Of a stretch of DNA of 64,000 bases, positions 1 through 64,000 are shown piece after piece. Below the pieces are notes generated by a model. The model saw only the letters and a list, made by a program, of their open reading frames with translations, was not told the origin of the DNA and ran no database searches. The stretch's first letter is position 1. The number at the start of each line of letters is the position of its first letter. A program made the position numbers and the translations under genes. Source of the DNA: Isoalcanivorax pacificus W11-5 (GTDB lineage Bacteria; Pseudomonadota; Gammaproteobacteria; Pseudomonadales; Alcanivoracaceae); assembly GCF_000299335.2 (NCBI RefSeq), contig NZ_CP004387.1, positions 1,922,001-1,986,000 on the forward strand, written 5' to 3'.

Positions 1-449
1 GGCAGCCAGCCGGCGATGCGATCACCGGGCATCACGCCGGCCTGTGTCAGACGGGCTGCGAACTGGCCGGCGGCGTGGCGCAATTCATCGAAGCTCAGGC
101 GGCGCTGCCGGCCGTTTTCGGTTTCGCAGATCAGGGCGATGTCGTGCGGGTGCGTGTCGGCGTGGCGTAGCAGGTTTTGCGCATAGTTCAGGTGCAGGTT
201 CGGAAACCAGCGTGTCTCGCGCAGGTGTACGCCGGGCTGCATGGCCGGTGCGGTATCGCCCTCGGCGGTCAGGCCGCAGAAGTGGTAAACCTGTTGCCAG
301 AACAGATCGCTGTCGCGCACGGACCATTGATGCAGTGCCGTGTAATCGGCAAAGGTCTGGCCGGTGGCGGCTTCCGCCTCCCGCATAAACTGCGCCAGCC
401 GTGTTTCGGCGGCGCGGCGCGCATCCGGTTGCCACAGCGGTGTGTTCAT
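1..449 (-). CDS. Acetoacetyl-CoA synthetase, N-terminal part (runs off window)
   Basis: The N-terminal 149 residues of an acetoacetate-CoA ligase (ANL superfamily), which activates acetoacetate with ATP and CoA. The translation begins MNTPLWQPDARRAAETRL and contains FPNLHLNYAQNLL, both typical of the AACS N-terminus; the AMP-binding core lies outside the window. The ATG overlaps the liuD stop codon (ATGA at 446-449), so it is the last visible gene of the liu operon. This makes metabolic sense, because leucine degradation ends in acetoacetate plus acetyl-CoA. HMG-CoA lyase (liuE) is not seen here and could lie further downstream. The family call is firm; nothing can be said about the catalytic core. 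Confidence 0.9.
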   Translation of the reverse strand, partial: MNTPLWQPDARRAAETRLAQFMREAEAATGQTFADYTALHQWSVRDSDLFWQQVYHFCGLTAEGDTAPAMQPGVHLRETRWFPNLHLNYAQNLLRHADTHPHDIALICETENGRQRRLSFDELRHAAGQFAARLTQAGVMPGDRIAGWL

Positions 450-2422
450 CCTGCGTTCTCCGTGTCGTCAGCGTCGAACACAGCCAGCAGGGCGCCTTCG
501 CTGACGGTATCGCCTGCGGCGAAGGGCAGCTCGCGCACCACGCCGGCCACCGGCGCCCGCAGCGTGTGTTCCATTTTCATGGCTTCCATGGTGATCACCG
601 CTGCGCCCGCGTCAACCCGGCTGCCGGCGCTGACGTGGCAGGCCACTACTGTGCCGTTCATCGGGGCGGCAAAGGCGGCGCCACGGGCGGCGTCGTCGGC
701 GTTGCCGAGGTTCGGGTTCAGCAGCAGGCTGTCGGTGTGGCCGTTGCTGAAGAGGTGCAGGTGCTCGCCGTCGAGGCGGGCGCTGGCCGTCAGGCTGTGG
801 TGTGAATCGGTGTCGGCAAGGCGGCCGGTGCCGCTCTGCCAGTGCAATGACAGGCGTTGATCGTCGCACCGTGCATGCAGGGCGTCGTCCTGGCCTTCCA
901 GTATCACGGTATGCAGGCGGTCATCCAGCTGGAAGGTGGCGACAAAGCGAGCGGGTGCGAGATGCTGCCAGCCGCCTAGTTGCGACCAGGGATCGTCATC
1001 GGCGCGGGCACGCAACTGATCACGCCAGCACAACGCGGCGGCACACAGACGCAGCGGCAGGCTCTCGTCCTCCACGCCGGTGGCGGGCTGGTGCTGTGCC
1101 AGGAAACGGGTGGACAGCTCGGCCTGCGCAAACGCGGGATGCTGGAGCACGCTGATCAGGAACGGAATGTTGTGCCGGATGCCGGCAATGCGCGTGTGCG
1201 CGAGTGCCCGGGCCAGGCGCCGCCGGGCCTGATCACGGTCGTCGCCAAAGCAGATGATTTTCGCCAGCATCGGGTCGTAATGGTCGCTGACGCGATCGCC
1301 TTCGCCAAAGCCGGTGTCCACGCGCAGGCCGGGTTGCTGTGGCCATTCGCACACGGCCAGCAGGCCGGAGGAGGGCATGAACTGGCGCGCCGGGTCTTCG
1401 GCATACAGCCGCACTTCCATGGCGTGGCCCTGGATGCGCAATTCGGATTGTTGCTTTGGCAGTGCGCCGCCGGCGGCCACGCTCAACTGCCAGGCCACCA
1501 GGTCTTCGCCGGTGATCAGTTCAGTGACCGGGTGCTCCACCTGCAGGCGGGTGTTCATTTCCATGAAATAAAACTGGCCGTCCGGGGCGAGCAGGAATTC
1601 CACCGTGCCGGCGCCGCGATAATCGATCGCCAGGGCGGCCCGCACGGCAGCATCGCCCAGTTGCTGGCGCAGGGCGTCGCTGACACCGGGTGCCGGGGCT
1701 TCTTCGATAATTTTCTGGTGACGGCGCTGCACAGAACAGTCGCGCTCGAACAGATGCACGGCGTTGCCGTGACTGTCGGCGAACACCTGCACTTCCACGT
1801 GGCGGGCCTGTTCCAGATACCGCTCCAGCAGCACGCGATCATCACCGAAGGCGCCACGGGCTTCGCGGCGCGCGGCGGCCAGGGCATCGGCAAAGTCTTC
1901 TGCACGCTCAACCACGCGCATGCCTTTGCCGCCACCGCCGGCCACGGCCTTGATCAGCAGCGGAAAGCCGATCTCGCCGGTGGCGGCGAGCAGTTCGTCA
2001 TCGCTGGCGCCTTCGCGGTCAAAGCCGGGCAGCACCGGCACCTGATGTTGCGCCATGTGCTGCCGGGCGGCGGCCTTGTCACCCATCAGCCGGATGGCGT
2101 CGGTGCCGGGGCCGACAAAGATCAGGCCGGCGGCGTCGCAGGCGTTGGCGAAGGCGGCGTTTTCAGACAGAAAACCATAGCCGGGGTGAACCGCATCGGC
2201 GCCGCTTTGCTGCGCGGCCGCGATCACTTTTTCAATATCGAGGTAGCTTTCCCGGGCCGGTGCCGGACCCAGGCGTATGGCCTGGTCGGCTTGTATCACA
2301 TGCGGCAGGGTGGCGTCGGCGTCGGAATAGACGGCGACGGTTTCAATGCCCAGTGCGCGGCAGGTGCGGATAATGCGGCAGGCGATTTCGCCCCGGTTGG
2401 CGATCAGCAGACGGTGGATCAT
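446..2422 (-). CDS. liuD: 3-methylcrotonyl-CoA carboxylase, biotin-carrying alpha subunit
   Basis: 658-residue biotin carboxylase plus biotin carrier subunit of methylcrotonyl-CoA carboxylase, which carboxylates 3-methylcrotonyl-CoA in leucine degradation. The N-terminus (IHRLLIANRGEIACRII) is the biotin carboxylase start, followed by an ATP-grasp region with the glycine-rich KAVAGGGGKGM loop and the EMNTRLQVEHPVTE motif. The C-terminal biotinyl domain has the MEAMKMEH signature with the biotinylated lysine at about residue 616. It is encoded 18 bases after liuC and overlaps the downstream acetoacetyl-CoA synthetase. Paralogous acetyl-, propionyl- and geranyl-CoA carboxylase subunits look similar; the LiuA/B/C neighbours decide the call. 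Confidence 0.95.
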   Translation of the reverse strand: MIHRLLIANRGEIACRIIRTCRALGIETVAVYSDADATLPHVIQADQAIRLGPAPARESYLDIEKVIAAAQQSGADAVHPGYGFLSENAAFANACDAAGLIFVGPGTDAIRLMGDKAAARQHMAQHQVPVLPGFDREGASDDELLAATGEIGFPLLIKAVAGGGGKGMRVVERAEDFADALAAARREARGAFGDDRVLLERYLEQARHVEVQVFADSHGNAVHLFERDCSVQRRHQKIIEEAPAPGVSDALRQQLGDAAVRAALAIDYRGAGTVEFLLAPDGQFYFMEMNTRLQVEHPVTELITGEDLVAWQLSVAAGGALPKQQSELRIQGHAMEVRLYAEDPARQFMPSSGLLAVCEWPQQPGLRVDTGFGEGDRVSDHYDPMLAKIICFGDDRDQARRRLARALAHTRIAGIRHNIPFLISVLQHPAFAQAELSTRFLAQHQPATGVEDESLPLRLCAAALCWRDQLRARADDDPWSQLGGWQHLAPARFVATFQLDDRLHTVILEGQDDALHARCDDQRLSLHWQSGTGRLADTDSHHSLTASARLDGEHLHLFSNGHTDSLLLNPNLGNADDAARGAAFAAPMNGTVVACHVSAGSRVDAGAAVITMEAMKMEHTLRAPVAGVVRELPFAAGDTVSEGALLAVFDADDTENAG

Positions 2423-2440
2423 GCGCGAGCTCCCGTGACG

Positions 2441-3217
2441 TTAGTGTGGCCGCCAACTTGGCGCGCGTTTTTCCAGAAAGGCACTCAGGCCCTCGCGGCC
2501 TTCGTCGGTGCTGCGCAGGCCGGCGATCAGTTCCGCCGTCCAGGCGATCAGCTCATCGCTGGCCGGTTGCCCGGCCACCTTGTCGACGATCTCGCGGGCT
2601 TTCAATTGCGCGTTCGGTGCGCCAGCCAGTAATGCCTCGATACAGCGGTCTACCGCTGCGTCCAGTTCGGCTTCCGGCACAGCTTCGTGGGCCATGCCGA
2701 TCTGCACGGCGCGGGCCGCGTCGATCACTTCGGCGGTCATGAAATAACGCCGCGCCTGGCGCGCGCCGATGGCGCGCACGACGTAAGGCGAAATCACGGC
2801 GGGCAGCAGGCCGATGCGCACTTCGCTCAGGCAGAAGCGGGCGGTGTCGGCGGCGATGGTGATGTCGCTGGCGCAGGCGAGGCCGGTGGCACCGCCGTAG
2901 GCTGCGCCCTGCACACGGGTAATGACAGGTTTGGCGGCACGGTCAAGCGTGCTCATCAGCGCGGCCAGGCGGGCGGCGTCGGCGCGGTTTTCGTCCCAGT
3001 TCTTGTCGGCCATGCGGCGCATCCAGCCCAGGTCGCCGCCGGCGCTGAAATGCTTGCCGGCACCGGCCAGCACGATCACCCGCGCATCGCTGTCCCCGGC
3101 TTCGGTGACGCAGCGGATGATGTCCTCGATCAGGGCATCGTCGAAGGCATTGAGTTTGTCCGGCCGGTTCAGCGTGATGCGGGCCACCGGGCCGTCGTAC
3201 TGCAGCAGAATGCTCAT
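2441..3217 (-). CDS. liuC: 3-methylglutaconyl-CoA hydratase (enoyl-CoA hydratase family)
   Basis: 258-residue crotonase-fold protein, the usual length. It has the oxyanion-hole segments AGAGKHFSAGGDLGWM and GAAYGGATGLACASDI, as expected for the hydratase that converts 3-methylglutaconyl-CoA to HMG-CoA. It sits between liuB and liuD with 12- and 18-base gaps, so it is co-transcribed. The sequence alone places it in the crotonase superfamily; the substrate is assigned from the operon. Confidence 0.92.
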   Translation of the reverse strand: MSILLQYDGPVARITLNRPDKLNAFDDALIEDIIRCVTEAGDSDARVIVLAGAGKHFSAGGDLGWMRRMADKNWDENRADAARLAALMSTLDRAAKPVITRVQGAAYGGATGLACASDITIAADTARFCLSEVRIGLLPAVISPYVVRAIGARQARRYFMTAEVIDAARAVQIGMAHEAVPEAELDAAVDRCIEALLAGAPNAQLKAREIVDKVAGQPASDELIAWTAELIAGLRSTDEGREGLSAFLEKRAPSWRPH

Positions 3218-3229
3218 GGCGGAATCCTG

Positions 3230-4837
3230 TTACATGCGGAACACGCCGTAGCGTGTTTCGGTGATGGGGGCGTTCAGGCTGGCCGACAGGCACAGGCCGA
3301 GCACATCGCGGGTGCTGGCCGGGTCGATGATGCCGTCGTCCCACAGCCGTGCGCTGGCGTAGTAGGGGCGGGCCATCTGGTCGTACTGCTCGACCATGGA
3401 CTGCTGGAAGGCTTTCGCCTCGTCCTCGCTCCACTGTTCGCCTTTTTTCTTCAGCGATGCCTGGCGCACCTGCGTCAGCACACTGGCGGCCTGTTCACCG
3501 CCCATGACGGAAATGCGGGCGTTGGGCCACATGAACATGAAACGCGGGTCGTAGGCGCGGCCGCACATGCCGTAGTTGCCGGCGCCGTAGCTGCCGCCGG
3601 TGACCACGGTGAATTTCGGCACGCTGGCACAGGCCACGGCGTTGACCATCTTGGCGCCGTGTTTGGCAATGCCTTCGGCCTCGTATTTTTTGCCGACCAT
3701 AAAGCCGTTGATGTTCTGCAGAAAGAGCAGCGGAATACCGCGCTGATTGCACAGCTCGATAAAGTGCGCGCCCTTGAGGGCGGACTCGGAAAACAGAATG
3801 CCGTCGTTGGCCAGGATGCCGACCGGGAAACCGTGAATGCGGGCAAAGCCGGTCACCAGGGTGGTGCCGTAGCGGGCCTTGAATTCGTCCAGCTCGGAGC
3901 CGTCGACGATGCGGGCGATAATTTCCCGCGCCGGCATCGGCTGCCGCGTGCTCGGCGGAATGATGCCGTACAGTTCTTCCGGCGCGTAGGCAGGGGCGAC
4001 CGGCGCCGCCATGTCCATCTGCTGCGGCTTGCGCCAGTTCAGGCGCGAGACGGCCTGTCGTGCCAGGGCCAGGGCATGGGCTTCGTCTTCGGCCAGGTGA
4101 TCGGCCACGCCGGACTGCTCGCAGTGCAGGGCCGCGCCGCCCAGTTCCTCGGCGCTGACTTCTTCACCGGTGGCGGCTTTCACCAGCGGCGGGCCGGCCA
4201 GGAAAATGGTGCCCTGGTTTTTCACCATGATGGTCTCGTCGGCCATGGCCGGCACATAGGCGCCACCGGCAGTGCAGGAGCCGAGCACGACAGCAATCTG
4301 TGGAATGCCGCGCGCAGACATATTCGCCTGGTTAAAGAAAATGCGACCGAAATGTTCGCGGTCGGGAAAAACTTCGTCCTGGCGCGGCAAGTTGGCGCCG
4401 CCGGAATCCACCAGGTAAATGCAGGGCAGGCGGTTTTCCGCCGCGATGGCCTGGGCGCGCAGGTGTTTTTTCACCGTCAGCGGATAATAGCTGCCGCCTT
4501 TGACGGTGGGGTCGTTGGCGACGATCATGCATTCCACGCCGTGCACGCGACCGATGCCGCCGACGCAGCCGGCGGCGGGCACGTCTTCACCGTACACATC
4601 CAGCGCGGCCAGCGGCGACAATTCGAGAAACGGCGAGCCGGGGTCCAGCAGGCGCGCGATCCGCTCACGCACCGGCAGTTTGCCCTGGCTGCGCAGCCGG
4701 GCCTCGGCGGCTTCGCCGCCGCCGTGGGCAATCTGCGCCAGCCTGTTCTGCAATTCTGCTTTCAGCGTCAGGTTGTGCGCACGGTTGGCGGCGAAGTCGT
4801 CGCTGCCGGTGTTGATACGGGAAATGATTCTGGGCAT
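3230..4837 (-). CDS. liuB: 3-methylcrotonyl-CoA carboxylase, beta (carboxyltransferase) subunit
   Basis: 535-residue carboxyltransferase subunit with N- and C-terminal CT domains. It begins [18 protein letters not shown] and carries the acyl-CoA binding loop [15 protein letters not shown] and the C-terminal [20 protein letters not shown] motif, both characteristic of MCC beta. It partners with LiuD; the enzyme is a cytosolic alpha/beta complex. The gene is 17 bases downstream of liuA and 12 bases upstream of liuC. Confidence 0.95.
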
Positions 4838-4854
4838 GGTGGCTCCGGCCGCGC

Positions 4855-6021
4855 TCAGGCGGTTTCCTTGAACAGCTCACGGCCGATCAGCATGCGACGG
4901 ATCTCGCTGGTGCCGGCACCGATCTCGTACAGTTTGGCGTCGCGCAGGAGGCGGCCGGTGGGGTAGTCGTTGATATAGCCGTTGCCGCCCAGGCACTGGA
5001 TCGCTTCCAGCGCCATTTTGGTGGCGTTTTCGGCACAGTAGAGAATCACACCGGCGGCATCCTTGCGGCTGCTTTCGCCCCGGTCGCAGGCCTGCGCCAC
5101 GGCATACAGGTAGGCGCGGCTGGCGTTCAGGGTCACGTACATATCGGCCAGCTTGCCCTGCATGAGCTGGAATTCACCGATGCTCTGGCCGAACTGCTTG
5201 CGCTCGTGCAGATAGGGCACCACCACGTCCAGCGCGGCCTGCATGATGCCGACGGCGCCGCCGGCGAGCACAGTGCGTTCGTAGTCGAGGCCGCTCATCA
5301 GCACGCGCACGCCATCGTTGAGCTTGCCGAGCACGTTTTCTTCCGGCACTTCGCAATCCTCGAACACCAGCTCGCAGGTGTTGGAGCCGCGCATGCCGAG
5401 CTTGTCCAGTTTCTGGGCGCGGGAAAAGCCGGGGAAATCACGTTCGACGATAAAGGCAGTGATGCCGCGCGGGCCGGCACTGGTGTCGGTCTTGGCGTAG
5501 ATCACGTAGGTGTCGGCGTCCGGGCCGTTGGTGATCCACATCTTGTTGCCGTTGAGGACGTAGCGGTCGCCGCGCTTGTCGGCGCGCAGCTTCATGCTTA
5601 CCACGTCGGAACCGGCACCCGGCTCGCTCATGGCCAGTGCGCCGACGTGCTCGCCGGAAATCAGCTTCGGCAGGTAGCGGGCTTTTTGTGCGTCGTTGCC
5701 GTTCAGGGAAATCTGGTTCACGCACAGGTTGGAGTGCGCGCCGTAGGAAAGGCCAATGGAAGCCGAGGCACGGGAGATTTCTTCCATCACCAGCGTGTGG
5801 GCCAGGTAGCCCATGCCCGCGCCGCCGTATTCCTCGCTGGCGGTGACGCCGAGCACGCCCAGGTCGCCCAGCTTGCGCCACATCGGCATCGGGAAGGCGT
5901 TGTCGCGGTCCACGTCGGCGGCGATCGGCATGATTTCCTTTTCGGCGAAGGCACGCACGCTGTCGCGCAGCGCGGTCAGTGTCTCGTCGAAATTGAATTG
6001 CAGGGTGGGGTAGAGGCTCAT
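4855..6021 (-). CDS. liuA: Isovaleryl-CoA dehydrogenase
   Basis: 388-residue FAD-dependent acyl-CoA dehydrogenase that oxidises isovaleryl-CoA to 3-methylcrotonyl-CoA. Family signatures are [18 protein letters not shown] (FAD/substrate domain) and the C-terminal [20 protein letters not shown]. The residue after YEIG is Ala, not the Glu used by medium-chain enzymes, as in known isovaleryl-CoA dehydrogenases. I chose the ATG at 6021 (MSLYPTLQF) because GAGGAAG lies six bases upstream; an in-frame start at 6036 has no such site. First structural gene after liuR. Confidence 0.95.
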
Positions 6022-6045
6022 GACGTGCTTCCTCACAGGGATGGC

Positions 6046-6471
6046 TCAGTTGTTATCGGTAATGCGCTGCAGGGTGTCCAGGCAGCGCTGTTCGGCTTCG
6101 TCCAGTTCCAGCTGCATGACTTCGATGTCGTGCAGTTGCTGGGTCAGTTGCGCGCGTTTCTCGTGGATCTTGTCCATCAGCGCCTGCAACTGGCCACGGT
6201 TGTTGTCGCTGCCAGGGCTGTACAGCTCAATCAGCTCGCGGCTTTCCGCCAGTGAAAAGCCCAGCCGCTTGCCGCGCAGGATCAGTTTCAGCCGCACCCG
6301 GTCGGCGGGGCTGTAGACGCGGGTCTGGCCCCGGCGGCGGGGCGTCAGCAGCCCCATGTCCTCGTAGAAACGGATCGTGCGGGTGGTGACATCCAGCTCA
6401 CGGGCCAGTTCGCCAATGCTGTAGGTGCGGGCGTCCGGGCGTGGCTGTGGGGTGGTTTTGCGCTGGCTCAT
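6046..6471 (-). CDS. liuR: MerR-family regulator of leucine/isovalerate degradation
   Basis: 141-residue MerR-family protein. An N-terminal winged HTH (YSIGELARELDVTTRTIRFY, about residues 17-85) is followed by a coiled coil (KIHEKRAQLTQQLHDIEVMQ). It is the first gene of the liu operon and a perfect palindrome lies 22 bases upstream of its ATG, fitting autoregulation and control of the whole operon. The ATG at 6471 is preferred to an in-frame TTG at 6480, though neither has a strong ribosome site. No metal-binding cysteines are seen, as expected for the metabolite-responsive LiuR group. Confidence 0.9.
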   Translation of the reverse strand: MSQRKTTPQPRPDARTYSIGELARELDVTTRTIRFYEDMGLLTPRRRGQTRVYSPADRVRLKLILRGKRLGFSLAESRELIELYSPGSDNNRGQLQALMDKIHEKRAQLTQQLHDIEVMQLELDEAEQRCLDTLQRITDNN

Positions 6472-6492
6472 GCTGCGCAACGGTAGCGGAAG

Positions 6493-6508
6493 TTTACGTT
6501 AACGTAAA
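6493..6508. promoter_or_regulatory. LiuR operator (16-bp perfect palindrome)
   Basis: TTTACGTTAACGTAAA is its own reverse complement and lies 22 bases before the liuR start. It closely resembles the LiuR motif described for proteobacterial branched-chain amino acid catabolic genes. It probably overlaps the liu promoter. Confidence 0.85.
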
Positions 6509-6713
6509 GTGCCGGCAGCAGGCCTGCAAACCCGCGTCAGCGCTTGTCCGACAAGGGGTAGCCGGCCCCGTGAGCCGGTGGTAACGTAGCGCGTCATCGC
6601 GGGGCCGGTTTCCCTGTGTTCTGTTTCAGGGCCCCGCCAGCGACGCCCGCCCTGCCTGAGGGCGGTGTGGCGAGGGATTGAGTTACAGGCCCGGGCCTGG
6701 GAGATGGCGCCGC

Positions 6714-9011
6714 ATGAATCGCTCTGCCGTATCGGCCAGCAAGGACCGCAAGGTCCTGCGCAGGATTGACTTCGGGGCCGCCAGAACATCCGTTGCGGGT
6801 GTGTTGGCGGCCCTTGCCGTTTTTGCCCTGATCGGTTTCTGGGGGCGGCTGTATTACGACTTCGAGGGGCTGGTGCTCGGCTTCGGGCTGATGGTCCTGC
6901 TGGTCACCGCCTACCGGCTGCTGATCGTGGCCCGCTTCGATACCCTGTACGCCGCCGGCCCGGCGCGCTGGCGCCGCCTGTTCGGCCTCGGCCTGCTGGC
7001 GCATGCCTGCGTCTGGGGCGCGCTGTTCGGCACCGTCACGGTGCTGTACGGGATCGGCTTCAATTTCTTCGCCGTGGCGCTGTACAACATCGGCGTCACC
7101 ACCGCGCTGTCCAGCGCCTGGATGGCGGCATTGCCCACCCGGCAGGCGTATATCGGCCTGATGTTTGCGCCCGGCATCGTGGCGCTGGCGGTCAGCGGCG
7201 CGCCGCAGGGCATTATCCTGGCGCTGCTGCTGGCCGTGTACGCCCTCTACCTTTACCGCATGTTTGCCAACCTCTACGACACCTTCTGGCATGCGCTGGC
7301 GCGCGAGCGGCGCCCGGCGCTGACGCAGGCGGCGCAGGGTGGCGTGGTGCCGCGCTCGGGGCAGGATATCCAGCTCAGCCTGGTGTACCGGCTGGCGCAT
7401 GAGCTGCGCACCCCGATGAACAGCATGCTGGGCATGCTGGCGCTGCTGGATGAAACCGAGCTCTCCAAGGAGCAGAAGGAATACCATCTGGTGGCGTCGC
7501 AGTCGGGCAAGCTGTTGTTGTCGCTGATCGACGACGTGCTGGATTACAGCCGCATTCTGACCGGCCGCATTGTCCTGAACCCGGATTTCTTTGACCTGCG
7601 CTCGGCGCTGGAACAGTCGCTGGATGCCTACGGCCATATCGCCCAGGGCAAGGGCATCGAACTGACCTGTGTCATGAGCCACCATCTGCCGCGCCGGGTG
7701 CGCGGCGACCGGGAGCGTATCCTGCAGGTGATGAACAACCTGCTCAGCAACGCCATCAAGTTTTCCGAACGCGGCGAGATTCGCGTCGAGGTGGATTTCC
7801 AGGGCGATACCGACCGCGAGGGCATGCTGCAACTGCGCGTGCGCGACCAGGGCATCGGCATGGAGCCGGACGCCGCGCGGCAATTGTTCGAGGACCAGTT
7901 CCTCGGCCCCGACCCGGACCCGTTCAGTAACCGTCAGGGCGGCTTCGGGCTGCTGGTCTGCAAGGGCCTGGTGGAAGCCATGTCCGGACGCATCGGCGTC
8001 GACAGTGAAGCCGGGCAGGGCAGTTGCTTCTGGCTGAGCCTGCCGATGCAGGCCCAGCCGGACCTCAGCGAGCGCGCTGACCTGCGCCGTGCACTGCGTG
8101 ACAAACGGATGCTGGTGGCCGGTGCCGCCAGCGGCACCGGCGAAATGCTGCGCGAAGAACTGGACGCGCTGGAGGGCCAGTGCACGCTGGCCGAAGACTA
8201 CGACGACGCACTACAGGCACTGCGCGCCGGCCACCGCGATAAACAGGAATACGCCCTGCTGTTTGTTGATACCTGGCTGCGTCGCGACAGCGCCCTGAAC
8301 CTGTGCCGCACCGTGTACGGTGACCCGGCGCTCCAGGGCGTGCAGGTGCTGCTCAGCGTGGGCGTGGACGAACGCAGTCACAGCGCTGTGCAGAAACTGG
8401 TGCAGCAATATGATCTGCCGGTGCTGAGCAAGCCGCTGCATCGCACGGGCCTGCGTACGCTGCTGTCGACCTTGTACGGCCTGGAAGATCCGCAGGCCAG
8501 TGACACGGGTTATCAGGAGACCGACGAGGACCGGGCGCGCCGGCGCGATTACCGGCTGCTGCTGGTGGAAGACAACGAAGTCAATCAGCTGGTGATTCGC
8601 GGCATGCTCGGCAAGCTCGGTTATCAGGTCAAAACTGTCAGCAATGGTGAAACCGCCCTGGCGCTGCTGGAGCAGGAACATTTCGATGTGATCCTGCTGG
8701 ACTGCATGATGCCGGACATGGACGGCTTCGATGTGGCGCGGCATGTGCGCGAATTCGAACGCGCCCACGCACCGGCCTCGAAACTGGACAGCCTCGAAGG
8801 CATTCCCCGCGTACCGATCATCGCCATCACCGCCAACACCATGGAAGGCGTCCAGGCCCGCTGCCTGGCTGCCGGCATGGATGATTTTCTTGCCAAGCCG
8901 GTGCAGATCGAGCAACTGGAAACCGTGCTGCGCCACTGGCTGCCCCCCGAGGCGCCGCAACCCCAGGATGACGAGGACGATGTCCCCGTTGACGGAGCGC
9001 CCCGGCCATGA
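6714..9011 (+). CDS. Membrane hybrid sensor histidine kinase with two receiver domains
   Basis: 765-residue hybrid kinase. About 180 N-terminal residues form several hydrophobic segments with no recognised sensor domain, followed by HisKA (LAHELRTPMNSMLGML, phosphoacceptor His229) and HATPase_c (NNLLSNAIKFSERG, RVRDQGIGMEP). The first receiver-like domain keeps an Asp at about 519 (LLFVDTW) but lacks the N-terminal acidic pair, so it looks degenerate. The second is canonical (LLLVEDNEVNQ, phospho-Asp663 in LLDCMMPDMDGF, Lys in FLAKP). The ATG at 6714 follows GGGAGA; an in-frame start 36 bases upstream is weaker. No partner regulator is adjacent, so the signal is unknown. Confidence 0.85.
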   Translation: MNRSAVSASKDRKVLRRIDFGAARTSVAGVLAALAVFALIGFWGRLYYDFEGLVLGFGLMVLLVTAYRLLIVARFDTLYAAGPARWRRLFGLGLLAHACVWGALFGTVTVLYGIGFNFFAVALYNIGVTTALSSAWMAALPTRQAYIGLMFAPGIVALAVSGAPQGIILALLLAVYALYLYRMFANLYDTFWHALARERRPALTQAAQGGVVPRSGQDIQLSLVYRLAHELRTPMNSMLGMLALLDETELSKEQKEYHLVASQSGKLLLSLIDDVLDYSRILTGRIVLNPDFFDLRSALEQSLDAYGHIAQGKGIELTCVMSHHLPRRVRGDRERILQVMNNLLSNAIKFSERGEIRVEVDFQGDTDREGMLQLRVRDQGIGMEPDAARQLFEDQFLGPDPDPFSNRQGGFGLLVCKGLVEAMSGRIGVDSEAGQGSCFWLSLPMQAQPDLSERADLRRALRDKRMLVAGAASGTGEMLREELDALEGQCTLAEDYDDALQALRAGHRDKQEYALLFVDTWLRRDSALNLCRTVYGDPALQGVQVLLSVGVDERSHSAVQKLVQQYDLPVLSKPLHRTGLRTLLSTLYGLEDPQASDTGYQETDEDRARRRDYRLLLVEDNEVNQLVIRGMLGKLGYQVKTVSNGETALALLEQEHFDVILLDCMMPDMDGFDVARHVREFERAHAPASKLDSLEGIPRVPIIAITANTMEGVQARCLAAGMDDFLAKPVQIEQLETVLRHWLPPEAPQPQDDEDDVPVDGAPRP

Positions 9012-9676
9012 CCGTTCATCGCGCACTGGTGCTCGGCGCCACGGGCCTGATCGGCCGCCATCTGTTGTATGCATTGCTGGACTCGCCGCACTGGCAGAGC
9101 GTGCAGGTGCTGACACGTCGCCCGCTGGGTTTCAGCCACGAAAAACTGCGCGAAACAGTCCTGCCGCTGGACCAGATGGCCAGCCGGCCGGACCTGTTCG
9201 CCGTGGACGATGTGTTCTGCTGCCTGGGCACCACCTTGCGCGCCGCCGGCTCGCGGTCCGCGTTCCGGCAGGTGGATTTCGATTATTGTGTGCAGGCTGC
9301 AGAGCTGGCCCGTGCCCAGGGCGCCGATCATTTTCTGGTGGTGTCCGCCGTCAACGCCAGCGCCCGTTCCCGGGTATTTTATTCGCGCACCAAAGGGCAG
9401 ATGGAAGAAGCGGTGGAGGCGCTGGATTTTCGGGCGCTGACGATCATGCAGCCATCGTTGCTGCTGGGCGACCGCAGCGAATTCCGCACCGGCGAACGGC
9501 TGGCGGCGGCTGGCATGCAGTGGCTGCGGCCGTTGCTGAACTGGACCGACGCCGACTGGCTGCCGGTGGATGCTGCCGCCGTGGCCCAGGCCATGCTCGC
9601 GGCCGCCCGCGAGCCGGCCAGCGGCGTGCGCCGGCTGCGCTACCGCGACATACAGCGGCTGGCCGGTATCCACTGA
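9008..9676 (+). CDS. NAD(P)-binding Rossmann protein (HTATIP2/YbjT-like)
   Basis: 222-residue atypical short-chain dehydrogenase/reductase. The N-terminal RALVLGATGLIGRHLLYALL is a glycine-rich NAD(P)-binding motif; later segments (VDDVFCCLGTTLR, HFLVVSAVNA, YSRTKGQME) resemble the HTATIP2-like subgroup. The start overlaps the stop of the sensor kinase (ATGA at 9008-9011), implying translational coupling. Substrate is unknown. Confidence 0.75.
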   Translation: MTVHRALVLGATGLIGRHLLYALLDSPHWQSVQVLTRRPLGFSHEKLRETVLPLDQMASRPDLFAVDDVFCCLGTTLRAAGSRSAFRQVDFDYCVQAAELARAQGADHFLVVSAVNASARSRVFYSRTKGQMEEAVEALDFRALTIMQPSLLLGDRSEFRTGERLAAAGMQWLRPLLNWTDADWLPVDAAAVAQAMLAAAREPASGVRRLRYRDIQRLAGIH

Positions 9677-9730
9677 ATTTTGAACAGTGCGGTGCCAGGT
9701 GCCGCATCAACACACGAGAGGTGAAACACC

Positions 9731-10213
9731 GTGGATTTTGTGACCTGCGATCTCTGTGACGACCATGCCGAAGACGTGTCGGTGGTGACCGGCCTGTCCT
9801 GGCGCAGCTTCGGCGGCCGCAGTGCCTTTGGCGGCCAGATCGACACCGTGAAATGCTTCGAGGACAACTCCCGCGTCAAGGAACAACTGGCCACGCCGGG
9901 CAAGGGCAAGGTGCTGCTGGTGGACGGCGGCGGCTCCCTGCGCAATGCGCTGATCGGCGACATGATTGCAGAAAACGCCGTGGAAAACGGCTGGGAAGGC
10001 GTGATCATCTACGGCGCCTGCCGCGACGTGGACGCGCTGGCGCAGCTGGATATCGGTGTCATCACCCTGGGCTGCGTGCCGATCAAGAGCGTGCGCCGTG
10101 GCGAAGGCCAGCTGAATATTCCGGTGAGCTTCGGTGGCGTGACGTTTCAGCCGGGGCAGTGGGTGTATGCCGACAATAACGGCATTATTGTGGCGGACAA
10201 GGCGCTGCTATAA
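9731..10213 (+). CDS. rraA: RraA, inhibitor of ribonuclease E
   Basis: 160 residues, full length for RraA, which binds RNase E and lowers its activity. Conserved blocks are CDLCDDHAEDV, FGGQIDTVKCFEDN, GKVLLVDGGGSLRNALIGD, WEGVIIYGACRDVDAL and ADNNGIIVADKALL. The start is GTG at 9731, preceded by GAGAGGTG. An intrinsic terminator follows 27 bases after the stop. Related class II aldolase-like proteins exist, but the match to RraA is close throughout. Confidence 0.92.
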   Translation: MDFVTCDLCDDHAEDVSVVTGLSWRSFGGRSAFGGQIDTVKCFEDNSRVKEQLATPGKGKVLLVDGGGSLRNALIGDMIAENAVENGWEGVIIYGACRDVDALAQLDIGVITLGCVPIKSVRRGEGQLNIPVSFGGVTFQPGQWVYADNNGIIVADKALL

Positions 10214-10239
10214 GCGCCACCCTGAAAGCAGAAACAGAA

Positions 10240-10266
10240 ACGGGGCCAGCGCGGCCCCGTTTTTTT
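10240..10266 (+). terminator. Intrinsic terminator after rraA
   Basis: An eight-base-pair stem ACGGGGCC / GGCCCCGT with a five-base loop is followed by a T run. The same stem sequence recurs at 17432-17452. Confidence 0.85.
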
Positions 10267-10279
10267 GTGCACGACAGGG

Positions 10280-10825
10280 TTATTCAAACGCCTGCTGCAT
10301 CTGCTCCGCCTGGAGAATGTACTGCTGATACGCCGGCAGGCTGATGGCGGCGACAATCCCCAGCACGGCGAACAACAGCGGGATCAATGCCAACACCACC
10401 ACACCCTTGGTGTTGGGCACCGGCGCCGGGCCGTAGCGATTGCTGCCGGCCGTGCCGCGTGCGAACAACAGCACCAGCACCATGATGACGTTGACCAGCG
10501 GAATCAGCATCAGCAGTGACAGCCAGCCGCTCTGATCCATGTCATTCAGGCGGCGCACCGCATAGCCGAAGGTAAACACCAGCAGGGCGAGATACACCAC
10601 CGCCAGTGAAATGAACACCATCGGGCCGGGGGGCTGGCCTGTGAACAGCCCGGAGAGTGAGAAAATGATGAAGATCACCGGATAAGTGATCAGCATCAGT
10701 CCCATGCAATAGGCCAGATAACGCAGCCGCCCGATGCGGCCGGACAGGCTCAGAAAACGTGGCTGGTAGGTGCTGAATGCTGGATCGGCAGGTGCCGAGG
10801 CGGGTGCCTGATAATGGTTGTCCAT
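10280..10825 (-). CDS. DUF805 family membrane protein
   Basis: 181-residue inner-membrane protein with about four hydrophobic segments. The start of the domain (FLSLSGRIGRLRYLAYCMG) and the YAVRRLNDMDQSGWLSLLML motif are typical of DUF805. The C-terminus adds one more membrane segment (VVVLALIPLLFAVLGIVAAI) and a short polar tail that resembles a pilin-like hydrophobic helix. Function is unknown. Convergent with rraA. Confidence 0.8.
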   Translation of the reverse strand: MDNHYQAPASAPADPAFSTYQPRFLSLSGRIGRLRYLAYCMGLMLITYPVIFIIFSLSGLFTGQPPGPMVFISLAVVYLALLVFTFGYAVRRLNDMDQSGWLSLLMLIPLVNVIMVLVLLFARGTAGSNRYGPAPVPNTKGVVVLALIPLLFAVLGIVAAISLPAYQQYILQAEQMQQAFE

Positions 10826-10986
10826 CCCTGATTTTCCCCCAGGAAACAGTTAGTGAATGGGATACGTTCGCCGGTCTGGCGAGCAGCGGTGACTATAGCG
10901 GGATTTGGCAGGCGATGACATGGCCAGCACGGAGCGGGAGTGGCCAGTAATATCCGGCATCGGCGTCTCGCACGGCAGTTTGCGCA

Positions 10987-11017
10987 TTGACACCGGGCAT
11001 GCCTGGCAGTTTATCTT
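10987..11017 (+). promoter_or_regulatory. Possible MerR-type promoter of the copper operon
   Basis: TTGACA at 10987-10992 and TATCTT at 11012-11017 are 19 bases apart, the long spacing used by MerR-type metal regulators. The spacer holds an imperfect dyad CCGGGCATGCCTGG. No MerR-type metal regulator gene is present in this window and the dyad does not match the usual CueR site, so this is tentative. Confidence 0.35.
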
Positions 11018-11052
11018 GTTCTGCTTGGACGCTTCTGGATTATAGTGTTGCC

Positions 11053-11430
11053 ATGATAATCATCCGGCTGGTCATCAGTTGCCTGCTTCTGGTTAGCCTC
11101 CCCCTGCAGGGGATGGCGACGGCTGGGCAATGGAAGCCACCCTGTCCCATGGAACAGGGCATGGCGCAGGCCGATATGGATCGTCACAGTGGCACAATGC
11201 CAGACATGCCGAAAGCGGATTGTTGCCTGGATGATGACGCCGCTCTGCTCAGCGGCCAGTCGTGCAAGACGGGCCAGCAATGCCATGTCGGGCAACTGTC
11301 CATGATGGGTGCGATGTTGCTGATTGCTTCTCCGCCCGCGCATTTTTCTCCCCCGCATCCGGTTGATCCTGTCTACTCCCCCCTGACGCTGACTACCATC
11401 TGGCGACCACCGCTCACACTTCTGCACTGA
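11053..11430 (+). CDS. Small exported Cys/Met/His-rich protein heading the copper efflux operon
   Basis: 125 residues with an N-terminal signal segment (IIRLVISCLLLVSLPLQGMA) and possible metal ligands: PCPMEQGM, DMDRHSGTMPDM, ADCCLDDD, SCKTGQQCHVG. It is the first gene of the operon, 69 bases before the CusC-like gene. It resembles the small periplasmic proteins that precede heavy-metal RND operons (CzcI/CopL-like), but sequence similarity is weak and a metal-sensing or metal-delivery role is inference. The ATG at 11053 is preferred to an upstream in-frame start at 10987 because only the shorter form begins with the signal segment. Confidence 0.65.
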   Translation: MIIIRLVISCLLLVSLPLQGMATAGQWKPPCPMEQGMAQADMDRHSGTMPDMPKADCCLDDDAALLSGQSCKTGQQCHVGQLSMMGAMLLIASPPAHFSPPHPVDPVYSPLTLTTIWRPPLTLLH

Positions 11431-11499
11431 CCTGTTCAGGCCCGGCCATGCCGGACCATCAAGCGGCGCTCTGCGCCGGGAACCGTGTTGGAGTGACAC

Positions 11500-12795
11500 A
11501 TGTACCGGGTATTTCTGTATGTCGGCCGACCCCGACAGATTTTCCGCTGGTTAGTGACCGGTGTGCTATTGGCCAGCGCATCGGTGCCTGCCAGTGAAGG
11601 ATTGAGCTTTGATCACGCGGTGTCGCTTGCCTTGCGTCAGTCGCTGGAGTTGCAGGCGGAATCCGCCTGGGTCGAGGCGGCCCGCCAGGCAGAAGGGCCT
11701 GCGGACACCTTGCCTGACCCCACGCTGATCCTGGGGCTTGATAATGTCCCGGTGGAAGGGCCGGATCGCTATAGCCTGTCGGGTGATGTCATGACCATGC
11801 AGCGTATTGGCGTGATGCAGCGATTCCCCAATCGCAGCAAGCGCAAGGCGCGTGCCGAGGGTGCCGAATTGCGCACCAGTCTGACCGAAGCCGCCGAGGC
11901 AGCCACCCGGCTGGCTGTGCTTCGACAGACTGCCGTGGCCTGGATCGAGCGCCACGTTCTGGATCAACAACTGACCCTGCTGGATGAGCTGTTTGAAGAA
12001 AACCGCCTGTTCGATGATGCGGTGCGTGCCCGGCTGTCCGCTGGCCAGGGCAAGGTGGCCGAGAGCGTGGCCCCCCGACAGGAAGCGGCGGCGTTGCTGG
12101 GCCGGCGGGATGCGCTGCTGGCCAGGCAACGCCAGGCCGAAGCGCGCCTGATGCGCTGGCTGGGTGAAGCGGGAGGGCTGCCTCTGATCGGGGACGCGCC
12201 GACCTTTGCCATCGATGCCGGGCAATTGTTGCAGGGCCTGGATCAACACCCGGCACTGGAGATGGCGCAGCGCCAGGCTGCCATGGCGCGGGCTGCTGCA
12301 GACGAGGCGCGGGCGGCGAAAAAACCGGACTGGGCATTGACGCTGGCCTACATGAACCGGGAGGACGTCAGCGACATGGCGATGCTGCAGGTCAACGTGG
12401 ACCTGCCACTGTTCAGCGGCTCGCGCCAGGGGCCGCGCATTGCTGCGGCGGAAGCCGAACGGCGGGCGCTGGAGGTCGGCGCCGAGGCCGTAAAACGCGA
12501 ACAGCAGGCCATGCTGCGGGCTGACCTGGCCGAGTACGAGCGCCTGGTGCGCGCACTGGCCCGGCAGCGGGAGCTGTTGATTCCCCTGGCCCGGGAGAAA
12601 ACGGAGCTGACAGAAGCCGCCTGGCGCGGCGGCGACGGCAGTCTCGCCGAGCTAGTGCGGGCGCGCAGTGAATGGCTTGACGCCCGGCTGACCGCCATCG
12701 ATCTGATGGGGCAGCGTGACATGGCGGCGGCGGCCCTGCATTTCACCTACGGCCATCCCGGCATGGCGGGCGAGGAGCACGATCATGAACATTAA
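11500..12795 (+). CDS. Outer-membrane efflux protein (TolC/CusC family)
   Basis: 431-residue TolC-family protein, the outer-membrane channel of a heavy-metal RND pump. It has an N-terminal signal segment (about residues 17-31, WLVTGVLLASASVPASE), two OEP repeats (LSFDHAVSLALRQSLELQAE and the DLPLFSGSRQGPRIAAAE region) and long Ala/Arg/Glu-rich helices. There is no lipobox cysteine, unlike E. coli CusC. The C-terminus ends in a His/Glu-rich tail (GEEHDHEH) that may bind metal. It overlaps the CusB-like gene by 11 bases. Confidence 0.88.
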   Translation: MYRVFLYVGRPRQIFRWLVTGVLLASASVPASEGLSFDHAVSLALRQSLELQAESAWVEAARQAEGPADTLPDPTLILGLDNVPVEGPDRYSLSGDVMTMQRIGVMQRFPNRSKRKARAEGAELRTSLTEAAEAATRLAVLRQTAVAWIERHVLDQQLTLLDELFEENRLFDDAVRARLSAGQGKVAESVAPRQEAAALLGRRDALLARQRQAEARLMRWLGEAGGLPLIGDAPTFAIDAGQLLQGLDQHPALEMAQRQAAMARAAADEARAAKKPDWALTLAYMNREDVSDMAMLQVNVDLPLFSGSRQGPRIAAAEAERRALEVGAEAVKREQQAMLRADLAEYERLVRALARQRELLIPLAREKTELTEAAWRGGDGSLAELVRARSEWLDARLTAIDLMGQRDMAAAALHFTYGHPGMAGEEHDHEH

Positions 12796-14266
12796 ACGCA
12801 ACGCCCTGATCGGCGCGATGGGCCTGCTGTTGTTACTGGCCGGTCTGTATCTCGGCCGTTACGGGGTGCCAGCACCGGACAATGCCCCGGCCGCAAAGGA
12901 GAGCGGTGCAATGAACGGGGAAGAGGGCGACAGGCAGGTGCTGTACTGGTACGACCCCATGTACCCCCAGCATCGTTTTGAGGAACCGGGCCCCTCGCCC
13001 TTCATGGATATGGACCTGGTGCCGCGCTATGCCGGCGGCGGTGGCAGCGAGCAGCCGGCCGTGCAGGTGGAGGCGGCCATGGTGCAGAGCCTGGGGATCC
13101 GGAGTGCGTCGGTGACATCAACCCGGGCGCAGTCACGGCTGGAGGCGACCGGGCTGGTGGCCTTCAACGACCGCGCGCTGACACGCCTGCAAAGCCCGTC
13201 CATGGCGTTCGTGGACAAGGCCTGGCCGTTGGCCGAGGGAGACACCGTCAGACGGGGGCAACCGTTGCTGCGCCTGCGGGTGCCGGCCTGGACCGGTGCC
13301 CAGCATGAGTGGCTGGCGCTGCTCGACAGCGGGGACAGCGCACTGATTGCGTCGGGTCGGGAGCGCCTGCGGTCGCTGGGCATGCCTGCGGCACTGATTT
13401 CGAGTGTTGAACGCCAGCGCCAGTTGCAGGACACCTGGACCGTGACCGCGCCCCACGACGGCGTCATCCGCACCCTTGATGCCCGCGCAGGCATGACTCT
13501 CGCGGCCGGGGCCTCAATGGCCGGGATACAGTCACTGGATCCTGTCTGGATCGAGATTGCGATGCCCGAGCGCCAGGTGGGGCAGGTCCGCAACGGCGAC
13601 GTCGTTGAGGTCACCGTGCAGGGCGCGCTGCGTGAGGGGAGGGTGGCCGAGATTCTGCCACAGGTGAACCAGGCTACCCGGACTGTGCCGGTACGGGTGA
13701 TCCTGCCGAACGGCAACGGCGAGTTGCGTCCGGGCATGAGCGCGCAGGTACGCCTTCAGGGAGAGAGCGAGCAAAAGGCGCTGGCCGTACCGACCGAGGC
13801 ACTGTTGCACACGGGGCAGCGTACCCTGGTGATGCTGGATGAGGGCGAAGGGCGATATCGTCCGCAGGCGGTGCAGCCGGGCGCCGAACTGGGCGAGCAG
13901 ACGCTGATTCTGGCTGGCCTGGAAGAAGGCCAGAAGGTGGTGGTCAGCGGGCAGTTCCTGCTCGATTCCGAAGCGAGTCTGCAAGGCATTGCGATACAGG
14001 ACATGGCGCCACCGAAGGTGACAGACGGGCCTGGTGCGCTGCATCACGCCGAGGGCGTTGTTGAGCAACTCGTCGATGGCAAGGTGCGGCTCAGGCATGG
14101 CCCTTTCGAAACGCTTGGCATGCCGGCCATGACCATGCGCTTTCGTCTCGCGAATGAACAGGTCGCCGGGGGCATTGCCGTCGGGGATCGTGTCCGCATC
14201 GGTGTGCGCGACACCGACGACGGTTTGATCGTGGTGTCGCTCGACAAACAGGCGGTGACGCCATGA
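12785..14266 (+). CDS. cusB: CusB-like periplasmic adaptor with C-terminal CusF-like domain
   Basis: 493-residue membrane fusion protein. Order: N-terminal membrane anchor (about 7-25), a heavy-metal-binding segment ([27 protein letters not shown]), barrel-sandwich and beta-barrel adaptor domains, and a C-terminal domain of about 75 residues ([29 protein letters not shown]) that matches the periplasmic copper chaperone CusF. CusB and CusF are thus fused. The ATG at 12785 lies inside the 3' end of the CusC-like gene; the stop overlaps cusA (ATGA). The Met-rich motifs favour Cu(I)/Ag(I) as substrate. Confidence 0.9.
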
Positions 14267-17200
14267 TCGCCGCGCTGATTCGCTGGTCGCTGGCAAACCG
14301 GTTTCTGGTGCTGCTTGCGACACTGTTCATCAGTGTGTGGGGTGTCTGGTCGATCAATAACACCCCCGTTGATGCGCTCCCGGATTTGTCCGATGTGCAG
14401 GTGATCATCCGCACCAGCTATCCGGGCCAGGCGCCGCAACTGGTGGAGCAACAGGTCACTTATCCGATTGCCACCACCATGTTGGCCGTGCCCGGCGCGC
14501 GTGCCGTGCGAGGTTATTCGTTCTTCGGTGACAGTTATGTCTATGTGCTGTTTGAAGACGGGACGGACCTCTACTGGGCGCGCTCCCGCGTGCTGGAGTA
14601 TCTCAACCAGGCGCAGTCCCAGTTGCCGCGTGCCGCGCGGCCGTCACTGGGGCCGGATGCCACCGGGGTAGGCTGGATCTACCAGTATGTGTTGATAGAC
14701 CGCACCGGGCAGCATGATCTGGCGCAGCTGACATCCTTGCAGGACTGGTTTCTGAAATACGAGTTGCAAACCCTGCCGGGCGTTGCCGAAGTGGCCACTG
14801 TCGGGGGAATGGTGCGTGAGTATCAGGTGGTGCCGGACCCGGTGAAACTGGCCAGCCTTGGCATCAGCCATCAACAGGTGCGCCAGGCGATTGAAGAAGC
14901 CAACCAGGAAACCGGCGGCGCGGTGCTGACACTGGGCGAAGCGGAGTTCATGGTGCGCGCCAGTGGCTACCTTCAATCACTGGCCGATTTTCGCACCATT
15001 CCCCTGAAACTGATTGACGGGGTGCCGGTCTTGCTTGGCGATGTCGCCCATATCCGTACGGGGCCGGAAATGCGGCGCGGCATTGCCGAACTGAACGGTG
15101 AGGGCGAGGTGGTCGGCGGGGTCGTGATCCTGCGGTCGGGCAAGAATGCCCGCGCTGTGCTGGCTGCCGTGCATGAACGCCTTGGTGTGCTGCGCAACAG
15201 CTTGCCGGAGGGGGTGGAGGTGGTGGTTACCTATGACCGCAGTGAGCTGATTGACCGGGCGGTAAGCAACCTCGGGCACAAGCTGGTCGAGGAATTCATT
15301 GTGGTAGCGCTGGTGTGCCTGTTGTTTCTTGGCCATTTGCGTTCGTCACTGGTGGCCATTATTTCGCTGCCGCTGGGTATTCTTGTTGCCTTTATCGTGA
15401 TGCGTTATCAGGGCGTGAATGCCAACATCATGTCGCTCGGCGGTATCGCCATTGCCATCGGGGCCATGGTCGATGCGGCGGTGGTGATGATCGAGAATGC
15501 GCACAGGAAGATCGAAGCCTGGCATCGGGACAATCCAGGAAAATCCCTGCGCGGTGACGCGCACTGGCAGGTTATCGAGCAGGCCGCTGTCGAGGTCGGG
15601 CCGGCACTGTTTTTCTCGTTGTTGATCATCACCCTGTCATTCATTCCGGTGTTCACACTGGAGGCGCAGGAGGGGCGGCTATTCGGCCCGCTGGCCTTTA
15701 CCAAGACCTGGGCGATGGCAGCGGCAGCCGGTCTGTCGGTGACGCTGGTGCCGCTCCTGATGGGCTACTGGATTCGGGGACGCATTCCTTCCGAAGAAGG
15801 CAACCCGCTCAACCGGTGGCTGACGCGCGGCTACCGGCCAGTGCTGGAGCGGGTGCTGGCGTGGCCAAAAATCACCTTGCTGGTCGCTGGTCTGGTTTTC
15901 CTGACCACGTTATGGCCTTTGAGTCACCTTGGCGGTGAATTCCTGCCACCGCTGGACGAGGGCGACTTGCTGTACATGCCCAGTGCCTTGCCCGGCCTGT
16001 CGGCACAGAAAGCCTCGGAACTGTTGCAACAGACTGACCGGCTGATCAAGACCGTGCCCGAGGTGGAGCAGGTGTTCGGCAAGGCGGGCCGGGCCCGGAC
16101 CGCAACCGACCCGGCGCCCTTGACCATGTTTGAAACCACCATCCGTTTCAAACCCCGGGACCAGTGGCGGGACGGCATGACGCCCGGGAAGCTGGTCGAG
16201 GAACTGGACCGTGTTGTACAGGTGCCGGGGCTGGCGAATATCTGGATTCCCCCGATCCGCAACCGCATCGACATGCTGGCCACAGGGATCAAGAGCCCGA
16301 TTGGCATCAAGGTGGCCGGCGATGATCTGGCTACCCTGGATGAGGTGGGCCGTCAGATCGAACAGATCGCAAAGCAGGTGCCTGGCGTGTCGTCTGCGCT
16401 GTCCGAACGGCTGACCGGCGGGCGCTATGTGGACATCACGGTGCGCCGTGACCTGGCTGCTCAGTATGGCCTCAGTGTCGCCGACGTGCAGTCGGTGGTC
16501 AGTGGTCTGATCGGTGGCGAAAATATCGGTGAGACGGTGGAGGGGCTGGCGCGCTATCCGATCAGCCTGCGCTATCCCCGTGAATGGCGCGACACCGTGC
16601 AGCGTCTGCGCGATCTGCCGGTTGTGACACCGGGCGGTGCGCAGATCACCCTCGGGACCGTGACGGACATCGCGGTGGCGGACGGGCCACCGATGCTGAA
16701 AAGCGACAACGGACGCCTGTCTGGCTGGATCTATATCGACGTTCGTAATCGCGACCTGGCCTCGGTGGTGGAGGCGCTGCGCACGGCAGTGAATGAACAG
16801 GTTGTACTGCCTGCGGGCGTGAGCCTGTCCTTTGCCGGCCAGTTCGAGTTTCTCGAACGGGCCAATGCCAGGCTGAAAGTGGTTGTGCCGGCGACGCTGC
16901 TGATCATCTTCGTGCTGCTGTTTCTGACATTCCGTCGGGTGGATGAAGCCCTGCTGATCATGACAACCTTGCCGTTTTCCGTGACGGGCGGCATCTGGCT
17001 TCTGTATCTGCTGGACTACAACCTGTCGGTGGCGACCGGGGTCGGTTTTATCGCCCTGGCGGGTGTCGCGGCCGAGTTCGGTGTGATCATGCTGTTGTAT
17101 CTGAAACAGGCCTGGCAGGCACGCGTGGCGCAGGGGCACCGGGACGAGGCTGCGCTGGTCGGCGCTATTCGCGACGGCGCCGTGTTGCGTGTCAGGCCCA

Positions 17201-17391
17201 AGGCGATGACGGTGGCCGTGATCATTGCGGGCCTGTTGCCGATTTTCTGGGGCGACGGCACCGGTGGCGAAATCATGCGCCGCATTGCGGCACCCATGGT
17301 CGGGGGGATGATCACGGCGCCATTGTTATCGTTATTTGTGTTGCCGGCAGCCTATCGGCTCATGCGCCGCCGCGACGGCATCGAGCACTGA
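14263..17391 (+). CDS. cusA: CusA-like heavy-metal RND efflux transporter
   Basis: 1042 residues, full length for an HME-RND inner-membrane pump. Signatures include the N-terminal membrane segment ([18 protein letters not shown]), the TM4 region [20 protein letters not shown] with the Asp of the proton relay, two large periplasmic loops and two sets of membrane segments ([37 protein letters not shown]). The genes for CusC, CusB and CusA overlap or abut, so they form one operon. Cu(I)/Ag(I) specificity is inferred from the CusF-like fusion partner rather than tested residues. Confidence 0.92.
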
Positions 17392-17423
17392 CCAGGAAGC
17401 AGGTGCCGAAGCTTATGATCAGG

Positions 17424-17456
17424 CAAAAAAAACGGGGCCATCACGGCCCCGTTTTT
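17424..17456. terminator. Bidirectional intrinsic terminator between cusA and mdh
   Basis: An ACGGGGCC / GGCCCCGT stem (17432-17452) is flanked by an A run on the left and a T run on the right, so it can serve both the plus-strand cus operon and the minus-strand mdh. The stem is identical to that at 10240. Confidence 0.88.
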
Positions 17457-17476
17457 CTGTGTGACAGAGCGTCTGC

Positions 17477-18457
17477 TTACGGCAGCAGATGCTTCACCGC
17501 ATCACGCTCTTCAGCCAGCTCTTTCTCGGTGGCTTCCATGCGGCCACGGGAGAAATCATTCACTTCCAGGCCCTGGACGATTGCCCAGTCGCCGTTCTTG
17601 CAGGTGCACGGGAAGGAGTAGATCAGGCCTTCCTGAATACCGTAGGAACCGTCGCTGTAGATGCCCATGGAGACCCAGTCGCCGTCGGCAGTGCCCAGTG
17701 CCCAGGTGCGCATGTGGTCGATGGCGGCAGACGCAGCGGAGGCAGCAGACGAGGCACCACGGGCCTTGATGATGGCCGCGCCGCGTTGTTGTACTTCCGG
17801 AATGTAGGTGCCTTCGTACCAGTCCTGTTCAACCAGATCCACGGCAGTCTTGCCGTCCACGGTGGCGTGGTGCAGGTCCGGGTACTGGGTGGAGGAGTGG
17901 TTGCCCCAGATGGTCATTTTCTTCACGTCGTTCACGGTCTTGCCGACTTTGGCCGCCAGTTGCGCCATGGCACGGTTGTGGTCCAGGCGGGTCATGGCGG
18001 TGAATTGACGCGGGTTGATGTCCGGCGCGTTGCGCTGGGCGATCAGGGCGTTGGTGTTGGCCGGGTTGCCGACCACCAGTACCTTGATGTCGCGGCTGGC
18101 CACTTCGTTGATGGCCTTGCCCTGGACCGAGAAAATCGCGGCGTTGGCTTCGAGCAGGTCTTTACGCTCCATGCCCGGGCCGCGCGGACGGGCGCCGACC
18201 AGCAGGGCATACTGGGCATCCTTGAAAGCAACTTTCGGGTCATCGGTCTGCACGATACCGGCCAGCAGCGGGAAGGCGCAGTCGTCCAGTTCCATGGCCA
18301 CGCCCTTGAGGGCTTCCAGGGCCGGGGTGATTTCCAGCAGTTGCAGGATCACCGGCTGGTCTTTGCCGAGCATGTCGCCGGAGGCAATGCGGAACAGCAG
18401 GGAATAGCTGATCTGGCCTGCGGCACCAGTGACTGCAACGCGTACGGGTGCTTTCAT
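17477..18457 (-). CDS. mdh: Malate dehydrogenase (NAD-dependent)
   Basis: 326-residue malate dehydrogenase of the TCA cycle. It begins [20 protein letters not shown] (NAD-binding motif) and carries substrate and catalytic segments [39 protein letters not shown] and the active-site [13 protein letters not shown] chose the ATG at 18457 because GGAGA lies six bases upstream; the longer frame starts with a TTG at 18463. It belongs to the LDH-like MDH group also found in Alcanivorax-type bacteria. Confidence 0.95.
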
Positions 18458-18629
18458 GAACAATCTCCATCAGTCGCCTGTGGGCGGATTAAAGGGGCAG
18501 CTCCTATCCGACGCTTTGTGGGCACGAGTGGGCGGAGACCCCGGGCGGCGCGCATTATAAAGGACTGGGCCTGGGTCCGCACCTGGGCCGGTGCAGACCT
18601 TCGTCGGCGGCAGGCAGGAGCAGGTGGGT

Positions 18630-19775
18630 ATGGATGCAGAAGTGATGATTGTCGGCAGCGGGCCGGCCGGCACGGCCGCCGCGCTGGATCTGGTCCGCGC
18701 CGGGCGCGAGGTACTGTGGCTGGACCGGCCACCGGGCGCCCGCGCCAAGCCCTGTGCCGGCGGCCTGACGCCGAAAGCCGCCGCGCGCCTGCGGGCGGAT
18801 GTGAGCCCGGTGGTGCGCGAGCGCACGCCGGTGATCCGCATGAGCTGGCGCGGGCACCGGGCCTCGGATTTTTGTGGCAGCGGTGACGTGTGCCTGCTGA
18901 CACACCGTCCGGAACTGGATGCCTGGCATCGCGGGCTGGCCCTGGCGGCGGGGGCGGTGATCACGCCGGTCCGCCGGTTGCTGCGGGTGCGGCAGGACGG
19001 GCAGGGCGTGTCGCTGACGGCACTGGATGACCAGGACGGCGAACACACCTGGCGGGCACGCTGGCTGATCGCCGCCGACGGCGCCCACAGCCCGGTGCGC
19101 CGGCTGGTGCTGGGGCAGAGCGCGGTGCCGGTGGCCGTGGCCCTGGAAGGGCTGCTCGCCCGTGAGGAGTGCCGCCGCTGGCCGGGCATGCAGTTCGATT
19201 TTGGCGAAGTGGCGGGCGGTTATGGCTGGCTGTTTCCCAAGGGCGATCACATGAACGTCGGCCTGTACGGCTGGCATCCGGGCGTCACGCTGAGCCAGCC
19301 GTCGTTGCTGGCCTACGCGCGCCGCACGCTGGGCAGCGACGCACTGACCCACATCCAGGGCTATCCCATTGCCACCCACGGTGACCAGGTGCCGCTGAGC
19401 GCCGGCCGGGTGCTGTTTGCCGGGGATGCCGCCGGGCTGGCCGAGCCCTTGCTGGGCGAGGGCATCTACGGCGCGCTGCTCAGTGGCCAGCAGGCGGCCG
19501 TGGCGGCGTTGGGTGAAGACGCAGCAAGGGTCTATGAGCGGTTGATGGCGCGCTGGTGCCTGGAACTGCGGCATACCCGTCAGTTGACGCGTCTGTTCTA
19601 CGGCACCTTGCCGCTGTCTTTCGGGGTGCTCACGCACCTGTTGAAAGCGCCGCTGATGGAAGGTGCGGCGGCGGGCCTGACGCTGGTGCAGAGCAAGCGG
19701 CGCTGGCTTACAGCCGCTGCTGTTCGCGCCAGCTCACCGGCGTACAGTCAAACCAGCGACGAAACGCGCGGTTGA
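18630..19775 (+). CDS. FAD-dependent oxidoreductase, geranylgeranyl reductase family
   Basis: 381-residue flavoprotein. The N-terminal EVMIVGSGPAGTAAALDLVR is the FAD-binding motif, followed by the family marker KPCAGGLTPKAAARL, and GRVLFAGDAAGLAEPLLGEG is the second FAD motif. Members reduce isoprenoid or other lipid double bonds; the substrate here is unknown. The ATG at 18630 follows GGAGCAGG. The last 22 codons run antisense into the AraC gene (19708-19775), an unusual 68-base convergent overlap that suggests the original stop was lost. Confidence 0.82.
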   Translation: MDAEVMIVGSGPAGTAAALDLVRAGREVLWLDRPPGARAKPCAGGLTPKAAARLRADVSPVVRERTPVIRMSWRGHRASDFCGSGDVCLLTHRPELDAWHRGLALAAGAVITPVRRLLRVRQDGQGVSLTALDDQDGEHTWRARWLIAADGAHSPVRRLVLGQSAVPVAVALEGLLAREECRRWPGMQFDFGEVAGGYGWLFPKGDHMNVGLYGWHPGVTLSQPSLLAYARRTLGSDALTHIQGYPIATHGDQVPLSAGRVLFAGDAAGLAEPLLGEGIYGALLSGQQAAVAALGEDAARVYERLMARWCLELRHTRQLTRLFYGTLPLSFGVLTHLLKAPLMEGAAAGLTLVQSKRRWLTAAAVRASSPAYSQTSDETRG

Positions 19776-20772
19776 ACGCGCTCTGCTCGGAATACCCCAG
19801 GTCGGTGGCGATCTGGCTTACGGGCCGGTTGCTGTGCAGCAGCCAGTCGGTGGCCAGTGCGCGGCGCTCGTCATCCAGCAGGGTGGTGAAGTCCGCGCCT
19901 TCGGCGCGCAGGCGCCGGCGCAGGGTCCAGGGTTTCATGCCCAGCGCGGTGGCCACGCTGTCCAGTTGCGCGGCGCCGTCGAGCAGCTGGCGCTGGATCG
20001 CGGCGCGCACCTGGCCAATCAGGTTGTCGCGGGCCATGAAGCGGGTCAACACCTGTTGTACGCGGGTGCGCGAGATGCGGTGGACTTCCGGGTCGGCGTC
20101 GCGGATCGGCAGGTCCAGCACGCGGTCATCCAGCACGATGCTGTCGGTGGCGGCGCCGAAGGTGACCGGGCAGCGGAACACCCGCTCGTATTCCGCCGGA
20201 TCGCCGGCGGGGTGATGCCGAAACGTGACCGACAGCGGGTCCACCACGGCGCCGGTGATCCAGCGGCCAAAGGTGATCGAGGCGGCAGAGAAGATTTCCA
20301 TGCGCTGCGGGTCCAGGGCGGACGGCGGCCCCTGCAATTGCCAGATCAGGGTCAGCCGGCCCGGTTGGCGTTCCACCTCGGGCACCAGCAATTCGTGGGT
20401 GACCCGCTGGAAAGGCAATGCCAGGGCCATGGCATGCCGCAGCGTGGCGCTGGACATGGCGGCGTAGCCCAGCGCGCCGAGGAAGCGTGGCCGCACCTGG
20501 GCGCCCATGTGCAGGCCGAAACAGGGATCGTTGCTGCGCGTCAGTGCGGCCTGCAAGAGCGCCTGCTCGACATGCAGCGGCGCGCGGCTGTGCGGCGCGG
20601 CGAGTTGTTCGCGGGTGATCCCCTGGCGGGCCAGCTCGTCGTCCAGATCCACGCCGGCCTGGTGGGCGGCATCGAGCAGAAACTCCAGCCAGTGGCCGGC
20701 CACGGTCAGGCGCTCGGGGCGGATCGCCGGGGCCTTGCTGTGGGAACCGGAATGGACAGCGTCGGAATACAT
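19708..20772 (-). CDS. AraC-family transcriptional regulator (OruR-like)
   Basis: 354 residues. The N-terminal part matches the Arabinose_bd ligand domain of the OruR/ArgR-like AraC group (HVEQALLQAALTRSNDPCFG, GALGYAAMSSATLRHAMAL); the C-terminal two-HTH domain is DSVATALGMKPWTLRRRL and ATDLGYSEQSAFNRAFRRW. The ATG at 20772 is preceded by AGGTGGTG; the frame can extend upstream only through GTG codons. Target genes are not evident; neighbours on both sides are convergent or unrelated. Confidence 0.85.
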   Translation of the reverse strand: MYSDAVHSGSHSKAPAIRPERLTVAGHWLEFLLDAAHQAGVDLDDELARQGITREQLAAPHSRAPLHVEQALLQAALTRSNDPCFGLHMGAQVRPRFLGALGYAAMSSATLRHAMALALPFQRVTHELLVPEVERQPGRLTLIWQLQGPPSALDPQRMEIFSAASITFGRWITGAVVDPLSVTFRHHPAGDPAEYERVFRCPVTFGAATDSIVLDDRVLDLPIRDADPEVHRISRTRVQQVLTRFMARDNLIGQVRAAIQRQLLDGAAQLDSVATALGMKPWTLRRRLRAEGADFTTLLDDERRALATDWLLHSNRPVSQIATDLGYSEQSAFNRAFRRWFDCTPVSWREQQRL

Positions 20773-20921
20773 CGTGCACACCACCTGACATTGCAGCGGG
20801 TTGCGGGAGGCTCAAGTCAACGGCAGTGGTGCGGGGGAGTCAATGGCGTGTACAGGGCAGGGGTGAGCGATCTGGTCAGACCGCCACCGGGCCCCGTGGG
20901 GCCCGGCACGGACAGCGCGGT

Positions 20922-21296
20922 TCAGGCAGCGCCAGTGGCTTTCTCGATCTTGCGGACCTTGCGGGTCAGGCTGTTCAGTTTCTTGTCCAGCGCGGCGATG
21001 TCATCCTGGGTCGGCAGGCCGAACAGGCTGGCGGTACGCTGGCGCAGGCTGGTCAGCAGGTCCTGTGCCTCGGTGGCTTTCTTCTGCGCGGCTTTCTGCG
21101 CCTTGGCGCGTTCCTGTTGCAGTGATTCGCCGGTTTTTACCAGCTCGTTGAACAGTTCGGTGCCACGGTCGGTGACCCGGGTGACGACGCCACGGACGGC
21201 CTTGCGCGCCTGCGCCAGTGCGTCCTTCAGTTCTTCGCGGGCACGCTCTACACGGGCGTTGATCTGGTCAAGGCTTTCCTTGTTGGTCTCAGGCAT
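20922..21296 (-). CDS. Phasin-like coiled-coil protein
   Basis: 124-residue, Lys/Glu/Ala-rich, fully helical protein (LDQINARVERAREELKDAL, ERAKAQKAAQKKATEAQDLL) with a C-terminal segment LPTQDDIAALDKKLNSLTRK. The latter resembles the conserved C-terminal motif of the PHA granule-associated phasins PhaI/PhaF of pseudomonads. No PHA synthase gene is in the window, so a granule role is only inferred. Confidence 0.6.
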   Translation of the reverse strand: MPETNKESLDQINARVERAREELKDALAQARKAVRGVVTRVTDRGTELFNELVKTGESLQQERAKAQKAAQKKATEAQDLLTSLRQRTASLFGLPTQDDIAALDKKLNSLTRKVRKIEKATGAA

Positions 21297-21481
21297 TATT
21301 GCGCTCCTTTGGCATGTGCTTGTGTCAGGCGTCCGTCGCCGGTGCCATCTGGCAGGCGCCGGGTGATCGGGCCCGCAAACGGGGGCAGTCTAACGGGCCC
21401 TGGACCGGCGTCCGGGCACCGTTGTCCGACAATTAAACACCTATCAGATTTCGGGGACCGATGGTCCCGAGAGGGCAGAGC

Positions 21482-23029
21482 ATGACAGCAGTGCAACTCG
21501 ACAGCGGCCGAATCACCGGCTTGCGCCGTGACGACGGCGTGACCGAATACCGTGGCATTCCGTTTGCCGCCCCGCCGGTGGGGGCGCTGCGCTTCCGCGC
21601 GCCACAACCGGTGCCCGGCTGGGGCGGAGAGCGTGCCTGCGACCGCACGGCGCTGCCGGCCTGGCAGGAAAAGAACCCGGTCATGGGCGTGGAGGCCATC
21701 GGTGATGATTGCCTGGCACTGAATGTCTGGGTGCCGGAGGGCGATGGCCCGTTCCCGGTGATGGTGTGGCTGCACGGCGGCGGTTATGTGGCCGGCTCGC
21801 CCTCGCAATTGCTGTATCACGGCGCGCGGCTGGCGGCGAGCCAGCGGGTGATCGTGGTCAATGCGGCCTATCGTCTGGGTGTCTGGGGCTATGGCTGGTT
21901 CCGCGATATCGCGCCGTCGCTGGAGAGTGACAGCAACCTTGGCCTGCGCGATCAGGTAGCGGCACTGGAGTGGGTGCAGCGCAACGCCGGGGCCTTCGGC
22001 GGCGACCCGTCGCAGGTGACGGTATTCGGTGAATCCGCCGGTGGCTTCTCCGTGGCGACGCTGCTGGCCACGCCGGCCGCAGACGGTCTGTTTCAGCGCG
22101 CGATTGTGCAGTCCGGTGCCGCAGACATGGTGCTGATGCCCGCCGAAGCGGCCCGCGTAACAGCGCTGATGTGCGAGGCGCTGCCGGGCGACGGAGACAT
22201 GGCCGAACGCCTGCTGGCCGCTGAACCCCGCGCCATTGTGCGGGCCCAGCGCGCGGCGCTGAAAACCGCCGTGCAGCGTGGCCTGCGCGACACCACGCCA
22301 CAGTACGGCATGGTGTTCATGCCGGTGGTGGACGGCGACCTGTTGCCCCGCAGCCCGATCGAGGCGATTGCCGCAGGCTGCGCGCGCGACCGGGCGTTGC
22401 TGGCCGGCACCTGCCGGGACGAATACCACCTGTTCCAGTACGCCGCGCCGTTCAACGGCGGGCAGACCATCGACGCGCTGCGCGCACTGGACGACGACGC
22501 CATCCTCAGCCGTTTCCGCCGCGCGCTGCCACAGCATGGCGAGCGTGCGTTTGAAATCTACCGCGAGGCGGTGACGCCAGACCCCGCTCGCAGTCACCTG
22601 GACTGGTTCAGCAGCATGGAATCCGACCGCCTGTTCCGCGTGCCGACCCAGCGCCTGCTGGATGCGCACCACGCCGCAGGCGGCGAAGCCTGGGGCTACG
22701 AATTCACCTGGGAGGTCAGCATTTTCGGCGTGCCGCTCGGCGCCTGCCATGTGGTGGATGTGCCGTTCGTGTTCGGGATCACCGATACCCCGGTGGGGGA
22801 ATTGTTCACCGGCGGCGGCGAGGAAGCCGCCGCGCTGTCGCAGCGCGTACAGCAGTGCTGGGGCAACTTTGCCCGGGGCGGCTCGCCGGGCTGGGATGCC
22901 TGGGGCGAGGCTGGTGAAGCCCATCACTTTGGCCGTGAGGCGGGCAGCGGCCCGTTGCTGGACCCGGCCCGCGCCGCGTTGTGGGCGGATATCATCCCGA
23001 CACCTGCAACCGGCGGCGATGGCGCGTAG
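21482..23029 (+). CDS. Type-B carboxylesterase
   Basis: 515-residue alpha/beta hydrolase of the carboxylesterase/para-nitrobenzyl esterase family. Signs are the N-terminal YRGIPFAAPPVGALRFRAP, the oxyanion-hole motif VWLHGGGYVAG and the nucleophile elbow VFGESAGGFSV with Ser185; the acid and His lie in the C-terminal half (GACHVVDVPFVFG). No signal peptide, so it is probably cytoplasmic. The ATG at 21482 follows GAGAGGG. The natural ester is unknown. Confidence 0.9.
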   Translation: MTAVQLDSGRITGLRRDDGVTEYRGIPFAAPPVGALRFRAPQPVPGWGGERACDRTALPAWQEKNPVMGVEAIGDDCLALNVWVPEGDGPFPVMVWLHGGGYVAGSPSQLLYHGARLAASQRVIVVNAAYRLGVWGYGWFRDIAPSLESDSNLGLRDQVAALEWVQRNAGAFGGDPSQVTVFGESAGGFSVATLLATPAADGLFQRAIVQSGAADMVLMPAEAARVTALMCEALPGDGDMAERLLAAEPRAIVRAQRAALKTAVQRGLRDTTPQYGMVFMPVVDGDLLPRSPIEAIAAGCARDRALLAGTCRDEYHLFQYAAPFNGGQTIDALRALDDDAILSRFRRALPQHGERAFEIYREAVTPDPARSHLDWFSSMESDRLFRVPTQRLLDAHHAAGGEAWGYEFTWEVSIFGVPLGACHVVDVPFVFGITDTPVGELFTGGGEEAAALSQRVQQCWGNFARGGSPGWDAWGEAGEAHHFGREAGSGPLLDPARAALWADIIPTPATGGDGA

Positions 23030-23056
23030 AATAGGCGCCCGCTGACGGAGGCCACT

Positions 23057-23374
23057 ATGAGCAGTATTGCCACATTGATCGAGCGCAAGGTGCGCGACGG
23101 GTTGCCCGTGGCACACTTGTCGCTGGAAAACGAAAGCCACATGCACAGTGGACCGGCTACCGAGTCACACTTCCGCATGGTGGTCGTGTCCGGCGCCTTC
23201 GAGGGCCTGCGGCTGGTGCAGCGTCACCAGCGCATCTATGCCCTGGTCGCCGAGGAGCTGGCCGGGCCGGTGCATGCGCTGGCGCTGCATACCTTTACCC
23301 CGGCGGAGTGGGCCGAGCGGGGGGAGCAGGCCGAGGCGTCGCCGAATTGTCGCGGCGGCAGCCAGGCCGGCTGA
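23057..23374 (+). CDS. BolA family protein
   Basis: 105 residues with the BolA fold. Conserved pieces are LEVELENESHMHSG-like LSLENESHMHSGPATESHFR, VVVSGAFEGLRLVQRHQRIY and ALHTFTPAEWAER. The central His residues can bind an Fe-S cluster with monothiol glutaredoxins. GGAGG precedes the ATG by five bases. Whether it corresponds to BolA itself or the paralog IbaG cannot be settled, but length and motifs favour BolA. Confidence 0.9.
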   Translation: MSSIATLIERKVRDGLPVAHLSLENESHMHSGPATESHFRMVVVSGAFEGLRLVQRHQRIYALVAEELAGPVHALALHTFTPAEWAERGEQAEASPNCRGGSQAG

Positions 23375-23415
23375 GTGATTGCATTGTCCGTAAGTGAAGC
23401 AGAGATCATTGCACC

Positions 23416-24354
23416 ATGAACCAGATTGTCGTTGCCGCGCTGTACAAGTTTGTCCGCCTGACGGAGGTGGAATCCCTGCAGGCGCCATTACTGGAAACGA
23501 TGCAGCGGCTGGACGTGCGCGGCACCCTGTTGCTGGCCGATGAAGGCATCAACGGCACTGTCTCCGGCACCCGGCAGGCGGTGGATGCGTTGCTGGACTG
23601 GCTGCGCGCGGACGCACGGTTTGCCGATCTGGAGCACAAGGAATCCCTGCACGCCGCGCATCCGTTTCTGCGTACCAAGGTGAAGCTGAAACGGGAAATC
23701 GTCACCATGGGCGTGGAAGGGATCGACCCGCGTCATGTGGTCGGCACCTATGTGCAGCCGGAAGACTGGAACGCGCTGATCAGCGATCCGGACGTGCTGC
23801 TGATCGACACCCGCAATGATTACGAATACGAAGTCGGCACCTTCAAGGGCGCAGTGAATCCGCACACCACCAGTTTTCGTGAGTTTCCGGATTATGTGCG
23901 CGAAAACCTGGACCCGTCCCGGCACCGCAAGGTGGCCATGTTCTGCACCGGCGGCATCCGTTGTGAAAAATCCACCGCGTTTCTGAAAGAGCAGGGTTTT
24001 GAGGAGGTGTATCACCTCAAGGGCGGTATTCTCAAATACCTCGAAGAAGTGCCGAAGGACGCGTCGCTGTGGCAAGGCGAGTGTTTTGTGTTCGACGAGC
24101 GCGTCACCGTCGACCACGACCTGCAACCGGGCCATTACGACCAGTGCCACGCCTGCCGCCGTCCGATCTCCGACGAGGAGAAGGCATCACCGCAGTACCA
24201 GCCGGGCGTATCCTGCCCGAAATGCTTTGACAGCCTGACCGACGAGCAGAAAGCACGCTTCGCGGAACGGCAGAAGCAGATCGAGCTGGCCCGCCGTCGC
24301 GGCCTGCGCCATCGTGGTGCGGACCCGCGCCAGCCCCGCCCACTGAGTGACTGA
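23416..24354 (+). CDS. trhO: tRNA uridine(34) hydroxylase (rhodanese-like, YceA family)
   Basis: 312 residues. An N-terminal UPF0176 domain ([26 protein letters not shown]) precedes a rhodanese domain with the active-site loop [16 protein letters not shown] (Cys177), then a Cys-rich C-terminal region ([23 protein letters not shown]). TrhO makes 5-hydroxyuridine at tRNA position 34, an O2-dependent step. Gene stands alone, upstream of nasR. Confidence 0.92.
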
Positions 24355-24382
24355 TCCCGCACGTCATCGCTGTGTTTTGCCG

Positions 24383-24397
24383 GCACCATCATGGTGC
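24383..24397. promoter_or_regulatory. NtrC-type binding site upstream of nasR
   Basis: GCACC-ATCAT-GGTGC matches the NtrC consensus GCACC-N5-GGTGC exactly and lies within a longer perfect dyad at 24379-24401. It is only seven bases upstream of the sigma-54 promoter, closer than typical enhancers. The same dyad could also be the end-of-transcript hairpin of trhO, but no T run follows. Confidence 0.55.
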
Positions 24398-24403
24398 CGG
24401 CGC

Positions 24404-24419
24404 TGGCTTGTTCCTTGCA
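24404..24419 (+). promoter_or_regulatory. Sigma-54 promoter of nasR
   Basis: TGGCTTGTTCCTTGCA has GG and GC at the exact -24/-12 spacing and matches the TGGCAC-N5-TTGCA consensus well. Predicted transcription start is about 24431, leaving a short leader before the ATG at 24457. Confidence 0.75.
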
Positions 24420-24456
24420 TGATTCCGGGCATACACCGCTCAGAGGATGCCAGGAC

Positions 24457-25761
24457 ATGCACAGGATTCCCCCGGGGGACCGCCATCGGCCGCCCAGTGC
24501 CACGGATTTTCTGATCGCATCGCGACAAAGCGAAATGCTCAGCCTGGAAGCGTTTCTGGGCATGGGGCGCCTGGTCGTGGCGATCAGCAATCTGGTCCAC
24601 GCCCTGCAACGCGAACGGGGTGCCTCGAACCTGTATCTTGGCGCCCACGGACGTCGCCACGCTGACCGGCTGCTGGCGCTCAGCGCCGACGTGGATGCAC
24701 AGCAGGCCCGCTTCGATGCGGCCCTGGCAACACTGGATCACGCCGGCGGCATGATCGGCGCCAGCCGCCTGTTCAGCCGGTTGGCGTATTGCGTACATAC
24801 CCTGTCGGAACTGCCCCAGGTGCGAGAGCAGGTGCGCGCGCAGAAACTGACGCCGGAAGAAGCCGTGCGCTGCTACAGCGAACTGGTGCGCGGGTTGCTG
24901 GCGGTGGTCTTCGAAGCCGCAGAGAACGCCGCAGACCCGGCCATTTCGCGCACCCTGGTGGCGATGTTCAATTTCATGCAGGGCAAGGAACTGGCCGGGC
25001 AGGAGCGTGCTGCCGGGTGTGCCGGGTTTGCGCGGGGCGAACTGGACAATGTGCTCAGCGAACGGCTGCTGCATCTGCTCGAAGCGCAGGAGCGCTGCTT
25101 CCAGATATTCGAAAGTTTTGCCGATGAACAGGCGCTGGCGTTGTGGCGTGGCGTGCAGGGCGCCCCCGCCGTAGCGGAACTGGAACGGCTGCGCCGGCTG
25201 GCGTGCACGGCGGCGCAGCGTGATCAGTCCCGGGTGGATGAATCACTCAGTGATCGCTGGTTCGAATTGACGACCGAGCGCATCGACGCAATGAAAAGCG
25301 TTGAGGATTATCTTGAATCACGCCTGCACAGCCAGTGCGCTGGCAAGCTGGCGGAAGCCCGTGACGGGCTGGCCCGCCATCAGTCACTGATTGAATCCGT
25401 GCTGGCGGAGGAAGCGGAGCCGAGGGATTCCTACATCGTCTTTTGCGGCACACAGGGCGCGACCGGTGAGCCGGACAGTTACCACAGCGAAGGCGTCAGC
25501 CCGCGGCTGGGCCGCTCGATTATCGAGCTGGTGCAGTTGCAATCGCAGCGTTTGCAGGCCATGTATGATGAACTGAACGCGGCGCGCACGGCACTGGAGG
25601 AACGCAAGCTGATGGAGCGGGCGAAAGTCCTGCTGATGAAACACCGCAAGCTGACCGAGGAACAGGCGTACCGCCTGCTGCGGCAGATGGCGATGAACCA
25701 GAGCCGGCGGCTGGTGGATGTGGCGCGCGCAGTGGTCAGCATGCAGGACGTGTGGGAATAA
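24457..25761 (+). CDS. nasR: NasR-type nitrate-sensing antiterminator (NIT + ANTAR domains)
   Basis: 434 residues. The N-terminal helical NIT (nitrate/nitrite-sensing) domain covers about residues 30-300 and includes VHALQRERGASNLYLG. The C-terminal ANTAR RNA-binding domain is at about 375-425 (ALEERKLMERAKVLLMKHRK, TEEQAYRLLRQMAMNQSRRL). In Klebsiella NasR binds tandem hairpins in the nasF leader and prevents termination when nitrate or nitrite is present. Three matching leaders occur at 32385-32489, 28524-28652 and 32054-32103. The ATG at 24457 is used; an in-frame start at 24391 lies upstream of the promoter. The gene has its own sigma-54 promoter. Confidence 0.93.
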   Translation: MHRIPPGDRHRPPSATDFLIASRQSEMLSLEAFLGMGRLVVAISNLVHALQRERGASNLYLGAHGRRHADRLLALSADVDAQQARFDAALATLDHAGGMIGASRLFSRLAYCVHTLSELPQVREQVRAQKLTPEEAVRCYSELVRGLLAVVFEAAENAADPAISRTLVAMFNFMQGKELAGQERAAGCAGFARGELDNVLSERLLHLLEAQERCFQIFESFADEQALALWRGVQGAPAVAELERLRRLACTAAQRDQSRVDESLSDRWFELTTERIDAMKSVEDYLESRLHSQCAGKLAEARDGLARHQSLIESVLAEEAEPRDSYIVFCGTQGATGEPDSYHSEGVSPRLGRSIIELVQLQSQRLQAMYDELNAARTALEERKLMERAKVLLMKHRKLTEEQAYRLLRQMAMNQSRRLVDVARAVVSMQDVWE

Positions 25762-25827
25762 GGTCTTTGGGGATCACACTGGCCGTAATGAGCTCGGGTG
25801 GCTTTGGGTTGTGATCCAGTTGCCCAC

Positions 25828-27567
25828 CTAACCCGGATGCCACACCAGCACCGTTGCCAGCACCAGCGCCAACACCAACGACAGTAATTGCCAGAACCGC
25901 AGCGGGTTGCGTTCCAGCAGCGGGGCGGCGGTGCCGGCGTGCAGGGCGGGATTGGGATGCTCCAGATCAAACAGGAATTCCGACAGCGCCGCATAACGCT
26001 GGTTGGGATCGGGGTGCACCGCCTTGCGCAGCGGGCCATCGAGCCAGGGTGGCAGGTCCTGGCGATACTGCGTCAGCGGGCGGTAGCGCAGCCGATGCTG
26101 CCGACCACTGAGACTGGCAGCGGCGACCGCCGTGCCATAAGGGAGCTGGCCGGTGAGTAGCTGGTAGGCCATGACGCCGAGCGAAAACAGGTCGGAACCC
26201 TCGTGGCTGTCGTGGCCACGAAAACATTCCGGGGCAGTGTAGGGGGCCGTACCGAGCAGGCTGTCGCGCAGGGCGTGCGGTAGCTGGTCCTGCAGGCCGG
26301 CGATACGGGTGGCACCGAAATCGATCAGTGTCACGGTGCCGCTGCGGTCGATCAGAATATTGTCCGGGCGCAGGTCCTGGTGAAACATTTCCAGCCGGTG
26401 AAACGCACGCAGGCCGCTGGCGATCTGCCGGACGATATCGCGCACGCTGCTCAGCGCCGCTGCGGGGTGATCATGCAGCCACTGGCGCAATGTCTGCCCG
26501 TCGATATATTCGGTTACCGTGTAGCAGTAGCGGCGCGGCCGTGTCGGCGGCACGGCACGCAGTACATGGGGATGATCCAGACGGCGGGCGATCCATTCCT
26601 CCATGACAAAGCGTTGCAGCCAGGCCGGATCATCGCGTGCCTCGGTGGACGGCACCTTGATGACCACCGTCTGCTGGTGAGCGTCATCCCGCGCCAGGTA
26701 CACCTGGCTGCGGTGCCCCTGGTGCAGTTCGCGCAGTATCGAATAGCCTTCGAATGCCGTGCGCGGTGCCAGCGCGGGCGGGCAGGGCAATGCCCTGGCC
26801 TGGCCAAGTTGTGTCTCCGCATCGTGGGGCGGCAGCGTTTCGACGCGCAGCAGTTGTACGGTCACGTTGTCGTCGCTGCCGTGTGCCAGTGCCTGATCGG
26901 CGATGTGCTTCGCGGTGTCATCCAGCGCTGTGGCTGTACGCAGCAGTTCAGTTATTTCGGCATGTCCGAGGTATTCGTACACACCGTCGGTCACCAACAG
27001 AAACAGATCGCCTGCCGCCAGTGTGCAATGCAGGTAATCCAGTTCCAGATGGGGCTGGATGCCCAGCGCCCGGCTCAGGTAATGCTGCTCGCGCGACACC
27101 CAGAGCCGGTGATCGGTGGTGAGTTGCTCCAGCTCGCCATCGCGCCAGCGGTAAATGCGTGAATCGCCGGCATGAAACACACTGGCCTGGCTGCCGCGCA
27201 GCACGAGCGCGCTGAGCGTGCAGACGTAGCCCCGGTCCATGTCGTAGCGGAACTGGCTCTGGCGTGTCTGCGCATACAGCCACGCGTTAATCGCCATCAG
27301 TACGCGCGACGCGGACTGCTTGACTGACCAGGTGTCCGGCGTACTGAAATAATCCGACAGGAAACCCCGCACGGCACAGTCGCTGGCAATGTGGCTGACG
27401 CTGCTGCTGCCAATGCCATCTGCGAGCGCCACGGCGATACCCTTGGTGCTGCGCAGCGGTTCGTCGGGCAGGAACAGGCCGTGGCAATCCTGGTTGGCCG
27501 GCTTGCGTCCCTTGTCACTGTACTGGCCGAAGGAAACGGACAACCCGCTCATGCTTGCCTCGCTCAT
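25828..27567 (-). CDS. PP2C phosphatase-Ser/Thr kinase fusion with C-terminal membrane anchor (paralog 1)
   Basis: 579 residues. PP2C domain (about 10-245) keeps its metal ligands: NQDCHG, ALADGIGSSS, HAGDSRIYRW, LLVTDGVYEY, GSDDNVTV. The kinase domain (about 270-530) has VVIKVPS (Lys304), HQDLRPDN (catalytic Asp398, HQD in place of HRD), LIDFGA (Asp416) and TAPEC; its Gly loop is poor (LHQGHRSQVYLA). A single transmembrane helix ends the protein (FWQLLSLVLALVLATVLVW), so the enzyme faces the cytoplasm. It follows the FNT transporter by 93 bases on the same strand. Similar fusions sit beside nitrate genes in pseudomonads; their targets are unknown. The start may be 27567 or 27552. Confidence 0.85.
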   Translation of the reverse strand: MSEASMSGLSVSFGQYSDKGRKPANQDCHGLFLPDEPLRSTKGIAVALADGIGSSSVSHIASDCAVRGFLSDYFSTPDTWSVKQSASRVLMAINAWLYAQTRQSQFRYDMDRGYVCTLSALVLRGSQASVFHAGDSRIYRWRDGELEQLTTDHRLWVSREQHYLSRALGIQPHLELDYLHCTLAAGDLFLLVTDGVYEYLGHAEITELLRTATALDDTAKHIADQALAHGSDDNVTVQLLRVETLPPHDAETQLGQARALPCPPALAPRTAFEGYSILRELHQGHRSQVYLARDDAHQQTVVIKVPSTEARDDPAWLQRFVMEEWIARRLDHPHVLRAVPPTRPRRYCYTVTEYIDGQTLRQWLHDHPAAALSSVRDIVRQIASGLRAFHRLEMFHQDLRPDNILIDRSGTVTLIDFGATRIAGLQDQLPHALRDSLLGTAPYTAPECFRGHDSHEGSDLFSLGVMAYQLLTGQLPYGTAVAAASLSGRQHRLRYRPLTQYRQDLPPWLDGPLRKAVHPDPNQRYAALSEFLFDLEHPNPALHAGTAAPLLERNPLRFWQLLSLVLALVLATVLVWHPG

Positions 27568-27660
27568 GCGCGCCTCGGTAAGGGGGGTGCCACCGGCCTG
27601 ACCCGCGTGGGCTCGGGGCAGGCCGATGGGCTTGGTGAACCGTGGAATGTATCGCGTGCT

Positions 27661-28473
27661 TCAGCGCAATACGCGGGCCGCGCCGGTGCGCAGGTGGGTG
27701 GTGTAGAGCGTCAGGCCGGTCAGCGACAGGCCGCCGACCAGATTGCCAAGCACCACCGGGATTTCGTTCCAGATCAGATAATCCATGACGGAAAAATCAC
27801 CGCCCATGATCAGCGCGGAGGGGAACAGAAACATGTTCACCACTGAATGCTCAAAGGCCATGGCGAAGAACAGCATGATCGGCATCCACATGGCGATCAC
27901 CTTGCCGCCCACCGTGGTCGAGATCATCGCGCCCACCACACCCAACGACACCATCCAGTTGCACAGTACGCCGCGAATGAAAATGGTCAGCATGCCGGCG
28001 GCGCCGTATTCCTTGTAACCCAGGGTCCGGTCTTCGCCGATATGGGAAATCACCTGGCCTACCTGATTGGGTTCGGTGGAGAAACCGTAGGTAAAGACAA
28101 TGGCCATCATCAGGGCGACGGTGAGTGCGCCGAGAAAATTGCCGGTAAAGACGACGCCCCAATGGCGCAGGATGACACCGGGTGTCACGCCGGGGCGCTT
28201 GTCGAACAGTGCCAGCGGTGTCAGTACGAATACGCCGGTGAGCAGGTCGAAACCCATCAGGTAAAGGATGCAGAAGCCGACCGGGAACAGCATCGCGCCG
28301 AGGATCGGAAACCCGGTCTGCACCGAGACAGTCACGGCAAAGACCGCAGCCAGGGCGAGAATGGCACCGGCCATGTAGGCGCGGATCAAGGCGTCGCGGG
28401 TGGCCATGTAGAGTTTGGATTCACCGGCGTCCACCATTTTCGAAACAAATTCCGACGGGACCAGATAAGACAT
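27661..28473 (-). CDS. Formate/nitrite transporter family protein
   Basis: 270-residue FNT-family channel with six membrane segments. Typical motifs are MFPVGFCILYLMGFDLLTG-like LFPVGFCILYLMGFDLLTG, GNFLGALTVALMM, GVLCNWMVSLGV and EHSVVNMF (helix-breaking segment with the pore His). In this setting between nitrate genes it most likely moves nitrite, as NirC does. It is preceded by a sigma-54 promoter and an ANTAR-type leader with a terminator, and followed by a kinase/phosphatase gene. Confidence 0.9.
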   Translation of the reverse strand: MSYLVPSEFVSKMVDAGESKLYMATRDALIRAYMAGAILALAAVFAVTVSVQTGFPILGAMLFPVGFCILYLMGFDLLTGVFVLTPLALFDKRPGVTPGVILRHWGVVFTGNFLGALTVALMMAIVFTYGFSTEPNQVGQVISHIGEDRTLGYKEYGAAGMLTIFIRGVLCNWMVSLGVVGAMISTTVGGKVIAMWMPIMLFFAMAFEHSVVNMFLFPSALIMGGDFSVMDYLIWNEIPVVLGNLVGGLSLTGLTLYTTHLRTGAARVLR

Positions 28474-28523
28474 AGCGATTCTCTGCTTTCCAGTGTAGAG
28501 ACACGTGGCCGTTTCCGGCGCAC

Positions 28524-28579
28524 AAAAAAAAAGCGCCCACCCGCTGCCCGGCCAGATGGCCGATGAAGCGTGTGGGCGC
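28524..28579 (-). terminator. Leader terminator of the FNT transporter operon
   Basis: On the minus strand GCGCCCAC (28579-28572) pairs with GTGGGCGC (28540-28533) and is followed by nine T. Its 5' arm is also the 3' arm of leader hairpin P2, so the two structures exclude each other. Confidence 0.85.
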
Positions 28580-28587
28580 CATTGCCC
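28574..28587 (-). promoter_or_regulatory. ANTAR-target hairpin P2, FNT leader
   Basis: GGGC-AATGGC-GCCC: a four-pair stem with a six-base loop having A at position 1 and G at position 4. It overlaps the 5' arm of the leader terminator. Confidence 0.7.
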
Positions 28588-28632
28588 TGTGTTACCGCGA
28601 CGGCCTGAAAAAGAGCCGCCCTGCGATCAGTG

Positions 28633-28652
28633 CATGCCCGCCATTGGGCATG
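28633..28652 (-). promoter_or_regulatory. ANTAR-target hairpin P1, FNT leader
   Basis: CATGCCC-AATGGC-GGGCATG: a perfect seven-pair stem with a six-base loop, A at 1 and G at 4, identical in loop sequence to P2 and to P1 of the nirB leader. The stretch 28474-28814 has no gene; it is this leader plus its promoter. Confidence 0.75.
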
Positions 28653-28681
28653 TCCCTGTCGCTGTGTTGCCTCTGCAGTGA

Positions 28682-28697
28682 TGCAGGAAGTATGCCA
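28682..28697 (-). promoter_or_regulatory. Sigma-54 promoter of the FNT transporter operon
   Basis: Minus strand TGGCATACTTCCTGCA: GG and GC at the -24/-12 spacing. Predicted start about 28671, roughly 20 bases before hairpin P1 and 200 before the ATG. Confidence 0.7.
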
Positions 28698-28814
28698 GAG
28701 GTTCTGTTCGTGCTGCGGTCAGCAAATATGCGCTGTGCTGCATGACAAAGCGGAAAAATCCCCGCCTTGTTTTGGTGCGCGTGCATTCCGGTGGGGCGGT
28801 GCCGGGTGTTTTTT

Positions 28815-30479
28815 TCACCCGTGCAGGGCCAGGCTTGTGATCAGCAGCACCAGCAGAATCATGCAGCCGGCCTGCCACCAGCGCAGCGTGTTGCGTTCAG
28901 AATGGAGAATGACCGCCGGTTGTGTGGCCGGGCTGCGCAACGCCGCGCGGAACTCGGCAGCATCGGCATAGGGCGTGGCCTCGGGATGCAGTGCGCGGTG
29001 CAGGACGTTGTTCAGCCAGGCTGGCACAAACGCATTGTGTTGCTGCAGGCGCAGTGTCGGCCTGTCCGGTTCCGGCAGCGTGGTGGTCAGCATTTCGTGA
29101 ATGATCACCGCCACCGCATACAGGTCCCCCTGTTCATCCGGTCTGGCGCCAGCACGGATATGCGGTGCGCTATAGTGACGGGTGCCGAGTGGCAGGGCGG
29201 GCGGTGGCTGCTCCAGTCCACGGCAATGGCAACTGCCGAAGTCGATCAGTTTCACCAGCCCGTTGCGGTCCACCATGATGTTGTCGGGTTTCAGGTCGCC
29301 ATGCATGACGTCGGCACGGTGCAGGGCGCGCACGCCGTTGAGCAACTGATCCGCGAGATACAGTTTTTCTTCCACGGCGGCATCCGGGTGTTCACGCAGC
29401 CATTGGCGCAGGGTGACGCCGTCGATGTATTCCAGCCGCTGGTACAGGCAGCTTTGCGCTGCCACGCCGGCCAGGGGCTTCAGCAGGTGGGCACTGCGCA
29501 GGCGCGCCGCGATCCAGCCTTCCAGGGCAAAGCGGGCCAGGGCCGCGGCATCGTCTTCCAGGTTCACCGAAGGCGCCTTGAGTGCACTGAGCTGGCCGTC
29601 GCTGTCACGCACCAGATACAGGTGGCTGCGCGCGCTGGCATACAGTTCGCGCACCACGGTCAGGCCATCAATACGCATGCCTGCAATCATCGGCGGCGGC
29701 AGGGGCAGCCCGCGCAATGAGGCCAGTGCGTCGTCGGCGCTCGCCTCCGGCAGGGTCAGCACTTCCAGAACCTGACAACTGACGTTGTCGCGGCTGCCGT
29801 GCTGAAGAGCGCGCTGCACCAGTTGTTCGGCGGCGGCCTGTGGCGTTTCCGATGCGGACAGAGTGGCCGCTATTATGGTGGCGGACAGCACATCGTGGAT
29901 GCCGTCGCTGGTAAGCAGAAAGACGTCGCCCTGTTGCAGCGCGCAGTGGCGATAATCCACGTCCAGGCGCGTGTCGGCGCCCATGGCGCGGGTCAGCAGG
30001 CGCCGCCCGCCGGCCTGGCGGCTGTGATCTTCGGTGAGACATTCCAGTTGCTGTCCGCGCAGCCGCCAGATACGCGAATCACCGACCTGGAACAGATGCG
30101 CCACGCGCGAGCGCAGGATCAGTACCGACAGCGTACACAGATGATCCTCGCCGGCCAGCGTGCGGCGGCACAGCCAGCGGTTGAGGGCTTCCAGCACCCG
30201 CTGCGCCGAACGCGGCACACTCCAGAGCGGTGACGTGGCGTAATAGTCATGGATAAAACCGAGCACGGCGGCCTCGGCCGCTTCGCGGCCGGCGCCAGCG
30301 GAGCTGAGGCCATCGGCCAGCGCGGCAACCAGCCCCTTGGTGCGCAACGGCTCACCAAAGGGCAGGCGCAGCGCCAGCGCATCCTGATTATCCGCTTTGA
30401 CGCCCGCTTCGCTGTACTGGCCCACACGCACATGCAGCGTCGCTTGGCCCACGTCAGGCGTGGCCGGCATGCTCGTCAT
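28815..30479 (-). CDS. PP2C phosphatase-Ser/Thr kinase fusion with C-terminal membrane anchor (paralog 2)
   Basis: 554 residues with the same architecture as paralog 1. PP2C motifs are intact: DNQDAL, ALADGLSSAG, VGDSRIWRL, LLTSDGIHDV, GSRDNVSC. The kinase domain keeps Lys301 (SALKAPS), Asp395 in HGDLKPDN and Asp413 in LIDFGS, but the nucleotide loop has no glycine (LYASARSHLYLV) and APE is replaced by APH. Kinase activity may be weak while phosphatase activity is likely. A final transmembrane helix (GCMILLVLLITSLAL) anchors it. The ATG overlaps the narK-type transporter stop by one base (TGATG), so the two are translationally coupled. Confidence 0.85.
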   Translation of the reverse strand: MTSMPATPDVGQATLHVRVGQYSEAGVKADNQDALALRLPFGEPLRTKGLVAALADGLSSAGAGREAAEAAVLGFIHDYYATSPLWSVPRSAQRVLEALNRWLCRRTLAGEDHLCTLSVLILRSRVAHLFQVGDSRIWRLRGQQLECLTEDHSRQAGGRRLLTRAMGADTRLDVDYRHCALQQGDVFLLTSDGIHDVLSATIIAATLSASETPQAAAEQLVQRALQHGSRDNVSCQVLEVLTLPEASADDALASLRGLPLPPPMIAGMRIDGLTVVRELYASARSHLYLVRDSDGQLSALKAPSVNLEDDAAALARFALEGWIAARLRSAHLLKPLAGVAAQSCLYQRLEYIDGVTLRQWLREHPDAAVEEKLYLADQLLNGVRALHRADVMHGDLKPDNIMVDRNGLVKLIDFGSCHCRGLEQPPPALPLGTRHYSAPHIRAGARPDEQGDLYAVAVIIHEMLTTTLPEPDRPTLRLQQHNAFVPAWLNNVLHRALHPEATPYADAAEFRAALRSPATQPAVILHSERNTLRWWQAGCMILLVLLITSLALHG

Positions 30480-31954
30480 CAGTTCACCTCGATCAGTTGC
30501 ACCTGGCCGTGTTCATCCACCTCGGCGATGTGGCCGCGCGGTTCATCCAGCCATTGCACCGTGGCCAGGGTCACGGCGGCACAGCCTGCGATGACCAGGA
30601 AAAAAACCGAAGCATCGACGAACGTCAGCACGGTGAGAAAACAGACCGCACCGGCATTGCCATAGGCGCCCACCATGCCGGCGATCTGCCCGGTCAGGCG
30701 GCGCTTGATCAGTGGCACGGTGGCAAACACCGCGCCTTCGCCCGCCTGCACGAAGAACGAACAAAGCATGGTCGCCATCACGGCCAGGGCCAGTGGCCAG
30801 CCGCTGCCGATCTGGCTCATCAGGCCATAGCCGAGCACCAGACCGGCCAGCAGCAGCGCCAGCGAGCGTTTGCGGCCAAAGCGGTCGGACAGCCAGCCAC
30901 CGCCGGGGCGGGCGACCAGATTCATGAAGGCAAAACCGGACGCGAGCAGGCCGGCGGTGACGGCGGTCAGGTCAAAGGTGTCGATAAAGAACAGCGGCAG
31001 CATGGACACCACGGCCAGTTCGGAACCAAACGTCACCATATAGGCCAGGTCAAGAATCGCCACTTGCCGGAAGCGATAGCGGTCGTGTTCGGGCACGCCC
31101 TGGCGCAGCCGGGCATGATTGACGCGCCAGATTTGCCAGAGTTGCACGATGGCCAGGCTGAGGATGACGGCGACCAGCGCCAGTTGTGCGTTCAGGCCAT
31201 ACAGGCCGAGCTGGCCCGGTCCCAGACGCCAGACGATCACCAGCAGCGCCCCGTACAGCGGTACACACATGGCCAGATAGAAAAACAGATCGCGGCGGCT
31301 GCTGACTTCCAGTGCCGAGGCTTTTTTCGGACGGAAATAGGATGCGCCGGCGGGCGTGTTGCGCGCCCGCCAGAGAAAGACAAGACCGTACACGCAGGAC
31401 AGCACGCCGGTACAGGCCACAGCCCCGCGCCAGCCGTTGTCGCCGCCGAACAGGAGCGCCAGCGTCGGCAGGCTCATGGCCGCCGCCGCTGAACCGAAAT
31501 TGCCCCAGCCGCCGTACACGCCTTCCGCAAGCCCCACTTCCCTGGCCGGGAACCATTCGCTGATCAGGCGGATACCGACCACAAAGCCGGCGCCGACAAA
31601 ACCGAGCAGCAGCCGCGTGACGGCCAGTTGTTCATAGGTAGTGGCCAGCGCGAATGCCCAGCAGGGCAGTGCGGCGATGATCAGCAACCAGCCAAACACC
31701 CGCCGTGGACCGAAGCGGTCCACCAGTGAGCCAATGACGACGCGGGCGGGAATGGTCAGCGCCACGTTGAGAATCAGCAGCGCCTTGACCTGGTCGCTGG
31801 TGAGATCAAACACCTCGCGGATATCGCCCATCAGCGGGGCATGGGAAAACCACACCACAAAGCTGACAAAGAACGCCATCCAGCTCAGGTGCAACAGGCG
31901 TATGCGGGGTTCGGACAGGTTCAGCAGATTGAGTCGCGCGTGCTGTGCAGCCAT
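30479..31954 (-). CDS. NarK/NasA-type nitrate/nitrite transporter (MFS)
   Basis: 491-residue major facilitator with about 12 membrane segments. NNP-family signatures are [32 protein letters not shown], the nitrate signature [18 protein letters not shown] and [19 protein letters not shown]. It should import nitrate, or exchange nitrate and nitrite, across the inner membrane. GGAGA lies four bases before the ATG at 31954; a longer frame to 32017 has no support. It is divergent from nirB and co-transcribed with kinase/phosphatase paralog 2. Confidence 0.92.
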
Positions 31955-32053
31955 GAGGTCTCCGTACTCGCGAATAGCGGGGACCGGGCCCACCCGTCCG
32001 GGTGTCGTGCATGCCACGGCGCCGGACCTGCCCGGCGGAAAAACCGGGTGGGT

Positions 32054-32067
32054 GGGCGCCGTTGCCC
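32054..32067 (-). promoter_or_regulatory. ANTAR-target hairpin P2, narK leader
   Basis: GGGC-AACGGC-GCCC: six-base loop with A at 1 and G at 4. Preceded by GTAACAC, the same flank as in the FNT leader. Unlike nirB and FNT, no strong terminator with a T run follows; a complement to its 3' arm (GGGTGGGC) occurs close to the ribosome site. Confidence 0.6.
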
Positions 32068-32079
32068 GTGTTACAGGTG

Positions 32080-32103
32080 GCGCGCGGCATCATTGCCGCG
32101 CGC
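32080..32103 (-). promoter_or_regulatory. ANTAR-target hairpin P1, narK leader
   Basis: GCGCGCGGC-AATGAT-GCCGCGCGC: a nine-pair perfect stem with a six-base loop, A at 1 and G at 4, starting about seven bases after the predicted transcription start. Confidence 0.68.
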
Positions 32104-32119
32104 TGTCCGCAGGGCAGGA

Positions 32120-32135
32120 TGCAGGATGCATACCA
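32120..32135 (-). promoter_or_regulatory. Sigma-54 promoter of the narK operon
   Basis: Minus strand TGGTATGCATCCTGCA: GG/GC at -24/-12 spacing, one of the weaker matches in the region. Predicted start about 32109. Confidence 0.6.
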
Positions 32136-32201
32136 GCAAGCGGACACCTGATGTTCTGCGGTCATGGGCCGGTTTGTTCGTCGCCGGCGCTGCGCTGGCG
32201 T

Positions 32202-32236
32202 GCATGCTTGTGGTGCGCGATGCACAAGCGTGATGC
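32202..32236. promoter_or_regulatory. Tandem NtrC-like sites between narK and nirB
   Basis: GCATG-CTTGT-GGTGC (32202-32216) and GCACA-AGCGT-GATGC (32222-32236) each match eight of ten arm positions of the NtrC consensus. Their centres are 20 bases apart, two helical turns, and they lie roughly 100 and 150 bases upstream of the narK and nirB starts. Confidence 0.4.
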
Positions 32237-32333
32237 AGGGAAATTCCACGCGCAGCCGAGTCGTGATGCTGCACGATGGCGAAAGACGGCTGTGAGGGCG
32301 CTCTGGCGCTGGTCGGCGCCCATGCCGGAAAGC

Positions 32334-32349
32334 TGGCACAACTCTTGCT
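32334..32349 (+). promoter_or_regulatory. Sigma-54 promoter of the nirB operon
   Basis: TGGCACAACTCTTGCT is a near-perfect -24/-12 element. Predicted start about 32360, giving a leader of about 207 bases before nirB. Confidence 0.85.
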
Positions 32350-32384
32350 GAGACTCTTGCCGAGACAGTCCGGTGCATAACACG

Positions 32385-32407
32385 CCCGGCTCAATGGCGA
32401 GCCTGGG
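32385..32407 (+). promoter_or_regulatory. ANTAR-target hairpin P1, nirB leader
   Basis: GGCTC-AATGGC-GAGCC with an outer CCC/GGG extension across a one-base bulge. The six-base loop has A at 1 and G at 4. Confidence 0.78.
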
Positions 32408-32436
32408 TGTATGCATCGCAAAACATGATGAATGAA

Positions 32437-32452
32437 TGAGCAAAGGCGCTCA
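32437..32452 (+). promoter_or_regulatory. ANTAR-target hairpin P2, nirB leader
   Basis: TGAGC-AAAGGC-GCTCA: five-pair stem with a six-base loop, A at 1 and G at 4. Its 3' half is shared with the 5' arm of the terminator at 32446. Confidence 0.78.
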
Positions 32453-32489
32453 CGGTCCGGTCACCCCCGGGCAGTGAGCGCTTTTTTTT
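32446..32489 (+). terminator. Leader terminator of the nirB operon
   Basis: GCGCTCAC (32446-32453) pairs with GTGAGCGC (32474-32481), followed by eight T. It lies inside the leader, between the promoter and nirB, so it must be bypassed for expression; NasR binding to P1/P2 is the expected switch. The gene-free stretch 31955-32566 consists of the two divergent leaders and promoters. Confidence 0.88.
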
Positions 32490-32566
32490 GTGCCTCTTTT
32501 CCATACTTCGCTGGCCTGTGTGCCGGCAGGGCGGAGAGGCCGGACAGGTGAAGGAGCGTTGCGTTC

Positions 32567-35113
32567 ATGAGCAGACCTGAACTGGTGATTATCGGCAACG
32601 GCATGGTCGGGCAGCACCTGCTGGAAGAGCTGGTTGCCCGCGAACATGGCTATCACATTACGGTGTTCTGTGAAGAACCCCGGCCAGCCTATGACCGGGT
32701 GCAGCTCAGCAGTTGGTTCAGTGGCGCCACCACCGAAGACCTGGCGCTGACCAGCACGGCTTTTTTCGAGCAGCACGGGATCAGGTTGCGCCTGGGTGAA
32801 CGGGTGGAGCGGATCGACCGCGAGGCACGCGTGGTACTGAGCAGCAACGGCGACCGGGTGGCGTATGACAGGCTGGTGCTGGCCACTGGCTCTTATCCGT
32901 TCGTACCGCCCATTCCAGGCAACGACCAGCCGCATTGTCTGGTGTACCGCACCATCGAGGACCTTGAAGCCATTCGCGACAGCGCCGCCGTATCGAAACG
33001 CGGCGTGGTCATCGGTGGTGGCCTGCTGGGCCTGGAAGCGGCGCGTGCCCTGAACGGGCTGGGGCTGGAAACCCATGTAGTGGAATTCGCGCCGCAATTG
33101 ATGGCGGTACAACTGGATGAAAACGGCGGCCGCCTGTTGCGCGGCAAGATCGAGGCGCTGGGTGTGCGGGTGCATACCGGCAAGGCCACATCGGCGATTG
33201 TCAGCGGCGAAAGTAGCCGTTACCGGCTGGCATTCGCCGACGGTGAATCGCTGGAGACGGATCTGGTGCTATTTTCCGCCGGTATCCGTCCTGCGGATGC
33301 GCTGGCGCGCGACGCCGGGCTTGAACTCGGCGAGCGCGGCGGTGTGGTGATCAATGACGCCTGCCAGACCTCGGACCCGGACATTTTTGCCATCGGCGAA
33401 GTGGCGCTGTGGCAGGGACGGATCTTTGGCCTGGTGGCGCCCGGTTATGACATGGCCCGTGCCTGCGCCGCACGCCTGCTGGGTGATGACACGCGGTGCT
33501 TTACCGGCGCGGACATGAGCACCAAGCTGAAATTGCTGGGCGTGGATGTGGGTTCCATTGGCGATGCGCACGGGCGCACACCGGGCAGCCTGAGCTGTGT
33601 ATTCGAGGACGGCGCCAGCGGCGTCTACAAGAAACTGGTGCTCGACCCGCAGGGCAAGCGACTGCTGGGCGCGGTGCTGGTGGGGGACGTGGCCGACTAC
33701 GGCATGCTGCTGCAGTTCTGCCTCAACGACATGCCGTTGCCACCGCAACCGGTGTCGCTGATTCTGCCGGACGCTGGTGGCAAGCCCGCGCTCGGTGTCG
33801 ATGCCCTGCCGGACAGTGCGCAAATCTGCTCGTGCAATAACGTCTCGAAAGGGCAGTTGTGTTCGGCCATCAGTGCCGGCTGTACCACCGTGGGCGCCTT
33901 GAAAAGTGAAACCCGTGCCTCGGCGAGTTGCGGTGGCTGCGCGGCGCTGGTCAAGCAGGTGCTGGATGCAGAGCTGGTGCGCCAGGGCATCGAGGTGAAT
34001 AACCACCTTTGCGAGCATTTTGCCTACAGCCGCCAGGAGCTTTACCACCTGGTACGCGTGCACGAGGTGCGCACCTTTACGGATCTGCTGGCCCGCTTTG
34101 GCCAGGGCAAAGGCTGTGAGATCTGCAAGCCGACCGTGGCGTCCATCCTGGCGTCCTGCTGGAACGACTATGTGCTGCGACCGGAACACACAGGGTTGCA
34201 GGACACCAACGATGCCTTCCTCGCCAACCTGCAAAAGGACGGCACCTATTCCGTGGTGCCGCGCGTGCCCGGTGGCGAGATCACCCCGGACAAGCTGCTG
34301 GTGATCGGCGACGTCGCGAAAAAATACGACCTCTACACGAAAATCACCGGCGGCCAGCGCATCGATCTGTTTGGCGCACGGGTGGAACAGCTGCCGCTGA
34401 TCTGGGGCGAACTGGTGGACGCCGGTTTTGAATCCGGGCATGCCTACGGCAAGTCACTGCGCACGGTGAAATCCTGTGTCGGCAGCAGCTGGTGCCGGTA
34501 CGGAGTGCAGGATTCCGTTGGCATGGCGATCTATGTCGAGGAGCGCTATCGCGGCCTGCGTTCGCCACACAAACTGAAAATGGCGGTGTCCGGCTGCACC
34601 CGCGAATGCGCCGAGGCGCAGAGCAAGGACGTCGGCATCATCGCCACGGAAAAAGGCTGGAATCTGTATATCTGCGGCAACGGCGGCATGCGTCCCCGGC
34701 ATGCGGAACTGTTCGCCAGTGACCTGGATGACGCCACGCTGATCCGCTACATCGATCGCTTCCTGATGTTCTACATCCGCACCGCAGACCGGCTGCAACG
34801 CACCTCGGTATGGCGCGACAACCTCGAAGGCGGGCTGGCCTATCTGCAGGACGTGATCATTCATGACTCGCTGGGCCTGGGCGAGGAGCTGGAAATGCAG
34901 ATGCAGGCGGTGGTCGATACCTACGCCTGCGAATGGAAACGCACGCTGGAAGACGAACAGGCGCTGAAACGCTTCCGCTCGTTCGTGAACGATGAATCGG
35001 CGGATGAACATATCGTCTATGTGCGTGAGCGGGGCCAGAAACGTCCTGCCACCGCTGCGGAGCGTCTCGCCGTCAATGCAATGGAAACGCCTGCCAAGGG
35101 AGAGCCGGCATGA
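32567..35113 (+). CDS. nirB: Assimilatory nitrite reductase (NADH), large subunit
   Basis: 848 residues. FAD/NAD domain (LVIIGNGMVGQHLLEELV; GVVIGGGLLGLEAARAL), a BFD-like [2Fe-2S] domain (ICSCNNVSKGQLCSAI, ASCGGCAALVKQ), then the sulfite/nitrite reductase domains with the [4Fe-4S]-siroheme cysteines in CVGSSWCRYG (C637, C643) and CTRECAEAQ (C677, C681). It reduces nitrite to ammonium with NADH in the cytoplasm. First gene of nirB-nirD-oxidoreductase-nas-cobA; the next gene overlaps (ATGA). Confidence 0.96.
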   Translation: MSRPELVIIGNGMVGQHLLEELVAREHGYHITVFCEEPRPAYDRVQLSSWFSGATTEDLALTSTAFFEQHGIRLRLGERVERIDREARVVLSSNGDRVAYDRLVLATGSYPFVPPIPGNDQPHCLVYRTIEDLEAIRDSAAVSKRGVVIGGGLLGLEAARALNGLGLETHVVEFAPQLMAVQLDENGGRLLRGKIEALGVRVHTGKATSAIVSGESSRYRLAFADGESLETDLVLFSAGIRPADALARDAGLELGERGGVVINDACQTSDPDIFAIGEVALWQGRIFGLVAPGYDMARACAARLLGDDTRCFTGADMSTKLKLLGVDVGSIGDAHGRTPGSLSCVFEDGASGVYKKLVLDPQGKRLLGAVLVGDVADYGMLLQFCLNDMPLPPQPVSLILPDAGGKPALGVDALPDSAQICSCNNVSKGQLCSAISAGCTTVGALKSETRASASCGGCAALVKQVLDAELVRQGIEVNNHLCEHFAYSRQELYHLVRVHEVRTFTDLLARFGQGKGCEICKPTVASILASCWNDYVLRPEHTGLQDTNDAFLANLQKDGTYSVVPRVPGGEITPDKLLVIGDVAKKYDLYTKITGGQRIDLFGARVEQLPLIWGELVDAGFESGHAYGKSLRTVKSCVGSSWCRYGVQDSVGMAIYVEERYRGLRSPHKLKMAVSGCTRECAEAQSKDVGIIATEKGWNLYICGNGGMRPRHAELFASDLDDATLIRYIDRFLMFYIRTADRLQRTSVWRDNLEGGLAYLQDVIIHDSLGLGEELEMQMQAVVDTYACEWKRTLEDEQALKRFRSFVNDESADEHIVYVRERGQKRPATAAERLAVNAMETPAKGEPA

Positions 35114-35478
35114 ACAGCAAAGTGCACCTCGACAACATGAATTCCGCCGGCTGGCAGGATGTCTGCGCAACCGACGACGTCATGCCGGGCACGGGCGTGG
35201 CTGCCCGCATCCAGGGTATCCAGGTGGCGCTGTTTCATACCGAGGACGGCTTCTTTGCCATCGCCAACCATGATCCGTTCAGCGACGCCAATGTGCTCTC
35301 GCGCGGCATTCTCGGAGATATAAGCGGCAAACTGGTGGTGGCCTCGCCGGTCTACAAACAACACTTTTGCCTGCACACCGGCATTTGTCTGGAAGACATG
35401 ACGGTGGCGTTGCCGACCTGGCCGGTGACGGTGCGGGACGGACGCGTGCTGGTGTCCCATCAGGCACGGCTGGTGTGA
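35110..35478 (+). CDS. nirD: Nitrite reductase small subunit
   Basis: 122-residue Rieske-fold protein of the NirD group (GWQDVCATDDVMPGTG, HTEDGFFAIANHDPFSDANV, KQHFCLHTGICLEDM), which lacks the usual Rieske Cys/His cluster ligands. Partner of NirB. ATG overlaps the nirB stop. A second copy lies at 41626. Confidence 0.93.
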   Translation: MNSKVHLDNMNSAGWQDVCATDDVMPGTGVAARIQGIQVALFHTEDGFFAIANHDPFSDANVLSRGILGDISGKLVVASPVYKQHFCLHTGICLEDMTVALPTWPVTVRDGRVLVSHQARLV

Positions 35479-35482
35479 GCGC

Positions 35483-36697
35483 ATGAACACACAACGGCCA
35501 CATCTGGTGGTGGTGGGCAACGGCATGGCGGCCACCCGTCTGCTGGAGGAATTGCTGGCGCTGGCGCCGACGCGGTATCAGATCACCGTGTTCAGCGCGG
35601 AACAGGCGCCGGGCTACAACCGCGTGTTGCTGTCGCCGGTGCTGGGTGGTGAAAAAGACGAGAGCAGTATCGTTACCCATGATGAAGCGTGGTATCGCGA
35701 CCGGGGCATCCATCTGGTCGCCGGTGACCCGGTGTGCGCGATCGATCGCCGTCGCCGTCAAGTTACCAGCCGTTCGGGGTTGTGCGTGCCGTATCACCGG
35801 CTGGTGCTGGCCACCGGATCACTGCCACGGCGTCTGCAATGCGCCGGGGCCGACGCACAGGGCATTACCACTTTCCGTGATCTGCGCGACACCCGTGCGC
35901 TGATTCAGGCGAGCACGCGCAGCCGTGCAGCGGTGGTGATCGGCGGGGGCTTCCTCGGTATCGAAGCCGCCGAAGCGTTGCACCGGCGTGGCGTGGCGGT
36001 GACCTTGCTGCACACGGGCGCGTGGTTGCTGAACCGTCAGCTGGACCGTGAAGCCGGCAACTTGCTGCACGATGAACTGCAACGCCGCGGGGTGCAGGTC
36101 TGCTTGCAATCCCGCACGGCATCGTTCGAGGAGGACCATCGGCGGCAGGTGCGTGCGGTGCGTCTTCAGGACGGTCACCGACTGAAGGCCGACCTGGTGG
36201 TGCAGGCCATCGGCATCACGCCGGATACACGGCTTGCCCGTGCCGCCGGCCTGCATTGCGAGCAGGGCGTACTCACCGACGACACCCTGCAGACGTATGA
36301 TCCGGCGATCTATGCCGTGGGCGAATGCGTGCAGCATCGGCAGCGTACCTTTGGCCTGGTCGCGCCGCTGTACGAACAGGCCCGCGTGTGCGCTGCGCAT
36401 CTGGCCGAGCAGGGCCACCGGCGCTATTGCTACCGGGACAGCGCGACGCGATTGAAAGTCAGTGGCGTGGCGATGTTCTCCGCCGGTGATATTCAGGGCG
36501 ACAGCGATCTGTACTGGCGTGATGCAAGCGCCCGTGTTTACCGCCGGCTGTGGTTGCAGGGCGACCGGCTGCGTGGCGTGGTGCTGTATGGCGATACCAG
36601 CGGCGCGGCCTGGTTTGAGCAACGCCTGGGTGAGGACGTGTCTGGCTGCCGCGACAGCCTGCTGTTTGGTGACCGCTTGCCGGAGCAGGCGGCATGA
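35483..36697 (+). CDS. FAD/NAD(P)-dependent oxidoreductase, electron donor subunit for nitrate reductase
   Basis: 404-residue pyridine-nucleotide disulfide oxidoreductase-type flavoprotein with two dinucleotide folds (HLVVVGNGMAATRLLEEL; AVVIGGGFLGIEAAEALHRR). It resembles the FAD domain of NirB but lacks Fe-S and siroheme parts. Its position between nirD and the nitrate reductase gene, with an ATGA overlap to the latter, suggests it passes electrons from NAD(P)H to nitrate reductase, like the NasC/NasB-type subunits; this role is inferred. Confidence 0.85.
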   Translation: MNTQRPHLVVVGNGMAATRLLEELLALAPTRYQITVFSAEQAPGYNRVLLSPVLGGEKDESSIVTHDEAWYRDRGIHLVAGDPVCAIDRRRRQVTSRSGLCVPYHRLVLATGSLPRRLQCAGADAQGITTFRDLRDTRALIQASTRSRAAVVIGGGFLGIEAAEALHRRGVAVTLLHTGAWLLNRQLDREAGNLLHDELQRRGVQVCLQSRTASFEEDHRRQVRAVRLQDGHRLKADLVVQAIGITPDTRLARAAGLHCEQGVLTDDTLQTYDPAIYAVGECVQHRQRTFGLVAPLYEQARVCAAHLAEQGHRRYCYRDSATRLKVSGVAMFSAGDIQGDSDLYWRDASARVYRRLWLQGDRLRGVVLYGDTSGAAWFEQRLGEDVSGCRDSLLFGDRLPEQAA

Positions 36698-39378
36698 CGG
36701 CCATTCCGGTGCTCGGTGCACAGCGCGACACGACCTGTCCCTATTGTGGCGTCGGCTGCGGCGTCAGCATGCACCGTGAGGAGGACGGCTGGCGTGCCAC
36801 GGGGCTGGCGCAGCATCCCGCCAATTTTGGCCGTCTGTGCGTGAAAGGCAGCGCACTGGGTGAAACGCTTGGCCTGCAGGAGCGGCTGCTGTCGCCGGAG
36901 ATTGACGGCTGCCGTGTGGACTGGGATCGGGCGCTGGACACGGTCGCGGCCCGCCTGCGGGAAGCGATGCAGACGCATGGACCGGAATCCGTGGCGTTCT
37001 ATGTCTCCGGCCAGTTGCTCACCGAGGATTACTACGTCGCCAATAAACTGATGAAAGGGTTTATCGGCGCGGCGAACATCGACACCAACTCGCGCCTGTG
37101 CATGTCCAGTGCCGTGGCCGCGCACAAGAAAATCTTTGGCGCCGATGCCGTGCCCGGTTGCTACCAGGACCTGGCGCTGGCCGACCTGGTGATCCTCACC
37201 GGCTCGAACATGGCCTGGACACATCCGGTGGTGTACCAGCGGCTGGTAGCCGCGAAGCAGGCGCGCCCCGCCATGAAAGTGGTGGTCATTGATCCGCGCG
37301 AAACGGCCACCTGCGACCTGGCCGATCTGCATCTGCCGCTGGCCGCCGGTACCGACGGTTTCCTGTTTACGGGCCTGCTTGCCTGGTGCGCGCGGCAAGG
37401 GCTGCTGGACCAGGCCTACATTGATGCGCACACGCGCGGTTTCGCAGAGTGTCTGGCTGCGGCGGCGCAGGCCTGTCCTGATCTGGCCAGCACTGCACAG
37501 CAGTGCGGATTGCCACTGGAAACACTGCGCACTTTCTTCGCATGGTTCGCTGAGTCGCCACGCACGGTGACGGTTTTTTCCCAGGGCATCAACCAGTCCG
37601 ATACCGGTGTCGACAAGGCGTGCGCCATTATTCATTGCCATCTGGCCACCGGCCGCATTGGCAAACCCGGTGCCGCACCGTTTTCGATTACCGGCCAGCC
37701 GAATGCCATGGGCGGCCGCGAAGTGGGCGGGCTGGCAAACCAGTTGGCGGCGCACATGGGCTTCGAGGCGTGCGCACGGGTCGCGCGTTTCTGGCGCACC
37801 GACCGCATCGCCCGCAGCCCCGGATTCAAGGCAGTGGACCTGTTCCGTGCCGTGGGCGAGGGGCGTATCAAAGTGGTGTGGATCATGGCCACCAATCCGG
37901 TCGTGTCCATGCCGGAGGCGGACCTGGTGCGCGCCGCACTGGCGCATTGCCCGACGGTCATCGTGTCCGATTGCGTGGCCGATACCGACACGCTGCGGCT
38001 GGCGCATATCCGGCTGCCGGCGGCGGCGTGGGGCGAAAAGGACGGCACGGTGACCAATTCCGAGCGGCGTATTTCACGCCAGCGGCCGTTCCTGCCGTTG
38101 CCTGGCGAAGCAAGGCCGGACTGGTGGATCATCAGTGAAGTGGCGCGGCGAATGGGCTTCGAAGCGGCCTTCCCGTACCAGTCGCCGGCACAGATCTTTC
38201 GTGAACACGCGGCCTTGTCCGGCTATGAAAACGATGGCCGCCGCGCGTTCGACATCAGCGCGCTGGCGCAACTGACCGACCAGCAGTACGAACAGCTTTT
38301 ACCTGTCCAGTGGCCGCTCAGCGGTAAAGGTCCGTTCAGGCCCGGTGCGTCTGGCACCGAGCGCCTGTTTGCTGACGGCCACTTTTTTTCTCCCGATGGC
38401 CGCGCGCACTGTACGCCGGTGACACCGCGCCGGCCCATGGCGCGTACTACCGCCGAATGGCCGCTGCTGCTGAACAGTGGCCGCCTGCGCGACCAGTGGC
38501 ACACCATGACGCGCACGGGCCGGGCTGCCCGTCTGCTCAGCCACGTCAGCGAACCTTACATCGCGGTGCATCCCGCAGACCTGGCAACGGCCGGTGTGGA
38601 TGACGGTGAACTGGTGCAGGTGGAAAGCCCGCTCGGGCAATGCCTGGTCGCCGCGCGTGCCAGCAATGAACAGACGCCGGGTGAAGTGTTCATGCCGATT
38701 CACTGGAACGACTGTTTTGCCAGCGCGGCCCGCGTTGATGCGCTGGTGGCGGCGATCTGCGATGAGGAATCCGGCCAGCCGGCGTTCAAGCAAACGCCGG
38801 TGCGGCTGCAGCGCTATGCCGCCCGGTGGCAGGCGCGTGTGATCACGGCAGAGCCGGTCCAGACACCCGACAGCCAGTATTACTGGTGCCGTGTGCCCGA
38901 TGGTGCGCTGGTGCGCTGGCGCATGGCCGGCAGCCGTGCCGTCACGCTCGACTGGCTGAAAGCCCGTTGCCCGACCATCACCGACTGGGCCGAGATGGTG
39001 GACGCTGCGCGCGGGCATTTTCGTCTGCTGGGATATCGCCATGGCCGGCCCGTGTGTTTCGCCGCGCTGGCCCCGTCACTGGTCACGCTGGATGAAGACT
39101 GGCTGGTGCAGCAATTGCGTGCGTCAGCGCCGGCCGATGCACTGCAACTGATGGCGGGGCAACCCGGTGGGGCGCGTGACACCAGCCCTGTGGTCTGCAG
39201 CTGTCACCAGGTGCGTGAAGCGGCACTGGAAGACGCGGTGCGAAACGGTTGCCACGATGTGGCGGCACTGGGGCAATGCACACGCGCCGGCACCGGTTGC
39301 GGTTCCTGCCTGCCGGAAATCAAGACACTGCTGGCGCGCGTGCGCACCGGGACGCCTGAGGAGATCGCCCAATGTTGA
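36694..39378 (+). CDS. nasA: Assimilatory nitrate reductase, molybdopterin catalytic subunit
   Basis: 894-residue cytoplasmic nitrate reductase of the Mo-bisMGD family (Klebsiella NasA; called NasC in some organisms). N-terminal [4Fe-4S] motif CPYCGVGC (C15, C18, C22) with a later Cys in GRLCVKG; Mo-cofactor regions include NIDTNSRLCMSSAV and GQPNAMGGREVGGLANQL; a molydopterin-dinucleotide binding domain follows (LLLNSGRLRDQWHTMTRTGR). The C-terminus adds a BFD-like [2Fe-2S] domain (VVCSCHQVREAALEDAV, from about residue 833; CTRAGTGCGSC). No Tat signal, so it is cytoplasmic. Confidence 0.95.
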   Translation: MTAIPVLGAQRDTTCPYCGVGCGVSMHREEDGWRATGLAQHPANFGRLCVKGSALGETLGLQERLLSPEIDGCRVDWDRALDTVAARLREAMQTHGPESVAFYVSGQLLTEDYYVANKLMKGFIGAANIDTNSRLCMSSAVAAHKKIFGADAVPGCYQDLALADLVILTGSNMAWTHPVVYQRLVAAKQARPAMKVVVIDPRETATCDLADLHLPLAAGTDGFLFTGLLAWCARQGLLDQAYIDAHTRGFAECLAAAAQACPDLASTAQQCGLPLETLRTFFAWFAESPRTVTVFSQGINQSDTGVDKACAIIHCHLATGRIGKPGAAPFSITGQPNAMGGREVGGLANQLAAHMGFEACARVARFWRTDRIARSPGFKAVDLFRAVGEGRIKVVWIMATNPVVSMPEADLVRAALAHCPTVIVSDCVADTDTLRLAHIRLPAAAWGEKDGTVTNSERRISRQRPFLPLPGEARPDWWIISEVARRMGFEAAFPYQSPAQIFREHAALSGYENDGRRAFDISALAQLTDQQYEQLLPVQWPLSGKGPFRPGASGTERLFADGHFFSPDGRAHCTPVTPRRPMARTTAEWPLLLNSGRLRDQWHTMTRTGRAARLLSHVSEPYIAVHPADLATAGVDDGELVQVESPLGQCLVAARASNEQTPGEVFMPIHWNDCFASAARVDALVAAICDEESGQPAFKQTPVRLQRYAARWQARVITAEPVQTPDSQYYWCRVPDGALVRWRMAGSRAVTLDWLKARCPTITDWAEMVDAARGHFRLLGYRHGRPVCFAALAPSLVTLDEDWLVQQLRASAPADALQLMAGQPGGARDTSPVVCSCHQVREAALEDAVRNGCHDVAALGQCTRAGTGCGSCLPEIKTLLARVRTGTPEEIAQC

Positions 39379-40214
39379 GTCTGTTTGCACCCTGGGATCG
39401 GGGCATTGATGCATCGCGTCCGCGCTGGTTCGCGCGCTGGCGCAGCGCGGCACGCCAGGGACAGGTGTGGCTGGTCGGCGCCGGCCCCGGTGATCCGGAA
39501 CTGATCACAGTACGTGCCCTGCGCTTGTTGCAACAGGCGGACGTAGTGGTCTACGACCGGCTGGTGGCGCCGGCGTTGCTGGCGCACTGCCGGCGCGGTG
39601 TGCGCCGCCTTTATGTCGGCAAGCGCAGCGGCGCACACAGTGTGCCGCAGCAGGAGATCAATGCGTTGCTGGTGCGCGAAGCGCAGGCCGGCCGTCGCGT
39701 GGTACGGCTCAAGGGCGGTGACCCGTTTGTGTTCGGCCGCGGGGGCGAGGAAATGCTGGCGCTGCGCGCAGCGGGCGTGCCGGTGTCGGTGGTGCCCGGC
39801 ATCAGCGCCGCGCACGGTTGTGCCGCCGCCACCGGCATGCCTTTGACGCATCGTGATCTGGCCGATGGCGTCACCTTCATCACCGCCCACCGCCGCGACG
39901 GTGCGGCCGACACCGACTGGGCGGCGCTGGCCGCCCAACCGTCGCGCACGCTGGTGTGCTACATGGGCCTGAGTGAACTGGCGCGGATCAGCCAGCAACT
40001 GATACAGCATGGTTTGCCGGCGTCGACGCCAGCGGCGTTGATTTGCCATGGCACCACGGCGGCGCAGCGCGCGGTACGCTGCCGTCTCGACACACTGGCC
40101 GACACCGCACAGCAGGCGGCCATGGCGTCACCCTGCCTGCTGATTATCGGGCAGGTAGTGGCGCTGGGTGACCCGACACAACTGTGCGCCATCGAGCAGA
40201 TGGCCACGGCATAA
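39372..40214 (+). CDS. cobA: Uroporphyrinogen-III C-methyltransferase (siroheme synthesis)
   Basis: 280-residue SUMT that makes precorrin-2 for siroheme, the NirB cofactor. Motifs: VWLVGAGPGDPELITVRALR, DVVVYDRLV, RVVRLKGGDPFVFGRGGEE, VVPGISAAHGCAAATGMPLT. It has no CysG-type oxidase/chelatase domain. The N-terminus carries about 28 extra residues. Start overlaps the nitrate reductase stop by seven bases; a terminator follows. Confidence 0.95.
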   Translation: MLSLFAPWDRGIDASRPRWFARWRSAARQGQVWLVGAGPGDPELITVRALRLLQQADVVVYDRLVAPALLAHCRRGVRRLYVGKRSGAHSVPQQEINALLVREAQAGRRVVRLKGGDPFVFGRGGEEMLALRAAGVPVSVVPGISAAHGCAAATGMPLTHRDLADGVTFITAHRRDGAADTDWAALAAQPSRTLVCYMGLSELARISQQLIQHGLPASTPAALICHGTTAAQRAVRCRLDTLADTAQQAAMASPCLLIIGQVVALGDPTQLCAIEQMATA

Positions 40215-40227
40215 CGACAAGTGGTTC

Positions 40228-40252
40228 GCGCCGGTCAGCACGGCGCTTTTTT
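40228..40252 (+). terminator. Intrinsic terminator after cobA
   Basis: GCGCCG / CGGCGC stem with a seven-base loop and six T. It lies only 38 bases before the porin ATG, so porin expression needs read-through or a promoter within this short gap. Confidence 0.75.
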
Positions 40253-40289
40253 GGACAGGGCATGTCAATTCATCACAGGGGGAGTCGTC

Positions 40290-41498
40290 ATGTCCAACTA
40301 TTTACTGTGTGCGCTGGTTGTCGCGCTGTCGCTGTTTTCTGCTCCGCAAAACACGCTCGCGTCACCGCTGGACGCACTGGCCGGGGGGAAGCTGTCGCTG
40401 GGTTGGCGCTATCGCCTCGAACAGGTACGGCAGCCTGATGCCTTTGACCAGGATGCGGTGGCCAACACATTGCGCACCCGGCTTGGCTACCGCTCCGGCG
40501 AATGGGCAGGCTGGCGCTTGCAGGCGGAGTTCGATCAGGTTGCCTGGCTGTTCGATGACCGTTTCAACAGCACCCGCAACGGCCAGAGTACCTTCCCGAC
40601 GGTGGCTGATCCGAAGGGCGCTGATCTCAACCAGTTTGCGTTGCATTGGCAACCGGATGAACAGCTGGCGCTGACGCTCGGGCGGCAGCGGCTGCAACTG
40701 GATAACCAGCGCTTTGTCGGCGCGGTGGGCTGGCGCCAGAACGAACAGACATTCGATGCGGTGAGCCTGCGTTACCGGATGCCGGCGGCACTCACCTGGC
40801 ACTACGCCTGGCTGGGGCACATCCGGCGCGTGTTCGGCCCGGAAGAGGGCGCGCCACCTGCCGTACTCGACAGCAACAGCCATCTGCTGAATGCGCGCCT
40901 GCTGGCCGGGCCGGTGACGCTGGTCGGCTATGGTTATGCGCTGGCCTTCGACAATGCACCGGCGCTGTCGAGCCTGACCGCCGGCCTGCGGGCGCAGGCC
41001 TCCCCGGTGTCGGGCGACTGGCGTTTTCCGCTGACAGCGGAGGCGGCGCGCCAGCGCGATCACGACGACAACCCGCAACGCTACCGCGCCGATTACCTGC
41101 TGCTGGAAGCGGGTGCCGGCTGGCGCGGCTATCTGTTGACGCTTGGCCAGGAGCGGCTGGGCGCCGACCGGGATGCCGGTGTGGCGTTGCAGACCCCGCT
41201 GGCGACCTTGCACGCGTTTCAGGGCTTCACCGATGTGTTCCTGACGACGCCACCGGCGGGCCTGGTGGATCAGTATGTGCGCGTTGCAGTGCCCACCGGG
41301 GCGGTGCAGTGGACGCTCGGCGCGCACCGCTTTGAGGCGGCCACGGGCGACGCGGCGTATGGCCGCGAGTGGAATCTGTCCGCCGGCTGGCAGGCGCGTG
41401 ACTGGCTGCATCTGCTGGTGAAGGCGGCTGACTACCAGGCGCGTGAATTTTCCGTCGATACGCGCAAATTATGGCTGCAGGCCACGCTGAATTTCTGA
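40290..41498 (+). CDS. Outer-membrane porin-like protein (alginate export family type)
   Basis: 402 residues with a signal peptide (SNYLLCALVVALSLFSAPQ, cleavage near TLASP). The rest alternates polar and hydrophobic residues with many aromatic girdle positions (LSLGWRYRLEQVR, LQAEFDQVAWLFDDRFN, LTLGRQRLQLDNQRFVGAVG) and ends in Phe (LWLQATLNF), as outer-membrane barrels do. The GRQRL...F.GAVGWRQNEQTFD stretch fits the alginate-export porin family. GGGGGAG precedes the ATG. Located in the nitrate region, it may help nitrate cross the outer membrane; this is inference. Confidence 0.75.
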   Translation: MSNYLLCALVVALSLFSAPQNTLASPLDALAGGKLSLGWRYRLEQVRQPDAFDQDAVANTLRTRLGYRSGEWAGWRLQAEFDQVAWLFDDRFNSTRNGQSTFPTVADPKGADLNQFALHWQPDEQLALTLGRQRLQLDNQRFVGAVGWRQNEQTFDAVSLRYRMPAALTWHYAWLGHIRRVFGPEEGAPPAVLDSNSHLLNARLLAGPVTLVGYGYALAFDNAPALSSLTAGLRAQASPVSGDWRFPLTAEAARQRDHDDNPQRYRADYLLLEAGAGWRGYLLTLGQERLGADRDAGVALQTPLATLHAFQGFTDVFLTTPPAGLVDQYVRVAVPTGAVQWTLGAHRFEAATGDAAYGREWNLSAGWQARDWLHLLVKAADYQAREFSVDTRKLWLQATLNF

Positions 41499-41552
41499 TC
41501 GCTGCGTACGGCGTCATGGCTTTGTAAATTCGTCGGCAGCCGTCGCTGAATG

Positions 41553-41568
41553 TGGCGCAGCATTTGCA
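41553..41568 (+). promoter_or_regulatory. Sigma-54 promoter of the orphan nirD
   Basis: TGGCGCAGCATTTGCA: GG/GC at the -24/-12 spacing with TTGCA. Predicted start about 41579. Confidence 0.7.
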
Positions 41569-41585
41569 GTGCTTCAGGTCATGCT

Positions 41586-41599
41586 GGCCAATGACGGCC
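41586..41599 (+). promoter_or_regulatory. Single ANTAR-like hairpin in the orphan nirD leader
   Basis: GGCC-AATGAC-GGCC: four-pair stem, six-base loop with A at 1 and G at 4, about seven bases after the predicted start. Only one hairpin and no terminator are seen, so it may be fortuitous. Confidence 0.3.
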
Positions 41600-41625
41600 G
41601 CAGGAAAACTGACGGGAGGACAGGG

Positions 41626-41991
41626 ATGCGCGACAACGACATGACGTCCGATGTGATCAGTGGCTGGCAGGACATCTGTAGCGTGACCGATATCGTGCTC
41701 GATGGCGGTATTGCCGTGCAGGTGAACGGCCAGCCGGTGGCGGTCTTTCACACCGTGGATGGCTTTTTTGCGGTCAGCAACCGTGACCCGTTTTCCCAGC
41801 GCAATGTGCTCTGGCAAGGTCGCGTTGGCGAAATTCGCGGCAAGCTGGTGGTGGCGGTGCCGGGCAGCGACCGGCATTTCTGCCTGCGCACCGGCATCTG
41901 CCTGGAGGACATGACGCAGGCGTTATCAACCTGGCCGGTCACCGTCCGCGACGGGCGGCTGCTGGTGTCGCGGCACGCCCGCGCAGCCTGA
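41626..41991 (+). CDS. Second NirD-like Rieske-fold protein
   Basis: 121 residues, closely similar to NirD at 35110 over its full length (GWQDICSVTDIVLDGG, VFHTVDGFFAVSNRDPFSQR, HFCLRTGICLEDMTQALSTW). It has no adjacent nirB and its own sigma-54 promoter. GGGAGGA precedes the ATG at 41626; the in-frame ATG at 41569 coincides with the predicted promoter end. It may be an alternative NirB partner or serve another flavin/siroheme enzyme. Confidence 0.88.
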   Translation: MRDNDMTSDVISGWQDICSVTDIVLDGGIAVQVNGQPVAVFHTVDGFFAVSNRDPFSQRNVLWQGRVGEIRGKLVVAVPGSDRHFCLRTGICLEDMTQALSTWPVTVRDGRLLVSRHARAA

Positions 41992-42002
41992 TAGCCGGTG
42001 GC

Positions 42003-43127
42003 TCAATAGCGCGGTGGCGCCAGCGGCTGCGAGGCCGGCGGATGCTCACAGCCGGCCTGGCAGCGCCAGTCCGGTGCCAGGCCAAAGCGCAGCGTGCTGG
42101 TGGTGATGGTGCTGCTGCCGCTGAACACGAACATCACCGCCCAGATACCCTGCAGCGCGATCAGCACGCCGGGATGCCACAGGCCGGCGAGTCCAGCGCC
42201 GAGGTCTGCAGCCATGCCGGTATGCATCGGCAGCGCGAGGGTAATGCCGATGCCCCAGCCACAGGCAATCAGGGCCATCACCTGGTAGGCAGAGATCTGT
42301 TTGCTGCCGCCGCGATAATCGGCGCGGAGTGTTTCCGAATACAGCCGCCAGAGCTGGCTGCCCACCAGCGCAATGCCGAACGCCAGTTCAAACTGCTGAT
42401 GGAAAAACAGTATTGCGCAGGCAATGGCGAGCAGGGTGTACAGCGAGCAGGTGATCGCCTGGATCGGGATCACGGCACGGCCTTCCATGCCGCCGGCAAA
42501 GGCGATTTTCTTGGTTTCCCCTTCAAACACCTGGGCGTAGCGCTGTGCCAGTGCGCGCAGTGTGGCAGGGCTTTCATCCACCGCCTTGCCGTAACAGCAA
42601 CCGAAACTGATGCAGGCCAGCCGCCCGACGCCTTCGCCGATCACGTAGGCAATGGCCATGGCGGCCAGCATCGGCAACACCGGCAACGAGGTGCCAAACC
42701 ATGCCTGGGCGCGTGTATCCAGCCACCAGAGCAGGATCGGCGCCACGATGATGCCGACGAAGCTGGCGCCACCGACGGTGAAACCGTGGCGGTTTTTTTC
42801 CACCACCACGGCGATCAGCTTTGCGGCCGGCAGGCACAGCGCGAGCACCACCACGGTGAGCAACAGGGTCAGGCCGAGGTCGGCGCCCACCGCCGAGGTC
42901 AGCAGGATGAAGGTCGCCACCGCGATGGCGCCGGCACAGGCGGTAAAGAAACCGTAAAAGGTCAGGTTGCGGCCACGCCAGTGGCCCTGCGCGTCGCGGC
43001 CCAGCGGCAGCACCGCGATAAACTGCCAGCGCGCGCGGGGCAGGATGCGAAACAGCCATTGGTAAAGCAGGGCGAATGCGGCGCCGATACAGAGCAGGAA
43101 CAGATCGGCCAGTGCGGTCTGCGTCAT
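42003..43127 (-). CDS. Prolipoprotein diacylglyceryl transferase-like membrane protein
   Basis: 374 residues, about eight membrane segments. The pattern YVIGEGVGRLACISFGCCYG, PIQAITCSLYTLL and RLYSETLRADYRGG-x-ISAYQ parallels the Lgt blocks (GRxxN..., PSQLYE, R-x-E-x-x-R-x-D, Q-x-x-S), but the catalytic-site His-Gly-Gly block is replaced by NLTFYGFF and the central block holds adjacent cysteines (FGCCYG). It is therefore a divergent Lgt-family member and not the housekeeping enzyme. Lipid-transferase activity is uncertain. Convergent with the orphan nirD (11-base gap). Confidence 0.6.
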   Translation of the reverse strand: MTQTALADLFLLCIGAAFALLYQWLFRILPRARWQFIAVLPLGRDAQGHWRGRNLTFYGFFTACAGAIAVATFILLTSAVGADLGLTLLLTVVVLALCLPAAKLIAVVVEKNRHGFTVGGASFVGIIVAPILLWWLDTRAQAWFGTSLPVLPMLAAMAIAYVIGEGVGRLACISFGCCYGKAVDESPATLRALAQRYAQVFEGETKKIAFAGGMEGRAVIPIQAITCSLYTLLAIACAILFFHQQFELAFGIALVGSQLWRLYSETLRADYRGGSKQISAYQVMALIACGWGIGITLALPMHTGMAADLGAGLAGLWHPGVLIALQGIWAVMFVFSGSSTITTSTLRFGLAPDWRCQAGCEHPPASQPLAPPRY

Positions 43128-43246
43128 GAGTCACCTCCGTCAAAGCCGTGTGATGCTGCGCAGAGCGTCGCCGCTGCCGCCGTCGCTTTGGTGACAGGCC
43201 GGTGAAGTGTTTATGACAGGCGTCAGCCGGGCAGTTGCTGGCGTAG

Positions 43247-44155
43247 TTACTGTAGCGCCTGGCACGGCTGGGCATGGCGATGACCGAGTTCGATCCATGA
43301 ATCCAGCATCAGTCGTGTCTGTGGCGCCAGTTTGCGAAAATGCTGGGCGAGAAACGGCGCCAGCGGCATCGGGCTGAACACCGGCAGCAGCCGGGTCAGC
43401 GCATGCAGCAACAGGCCACGGGGCAGCGGGCGGCCAACGCCGTGATCCAGATAATGCGCACTGATACGCAGGGCTTCATCGGCACCGCGTGCCGCCAGAC
43501 CAAGTTGTGCGGATCGCCGCAGCGCCTGCAACGACCAGTCGCAGTGCTCCAGCGCCGCCGCCGATGGAGTCAGCAAGGCGTTCACACGCGCGGCGAGCCA
43601 GGGCAGGTCGCGGCTGGTCAGTGCCGGCAGGCCACCGGCGCGCAACAGCCGGGCCAGGTCGCGCCCGGCCGGACAACGCTGCACCACCGCGCCGGTGGCC
43701 GGCAGGTACCAGGCGGTGCCGGCGGGCAGGTCGGTAAAGGGCTGTGGCGTACGGAATGCAGAAAAGGTCACCATGCCCTGCAGAATCGGGCCTGCGTAGT
43801 ACTGGCGCAGGCGCGTGCGATCACGCACGTCCGGGGTCCAGCTCACTACCTGGGTGGCGTTGCCCAGCGCCTGCAGCTGTTCGCCGAGCCAGCCATCCAG
43901 CAATGCCTGCGAGGGCAGGCAAAGCCAGAACTGGTCCGGGCGCCGGGGCAGTTCTTTCAGGTGGGTCACGCTGGGCAGGTGCACTGTCACGCTCTCTGGC
44001 GCGTGACGCCGGCGCAGGCGGTGCAGGGCGTGTGCATGTGGCGGGCTGCCGGGACGGCGCAGCAGCACTGGCTGCACGCCGGCCCGTTGCAAATGGGTGG
44101 CGAACACGGTGGCGGTGGCGCCCTGGCCGGCAATCAGGATATGACGTGGCCGCAT
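43247..44155 (-). CDS. Ketopantoate reductase-like NAD(P)-binding protein
   Basis: 302 residues. It begins HILIAGQGATATVFATHLQR, a variant of the ApbA/PanE glycine-rich motif, followed by a Rossmann domain and a helical C-terminal domain (LPWLAARVNALLTPSAAALE) as in ketopantoate reductases. Typical active-site Lys and Glu are hard to place, so substrate is unknown and it may not be the pantothenate enzyme. Divergent from the GMC oxidoreductase. Confidence 0.6.
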   Translation of the reverse strand: MRPRHILIAGQGATATVFATHLQRAGVQPVLLRRPGSPPHAHALHRLRRRHAPESVTVHLPSVTHLKELPRRPDQFWLCLPSQALLDGWLGEQLQALGNATQVVSWTPDVRDRTRLRQYYAGPILQGMVTFSAFRTPQPFTDLPAGTAWYLPATGAVVQRCPAGRDLARLLRAGGLPALTSRDLPWLAARVNALLTPSAAALEHCDWSLQALRRSAQLGLAARGADEALRISAHYLDHGVGRPLPRGLLLHALTRLLPVFSPMPLAPFLAQHFRKLAPQTRLMLDSWIELGHRHAQPCQALQ

Positions 44156-44338
44156 AGCATGCGTTCTCGATGGCCGGTGCGGGACGCCCCCGGGTTATTA
44201 TTTTTCCCGGTATAGTGTTGTAGCTTTTGTGACAGCGCCAGCATTCTCTGCCGAGTGGTGCTTTCAGGGTGGGGTTGGCGGATAAGCCGTAAACAGGCGT
44301 GCGTAAACTGTGCACGTCGTCAGGGGAAGGAAGACAGC

Positions 44339-45916
44339 ATGGAACGGGTGGATACGCTGGTGATCGGCAGCGGTTTTGGCGGTGCCGTGATGGCGCTGCG
44401 GCTGGCCGAGAAGGGGGCGAAGGTGGTGGTGCTGGAGCGCGGACGACGCTGGGCACCGTCGGATTATCCCAGTGTCAGTGGCCGGCACTGGCTGTGGGAT
44501 GAAGACGAACCGGAAAAGCAGAACGGCTGGATTGATTTCCGCTATTTCGGCGATATGAGCGTGGCGGTGGGGGCGGCGGTCGGTGGCGGATCTTTGATCT
44601 ATGCCAATATCAGTGTCGAGGCGCCGCCGGAGCGTTTCCAGCAGGGCTGGCCGGCGGCGATCTCGCACGCAGTGCTGCGTCCCCATTACGACGAAGTGGC
44701 GCGCATGATGAATGTGCAGCCGCTGCCGGCGAACCAGTACACGCCCCGCACCCGATTGATGCGCGACGCGGCGGAGTCGATCGGGGCGGGCGAGCGTTTC
44801 CGGGTGTTGCCACAGGCGGTGACATTCGATCCGGACTGGCACTACCAACTGCCGCAACCGTTTGACTACCGTCACTCGCGGACCTGGACCAATGACCAGG
44901 GCCGGCAGCAGGGCACCTGTGTGCATTGCGGCAACTGCGATATTGGCTGCCCGGTGCAGGCCAAGAATACGCTCGACCTGAATTACCTGGCGGCAGCGGA
45001 AGACCTGGGTGTCGACGTGCGCCCGCTGCACCAGGTGCGTTGCATCACGCCGCTGCCTGACGGCGGCTACCGTTTGCGCGTGCGGCGGCTGGATCAGGGA
45101 CGTGATACGGAACTGGAAGCGAATCGGGTGGTGCTGGCTGCCGGCAGTATCGGCTCCACCGAACTGTTGCTGCGTTGCCGTGATCAGCACCGCACGTTGC
45201 CGGCGCTCAGTGGCCGGCTTGGCAAGGGCTGGTTGTCCAACGGCGATTTCATGACCCCGGCCTTCTATGATCACCGCACGATATCGCCTTCCCATGGGCC
45301 AACAATTTCCGCTGCCATTGATTTTCTCGATGGCAGCGAAGACGGCGCGCGTTTTTTTGTCGAGGACGGCGGTTTCCCCGATGTCCTGAGCAACCTGCTG
45401 CGACGTCGTAAACGGCGGCTGCTGCGGCGTGTGCCAATGGAGCAGAACCTGCTCGCGCGCATGCTGGGCGCACTGATTGCACGACGCGATCCGCTGGACA
45501 ATATGATGCCCTGGTTCGGTCAGGCGGTGGATCAGCCCGGCGGTGAATTCTCGTTGGGCCGGCGCTGGTACATGCCCTGGCGGCGCGACCGGCTGAAGCT
45601 GAAATGGGATTACCGCGCGGCGGAAAAGGCCGTGCAGGGGCTGGCCGACATGCACCGGCGCCTGAGTGAGGCCACGGGTGGACAGGCCATGGTGCCGCCC
45701 ACCTGGAGCCTGTTCCGCAATCTGGTCACGCCACACCCGCTGGGTGGCTGCAACATGGCCGATACGGTGGAGCAGGGCGTGGTGGATGCAAAGGGCGAAG
45801 TGTTCGGATATCCGAACCTGTTCGTGATGGATGGCAGTGTGGTGCCGGTGGCGCTCGGGCTGAATCCGTCGCGGACCATTGCAGCGCTGGCGGAGTATGC
45901 CGCGTCACGTCTGTGA
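44339..45916 (+). CDS. GMC oxidoreductase (cholesterol oxidase-like flavoprotein)
   Basis: 525 residues. FAD motif VDTLVIGSGFGGAVMALRLA at the N-terminus, GGGSLIYANISVEAPPERF after it, a ferredoxin-like CVHCGNCDIGCPVQAKNTLD segment, and the C-terminal NPSRTIAALAEY of the GMC family. The HPLGGCNM motif holds the likely active-site His. This branch includes bacterial sterol and alcohol oxidases and lacks a signal peptide here. Start at 44339 follows AAGGAAG; a longer frame to 44255 is unsupported. Confidence 0.88.
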   Translation: MERVDTLVIGSGFGGAVMALRLAEKGAKVVVLERGRRWAPSDYPSVSGRHWLWDEDEPEKQNGWIDFRYFGDMSVAVGAAVGGGSLIYANISVEAPPERFQQGWPAAISHAVLRPHYDEVARMMNVQPLPANQYTPRTRLMRDAAESIGAGERFRVLPQAVTFDPDWHYQLPQPFDYRHSRTWTNDQGRQQGTCVHCGNCDIGCPVQAKNTLDLNYLAAAEDLGVDVRPLHQVRCITPLPDGGYRLRVRRLDQGRDTELEANRVVLAAGSIGSTELLLRCRDQHRTLPALSGRLGKGWLSNGDFMTPAFYDHRTISPSHGPTISAAIDFLDGSEDGARFFVEDGGFPDVLSNLLRRRKRRLLRRVPMEQNLLARMLGALIARRDPLDNMMPWFGQAVDQPGGEFSLGRRWYMPWRRDRLKLKWDYRAAEKAVQGLADMHRRLSEATGGQAMVPPTWSLFRNLVTPHPLGGCNMADTVEQGVVDAKGEVFGYPNLFVMDGSVVPVALGLNPSRTIAALAEYAASRL

Positions 45917-45931
45917 TGAGGGGAATGGTTC

Positions 45932-45991
45932 AAAAAACCGCGGGCCGGGCCCGCCCCGCAGGGGGCGTTTGCGGTACGAGACCGGCCCGCG
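45932..45991 (-). terminator. Intrinsic terminator after the OmpA-like gene
   Basis: On the minus strand a perfect ten-pair stem CGCGGGCCGG / CCGGCCCGCG with a 33-base loop is followed by GTTTTTTG. The loop itself can fold (CCCCCTGCGGGG). Confidence 0.7.
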
Positions 45992-46009
45992 ATTACCGGC
46001 GTGTCATTA

Positions 46010-46768
46010 TTACTGGGAAATAATAATTTCCACGCGACGGTTCTGCTGACGGCCCGCTGCGGTGCTGTTGTCCGCAATCGGGAAGTCCTTGCTTTTGCCT
46101 ACGGCGGTAATGCGTGCGCCACTGATGCCCTGGCCGACGACGTAGTTTTTCACCGCGTCGGCACGTGCCTGGGACAGGCGGCGGTTGATCGCGTCACTGC
46201 CGGTGCTGTCAGTGTGGCCTTCCACCTGTACGGTGCGCTCCGGATACTGCTGCATGAACTGCGCCAGTTTATCCAGATTACTGCGCGCGCCGGGTTTCAG
46301 ATCGGCCTTGCCGGTTTCGAACAGCACGTCACCGAGCGTGACGACCATGCCCCGGTCGGTCTGCTTGGCGTTAAGTTCCTCGCGCAGCATCTGTGCTTCG
46401 CGGGTACGTGCGTCCAGAATGACGCGGTTGCGTTCTTCGCCCAGCTTTTTCACTTCATCTTCAGCCAGACGGCGCTCGGCTTCCGCGCGGGCCAGTTCGA
46501 TGCGGTTGTTGGCCATGTAGAGCAGATGATCAATGTCGGCCTTGTCCGCTTTGCTTTCCACGGCGCCTTCCGCCGTGGTGACGGCGCGTTCAGCCTGTAC
46601 GATGGCAACCGGAGCGCGTGAACTCAGTTGCGGGTCGTTCTGCAATGCAGACAGGCGGTCACGGGTGGCATCCAGTTCCGGGTTGTTTTCCGGTGTTGAG
46701 GCGCAGCCGGTGATGGCGACCGAACCCACCATCAGTGCGGTCAGTGCAGTTTTCTTTATGCTCATCAT
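46010..46768 (-). CDS. OmpA-family peptidoglycan-binding lipoprotein
   Basis: 252 residues. N-terminal lipoprotein signal with lipobox VAITGC, a helical DUF4398-like segment (about 35-140, APVAIVQAERAVTTAEGAVE), then an OmpA C-terminal domain (LGDVLFETGKADLKPGARSN, VQVEGHTDSTGSDAINRRLS, GKSKDFPIADNSTAAGRQQN) that binds diaminopimelate in the cell wall. AGGAGG lies nine bases before the ATG. Encoded two bases after the DUF4398 lipoprotein gene, so the two are one operon and probably partners. Confidence 0.92.
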   Translation of the reverse strand: MMSIKKTALTALMVGSVAITGCASTPENNPELDATRDRLSALQNDPQLSSRAPVAIVQAERAVTTAEGAVESKADKADIDHLLYMANNRIELARAEAERRLAEDEVKKLGEERNRVILDARTREAQMLREELNAKQTDRGMVVTLGDVLFETGKADLKPGARSNLDKLAQFMQQYPERTVQVEGHTDSTGSDAINRRLSQARADAVKNYVVGQGISGARITAVGKSKDFPIADNSTAAGRQQNRRVEIIISQ

Positions 46769-46770
46769 GA

Positions 46771-47148
46771 TCAGCGGCCTCCTGCCCCATGGCGGATTTC
46801 ATCCTGCAGCGTCTGGATGCTCTTCTGCATCTCTTCGGCTGCCTGTTTGGCTTTACCCGTTTCGGCCTTGGCGATGGCCAGTTCGGCATCTGCACGTGAT
46901 TCAGCCGCCAGTCTTGCCGCGCGTTCGTTGTCGTTGTCCTGCATGGCTTTTTGCGCGGCGGCGAGTTTTTCCCGCGCGCGGGTCAGGTCAACCTGGCCTT
47001 GCAGCGGAATATCGGTGCTCTGGGCACGGGATATGGCAAGCTCCGCAGCCTGGACCTGTTCTGTGGGGGCTGGCGCACTGGCACAGGCGGCCAGCAGCAG
47101 GGCTGCTGCTGACACGGTGGCAAAGCGCGCACATCTCACGTTCCTCAT
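46771..47148 (-). CDS. DUF4398 family lipoprotein
   Basis: 125 residues. Lipoprotein signal with lipobox LLLAACAS, then a helical region APTEQVQAAELAISRAQSTD and LTRAREKLAAAQKAM that is the DUF4398 core, with an Ala/Glu/Lys coiled-coil tail. I chose the ATG at 47148 because AAGGAG is six bases upstream; another ATG at 47154 would touch it. Likely periplasmic and outer-membrane anchored. Function unknown. Confidence 0.88.
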   Translation of the reverse strand: MRNVRCARFATVSAAALLLAACASAPAPTEQVQAAELAISRAQSTDIPLQGQVDLTRAREKLAAAQKAMQDNDNERAARLAAESRADAELAIAKAETGKAKQAAEEMQKSIQTLQDEIRHGAGGR

Positions 47149-47935
47149 GGACATCTCCTTGTGTGCAAGTTTTGACGTAGAACAACACCGGGATCAGCAG
47201 CCTGCCGGCGCCGAATCAGGGCAGCGGCATCCAGCCCGCAATCACCTGCTTCGTTCTGGTCTGTCCTGTCGGCGCAGTGTGTTGGAGCGACCGGCAGCGT
47301 ACTGCCGGGGCATCGGTGGCTGCGTTGACCTGACGGATCACGTGTCCTGCTTCCGGCTTTTGTGACGGGCTGAAATATCAGGACACAAATTCATCCTAAG
47401 CGATGGCATGTACCGCAAACAGATGCACGCGCTTTATTTTACATGCTTCCAGATTATTAAATTTCCAATACTTTGAGCTGAAAAATTCGGGCTGTAAGCA
47501 ATTTTTCGGCCATCTTCTGCGCGGCAGGTTACGGCTTGAACGCCTTGATGGCGCAGGGCAATTATTCATCTCACGGTGAATCAGGGGATATCGTTTTTAC
47601 GTGAAGGGATGGAAACAACGTGCACGATATTTTTCCTGTCGGGCTATTCAGAACAGAAAATGGACAGGGTTTCCGGTTGTTTTGTACAGGTAGCGTTATA
47701 TTGTTTTTACATTGACGAACCGTGTTCACAAAAATCGCGCCGGGGAAACCGGTTGTCACAGACGTGACCTGGGGGCAGGCCGGCGCAAACAGGACGGACG
47801 TCCGTTGCGTGGCGGTTGCCCGGGGGCAGGACGAGATGGCGCGCTGCTGGTACGCTATGCCCAATGGGTTTTGGGGCTATGCGTCCGCGAGATGACGTGG
47901 CGCATCAAGATATATAAGAAGAAGCAGGCGACGGT
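47149..47935. other. Gene-free, AT-rich intergenic region
   Basis: 787 bases between the lipoprotein operon and the 47936 gene. Base composition drops clearly in AT content terms around 47390-47500 and 47600-47720 compared with the window. It must hold the promoter of the minus-strand lipoprotein operon. Two small frames (47571-47864 minus, 47576-47767 plus) look random. No convincing RNA gene or repeat was seen. Confidence 0.6.
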
Positions 47936-48493
47936 ATGACCGACAAGCGTTTCCATATCATCTTTCAGGGCCGCATCGATCAGGGGGCTTCCCCGGAGGC
48001 CGTGCGGGAGAACCTGGGCCGGCTGTTCCGGATGGACGCTGCCCGGGTCGAAGCCCTGTTCAGCGGCCAGCGGGTGGTCATCAAGCGGGATGCCGATCAG
48101 GCCACCATGATGAAGTTTCGCGCGGCAATGAAGCAGGCCGGTGCCCTGTGCGAGGTGGAAGAGGTGGGGGCGCCTGTCCCGCCTGCGCCACCGCAGGCCG
48201 CCGAGGTGCCCCCGGCTGCGGCAGCACCGCGGGGCGGTGAACTGGAGACCGTCGGCACCATCCGCACAGGTGGCACAGGCTTCAGTGGCCCGTTCGATGT
48301 GGCAGCGGCAGGCAGTGAACTGTCCAGCGGTACCACCGCACCAAGCGCGGTGGTACCGGATATCAGCCATCTGAGCATGGCGCCTGCCGGCACCGATCTG
48401 GAAGAGTTGCCGCGCGCGGCGGCGGTGCCCGTGCCGGACCTCAGCCACCTGTCCGTGGCGCCCGCCGGGGCAGACCTGTCGGGAGATGACTGA
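47936..48493 (+). CDS. Conserved protein with a two-copy PDxSHLS tail repeat
   Basis: 185 residues. An N-terminal domain of about 75 residues (KRFHIIFQGRIDQGASPEAV, NLGRLFRMDAARVEALFSGQ, VVIKRDADQATMMKFRAAMK) recurs in uncharacterised gammaproteobacterial proteins. A Pro/Ala linker follows, then two tail repeats, PDISHLSMAPAGTDLEE and PDLSHLSVAPAGADLSGD. No signal peptide or membrane segment. Function unknown. Confidence 0.75.
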   Translation: MTDKRFHIIFQGRIDQGASPEAVRENLGRLFRMDAARVEALFSGQRVVIKRDADQATMMKFRAAMKQAGALCEVEEVGAPVPPAPPQAAEVPPAAAAPRGGELETVGTIRTGGTGFSGPFDVAAAGSELSSGTTAPSAVVPDISHLSMAPAGTDLEELPRAAAVPVPDLSHLSVAPAGADLSGDD

Positions 48494-48509
48494 ACCGGCA
48501 GCGCCGCTG

Positions 48510-49067
48510 TCAGGCGTCGTCGCGCTCGTCCGGGGCCTCCGGCGCGTGGAAGTGCAGGAACAGCTCTTCCAGCAGCTCCGGCAGGCCCAGCGCCATCTGC
48601 CGGACCAGCTTGCTGTCCTGCCATAGCGCATCCAGGTCCGGGTCCTCGTCCAGCCCGGCGATCAGCACGAAAGGCAGCAGCAGGTTGGCCATCTGCTCTT
48701 CGTCGATCTCGTACCAGGCTTCCTCCTGCATGAACACACCGGCCATGAAGCCGGCGCACCAGCTTGCCAGGTCGTTGCCTTCGTCGTCGGCATAGGGGTC
48801 CAGCCGGCAGGGCAGTTGAATGCGTTCGCCCGCACCACGGGTGGCGGCGACGCGGTCGCGCAGGCTGGCCAGTGCGGCCGCCACGGCGGGGGGAATCGGG
48901 GCGTCACCGGCGTGGCAGACCTGCTGCCACTGATCCGGCAACTGCGGGCCGACGGCGGCGGCACACAGCAGGCCATGGATTTCCACCCAGGTCAGCGCGT
49001 CCTCGCCGGCCTCGCGGATGAAGTCGTCGATCTGTTTGCGCAGGGCGGGATTGTCGAGGCTGTCCAT
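48510..49067 (-). CDS. UPF0149 (YgfB/YecA-like) family protein
   Basis: 185 residues. Typical elements are ALTWVEIHGLLCAAAVGP near the N-terminus and LASWCAGFMAGVF in the middle. Members are small cytoplasmic helical proteins; YgfB has been linked to regulation in Pseudomonas. There is no C-terminal zinc-binding SEC-C motif, so it is the YgfB-type short form. Confidence 0.85.
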   Translation of the reverse strand: MDSLDNPALRKQIDDFIREAGEDALTWVEIHGLLCAAAVGPQLPDQWQQVCHAGDAPIPPAVAAALASLRDRVAATRGAGERIQLPCRLDPYADDEGNDLASWCAGFMAGVFMQEEAWYEIDEEQMANLLLPFVLIAGLDEDPDLDALWQDSKLVRQMALGLPELLEELFLHFHAPEAPDERDDA

Positions 49068-49133
49068 GAGCGTGTCCTGGTCGGCGGGAGAAAAAGAGGG
49101 TGAGTTGCCGGCGAGTATAACCGGGCGGGGACG

Positions 49134-50228
49134 TCAGTCCACCGCCACCAGCTGGTTGCGGCCATTATGTTTGGCCCGGTAAAGGGCTTCGTCGGCGCGC
49201 TGGATCAGCGTGTCGGCGGTATCACTCTGATGCCAGCTTGCCACGCCGGCGGAGAGGGTGACGCTGAACGCCGGCGGGCCGTTGAAGCGGTGCTGGGAGA
49301 GCGCCTGCCGCAGGCGCTCCAGCACCTGGCGAATATCCTCGGCCTCGCCGTCGGTAAACAGCACGACGAATTCCTCGCCGCCGTAGCGCGCCAGCAGGTC
49401 CGAGCGGCGCAAGGTCTGGCGCGCGGTCTCGGCGAAGGTGCGCAGCACCTGGTCGCCGGCCTGGTGGCCATGGCTGTCGTTGATCTGCTTGAAATGATCC
49501 AGGTCGATCAGTGCCAGATGCAGCGGGCGGCCGCTGCGCTCGGCGCGGGCGATTTCCTCGTCGATACGCTCCATGAAGTGACGCCGGTTGAACAGCCCGG
49601 TCAGCGCGTCGCGGATGGCCACGTCTTCCAGGCGTGCCATGGCATCCTGCAGTTGCACGTTGATCTGTTCCAGGTGGCGCTGCTGGGCGCGCAGAGAGGC
49701 GCGTTGCTGCTGGTTGCGCTGCTGCAGGTTGCGAATGTGCCCGCCGACGTAGACGAACCACAACAGGCCCAGCAACAGGATGCTGGTGTGCCCGAACGAG
49801 ATGCTGAGGATCTTCGTCTCCGGTGCCTGCTGCCATTCCCAGGCTTCCAGCCCGCAGAAACACAGCAGTACAAAGCCGGACATCAGGATCATGCGTTGCC
49901 GGCTGAGCGCGAATACACCGAAGGTCATGGCCATGAAGTAGATGGCGATCATGGCCCCGCGCAGTTCGCGCGAATAGTGCAGCAGGGCGGTGATCAGGAT
50001 GATGCCCACCATCATCTGCGGCACGGTCAGGCTGGGGTCGGTCCAGCGCTCTGAACGGCCGCTGCGAATGATCAGGAAGAACACCAGATTGGCGGCCAGC
50101 GTGGCGCCGAACAGCAGCCAGTGCGGGGTGTCGGGCTCGAAATAGCCGATCCGGATGCCGAGCAGCGTGGCGGCCCACACCATGAGGTAAGAGTACACCG
50201 CCATCCGCTGGCGCCGTAGACGCAACAC
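49134..50228 (-). CDS. Membrane diguanylate cyclase (GGDEF)
   Basis: 364 residues. About six hydrophobic segments (to about residue 170), a short coiled coil (LRAQQRHLEQINVQLQDAM), then a GGDEF domain (DALTGLFNRRHFMERIDEEI, LIDLDHFKQINDSHGHQAGD, active-site RYGGEEF). No EAL domain and no clear inhibitory RxxD site. It should make cyclic di-GMP. The start is unclear: GTG at 50228 or ATG at 50204; neither has a strong ribosome site. Confidence 0.88.
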   Translation of the reverse strand: MLRLRRQRMAVYSYLMVWAATLLGIRIGYFEPDTPHWLLFGATLAANLVFFLIIRSGRSERWTDPSLTVPQMMVGIILITALLHYSRELRGAMIAIYFMAMTFGVFALSRQRMILMSGFVLLCFCGLEAWEWQQAPETKILSISFGHTSILLLGLLWFVYVGGHIRNLQQRNQQQRASLRAQQRHLEQINVQLQDAMARLEDVAIRDALTGLFNRRHFMERIDEEIARAERSGRPLHLALIDLDHFKQINDSHGHQAGDQVLRTFAETARQTLRRSDLLARYGGEEFVVLFTDGEAEDIRQVLERLRQALSQHRFNGPPAFSVTLSAGVASWHQSDTADTLIQRADEALYRAKHNGRNQLVAVD

Positions 50229-50624
50229 TCTGCGCTGGTGGTGGATGGTTGTCAGCGGAAGCTCTCCCGTGTCTCTCCCAGGCTCTTGTGCCGTGCGTCA
50301 TCCTGCCGCATCGGATCGGGTGCGTTTGGCCTGTCGTGTGTGTGCTGCTTCACAGTTTGCCCCTCACGCATAAGGTGCCTTCATTCGGTGGCGTGGCGCA
50401 ATCCGTTTTCCGACCAGCCGGCTGAGCGGTCACAGAGCGGTGCGGCGACGATCGCGCATGGCATAACGATATCATGTCACGGTTGCGTTCCGGGACGCAC
50501 TCTGTCGGGCACGGCAAGCATGCTTCGGAGGTGGTCGCAATGGCCATTTTGATCAGCGGCCGCCGGGGGATTGGTGGTTTCGGCGACTTGTCGGTCAGAG
50601 AAGCGCTGTGTCAGCATGCTGTCT
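50229..50624. other. Gene-free region upstream of the diguanylate cyclase
   Basis: About 400 bases with no convincing coding frame. It should contain the promoter of the minus-strand cyclase. No repeat or RNA gene seen. Confidence 0.5.
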
Positions 50625-50642
50625 CTCAAACAAGCGTTTGAG
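50625..50642. promoter_or_regulatory. PsrA-like operator
   Basis: CTCAAAC-AAGC-GTTTGAG; its core CAAAC-N4-GTTTG matches the published PsrA consensus (G/CAAAC-N2-4-GTTTG/C). PsrA is a fatty-acid-responsive TetR repressor of beta-oxidation genes. The site overlaps the left end of the inverted-repeat element by two bases. Confidence 0.6.
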
Positions 50643-50944
50643 GAACCTCTGAATAACTCCCCGGTGGTTCTGGCTTTCCGGGCGGCACCTGATCAAGGCG
50701 CGACTTCGAAGGCATAGCGGGCTACGTCGAGAAGTCGCAATACCCCATTCGGGGCACAGGCGAAGAGCAGGTGCCGCCCGGAAAGCCCCGCAGGGCGGGC
50801 GCTACAGCACGCATTAGCCGCGCCTGTGCCCCGAATGGGGTATTGCGTCGCTTGACAAGGGCGATGCCATTGCCGGCGCGCCGCGCCTTGCTACTGCATG
50901 CTGTAGCGCCCGCAGAACCACCGGGGAGTTATTCAGAGGTTCCT
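50641..50944. mobile_element. MITE-like element of interleaved inverted repeats
   Basis: 304 bases bounded by 32-bp perfect terminal inverted repeats (50641-50672 and 50913-50944; ends AGGAACCTCTGAATAA). Inside are further perfect inverted pairs: 50672-50691 with 50768-50787 (20 bp), 50700-50707 with 50731-50738 (8 bp), 50739-50762 with 50821-50844 (24 bp) and 50795-50809 with 50899-50913 (15 bp). There is no coding frame, so it would need a transposase in trans. No exact target duplication is seen (TGA on the left, TTA on the right). Confidence 0.75.
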
Positions 50945-50991
50945 TAACTCGCCCAGAACAAGACGATCCAGGACCCGCAGGAGAGGTAGGC

Positions 50992-52089
50992 ATGAGCCAG
51001 GCATTACCCTTTGACCTGTCGCTGACCGAGGAGCAGCGCATTACCCGGGAGAGCATGCGGCGGTTTGCCGAGCAGCAACTGCGCAGCATCGCCCGTCAGG
51101 CGGACGAAGCTGCCGCGACCCCGGAAGGTTTCCTTGAACGCACCACAGAGCTGGGGCTGGCACTGCTGCCGATTCCCGAGGCGCTCGGCGGTGCCGGTAT
51201 CGAGCGCTCGCCTATGTCCAACGCCCTGAACGCGGAAGACCTTGGCGGCGGTGACATTTCCCTGGCGCTGGCCACACTGGCGCCACAGGCTTTCATCAAC
51301 GCCGTGCTGGATTTCGGCGATGCGGCACAGCAGGAAGCGTTCCTGCCGCGTCTGGCGCAGGAGCATTTCGTGCCGGCGACCATTGCGCTGATGGAAGGTC
51401 GTGCCACGTTTGAACCCGCTGAACTGAATACCACCGCCAGTGCGGACGGTGACGGTTATCTGCTCAACGGCGAAAAGCGGCTGGTGATTCTCGGCAACAG
51501 TGCCGAGCTGATGCTGGTCATTGCCGCGCTGGATGGCACGCCCGCAGCCTTTGTGGTCGAGCGCAACAGCCATGGCGTGAGCAGCCAGGCACAGGAATAC
51601 ATGGGGCTGCGCGCGGTGGATACCGCCACCGTCACCTTCAAGGATGTGCGTGTCCCGGCCGCCCACCGGCTGGTCAACTTTGACCTGCAACGGCTGGTAG
51701 ACCTGTCGCGCATTGGCATCGCTGCGCTGGCGGTGGGCTGCTGTCAGGCGGTGGTCGATTACTGCGTGCCGTATGTGAAGGAACGCAAGGCATTTGGCGA
51801 GCCGATTGCCTGGCGCCAGTCCGTGGCGTTCATGGTGGCGGACATGGCGATCGAGCTGGAAGGCATGCGCCTGCTGGTCTGGCGTGCGGCCAGCCGTGCG
51901 GAACAGGGTTTGCCGTTTCATCGCGAGGCATACCTGGCCCGTGTGGCCTGCGCGGAACGCGCCATGCAGATTGGCACCAACGGCGTGCAGCTGTTCGGCG
52001 GCGCCGGGTTTATCCGCGATTACCCGCTGGAAATGTGGTATCGCAACCTGCGCGCCATTGGCGTGCTCGAAGGCGCGGCAATGGTGTAA
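50992..52089 (+). CDS. Acyl-CoA dehydrogenase
   Basis: 365-residue acyl-CoA dehydrogenase, a little short for the family. N-terminal, beta and C-terminal helical domains are all present (LTEEQRITRESMRRFAEQQL, DGYLLNGEKRLVILGNS, YCVPYVKERKAFGEPIAWRQ, GVQLFGGAGFIRDYPLE). It ends at LEGAAMV with a Glu in the usual catalytic-base position. AGGAGAGG precedes the ATG. It is paired with the next gene, 12 bases away, and likely acts in fatty-acid beta-oxidation. Confidence 0.9.
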   Translation: MSQALPFDLSLTEEQRITRESMRRFAEQQLRSIARQADEAAATPEGFLERTTELGLALLPIPEALGGAGIERSPMSNALNAEDLGGGDISLALATLAPQAFINAVLDFGDAAQQEAFLPRLAQEHFVPATIALMEGRATFEPAELNTTASADGDGYLLNGEKRLVILGNSAELMLVIAALDGTPAAFVVERNSHGVSSQAQEYMGLRAVDTATVTFKDVRVPAAHRLVNFDLQRLVDLSRIGIAALAVGCCQAVVDYCVPYVKERKAFGEPIAWRQSVAFMVADMAIELEGMRLLVWRAASRAEQGLPFHREAYLARVACAERAMQIGTNGVQLFGGAGFIRDYPLEMWYRNLRAIGVLEGAAMV

Positions 52090-52101
52090 GGAGAGACGAC
52101 G

Positions 52102-53307
52102 ATGATTAATTTTGAACTGCCAGAGAAACTCCTGAACCTGCAGAAGATGAGCCACCAGGTGGCGGCGGGCGTGTTCCGCCCGATCTCGCGCAAGTACGAC
52201 AGGATTGAACACGGCCCGACACCGGAAGAACTGAAACCGCTGGCGCAGATGCGCGCCGCCATGCGCGAAGGTGGCGACAAAAGCAAAGTGGCGGCAGAGG
52301 CTGCCAGTGGCAGCCGCAATGGCGCCAACCTGTCCGGCATCGTGGCGGGCGAAGAACTGTGCTGGGGCGATGTGGGCCTGCTGCTGTCGATCCCCGGTTC
52401 CGGGCTGGGCAATGCAGCGATCCTGGCCGTGGGCACGCCGGAACAGAAAGAAAAATTCGGCAAGCTGTACTGCGCCATGGCGATCACCGAGCCGGGTGCC
52501 GGTTCTGATTCCGCCGCGATTTCCACCACCGCCGTGCTGGATGGCGACGAGTGGGTGCTCAACGGCGAGAAGATTTTCTGCACCGCCGGTGAACGCGGTG
52601 ATGCGATTGTCGTCTGGGCGACGCTGGACAAATCGAAAGGCAAGGCGGCGATCAAATCGTTCATCGTCCCGCAGGGTGCGCCTGGCCTGTCGCTGGTGCG
52701 CGTGGAAGAAAAGATGGGCCTGCGCATTTCCGATACCGCCGCGCTGTCGCTGAACAACTGTCGCATCCCGAAGGAAAACATTCTCGGTTCGCCGGAAGTC
52801 GCCGATACCGAGGCCGCGCGCAAGAAAGCCTTCGGCGGCGTGATGCAGACCTTCGACAGCACGCGCCCGGCGGTGGCGGCGATGGCCCTGGGCCTGGCCC
52901 GCGCCGCGCTGGAAATCACCCGCGAGCTGCTGGAAAAAGAAGGCGTCAAGGCGGACTACAGCAAGACGCTGTACAACAGCACCGCCATCGAAGCCGAGCT
53001 GTACCGTATGGAAGCCGACCTGGAAGCGGCGCGCCTGATGACCTACAAGGCCGCCTGGATGGCAGACAATGGCCAGGCCAACTCGAAAGAGGCCTCCATG
53101 TGCAAGGCGAAAGCCGGCCGCATGGGCAACGCGGTAACACTCAAGTGCGTGGAACTGTGTGGTGAGCTGGGCTACAGCGAAAACCTGCTGCTGGAGAAAT
53201 TCTCCCGCGACTCGAAAATCATCGATATCTTCGAGGGTACGCAGCAGATCCAGCAACTGATTGTCGCCCGCCATCTGCTGGGGCTCTCGTCCCGCGAACT
53301 GAAGTAA
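52102..53307 (+). CDS. Acyl-CoA dehydrogenase
   Basis: 401 residues. It starts INFELPEKLLNLQKMSHQVA and has AITEPGAGSDSAAISTTAVL, WVLNGEKIFCTAGERGDAIV and IIDIFEGTQQIQQLIVARHL, with the catalytic Glu in FEGT. Together with the preceding gene it resembles the neighbouring acyl-CoA dehydrogenase pairs used for medium/long chains in Pseudomonas; exact chain length cannot be told. A short hairpin (53321-53339) follows. Confidence 0.92.
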   Translation: MINFELPEKLLNLQKMSHQVAAGVFRPISRKYDRIEHGPTPEELKPLAQMRAAMREGGDKSKVAAEAASGSRNGANLSGIVAGEELCWGDVGLLLSIPGSGLGNAAILAVGTPEQKEKFGKLYCAMAITEPGAGSDSAAISTTAVLDGDEWVLNGEKIFCTAGERGDAIVVWATLDKSKGKAAIKSFIVPQGAPGLSLVRVEEKMGLRISDTAALSLNNCRIPKENILGSPEVADTEAARKKAFGGVMQTFDSTRPAVAAMALGLARAALEITRELLEKEGVKADYSKTLYNSTAIEAELYRMEADLEAARLMTYKAAWMADNGQANSKEASMCKAKAGRMGNAVTLKCVELCGELGYSENLLLEKFSRDSKIIDIFEGTQQIQQLIVARHLLGLSSRELK

Positions 53308-53320
53308 TCCCTGCCTGACA

Positions 53321-53345
53321 CGGCGGCCTCTGGCCGCCGCTGTCT
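53321..53345 (+). terminator. Possible terminator after the acyl-CoA dehydrogenase pair
   Basis: Perfect eight-pair stem CGGCGGCC / GGCCGCCG with a three-base loop, followed by only a weak T-rich stretch (CTGTCTTCC). Confidence 0.4.
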
Positions 53346-53405
53346 TCCCTGCCTGCGCTGTCTCGTCTATGTTGAGCGGGTTGTTTTCCCGAGGGGGCAG
53401 TCATC

Positions 53406-54209
53406 ATGAGCAGTGAATCATCCTTTTCCGGCAAGACCGTCTGGATCACCGGCGCTTCAAGCGGCATCGGCGAAGCCGTGGCGCAGGCGTTCAGCCAGCA
53501 GGGCGCCCGCGTGGTGCTGTCCGCGCGTCGGCGTGAGGAACTGGAGCGGGTGCGCAGCACCCTGGACAGCCCGGACCGGCACATCACGGTGCCGCTGGAC
53601 CTGGCCGACAGCGACAGCCTGCCGGCAGCGGTCGAGGGGGTGCTCGCCACCTGTGGCCGGGTGGATATCCTGGTCAACAACGGCGGCATCAGCCAGCGCT
53701 CGCGCATTGCCGACACCGACCTGTCGGTGGATCGCCGGGTGATGGAAGTGAATTTCTTCGGTGCCGTGGCGCTGACCAAACTGCTGCTGCCGTCCATGCG
53801 GGCTGCCGGCGGCGGCTCGGTGGTGGTGGTTTCAAGCCTGGTGGGCGAGCTGCCGACGCCGCTGCGTTCGGCCTATTGCGCCAGCAAGCATGCGCTGCAT
53901 GGCTGGTTCGAGGCGCTCCGGGCGGAGGAGTATGACAACGGCATCCGTGTGCTGATGGTCATGCCGGGCTTTATCCGGACCAATGTCTCCCTCAACGCCG
54001 TCACGGGTGACGGTTCGGCCCATGGCCGCATGGACGATTACCAGGCCGCCGGCCTGCCGGCGGCGGTCTGTGCCGAGCGGGTCATCCGTGCCGTGCAGCG
54101 CGGCCGCGAGCAGGTTATCATTGGCGGCCGCGAAACGGCCGGGATCTACCTCAAACGCTGGTTCCCGTCGCTGTACCGCAAGGTGATCCGCCGTGTGAAG
54201 GTCACCTGA
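53406..54209 (+). CDS. Short-chain dehydrogenase/reductase
   Basis: 267-residue classical SDR with TVWITGASSGIGEAVAQAFS (cofactor motif TGxxxGIG), ILVNNGGISQRS, Ser in VVVVSSLVGELP and the catalytic pair in YCASKHALHG. It resembles the DHRS7B/YqjQ-type oxidoreductases. Substrate unknown. GAGGGGG precedes the ATG. Confidence 0.88.
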   Translation: MSSESSFSGKTVWITGASSGIGEAVAQAFSQQGARVVLSARRREELERVRSTLDSPDRHITVPLDLADSDSLPAAVEGVLATCGRVDILVNNGGISQRSRIADTDLSVDRRVMEVNFFGAVALTKLLLPSMRAAGGGSVVVVSSLVGELPTPLRSAYCASKHALHGWFEALRAEEYDNGIRVLMVMPGFIRTNVSLNAVTGDGSAHGRMDDYQAAGLPAAVCAERVIRAVQRGREQVIIGGRETAGIYLKRWFPSLYRKVIRRVKVT

Positions 54210-54236
54210 TCCCGTTCACCAGCCTGCAGATGTGCC

Positions 54237-55100
54237 ATGGCCGCCGAAGACAACCTGTTGCCGAAAGACCGTACCCGCTTCAACAAGCTGCAGAAAAAAC
54301 TGCGGCGCGAGGCCGGGCGCGCGATTGCCGATTTCAACATGATCCAGGACGGCGACAAGATCATGGTGTGCCTGTCCGGCGGCAAGGATTCCTACACCAT
54401 GCTGGATATCCTGCGCAGCCTGCAGCTGTCCGCGCCGGTGCAGTTCGAACTGGTGGCGGTGAACCTGGACCAGAAGCAGCCCGGCTTCCCCGAGCATGTG
54501 CTGCCCGAATACCTTGAAAAAGAGGGTGTCGCCTACCATATCCTCGAGCGCGACACCTATTCCATCGTGCGCGAGAAGACGCCGGAGGGTAAAACCACCT
54601 GCGCGCTCTGCTCACGGCTGCGGCGTGGCAACCTGTACGGGTTCGCGGAAGAAATCGGTGCCACCAAGATCGCCCTGGGACACCACCGCGACGACATCGT
54701 CGAGACGCTGTTCCTGAACATGTTCTACAACGGCAAGATGAAGGCCATGCCGCCGAAACTGCGCAGCGACGATGGCCGTAACGTGGTGATCCGTCCGCTG
54801 GCCTACTGCCGCGAGAAGGACATCGAGAAGTTTGCCGAATACCGGCAGTTCCCGATCATTCCCTGTAACCTGTGCGGTTCGCAGGAAAACCTGCAGCGGC
54901 AGGCGGTGAAGGGCATGCTTCAGCAGTGGGACCGGCAGTATCCGGGCCGGATCGAAAGCATCTTCGCGGCGGCGCAGAACATCGCCCCGTCGCAACTGGC
55001 CGACACCCGGCTGTTCGACTTCGCCGGCCTGGAAGAGGGTGTCAGCCGCGCCGGCAGTGCGGCGCCGCACCGGCTCGAAGTGGTCAACCTGTTCCATTGA
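54237..55100 (+). CDS. ttcA: tRNA 2-thiocytidine(32) synthetase TtcA
   Basis: 287 residues. PP-loop [20 protein letters not shown], the CxxC motif [14 protein letters not shown] and a later Cys in [17 protein letters not shown] that together bind the [4Fe-4S] cluster. It thiolates C32 of certain tRNAs with ATP. Length and motifs fit the E. coli enzyme. Confidence 0.96.
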
Positions 55101-55250
55101 CCGGCGGCTCCGGGCCTGCTGACCGACAGGTCAGGGCAGGCAATGAATTGCCCGCCGGTTTTCGCTAGAATCGCCGCTTTCCACGCGCCCGGGGTCCCGT
55201 CCCGGGCTGTTTTGTCGTTACGCATCAATGACCGAAAGGGTAGCCACACT

Positions 55251-57422
55251 ATGACCGATCGCATCACGAAGGGCTCACTGGAGATCGCACCTGTTCTCCA
55301 CGACCTGGTCGTCAACGAGATCATCCCCGGCACCGGCGTGGACCCGGCGCATTTCTGGGCTGAGCTTGAAAACATCCTGGCCGACCTGGCGCCGAAGAAT
55401 AAGGCACTGCTGGCCAAGCGTGACGAGATCCAGACCCGCATCGACGCCTGGCACCAGGCGCGCAAGGGCCAGACGATCGACATGGCGGAATACAAGACCT
55501 TCCTGACCGAGATCGGCTACCTGCTGCCGGAAGGCGATGACTTCCAGGTGACCACCGAGAACGTGGACCCGGAAATCGCCACCGTGGCCGGCCCGCAACT
55601 CGTGGTACCGGTGATGAACGCCCGCTACGCGCTGAACGCGGCCAACGCCCGCTGGGGCAGCCTGTATGACGCCCTGTACGGCGGCGACGTGATTTCCGAC
55701 GAAGGCGGCGCCGAGCGTGGTGGTGCCTACAACCCGAAACGTGGCGCGAAAGTGATTGAATACGCGCGCAACTTCCTGGATCAGGCGGCACCGCTGGCGA
55801 CCGGCTCGCACAAGGCGTCCACCGGCTACATCGTGCGCGACGGCCAGCTGGTGGTGAAAACCGCTGACGGTGACGTGGCATTGAAAGACCCGGCCCAGTT
55901 CGTCGGCTACCGTGGCGACGCCGCCGCGCCGGAAGGCCTGCTGCTGCGCCACAACAACCTGCATGTGGAAATCCAGATCGATGCCAGCCATCCGATCGGT
56001 GCCGAAGATGCCGCCAATGTGAAGGACCTGCTGCTGGAATCCGCGATTACCGCGATCCAGGACTGCGAGGATTCCGTGGCAGCCGTGGACGCCGAGGACA
56101 AGGCGGTGGCCTACGGCAACTGGCTAGGCCTGATGAAGGGCGACCTGAAAGAGTCGTTCGAGAAGGGCGGCCGCACACTGACCCGTGCGCTGAACCCGGA
56201 CCGTGAATACACCGCGGCCGACGGCGGCAAGCTGGTGCTGCCGGGCCGCTCGCTGCTGCTGGTGCGCAACGTGGGTCACCTGATGACCAACAACGCGGTG
56301 CTGTACAAAGGCCAGGAAGTACCGGAAGGCATCCTCGACGGCATGGTGACCGTGCTGGCCGCCATGCACGACCTGAAAAAGCAGGACGGCGCCCGCAACA
56401 GCCGTGCCGGCTCGGTCTACATCGTGAAGCCGAAAATGCATGGCCCGGAAGAAGTGGCGTTTGCCGTGGAGCTGTTCGGCCGTGTGGAAGATGCGCTGGG
56501 CCTGGCCCGCAACACGCTGAAGATCGGCATCATGGACGAAGAGCGCCGCACCACCGTGAACCTGAAAGAGTGCATCCGCCAGGCGAAAGACCGCGTGATC
56601 TTCATCAACACCGGTTTCCTCGACCGCACCGGCGATGAGATCCACACCTCCATGGAAGCCGGCGCCGTGGTGCGCAAGGCGGCCATGAAACAGCAGCCGT
56701 GGATTAACGCCTACGAAGACTGGAACGTGGACATCGGCCTGGAAGCGGGTTTGAAAGGCCACGCCCAGATCGGCAAGGGCATGTGGGCCATGCCGGACGA
56801 AATGAAGGCGATGATGGAGGCCAAGATCGGCCACCCGAAAGCCGGCGCAAGCTGTGCCTGGGTGCCGTCACCGACCGCCGCCACGCTGCACGTGATGCAC
56901 TACCACCAGGTCAGCGTTGCCGACGTGCAGGAACAGCTGAAAAACCGTGCCCGCGCCTCACTGGATGCGATCCTGACGATCCCGCTGGCACCGGACACCA
57001 ACTGGTCCGCCGAGGAAATCAAGCAGGAACTGGACAACAACTGCCAGGGCATCCTCGGCTATGTGGTGCGCTGGATCGACCACGGCGTCGGTTGCTCCAA
57101 AGTGCCGGACATCAACGGCATCGGCCTGATGGAAGACCGCGCCACACTACGGATTTCCAGCCAGCACATCGCCAACTGGCTGCATCATGGTGTCTGCACG
57201 GAAGAGCAGGTAATGGAAGCCATGAAGCGCATGGCCAAGGTGGTGGACGAGCAGAACGCGGCGGACCCGCATTACCGCAACATGGCGCCGGATTTCGAAG
57301 GCAACGTCGCCTTTGAAGCGGCCTGTGAGCTGGTATTCCAGGGCCGCGCGCAGCCGAACGGCTACACCGAGCCGGTCCTGCACCGTCGCCGCCTGGAGGC
57401 GAAGGCCAAGTACGGTTGCTGA
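55251..57422 (+). CDS. glcB: Malate synthase G
   Basis: 723 residues, full length for malate synthase G, which condenses glyoxylate and acetyl-CoA in the glyoxylate shunt. Motifs: [39 protein letters not shown], the catalytic Arg/Glu region [37 protein letters not shown] and [19 protein letters not shown]. The ATG at 55251 follows GAAAGGGTAG; the frame reaches 55143 without support. A shunt enzyme fits growth on fats, alkanes or acetate. Confidence 0.96.
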
Positions 57423-57483
57423 TAGCGCCGTAGCAAAATCCTCGCTGACCCGAGGCTGTCAAAGGCCAGGCCAGCGGGGTGGG

Positions 57484-57516
57484 AAATGCCCGTATCGAGA
57501 GATGCGGGCATTTTTT
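57484..57516 (+). terminator. Intrinsic terminator after glcB
   Basis: AAATGCCCG / CGGGCATTT-type stem with a 12-base loop and a six-T tail. Confidence 0.85.
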
Positions 57517-57636
57517 GTGGTTCGTGATAAAGCAGGGGCGGACGTCGGACGCCAAACCGGAAGCTGCCTGTTGGACCTCCCGCTCATTGGCGGTTTGACC
57601 GCGCGGGTTGGGGTTGAAGGAAGGGGGCGCGTTGAC

Positions 57637-57662
57637 GATGGTAATGCATCTGCATTACCATC
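57637..57662. promoter_or_regulatory. Palindromic operator of prlF-yhaV
   Basis: Two 12-bp perfect arms, GATGGTAATGCA and TGCATTACCATC, separated by two bases, lie 31 bases before the prlF ATG. A TTGACG -35-like box (57632-57637) abuts it. This fits autoregulation by the antitoxin's AbrB-type DNA-binding domain. Confidence 0.75.
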
Positions 57663-57693
57663 TGGTCATTGCACCCCTCTGGAGCAGCCCGTC

Positions 57694-58023
57694 ATGACCA
57701 TTACTCTCGAAGTCGAATCCACGCTGACTGACCGGTATCAGACCACCGTCCCGGAAACGGTTCGCCGTGCCCTCAAGCTGGGCAAGCGGGACAAACTCCA
57801 TTATGTCATTCGCCAGAACGGCGAGGTGGTGTTGACGCGGGCGACCACCCATGAGGGCGATGATCCGGTGCTGGGGCAGTTCCTGGGTTTTCTGGCGGAT
57901 GACATTGCCGCCCACCCGGAGCGATTGCAGGGGCTCGATGCCGGGCTGGTGGAACGTATCCAGTCGCTGGTGGGTGGCATTGACCTTGATCTGGACGCCG
58001 CGTTGCCGGAAGACGATGAATGA
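57694..58023 (+). CDS. prlF: PrlF antitoxin (AbrB/SpoVT fold)
   Basis: 109 residues. N-terminal swapped-hairpin DNA-binding domain (ESTLTDRYQTTVPETVRRAL, KRDKLHYVIRQNGEVVLTRA) and a C-terminal acidic part (DPVLGQFLGFLADDIAAHPE) that binds YhaV. GGAG precedes the ATG at 57694; the same frame continues upstream to 57313 but through the glcB end and terminator, so that extension is rejected. Overlaps yhaV by four bases. Confidence 0.93.
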   Translation: MTITLEVESTLTDRYQTTVPETVRRALKLGKRDKLHYVIRQNGEVVLTRATTHEGDDPVLGQFLGFLADDIAAHPERLQGLDAGLVERIQSLVGGIDLDLDAALPEDDE

Positions 58024-58538
58024 GCAGGAGAGCATCAGGGCCGCTGATGATCAACGGGTGGACAATCTATGCCCACCCGTTGTTTCTTGATCAGCTTGAA
58101 ACGTTGTTCCTGCAAGTTGAAAGACTCAAGAAAAAAGATCCGTCCGGGTTCACCCGCCGTAATGCAACCCGACGACTGGCAGCTATCGCAAAGCTGGCCT
58201 TCGATGTCATAGCGCAGGACCCGACAAGGCCGGAATACCGTCAGGGCAATACGCTCGGCGGTGATCACCGGCATTGGTTTCGGGCCAAATTCTTCCAGCA
58301 GTATCGGTTGTTCTTTCGCTATCACGCCTCAAGCAAGGTGATCGTCTATGCCTGGGTGAACGATGAGGGCAGCAAGCGGGCTTACGGCAGTGCAGACGAC
58401 GCCTATCAGGTGTTTCGCAGCATGCTGGAGCGCGGCCATCCCCCCGGTGACTGGGAGCATCTTCTTTCCGAGGCGAAGCAAGAGTCGCCAAGGTTAAGGG
58501 CGATCTCGGCAAAGGCCGGACCTGCAGGCGGGCGGTGA
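58020..58538 (+). CDS. yhaV: YhaV ribonuclease toxin
   Basis: 172 residues. It closely follows E. coli YhaV: INGWTIYAHPLFLDQLETLF, RQGNTLGGDHRHWFRAKFFQ, YRLFFRYHASSKVIVYAWVN, KRAYGSADDAYQVFRSMLER, GHPPGDWEHLL. It is a RelE-like ribosome-dependent endoribonuclease held in check by PrlF. The start overlaps prlF (ATGA); an alternative start is at 58047. A tail of about 20 extra residues follows the conserved end. Confidence 0.93.
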   Translation: MSRRASGPLMINGWTIYAHPLFLDQLETLFLQVERLKKKDPSGFTRRNATRRLAAIAKLAFDVIAQDPTRPEYRQGNTLGGDHRHWFRAKFFQQYRLFFRYHASSKVIVYAWVNDEGSKRAYGSADDAYQVFRSMLERGHPPGDWEHLLSEAKQESPRLRAISAKAGPAGGR

Positions 58539-58550
58539 ACGCTTGCCTGG

Positions 58551-59300
58551 TTACCGCACCACATCCACTCTGATCTGCAGCGGCACGCTCTGTTCGCTGC
58601 TTTGCTGACCGACACCATTCAATCCCTGTTGCTGGCGGTGTTCGGTGCCGCCAAGCTGGCCGATGCTGCGCCATTGCCCCGGCGGGATCACCAGCGTGGT
58701 GGCGCTGCGCTGGGTGGTGAGCCGGCCATCGCGCTGGCGTTCGTCGAAACGCTGCTGCAATGACAGGCGCACGTCGCCATTGGGCAGCAGCACCGGTGTC
58801 ACTTCCAGGCCCTGGAGCAGCGGCAGTACGGTGGTGTTGGCTGGCCAGCCGCCGGTGATGGCGAGCAGGCTGCCGCGATCAATGAAGGCTTCGTGGCCGG
58901 ACAGGGTGCTGATGCTGTAGTCCTGCTGGCCGCTGAGAACTTCGTGTTCGCGGATGATGGTGACGTTGCCTTCCAGCCCGCCGGGGTAACGCACGCCGCC
59001 GCTGCCGCGCACGGCGCTGTCACTGCGCTGGCTGTCTTCGCGCCGGCGCAGGCTGATGCGCAGTGTGCTCGGGAGCGTATCGACCTGCTCCAGCACGCGG
59101 CGGATCTCGGCGTAGTTTTCCGGCGTGGTGCGCAGCACCAGCTTGCCCTGATAGTGCACCGCTGAACCGCCGTCGGGCAGCATCGGGCGGATCACCTCGA
59201 CCACGCTCTCGCCGTTCAGGGTTTCCACCACAAAGGTGCGCAGTTCAGCCTGGGCGCTGAGGCTCAGCAGCAGAAGCAGGGCAGTAAGCAGGGGGCGCAT
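58551..59300 (-). CDS. Exported secretin N-domain-like protein
   Basis: 249 residues with a signal peptide (RPLLTALLLLLSLSAQAELR). The following segment VETLNGESVVEVIRPMLPDG, VHYQGKLVLRTTPENYAEIR is a secretin N1/NolW-type fold. The rest (SISTLSGHEAFIDRGSLLAI, LLPNGDVRLSLQQRFDERQR, LVIPPGQWRSIGQLGG) resembles the start of a secretin barrel but stops early, so no full pore is formed. Probably periplasmic. The ATG at 59300 follows GGAATCTCC-type weak signal; choice rests on the signal peptide. Confidence 0.72.
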   Translation of the reverse strand: MRPLLTALLLLLSLSAQAELRTFVVETLNGESVVEVIRPMLPDGGSAVHYQGKLVLRTTPENYAEIRRVLEQVDTLPSTLRISLRRREDSQRSDSAVRGSGGVRYPGGLEGNVTIIREHEVLSGQQDYSISTLSGHEAFIDRGSLLAITGGWPANTTVLPLLQGLEVTPVLLPNGDVRLSLQQRFDERQRDGRLTTQRSATTLVIPPGQWRSIGQLGGTEHRQQQGLNGVGQQSSEQSVPLQIRVDVVR

Positions 59301-59361
59301 GGGAATCTCCTGTCGTGGCATATCGGGTATCATGCCGGGCCTTGTGGATCGGAGCGAGTCA

Positions 59362-60048
59362 GTGTTCGGAAACAGTCATCAGGTGGCCAGCAACCAGGAC
59401 GGCCCGCACGAGCAACTGGCGGCGGTGGTGGTGCGCCATCTGGCGCATCCCTGGCGGGCGCCGGTGGCGGCACACACCCGCGCGGCCTTTGCCGAGGCGG
59501 CTGACTGGCGCGCCGCACAGGGCGCGGACCGGCCGCTGGTACTCGACAGCGGTTGCGGTACCGGGCGCTCCTCGGTGTGGCTGGCCGGGCACTACCCCGA
59601 GGCGCTGGTGATCGGGCTGGACCAGTCCGGTGAGCGTCTGCGCCGTGGCCACCTGCGCTTTGACCCGTTGCCGGCGAATCTGTTGCTGCTGCGCGCCGAA
59701 GCAGCGGATTTCTGGCGGCTGGCGGTGGAGGCGGGCTGGCGTGTGCGGGAGCACTGTCTGTTCTATCCCAACCCCTGGCCAAAAAGCGCGCATCTGCGGC
59801 GGCGCTGGCATGGCCATCCGGTGTTCCCGGTGTTGCTGCAACTGGGCGGGCAACTGCGATTGCGCAGCAACTGGCCTGTCTATCTGGAGGAAATGCGGCT
59901 GGCGCTGGCGCTGGCCGGTGTGACGGCGAGTATCAGTCCATTGCCGGGCGATGTGACACCGGTGACTGATTTCGAGGAGAAGTATCTCGCCAGCGAGCAC
60001 CCGCTGGGCGAGTTGCTTGGCAATCTGGAGGCCCGGCGGGCGCGTTAG
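59362..60048 (+). CDS. TrmB-like SAM-dependent methyltransferase
   Basis: 228 residues. The N-terminus FGNSHQVASNQDGPHEQL, the SAM motif RPLVLDSGCGTGRSSVWLAG and FYPNPWPKSAHLRRRWHGHP place it in the tRNA (guanine-N7) methyltransferase fold (Methyltransf_4). It differs from E. coli TrmB (SNQ start and NPWPKSAH in place of DPWHK), so it may be a second TrmB-type enzyme with another target. I prefer the GTG at 59362, seven bases after GGAG, over an ATG at 59332. It overlaps the downstream minus-strand gene by four bases. Confidence 0.75.
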   Translation: MFGNSHQVASNQDGPHEQLAAVVVRHLAHPWRAPVAAHTRAAFAEAADWRAAQGADRPLVLDSGCGTGRSSVWLAGHYPEALVIGLDQSGERLRRGHLRFDPLPANLLLLRAEAADFWRLAVEAGWRVREHCLFYPNPWPKSAHLRRRWHGHPVFPVLLQLGGQLRLRSNWPVYLEEMRLALALAGVTASISPLPGDVTPVTDFEEKYLASEHPLGELLGNLEARRAR

Positions 60049-60554
60049 AGAAAAAGCTGCCGCAAGCGCGGGTCCGGCCGGCCCCGCGCCCAGCGGTCCT
60101 CGAAATCCCGCAACAGGCCGCGCGCGGCCAGGGGCGCGGCGGCACAGGCATACCCTTCGGCATAGCGCTCACGTGGGCGCCAGATCAGCGCCCGGGCGTC
60201 GGCGATCAGCCAGGCGGCGCGCTGGCGGTCGTCGGGCTGGGCCTGCAACAGGGTGATGTAGCTGGGGAAACGGCGTGCCAGGGTGATCAGGCGGTGGCTG
60301 CCGGCGAGCGCGCTGTCGGCGTCGTTGAACAGCAGCTGGACGCGGCAGAAGCGGCTCTGGCGAATGAACTGCCCGATCAGGTCGCCGATGTCGGCGCTGC
60401 CGAGCAGTTCGGTATCCAGCGTGGGAGCCTGGATCACCAGATGACGGCGCGTGCGCGGGATCAATCGCTGGAGCGCGCCAAGAAAGTCGTCAGCGTGCTC
60501 CAGCGGATGGCGCTGGCTGTCCTGTTCGGTCGGCCAGTCGGCGGGCAGGGCCAC
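60045..60554 (-). CDS. Hypothetical protein (DUF7931-like)
   Basis: 169 residues. It contains LIPRTRRHLVIQAPTLDTEL, RFCRVQLLFNDADSALAGSH and DARALIWRPRERYAEGY, and resembles the C-terminal domain that is often fused to GNAT acetyltransferases in pseudomonads; the fold recalls a phospholipase D-like half. Here it begins only three bases after the GNAT stop codon. Function unknown. Confidence 0.65.
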   Translation of the reverse strand: MALPADWPTEQDSQRHPLEHADDFLGALQRLIPRTRRHLVIQAPTLDTELLGSADIGDLIGQFIRQSRFCRVQLLFNDADSALAGSHRLITLARRFPSYITLLQAQPDDRQRAAWLIADARALIWRPRERYAEGYACAAAPLAARGLLRDFEDRWARGRPDPRLRQLFL

Positions 60555-60557
60555 GGA

Positions 60558-60983
60558 TCAGTTCAGGACCTTGAACATCTGCCGGTGAGGAATATCCGCT
60601 TCCAGGAAAATGCCCCCGGTGACGGAAAAGCCGGCCGCTTCGTAGAAGCTGGTGGCGTGGGTCTGGGCGTGCAGGAAGATCTCGTCGCGGCCCTGGCCAC
60701 GCGCCTCTTCCTCGGCCGCGATCAGCAGCGCTTTGCCGATACCCTGGTTACGGTGTTCGCTGAGCACGGACAGGCGGCTCATCTGGCCATTGGGCAGCAG
60801 GCGAATGCAGCCGATCGGTGCTCCAGCGCCGTCCAGCGCGAGGAAGTGCACGGAGGCACCGTCCTGATCATCCCATTCCAGTTCGTCGGGCACACGCTGC
60901 TCGCGGATAAACACCTGCTCGCGAATGACGCGCAAGGCGGCTTCGTGCTCCGCCCAGGTGGTCTTGATCACGGTAAATGCCAT
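60558..60983 (-). CDS. GNAT family N-acetyltransferase
   Basis: 141 residues. GNAT core with IREQVFIREQRVPDELEWDD, CIRLLPNGQMSRLSVLSEHR and the acetyl-CoA loop NQGIGKALLIAAEEEA, then HAQTHATSFYEAAGF. Start at 60983 (MAFTVIKTTW). Substrate unknown. Downstream of the L16 hydroxylase gene and upstream of the DUF7931-like gene. Confidence 0.85.
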   Translation of the reverse strand: MAFTVIKTTWAEHEAALRVIREQVFIREQRVPDELEWDDQDGASVHFLALDGAGAPIGCIRLLPNGQMSRLSVLSEHRNQGIGKALLIAAEEEARGQGRDEIFLHAQTHATSFYEAAGFSVTGGIFLEADIPHRQMFKVLN

Positions 60984-60990
60984 AACTGCC

Positions 60991-62136
60991 TCATTGGCCG
61001 TCAAAGGGCTCGTGCAGTGCGACGAAGTAGCCCTGTTCAATCCATTCATTGATTAACGTCCGTCCGTTGGTATCGAGGAGCGGGTACAGTGCCTTGGCAC
61101 TGTAGAGACGCCGGCTGGCCAGGTAAGTGCCCAGCGGCTTTGTTTCATCTGGTAACGGCCAGTGCTCACCGTTGAGCCACAGGCCTTGCGCGTCGGCCAC
61201 CAGCCGGGTGCTGCCGTGGCGTACCAGCACCGCTTCCGGCGCCGCGGCGCGAATGTGCCCGCTATCGACCTCGAAATCAAGGCCCGGGTGTCGGGGTTCG
61301 CTGAGGAGTTGACCGAGCGCACGCTGTGTCACCGCCGGGGATATCAGGCCCAGTGCCTGCTGTGCCAGGGCGCTGGCATCGGTCTCACTGAGCTGGCCTG
61401 ATGAGGCGGGCAGGGTGCGGCCGGCATCGGTGAACAGGCTGTCCTGGGTGTCGGCCAGGGCTTCGTCGGTGATGCGTGCCAGCAGGTCGGCCAGGCGCGG
61501 TGCGCGAAAGCCCACCGACCAGGTGACGCAGTCGTCGTCCTCGGCCACGCCATGATGGGCCACGCCCGGTGGCAGGTAGAGCACGTCGCCGGGGCCGAGC
61601 AGATGCTCTTCCCGCACCGGCATGTCGGCCAGCAGTTTCAGGCTGTCGTGGGGCTGGCGCGGGGTGTCGGCATCGCAGACCGGCCCGATCTGCCAGCGGC
61701 GGTGGCCGCTGGCCTGGATCAGGAACACGTCGTACTGGTCGAAATGCGGGCCGACGCTGCCGCCGCGCACGGCGTAGCTGACCATGATGTCCTCGATGCG
61801 CCAGCCGGGCAGGAAATCGAAGCAATCCAGCAGCAGCGAAACATCCGTCAGGCAGTGATCCACGGATTGCACCAGCAGCGTCCAGTCGCGCTCGGGCAGC
61901 GTCTGGAAATCCTGCTCAGTGAAAGGGCCATGGCGCAGCGACCAGGGGCCGTTGCCGGCGCCCTGGATCAGGCGCGATTCGACACCGTCTTCCAGCGACA
62001 GGCCGGCCAGCGTGTCCGGATCGAGCAGGTCGAGGCCGGTGGCGGCCCCACGGGCCACCAGTGGCTTGCGCTGCCAGTGGTCACGCAGAAAGTCCGCCGC
62101 CGGCAGCGGCAGAGTGAAGCGCGGCAGTGCAGCCAT
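60991..62136 (-). CDS. roxA: 50S ribosomal protein L16 arginine hydroxylase (JmjC, YcfD/RoxA)
   Basis: 381 residues. JmjC/cupin fold with Fe(II) ligands in GPHFDQYDVFLIQ (His-x-Asp) and a later His in LPPGVAHHGVAEDDD, preceded by VSYAVRGGSVGPHFDQ. A helical dimerisation region and winged-helix C-terminus follow. The enzyme hydroxylates an arginine of ribosomal protein L16 using 2-oxoglutarate and O2. Two bases separate it from purB on the same strand. Confidence 0.92.
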   Translation of the reverse strand: MAALPRFTLPLPAADFLRDHWQRKPLVARGAATGLDLLDPDTLAGLSLEDGVESRLIQGAGNGPWSLRHGPFTEQDFQTLPERDWTLLVQSVDHCLTDVSLLLDCFDFLPGWRIEDIMVSYAVRGGSVGPHFDQYDVFLIQASGHRRWQIGPVCDADTPRQPHDSLKLLADMPVREEHLLGPGDVLYLPPGVAHHGVAEDDDCVTWSVGFRAPRLADLLARITDEALADTQDSLFTDAGRTLPASSGQLSETDASALAQQALGLISPAVTQRALGQLLSEPRHPGLDFEVDSGHIRAAAPEAVLVRHGSTRLVADAQGLWLNGEHWPLPDETKPLGTYLASRRLYSAKALYPLLDTNGRTLINEWIEQGYFVALHEPFDGQ

Positions 62137-62138
62137 GC

Positions 62139-63599
<1,461 letters not shown>

Positions 63600-63616
63600 T
63601 TAAAAAAGCAGCTTAA

Positions 63617-64000
63617 CTAATTGATATTAATAAAGTGCTCGGCAGCAGAAAGCAGCCGTTGCCGGCGCAACAGCAGGTGCCAGCGACGCCCGCCGGCCTG
63701 GTGCCAGAGAAACGCCGCGCGCACACCGGCCAGGAACAGCGCGCGGATGCGTGCGGCATTGTCCTCGTTGCGCAGGTGGTTTGGCTCGCCCTGTACTTTG
63801 ATACGGAATTTCAGTGTGCCCAGGGTATCCACGTAAATGCCGGCCAGGCGATGGCAGAACTCGGTGCTGGCCAGATCGCCGAAATGGCTGCGCTGGGCAT
63901 CCAGTGCCTCCAGCCGGTTGCGCAGCACGCTCATCAGGCTGCTGTCGCGGCGCAGCCGGCCGGACAGGTGCATCAGTGCCAGGGCATAGCCCACAGTGCG
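63617..64000 (-). CDS. hflD: HflD homolog (partial, continues beyond the window)
   Basis: The C-terminal 127 residues of a high-frequency-lysogenisation D homolog. Visible parts are RTVGYALALMHLSGRLRRD, VLRNRLEALDAQRSHFGDLA and NHLRNEDNAARIRALFLAGV, then VRAAFLWHQAGGRRWHLLL. The order hflD-purB matches E. coli (mnmA-hflD-purB), so mnmA is expected just outside the window. Confidence 0.88.
   Translation of the reverse strand, partial: RTVGYALALMHLSGRLRRDSSLMSVLRNRLEALDAQRSHFGDLASTEFCHRLAGIYVDTLGTLKFRIKVQGEPNHLRNEDNAARIRALFLAGVRAAFLWHQAGGRRWHLLLRRQRLLSAAEHFININ

Follow-up and report, generated by a model that had tools for sequence, protein, structure and literature searches.

A predicted NasR regulon with promoter and RNA-leader control of nitrate assimilation in Isoalcanivorax pacificus W11-5

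A 64,000-nucleotide stretch of the Isoalcanivorax pacificus W11-5 genome (the window) carries a gene for a NasR-type regulator beside three transcription units for nitrate and nitrite transport and reduction. This arrangement raises the question of whether a single RNA-binding protein governs all three units through their leaders, and in what manner. Our analysis gives good reason to believe that the locus constitutes a NasR regulon that gates nitrate assimilation in two steps, by combining a sigma-54 start with an ANTAR leader.

The NasR protein and its neighborhood

The genes of the locus are the following.

24457..25761, + strand: nasR, NIT plus ANTAR protein (434 aa counted from the ATG used here)
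32567..39378, + strand: unit of the nirB leader, with nirB, nirD and genes for a nasB-like reductase and a nasA-like nitrate reductase (Pfam, NCBIfam)
27661..28473, - strand: fnt, formate/nitrite transporter family (Pfam E = 3e-61; below curated NCBIfam cut-offs)
25828..27567, - strand: PP2C phosphatase-Ser/Thr kinase fusion behind fnt (domain search)
30479..31954, - strand: narK, NarK-family MFS transporter (TIGR00886, 323.9 bits, cut-off 311.7)
28815..30479, - strand: second PP2C-kinase fusion, its ATG overlapping the narK stop codon (domain search)

The nasA-like product scored below the curated NCBIfam cut-off. The two PP2C-kinase genes, the sigma-54 promoters and the NasS-NasT systems of sister genera, both of the latter described below, are additions to the first-pass annotation of this DNA.

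That annotation had read nasR as encoding an intact NIT plus ANTAR protein, and a Pfam search confirmed this, with both the NIT (E = 2.7e-56) and the ANTAR domain (E = 7.1e-18) above the Pfam cut-off. In the alignment with NasR of PDB entry 4akk (E = 1.1e-59), the proposed nitrate-pocket residues E175 and R176 are kept as E183 and R184, the RNA-binding R340 is kept as R383, and the aromatic W362 is, unlike in Klebsiella oxytoca, a tyrosine (Y405); the roles of these residues are those given in excerpts of PMC7496416, and the numbering offset behind the correspondence was inferred by us. The NIT residues that take part in the autoinhibition pairs of K. oxytoca, E191, R193 and Q194, are V199, S201 and E202 here, and the off-state of NasR may therefore differ from that of K. 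oxytoca. Since the excerpted text of PMC7496416 calls the enrichment of these autoinhibitory partners modest, we did not treat them as NasR-defining.

NasR is the sole ANTAR match in the genome, whose assembly is a single contig rated 100% complete, and no NasS match was found in it. These results bear on the possibility that the leaders obey a NasS-NasT pair encoded elsewhere in the genome. Several sister genera do combine a receiver-ANTAR NasT and NasS with the same RNA motif, whereas the host genus has NasR; with NasR as the only ANTAR match, however, such control is very improbable and can be regarded as refuted unless the assembly lacks some genes.

Hairpin pairs and promoters ahead of the three units

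A hexaloop scan and the covariance model R2 placed two hairpins, P1 and P2, in each leader.

32388..32403, + strand: nirB leader P1, loop AATGGC
32437..32452, + strand: nirB leader P2, loop AAAGGC, 3' arm common to terminator
28633..28652, - strand: fnt leader P1, loop AATGGC
28574..28587, - strand: fnt leader P2, loop AATGGC, 3' arm common to terminator
32080..32103, - strand: narK leader P1, loop AATGAT
32054..32067, - strand: narK leader P2, loop AACGGC

All six loops and their strands agree with the first-pass reading, and both hairpins of every leader display the C:G-closed A-N-N-G-N-N loop of ANTAR targets. Such hairpins might be chance products of GC-rich DNA, and the bare pattern would permit this: a scan for two hexaloop hairpins with A1, G4 and stems of at least 4 bp found 7 pairs in the window, a count no better than chance because 10 shuffles reached 1 to 7 each. 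Pairs with a P2 common to a U-tract terminator numbered 2 in the window (nirB and FNT) versus 0 in each of 10 shuffles. The decisive test was the ranking by R2, a model built from 21 leaders that all lie outside the host genus. The narK (41.1 bits), FNT (31.0) and nirB (26.6) leaders were the top three in the window, the next of the 23 matches listed scoring 13.4 bits. With model R1, which had the three leaders themselves in its seed, they scored 43.2 to 46.8 bits and the next match 12.8. Rfam returned no match at gathering score anywhere in the window, and an E-value search of positions 24000-33000 yielded two chance-level matches only, nothing relevant.

The first-pass annotation had made its proposal depend on conservation of the paired hairpins in related genomes, and they are indeed conserved across the 19 leaders of the genus: 182/190 P1/P2 cells are paired, the closing C:G is present in both hairpins of 19/19 leaders, and A1 and G4 occur in 18/19 P1 and 19/19 P2 loops. 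This pattern fits the NasR SELEX motif of A1, G4 and closing C:G reported in the excerpts of PMC7496416. For the 21 seed rows from outside the genus, the share of paired cells is 98.6%, a figure partly built in because the seeds were picked by a 4-bp stem; the scanner demanded neither compensatory types nor the closing C:G, which was always present. Cells changed on both sides numbered 51 in these rows against a shuffled mean of 14.3, and 0/500 shuffles were as high. Pairs with both-side change were the sole measure of five not above shuffles (256/500 shuffles as high in one pairing test, 47/500 with the 21 out-of-genus rows). Compensatory change as expected of an ANTAR target RNA is present, the evidence being partly circular through the stem-chosen seeds.

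Predicted sigma-54 -24/-12 promoters (TGGYAYR-N5-TGCW) lie ahead of the hairpins.

32334..32349, + strand: motif of nirB, TGGCACAACTCTTGCT, strict match, kept in 6/6 species
28682..28697, - strand: motif of fnt, TGGCATACTTCCTGCA, strict match
32120..32135, - strand: motif of narK, TGGTATGCATCCTGCA, strict match

These are the only strict matches in the window, one ahead of each leader. Three such matches were reached in 6/100 shuffles, and the evidence is carried by placement rather than by match count: a slightly relaxed motif precedes 19/19 leaders of the genus, its start lying 30-52 nt upstream of the leader core. Both rpoN and ntrC, the latter above its cut-off, are present in the genome, and sigma-54 promoters can be predicted for all three leaders. 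A sigma-54/Ntr promoter also precedes K. oxytoca nasF. NtrC binding sites were sought by eye only, and none is claimed. Sigma-70 promoters were not credited, as positions 24000-33000 held 1 versus a shuffle mean of 1.5.

Genome-wide, R1 and R2 were applied to the best 150 first-look candidates of 5069 and 4514, respectively. R2 found narK, matched nirB only partially (15.8 bits) and missed fnt. With 150 candidates scored and these leaders missed or partial, the search was not exhaustive, and NasR may have targets beyond nirB, fnt and narK. The next R1 matches (24.4, 21.7 and 21.2 bits), considered as a fourth target, were rejected, as all lie inside long open frames.

Terminators and the narK leader

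The structures downstream of or competing with P2 are as follows.

32446..32489, + strand: nirB leader intrinsic terminator, 8 T, overlapping P2
28524..28579, - strand: fnt leader intrinsic terminator, 9 T, overlapping P2
31988..32057, - strand: narK alternative stem GCCCACCC/GGGTGGGC, which takes the P2 3' arm, no U-tract after it

The nirB and fnt terminators exclude P2, as in antitermination leaders, and a terminator overlaps P2 in 13/13 nirB, fnt and nrtA leaders of the genus; a simple terminator scan missed real terminators because of its loop limit of 3-8. This overlap, the R2 scores, the compensatory changes and the position just behind sigma-54 motifs make a chance origin of the leader hairpins negligible, and for nirB and fnt they refute it.

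In contrast to these two leaders and to that of K. oxytoca nasF, the narK leader has no intrinsic terminator in the host or five related species (6/6). In all six, fewer than 5 of the 9 bases behind the best alternative stem are T (4 in G005), and the stem itself differs among the species. Read-through control, which the first-pass annotation had assigned to all three leaders, is consequently predicted for nirB and fnt, where the terminator overlaps P2, and not for narK. Nor did P1/P2 formation free the narK ribosome-binding site in any of the six species folded, and translation control by release of this site is unsupported.

Two explanations of this leader deserve weighing. It may be an ANTAR switch that works through Rho or translation, a prospect that we rate as falling just short of even. 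The kept motif, the missing terminator and the alternative pairing of the P2 arm point this way, as does the observation of Ramesh et al. that many ANTAR matches lack terminators and possibly act on translation (PMC3369931, excerpts); the unaltered ribosome-binding site and the inconstant alternative stem speak against it. Alternatively, and with a rather lower probability, the real NasR targets are nirB and fnt alone, the narK hairpins being a relic or a site of effectless binding and narK obeying sigma-54/NtrC alone. The lack of a U-tract and of any ribosome-binding-site effect agrees with this, P1 has an internal mismatch in 3/6 species, and Bradyrhizobium narK rose in a nasT mutant despite predicted NasT hairpins (PMC6759348, excerpts). 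On the other hand, narK is the top scorer with R2, its A1, G4 and closing C:G are kept in 6/6 species, and P2 has changed from G-C to A-U in two, so that the leader looks kept rather than decaying.

The domains, hairpins, predicted promoters, terminators and their conservation can be read in the sequence; binding of the leaders by NasR, the response to nitrate and the direction of control we infer. Under nitrogen shortage, the three sigma-54 promoters would fire, probably with NtrC as activator, and each transcript would begin with the two-hairpin ANTAR motif. Without nitrate, the overlapping terminator would beat P2 of nirB and fnt and stop transcription; in the presence of nitrate, binding of NasR to both hairpins would block the terminator, and nirBD-nasBA and fnt-kinase could be made. 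The narK leader combines this motif with an alternative fold in competition with P2. Because it has no terminator, NasR would have to act differently there, by Rho-dependent termination, through an undetected signal or by mere binding.

Known systems and a possible descent of the module

The first-pass annotation had held that several targets exceed the known cases; this does not stand. Excerpts of PMC3369931 describe EutV leaders of Enterococcus faecalis at eutP, eutG, eutS, eutA and ef0120, and three nitrogenase units as ANTAR targets in Pelobacter, and those of PMC6759348 describe NasT-type hairpins in the narK, bjgb, nirA and coxS leaders of Bradyrhizobium. Both multi-target ANTAR regulons and a narK leader with hairpins of this type have thus been published, and the locus represents a well-supported further case. 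It shares with K. oxytoca NasR/nasF the NIT-ANTAR protein, the A1/G4 two-hairpin leader, the closing C:G and a P2 overlapping the terminator (PMC7496416, PMC3369931, excerpts), but comprises three transcription units instead of one operon and FNT and NarK-type transporters. The same hairpin code and several targets are found in the NasS-NasT-controlled nas, nos and narK leaders of Bradyrhizobium, Paracoccus and the sister genera, narK being among those of Bradyrhizobium (PMC6759348, excerpts); there, NasS restrains NasT, a receiver-ANTAR protein, whereas the host has one NIT-ANTAR protein. One ANTAR protein with several terminator-bearing leaders is likewise seen in the E. faecalis EutV regulon (PMC3369931, excerpts), which differs in its two-component signal, its ethanolamine genes and its Firmicutes host. 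A sigma-54/Ntr promoter also precedes K. oxytoca nasF.

Among the 36 family genomes common to both searches (4 of 40 left out), an ANTAR match accompanies the leader in 24/24 that have one at E<=1e-4, 8/8 without ANTAR have no leader, and four (G017, G022, G030 and G032) have an ANTAR match and no leader at this threshold. At 77 NasR loci outside the genus, viewed for about 10 kb on each side with many contigs cut, one leader was found in 62, two in 3 and three in none (E<=1e-3); three leaders at one NasR locus are thus unusual among the fetched loci.

In the tree, the six NasR proteins of the genus group together in a single clade (100/97). Its neighbors are not settled and several long branches meet there, for which reason no donor is named and an origin by transfer from Burkholderiales was not adopted. 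In G024, from another genus of the family, NasR lies elsewhere in the tree and the leader on another contig. The P2 14-mer GAGCAAAGGCGCTC is identical in 6/6 nirB leaders of the genus and 17/18 family loci compared, one of the 17 (L156) being that of G024 with its NIT-ANTAR protein. A derivation of the nirB leader from those under NasT is only suggested by this identity, because the family loci bearing GAGCAAAGGCGCTC precede nrtA, not nirB. FNT plus a PP2C-kinase fusion occupies the place at which NrtABC is encoded in four relatives. We tentatively propose, at somewhat less than even confidence, that NasR replaced NasS-NasT in the ancestor of the genus, that the sigma-54-led ANTAR leaders persisted and expanded to three or four units, that sensors and cargo (NrtABC or FNT-kinase) were exchanged around a fixed RNA module, and that the narK leader became a terminator-free ANTAR switch.

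Two leaders fit antitermination exactly, and the third, narK, with the best-matching hairpins, does not; the mode of action of terminator-less ANTAR targets is thereby testable in one organism with one protein. One RNA motif paired with either sensor, NasT or NasR, offers a natural experiment in sensor exchange, and the pairing of sigma-54 start control with ANTAR leader control suggests a rule in the host family.

Leaders of the candidate NasR regulon

The first-pass annotation placed six A-N-N-G-N-N loops, in two tandem ANTAR-type hairpins (P1 and P2) per leader, in the 5′ RNA regions of nirB (+), fnt (−; a formate/nitrite transporter family gene) and narK (−), and all of these were present as claimed. 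The bare two-hairpin pattern is common by chance, with 7 occurrences in the window versus 1 to 7 in 10 shuffles; a P2 common to a U-tract terminator was found twice in the window (nirB and fnt) versus never in 10 shuffles. The covariance model R2, built from 21 seed leaders all outside the genus, ranked narK (41.1 bits), fnt (31.0 bits) and nirB (26.6 bits) highest in the window, with the fourth match at 13.4 bits, and R1, whose seeds include the genus, gave the three leaders 43.2 to 46.8 bits and the next match 12.8 bits. On the whole genome (4.17 Mb, single contig), R1 again placed the same three leaders on top; the following match, at 24.4 bits, was rejected as a fourth target, as it sits within a reading frame. 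Each genome search scored only 150 candidates, and R2 missed fnt there and caught nirB only partly, so further targets in the genome are possible.

The regulator gene and two kinase genes of the locus are the following:
24457-25761, + strand, nasR, encoding NIT and ANTAR domains
25828-27567, − strand, PP2C-phosphatase/Ser-Thr-kinase fusion behind fnt
28815-30479, − strand, PP2C-phosphatase/Ser-Thr-kinase fusion behind narK, its start overlapping the narK stop codon

The two fusions differ from each other, and many Burkholderiales loci have PP2C-kinase homologues close to NasR. The interval from nasR to the narK-kinase unit contains fnt and a kinase gene in the window and G004, and NrtABC-type genes in three other genomes of the genus (G001, G003 and G006); in G005, the nrt genes adjoin nasR on a cut contig.

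The paired hairpins proved to be conserved in related genomes. The nasR gene is present in six of the seven genomes of the genus, and neither nasR nor a leader was found in the seventh, G002. The six nasR-carrying species yielded 19 leaders: those of nirB and narK in all six, of fnt in two (the window and G004), and five of nrtA in three species, since G001 and G003 each have two divergent nrtA genes; the G005 nrtA begins at a contig end, and its leader thus fell outside the comparison. P1/P2 pairing was kept in 182 of 190 cells. Covariation in the seed alignments was strong, with 104 cells changed on both sides versus 33.5 in shuffles in the first analysis and 51 versus 14.3 in the second, figures to be read with caution as the scanner that picked the seeds requires stems. 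The number of pairs altered on both sides was not clearly above the shuffled background (256/500 and 47/500 shuffles as high). Outside the genus, at least one leader (E ≤ 1e-3; 68 leaders) accompanied NasR in 65 of 77 loci, from 80 fetched from named genomes with up to 10 kb covered on each side (less on some shorter contigs); at that threshold and range, three of the 77 had two leaders and none had three. At L004 14535-15026 and L003 14627-15136, two loci from relatives, divergent nrtA genes each have their own leader; one P1 loop there lacks A1 (GACGAT), and the match reaches only 20.3 bits.

Terminators, the narK exception and predicted promoters

In 13/13 nirB, fnt and nrtA leaders of the genus, the 3′ arm of P2 doubles as the 5′ arm of a hairpin with a T-run behind it. 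In the folding model, forcing P1/P2 in place of the terminator cost 9.4 kcal/mol for nirB and 12.8 kcal/mol for fnt, an energy that a bound protein would pay or co-transcriptional folding would avoid.

In g8, a sister genus of the NasT type, a third hexaloop of the ANTAR kind (AACGAA, AACGAT, AATGAA, AATGGT or AACGAC, closed by C:G) caps the terminator hairpin of nrt leaders in 12/12 genomes (L132, L133, L136, L137, L139, L140, L143, L144, L149, L151, L152 and L155), on stems of differing sequence; such a loop could retain NasT on the terminator form. By eye, neither the nirB and fnt terminators of the window nor L146, L148 and L150 showed one.

No T-run follows the alternative stem in any of the six narK leaders of the genus (4 T in 9 after a weak stem in G005, 0 to 2 elsewhere). 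A P2 arm of narK pairs elsewhere too, with partners varying among species, and in none of the six modeled folds did the ribosome-binding site become more open when P1/P2 formed. The narK leader is probably bound by NasR, because its motif is the best match; its output mechanism may differ from the antitermination predicted for nirB and fnt. The stretch 31988-32057 (−), which lies between P2 and the narK ATG and includes CGCGAGTACGGAGA, shows strong similarity among four species (window, L113, L110 and L145). In the window, no in-frame stop follows an upstream GTG at 32017, and the stretch may serve in regulation or extend the N terminus of the protein.

The strict sigma-54 motif TGGYAYR-N5-TGCW matched three times in the window, once upstream of each leader. 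As three or more matches arose in 6/100 shuffles, the evidence is their placement, not their number. A slightly wider motif precedes 19/19 leaders of the genus, with the start 30 to 52 nt before the leader core, and the genome encodes sigma-54 and an NtrC above the curated cut-off. These elements are predicted promoters of the leaders, suggesting a two-step gate in which nitrogen shortage would start transcription and nitrate would let it continue.

NasR and the probable NasS-NasT systems of sister genera

No ANTAR match other than NasR was found in the genome, and NasR should thus be the reader of the leaders, if an ANTAR protein reads them. Its nearest named relative is from Alcanivorax sp. 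S71-1-4 (90% identity), and its closest solved structure is K. oxytoca NasR (4akk). With a numbering offset fitted to the ANTAR letters named in PMC7496416, E175, R176, R340, E359 and R366 are all kept, W362 is Y and N373 is S; that paper describes aromatic residues other than W at position 362. V, S and E stand in place of the NIT partners E191, R193 and Q194. Judged by these positions, the RNA-binding side is conserved, and contacts of the off-state may differ from those of the K. oxytoca protein.

Multi-leader ANTAR control has precedents, reported or predicted, in EutV and the Pelobacter nitrogenase units (PMC3369931), which resemble the window in having several leaders, and Bradyrhizobium narK has predicted hairpins of the NasT type (PMC6759348). 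Among the top-ranked literature matches (NasR/ANTAR leaders; Alcanivorax nitrate assimilation, antitermination or NasT), no title or abstract addressed a NasR regulon in Alcanivorax. Given these precedents, the candidate regulon is of a known kind, here a carefully conserved case with an odd narK leader.

In sister genera, the same hairpin motif lies upstream of nrt-like genes, and these genera encode receiver-ANTAR proteins, with Pfam support at L117, L119 and L118. The receiver-ANTAR gene of L117 adjoins one for an NMT1_2-type protein, taken as NasS, the partner of NasT; several further family genomes encode close relatives of it. No match to it was found in the window genome or G004, and the weaker matches in G001, G003, G005 and G006 (32 to 39% identity) were rejected as NasS, being their nrtA genes. 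Across the 36 family genomes in both searches, with kinship ignored and family members among the R1 seeds, an ANTAR match was found in 24/24 genomes with a leader (E ≤ 1e-4) and in 4 of the 12 without; 8 had neither. G024, of another genus of the family, has a second NIT-ANTAR lineage (L156, contig 3; L112, contig 1), and its leader precedes an NrtA-like gene on a different contig from the regulator gene.

Within the class, few genomes have a full-length NasR (8/274 sampled, E ≤ 1e-30). The six NasR proteins from the genus group as a single clade (100/97), whose neighbours the tree does not settle. Most simply, NasR would have taken the place of NasS-NasT in the genus, with the RNA motif retained.
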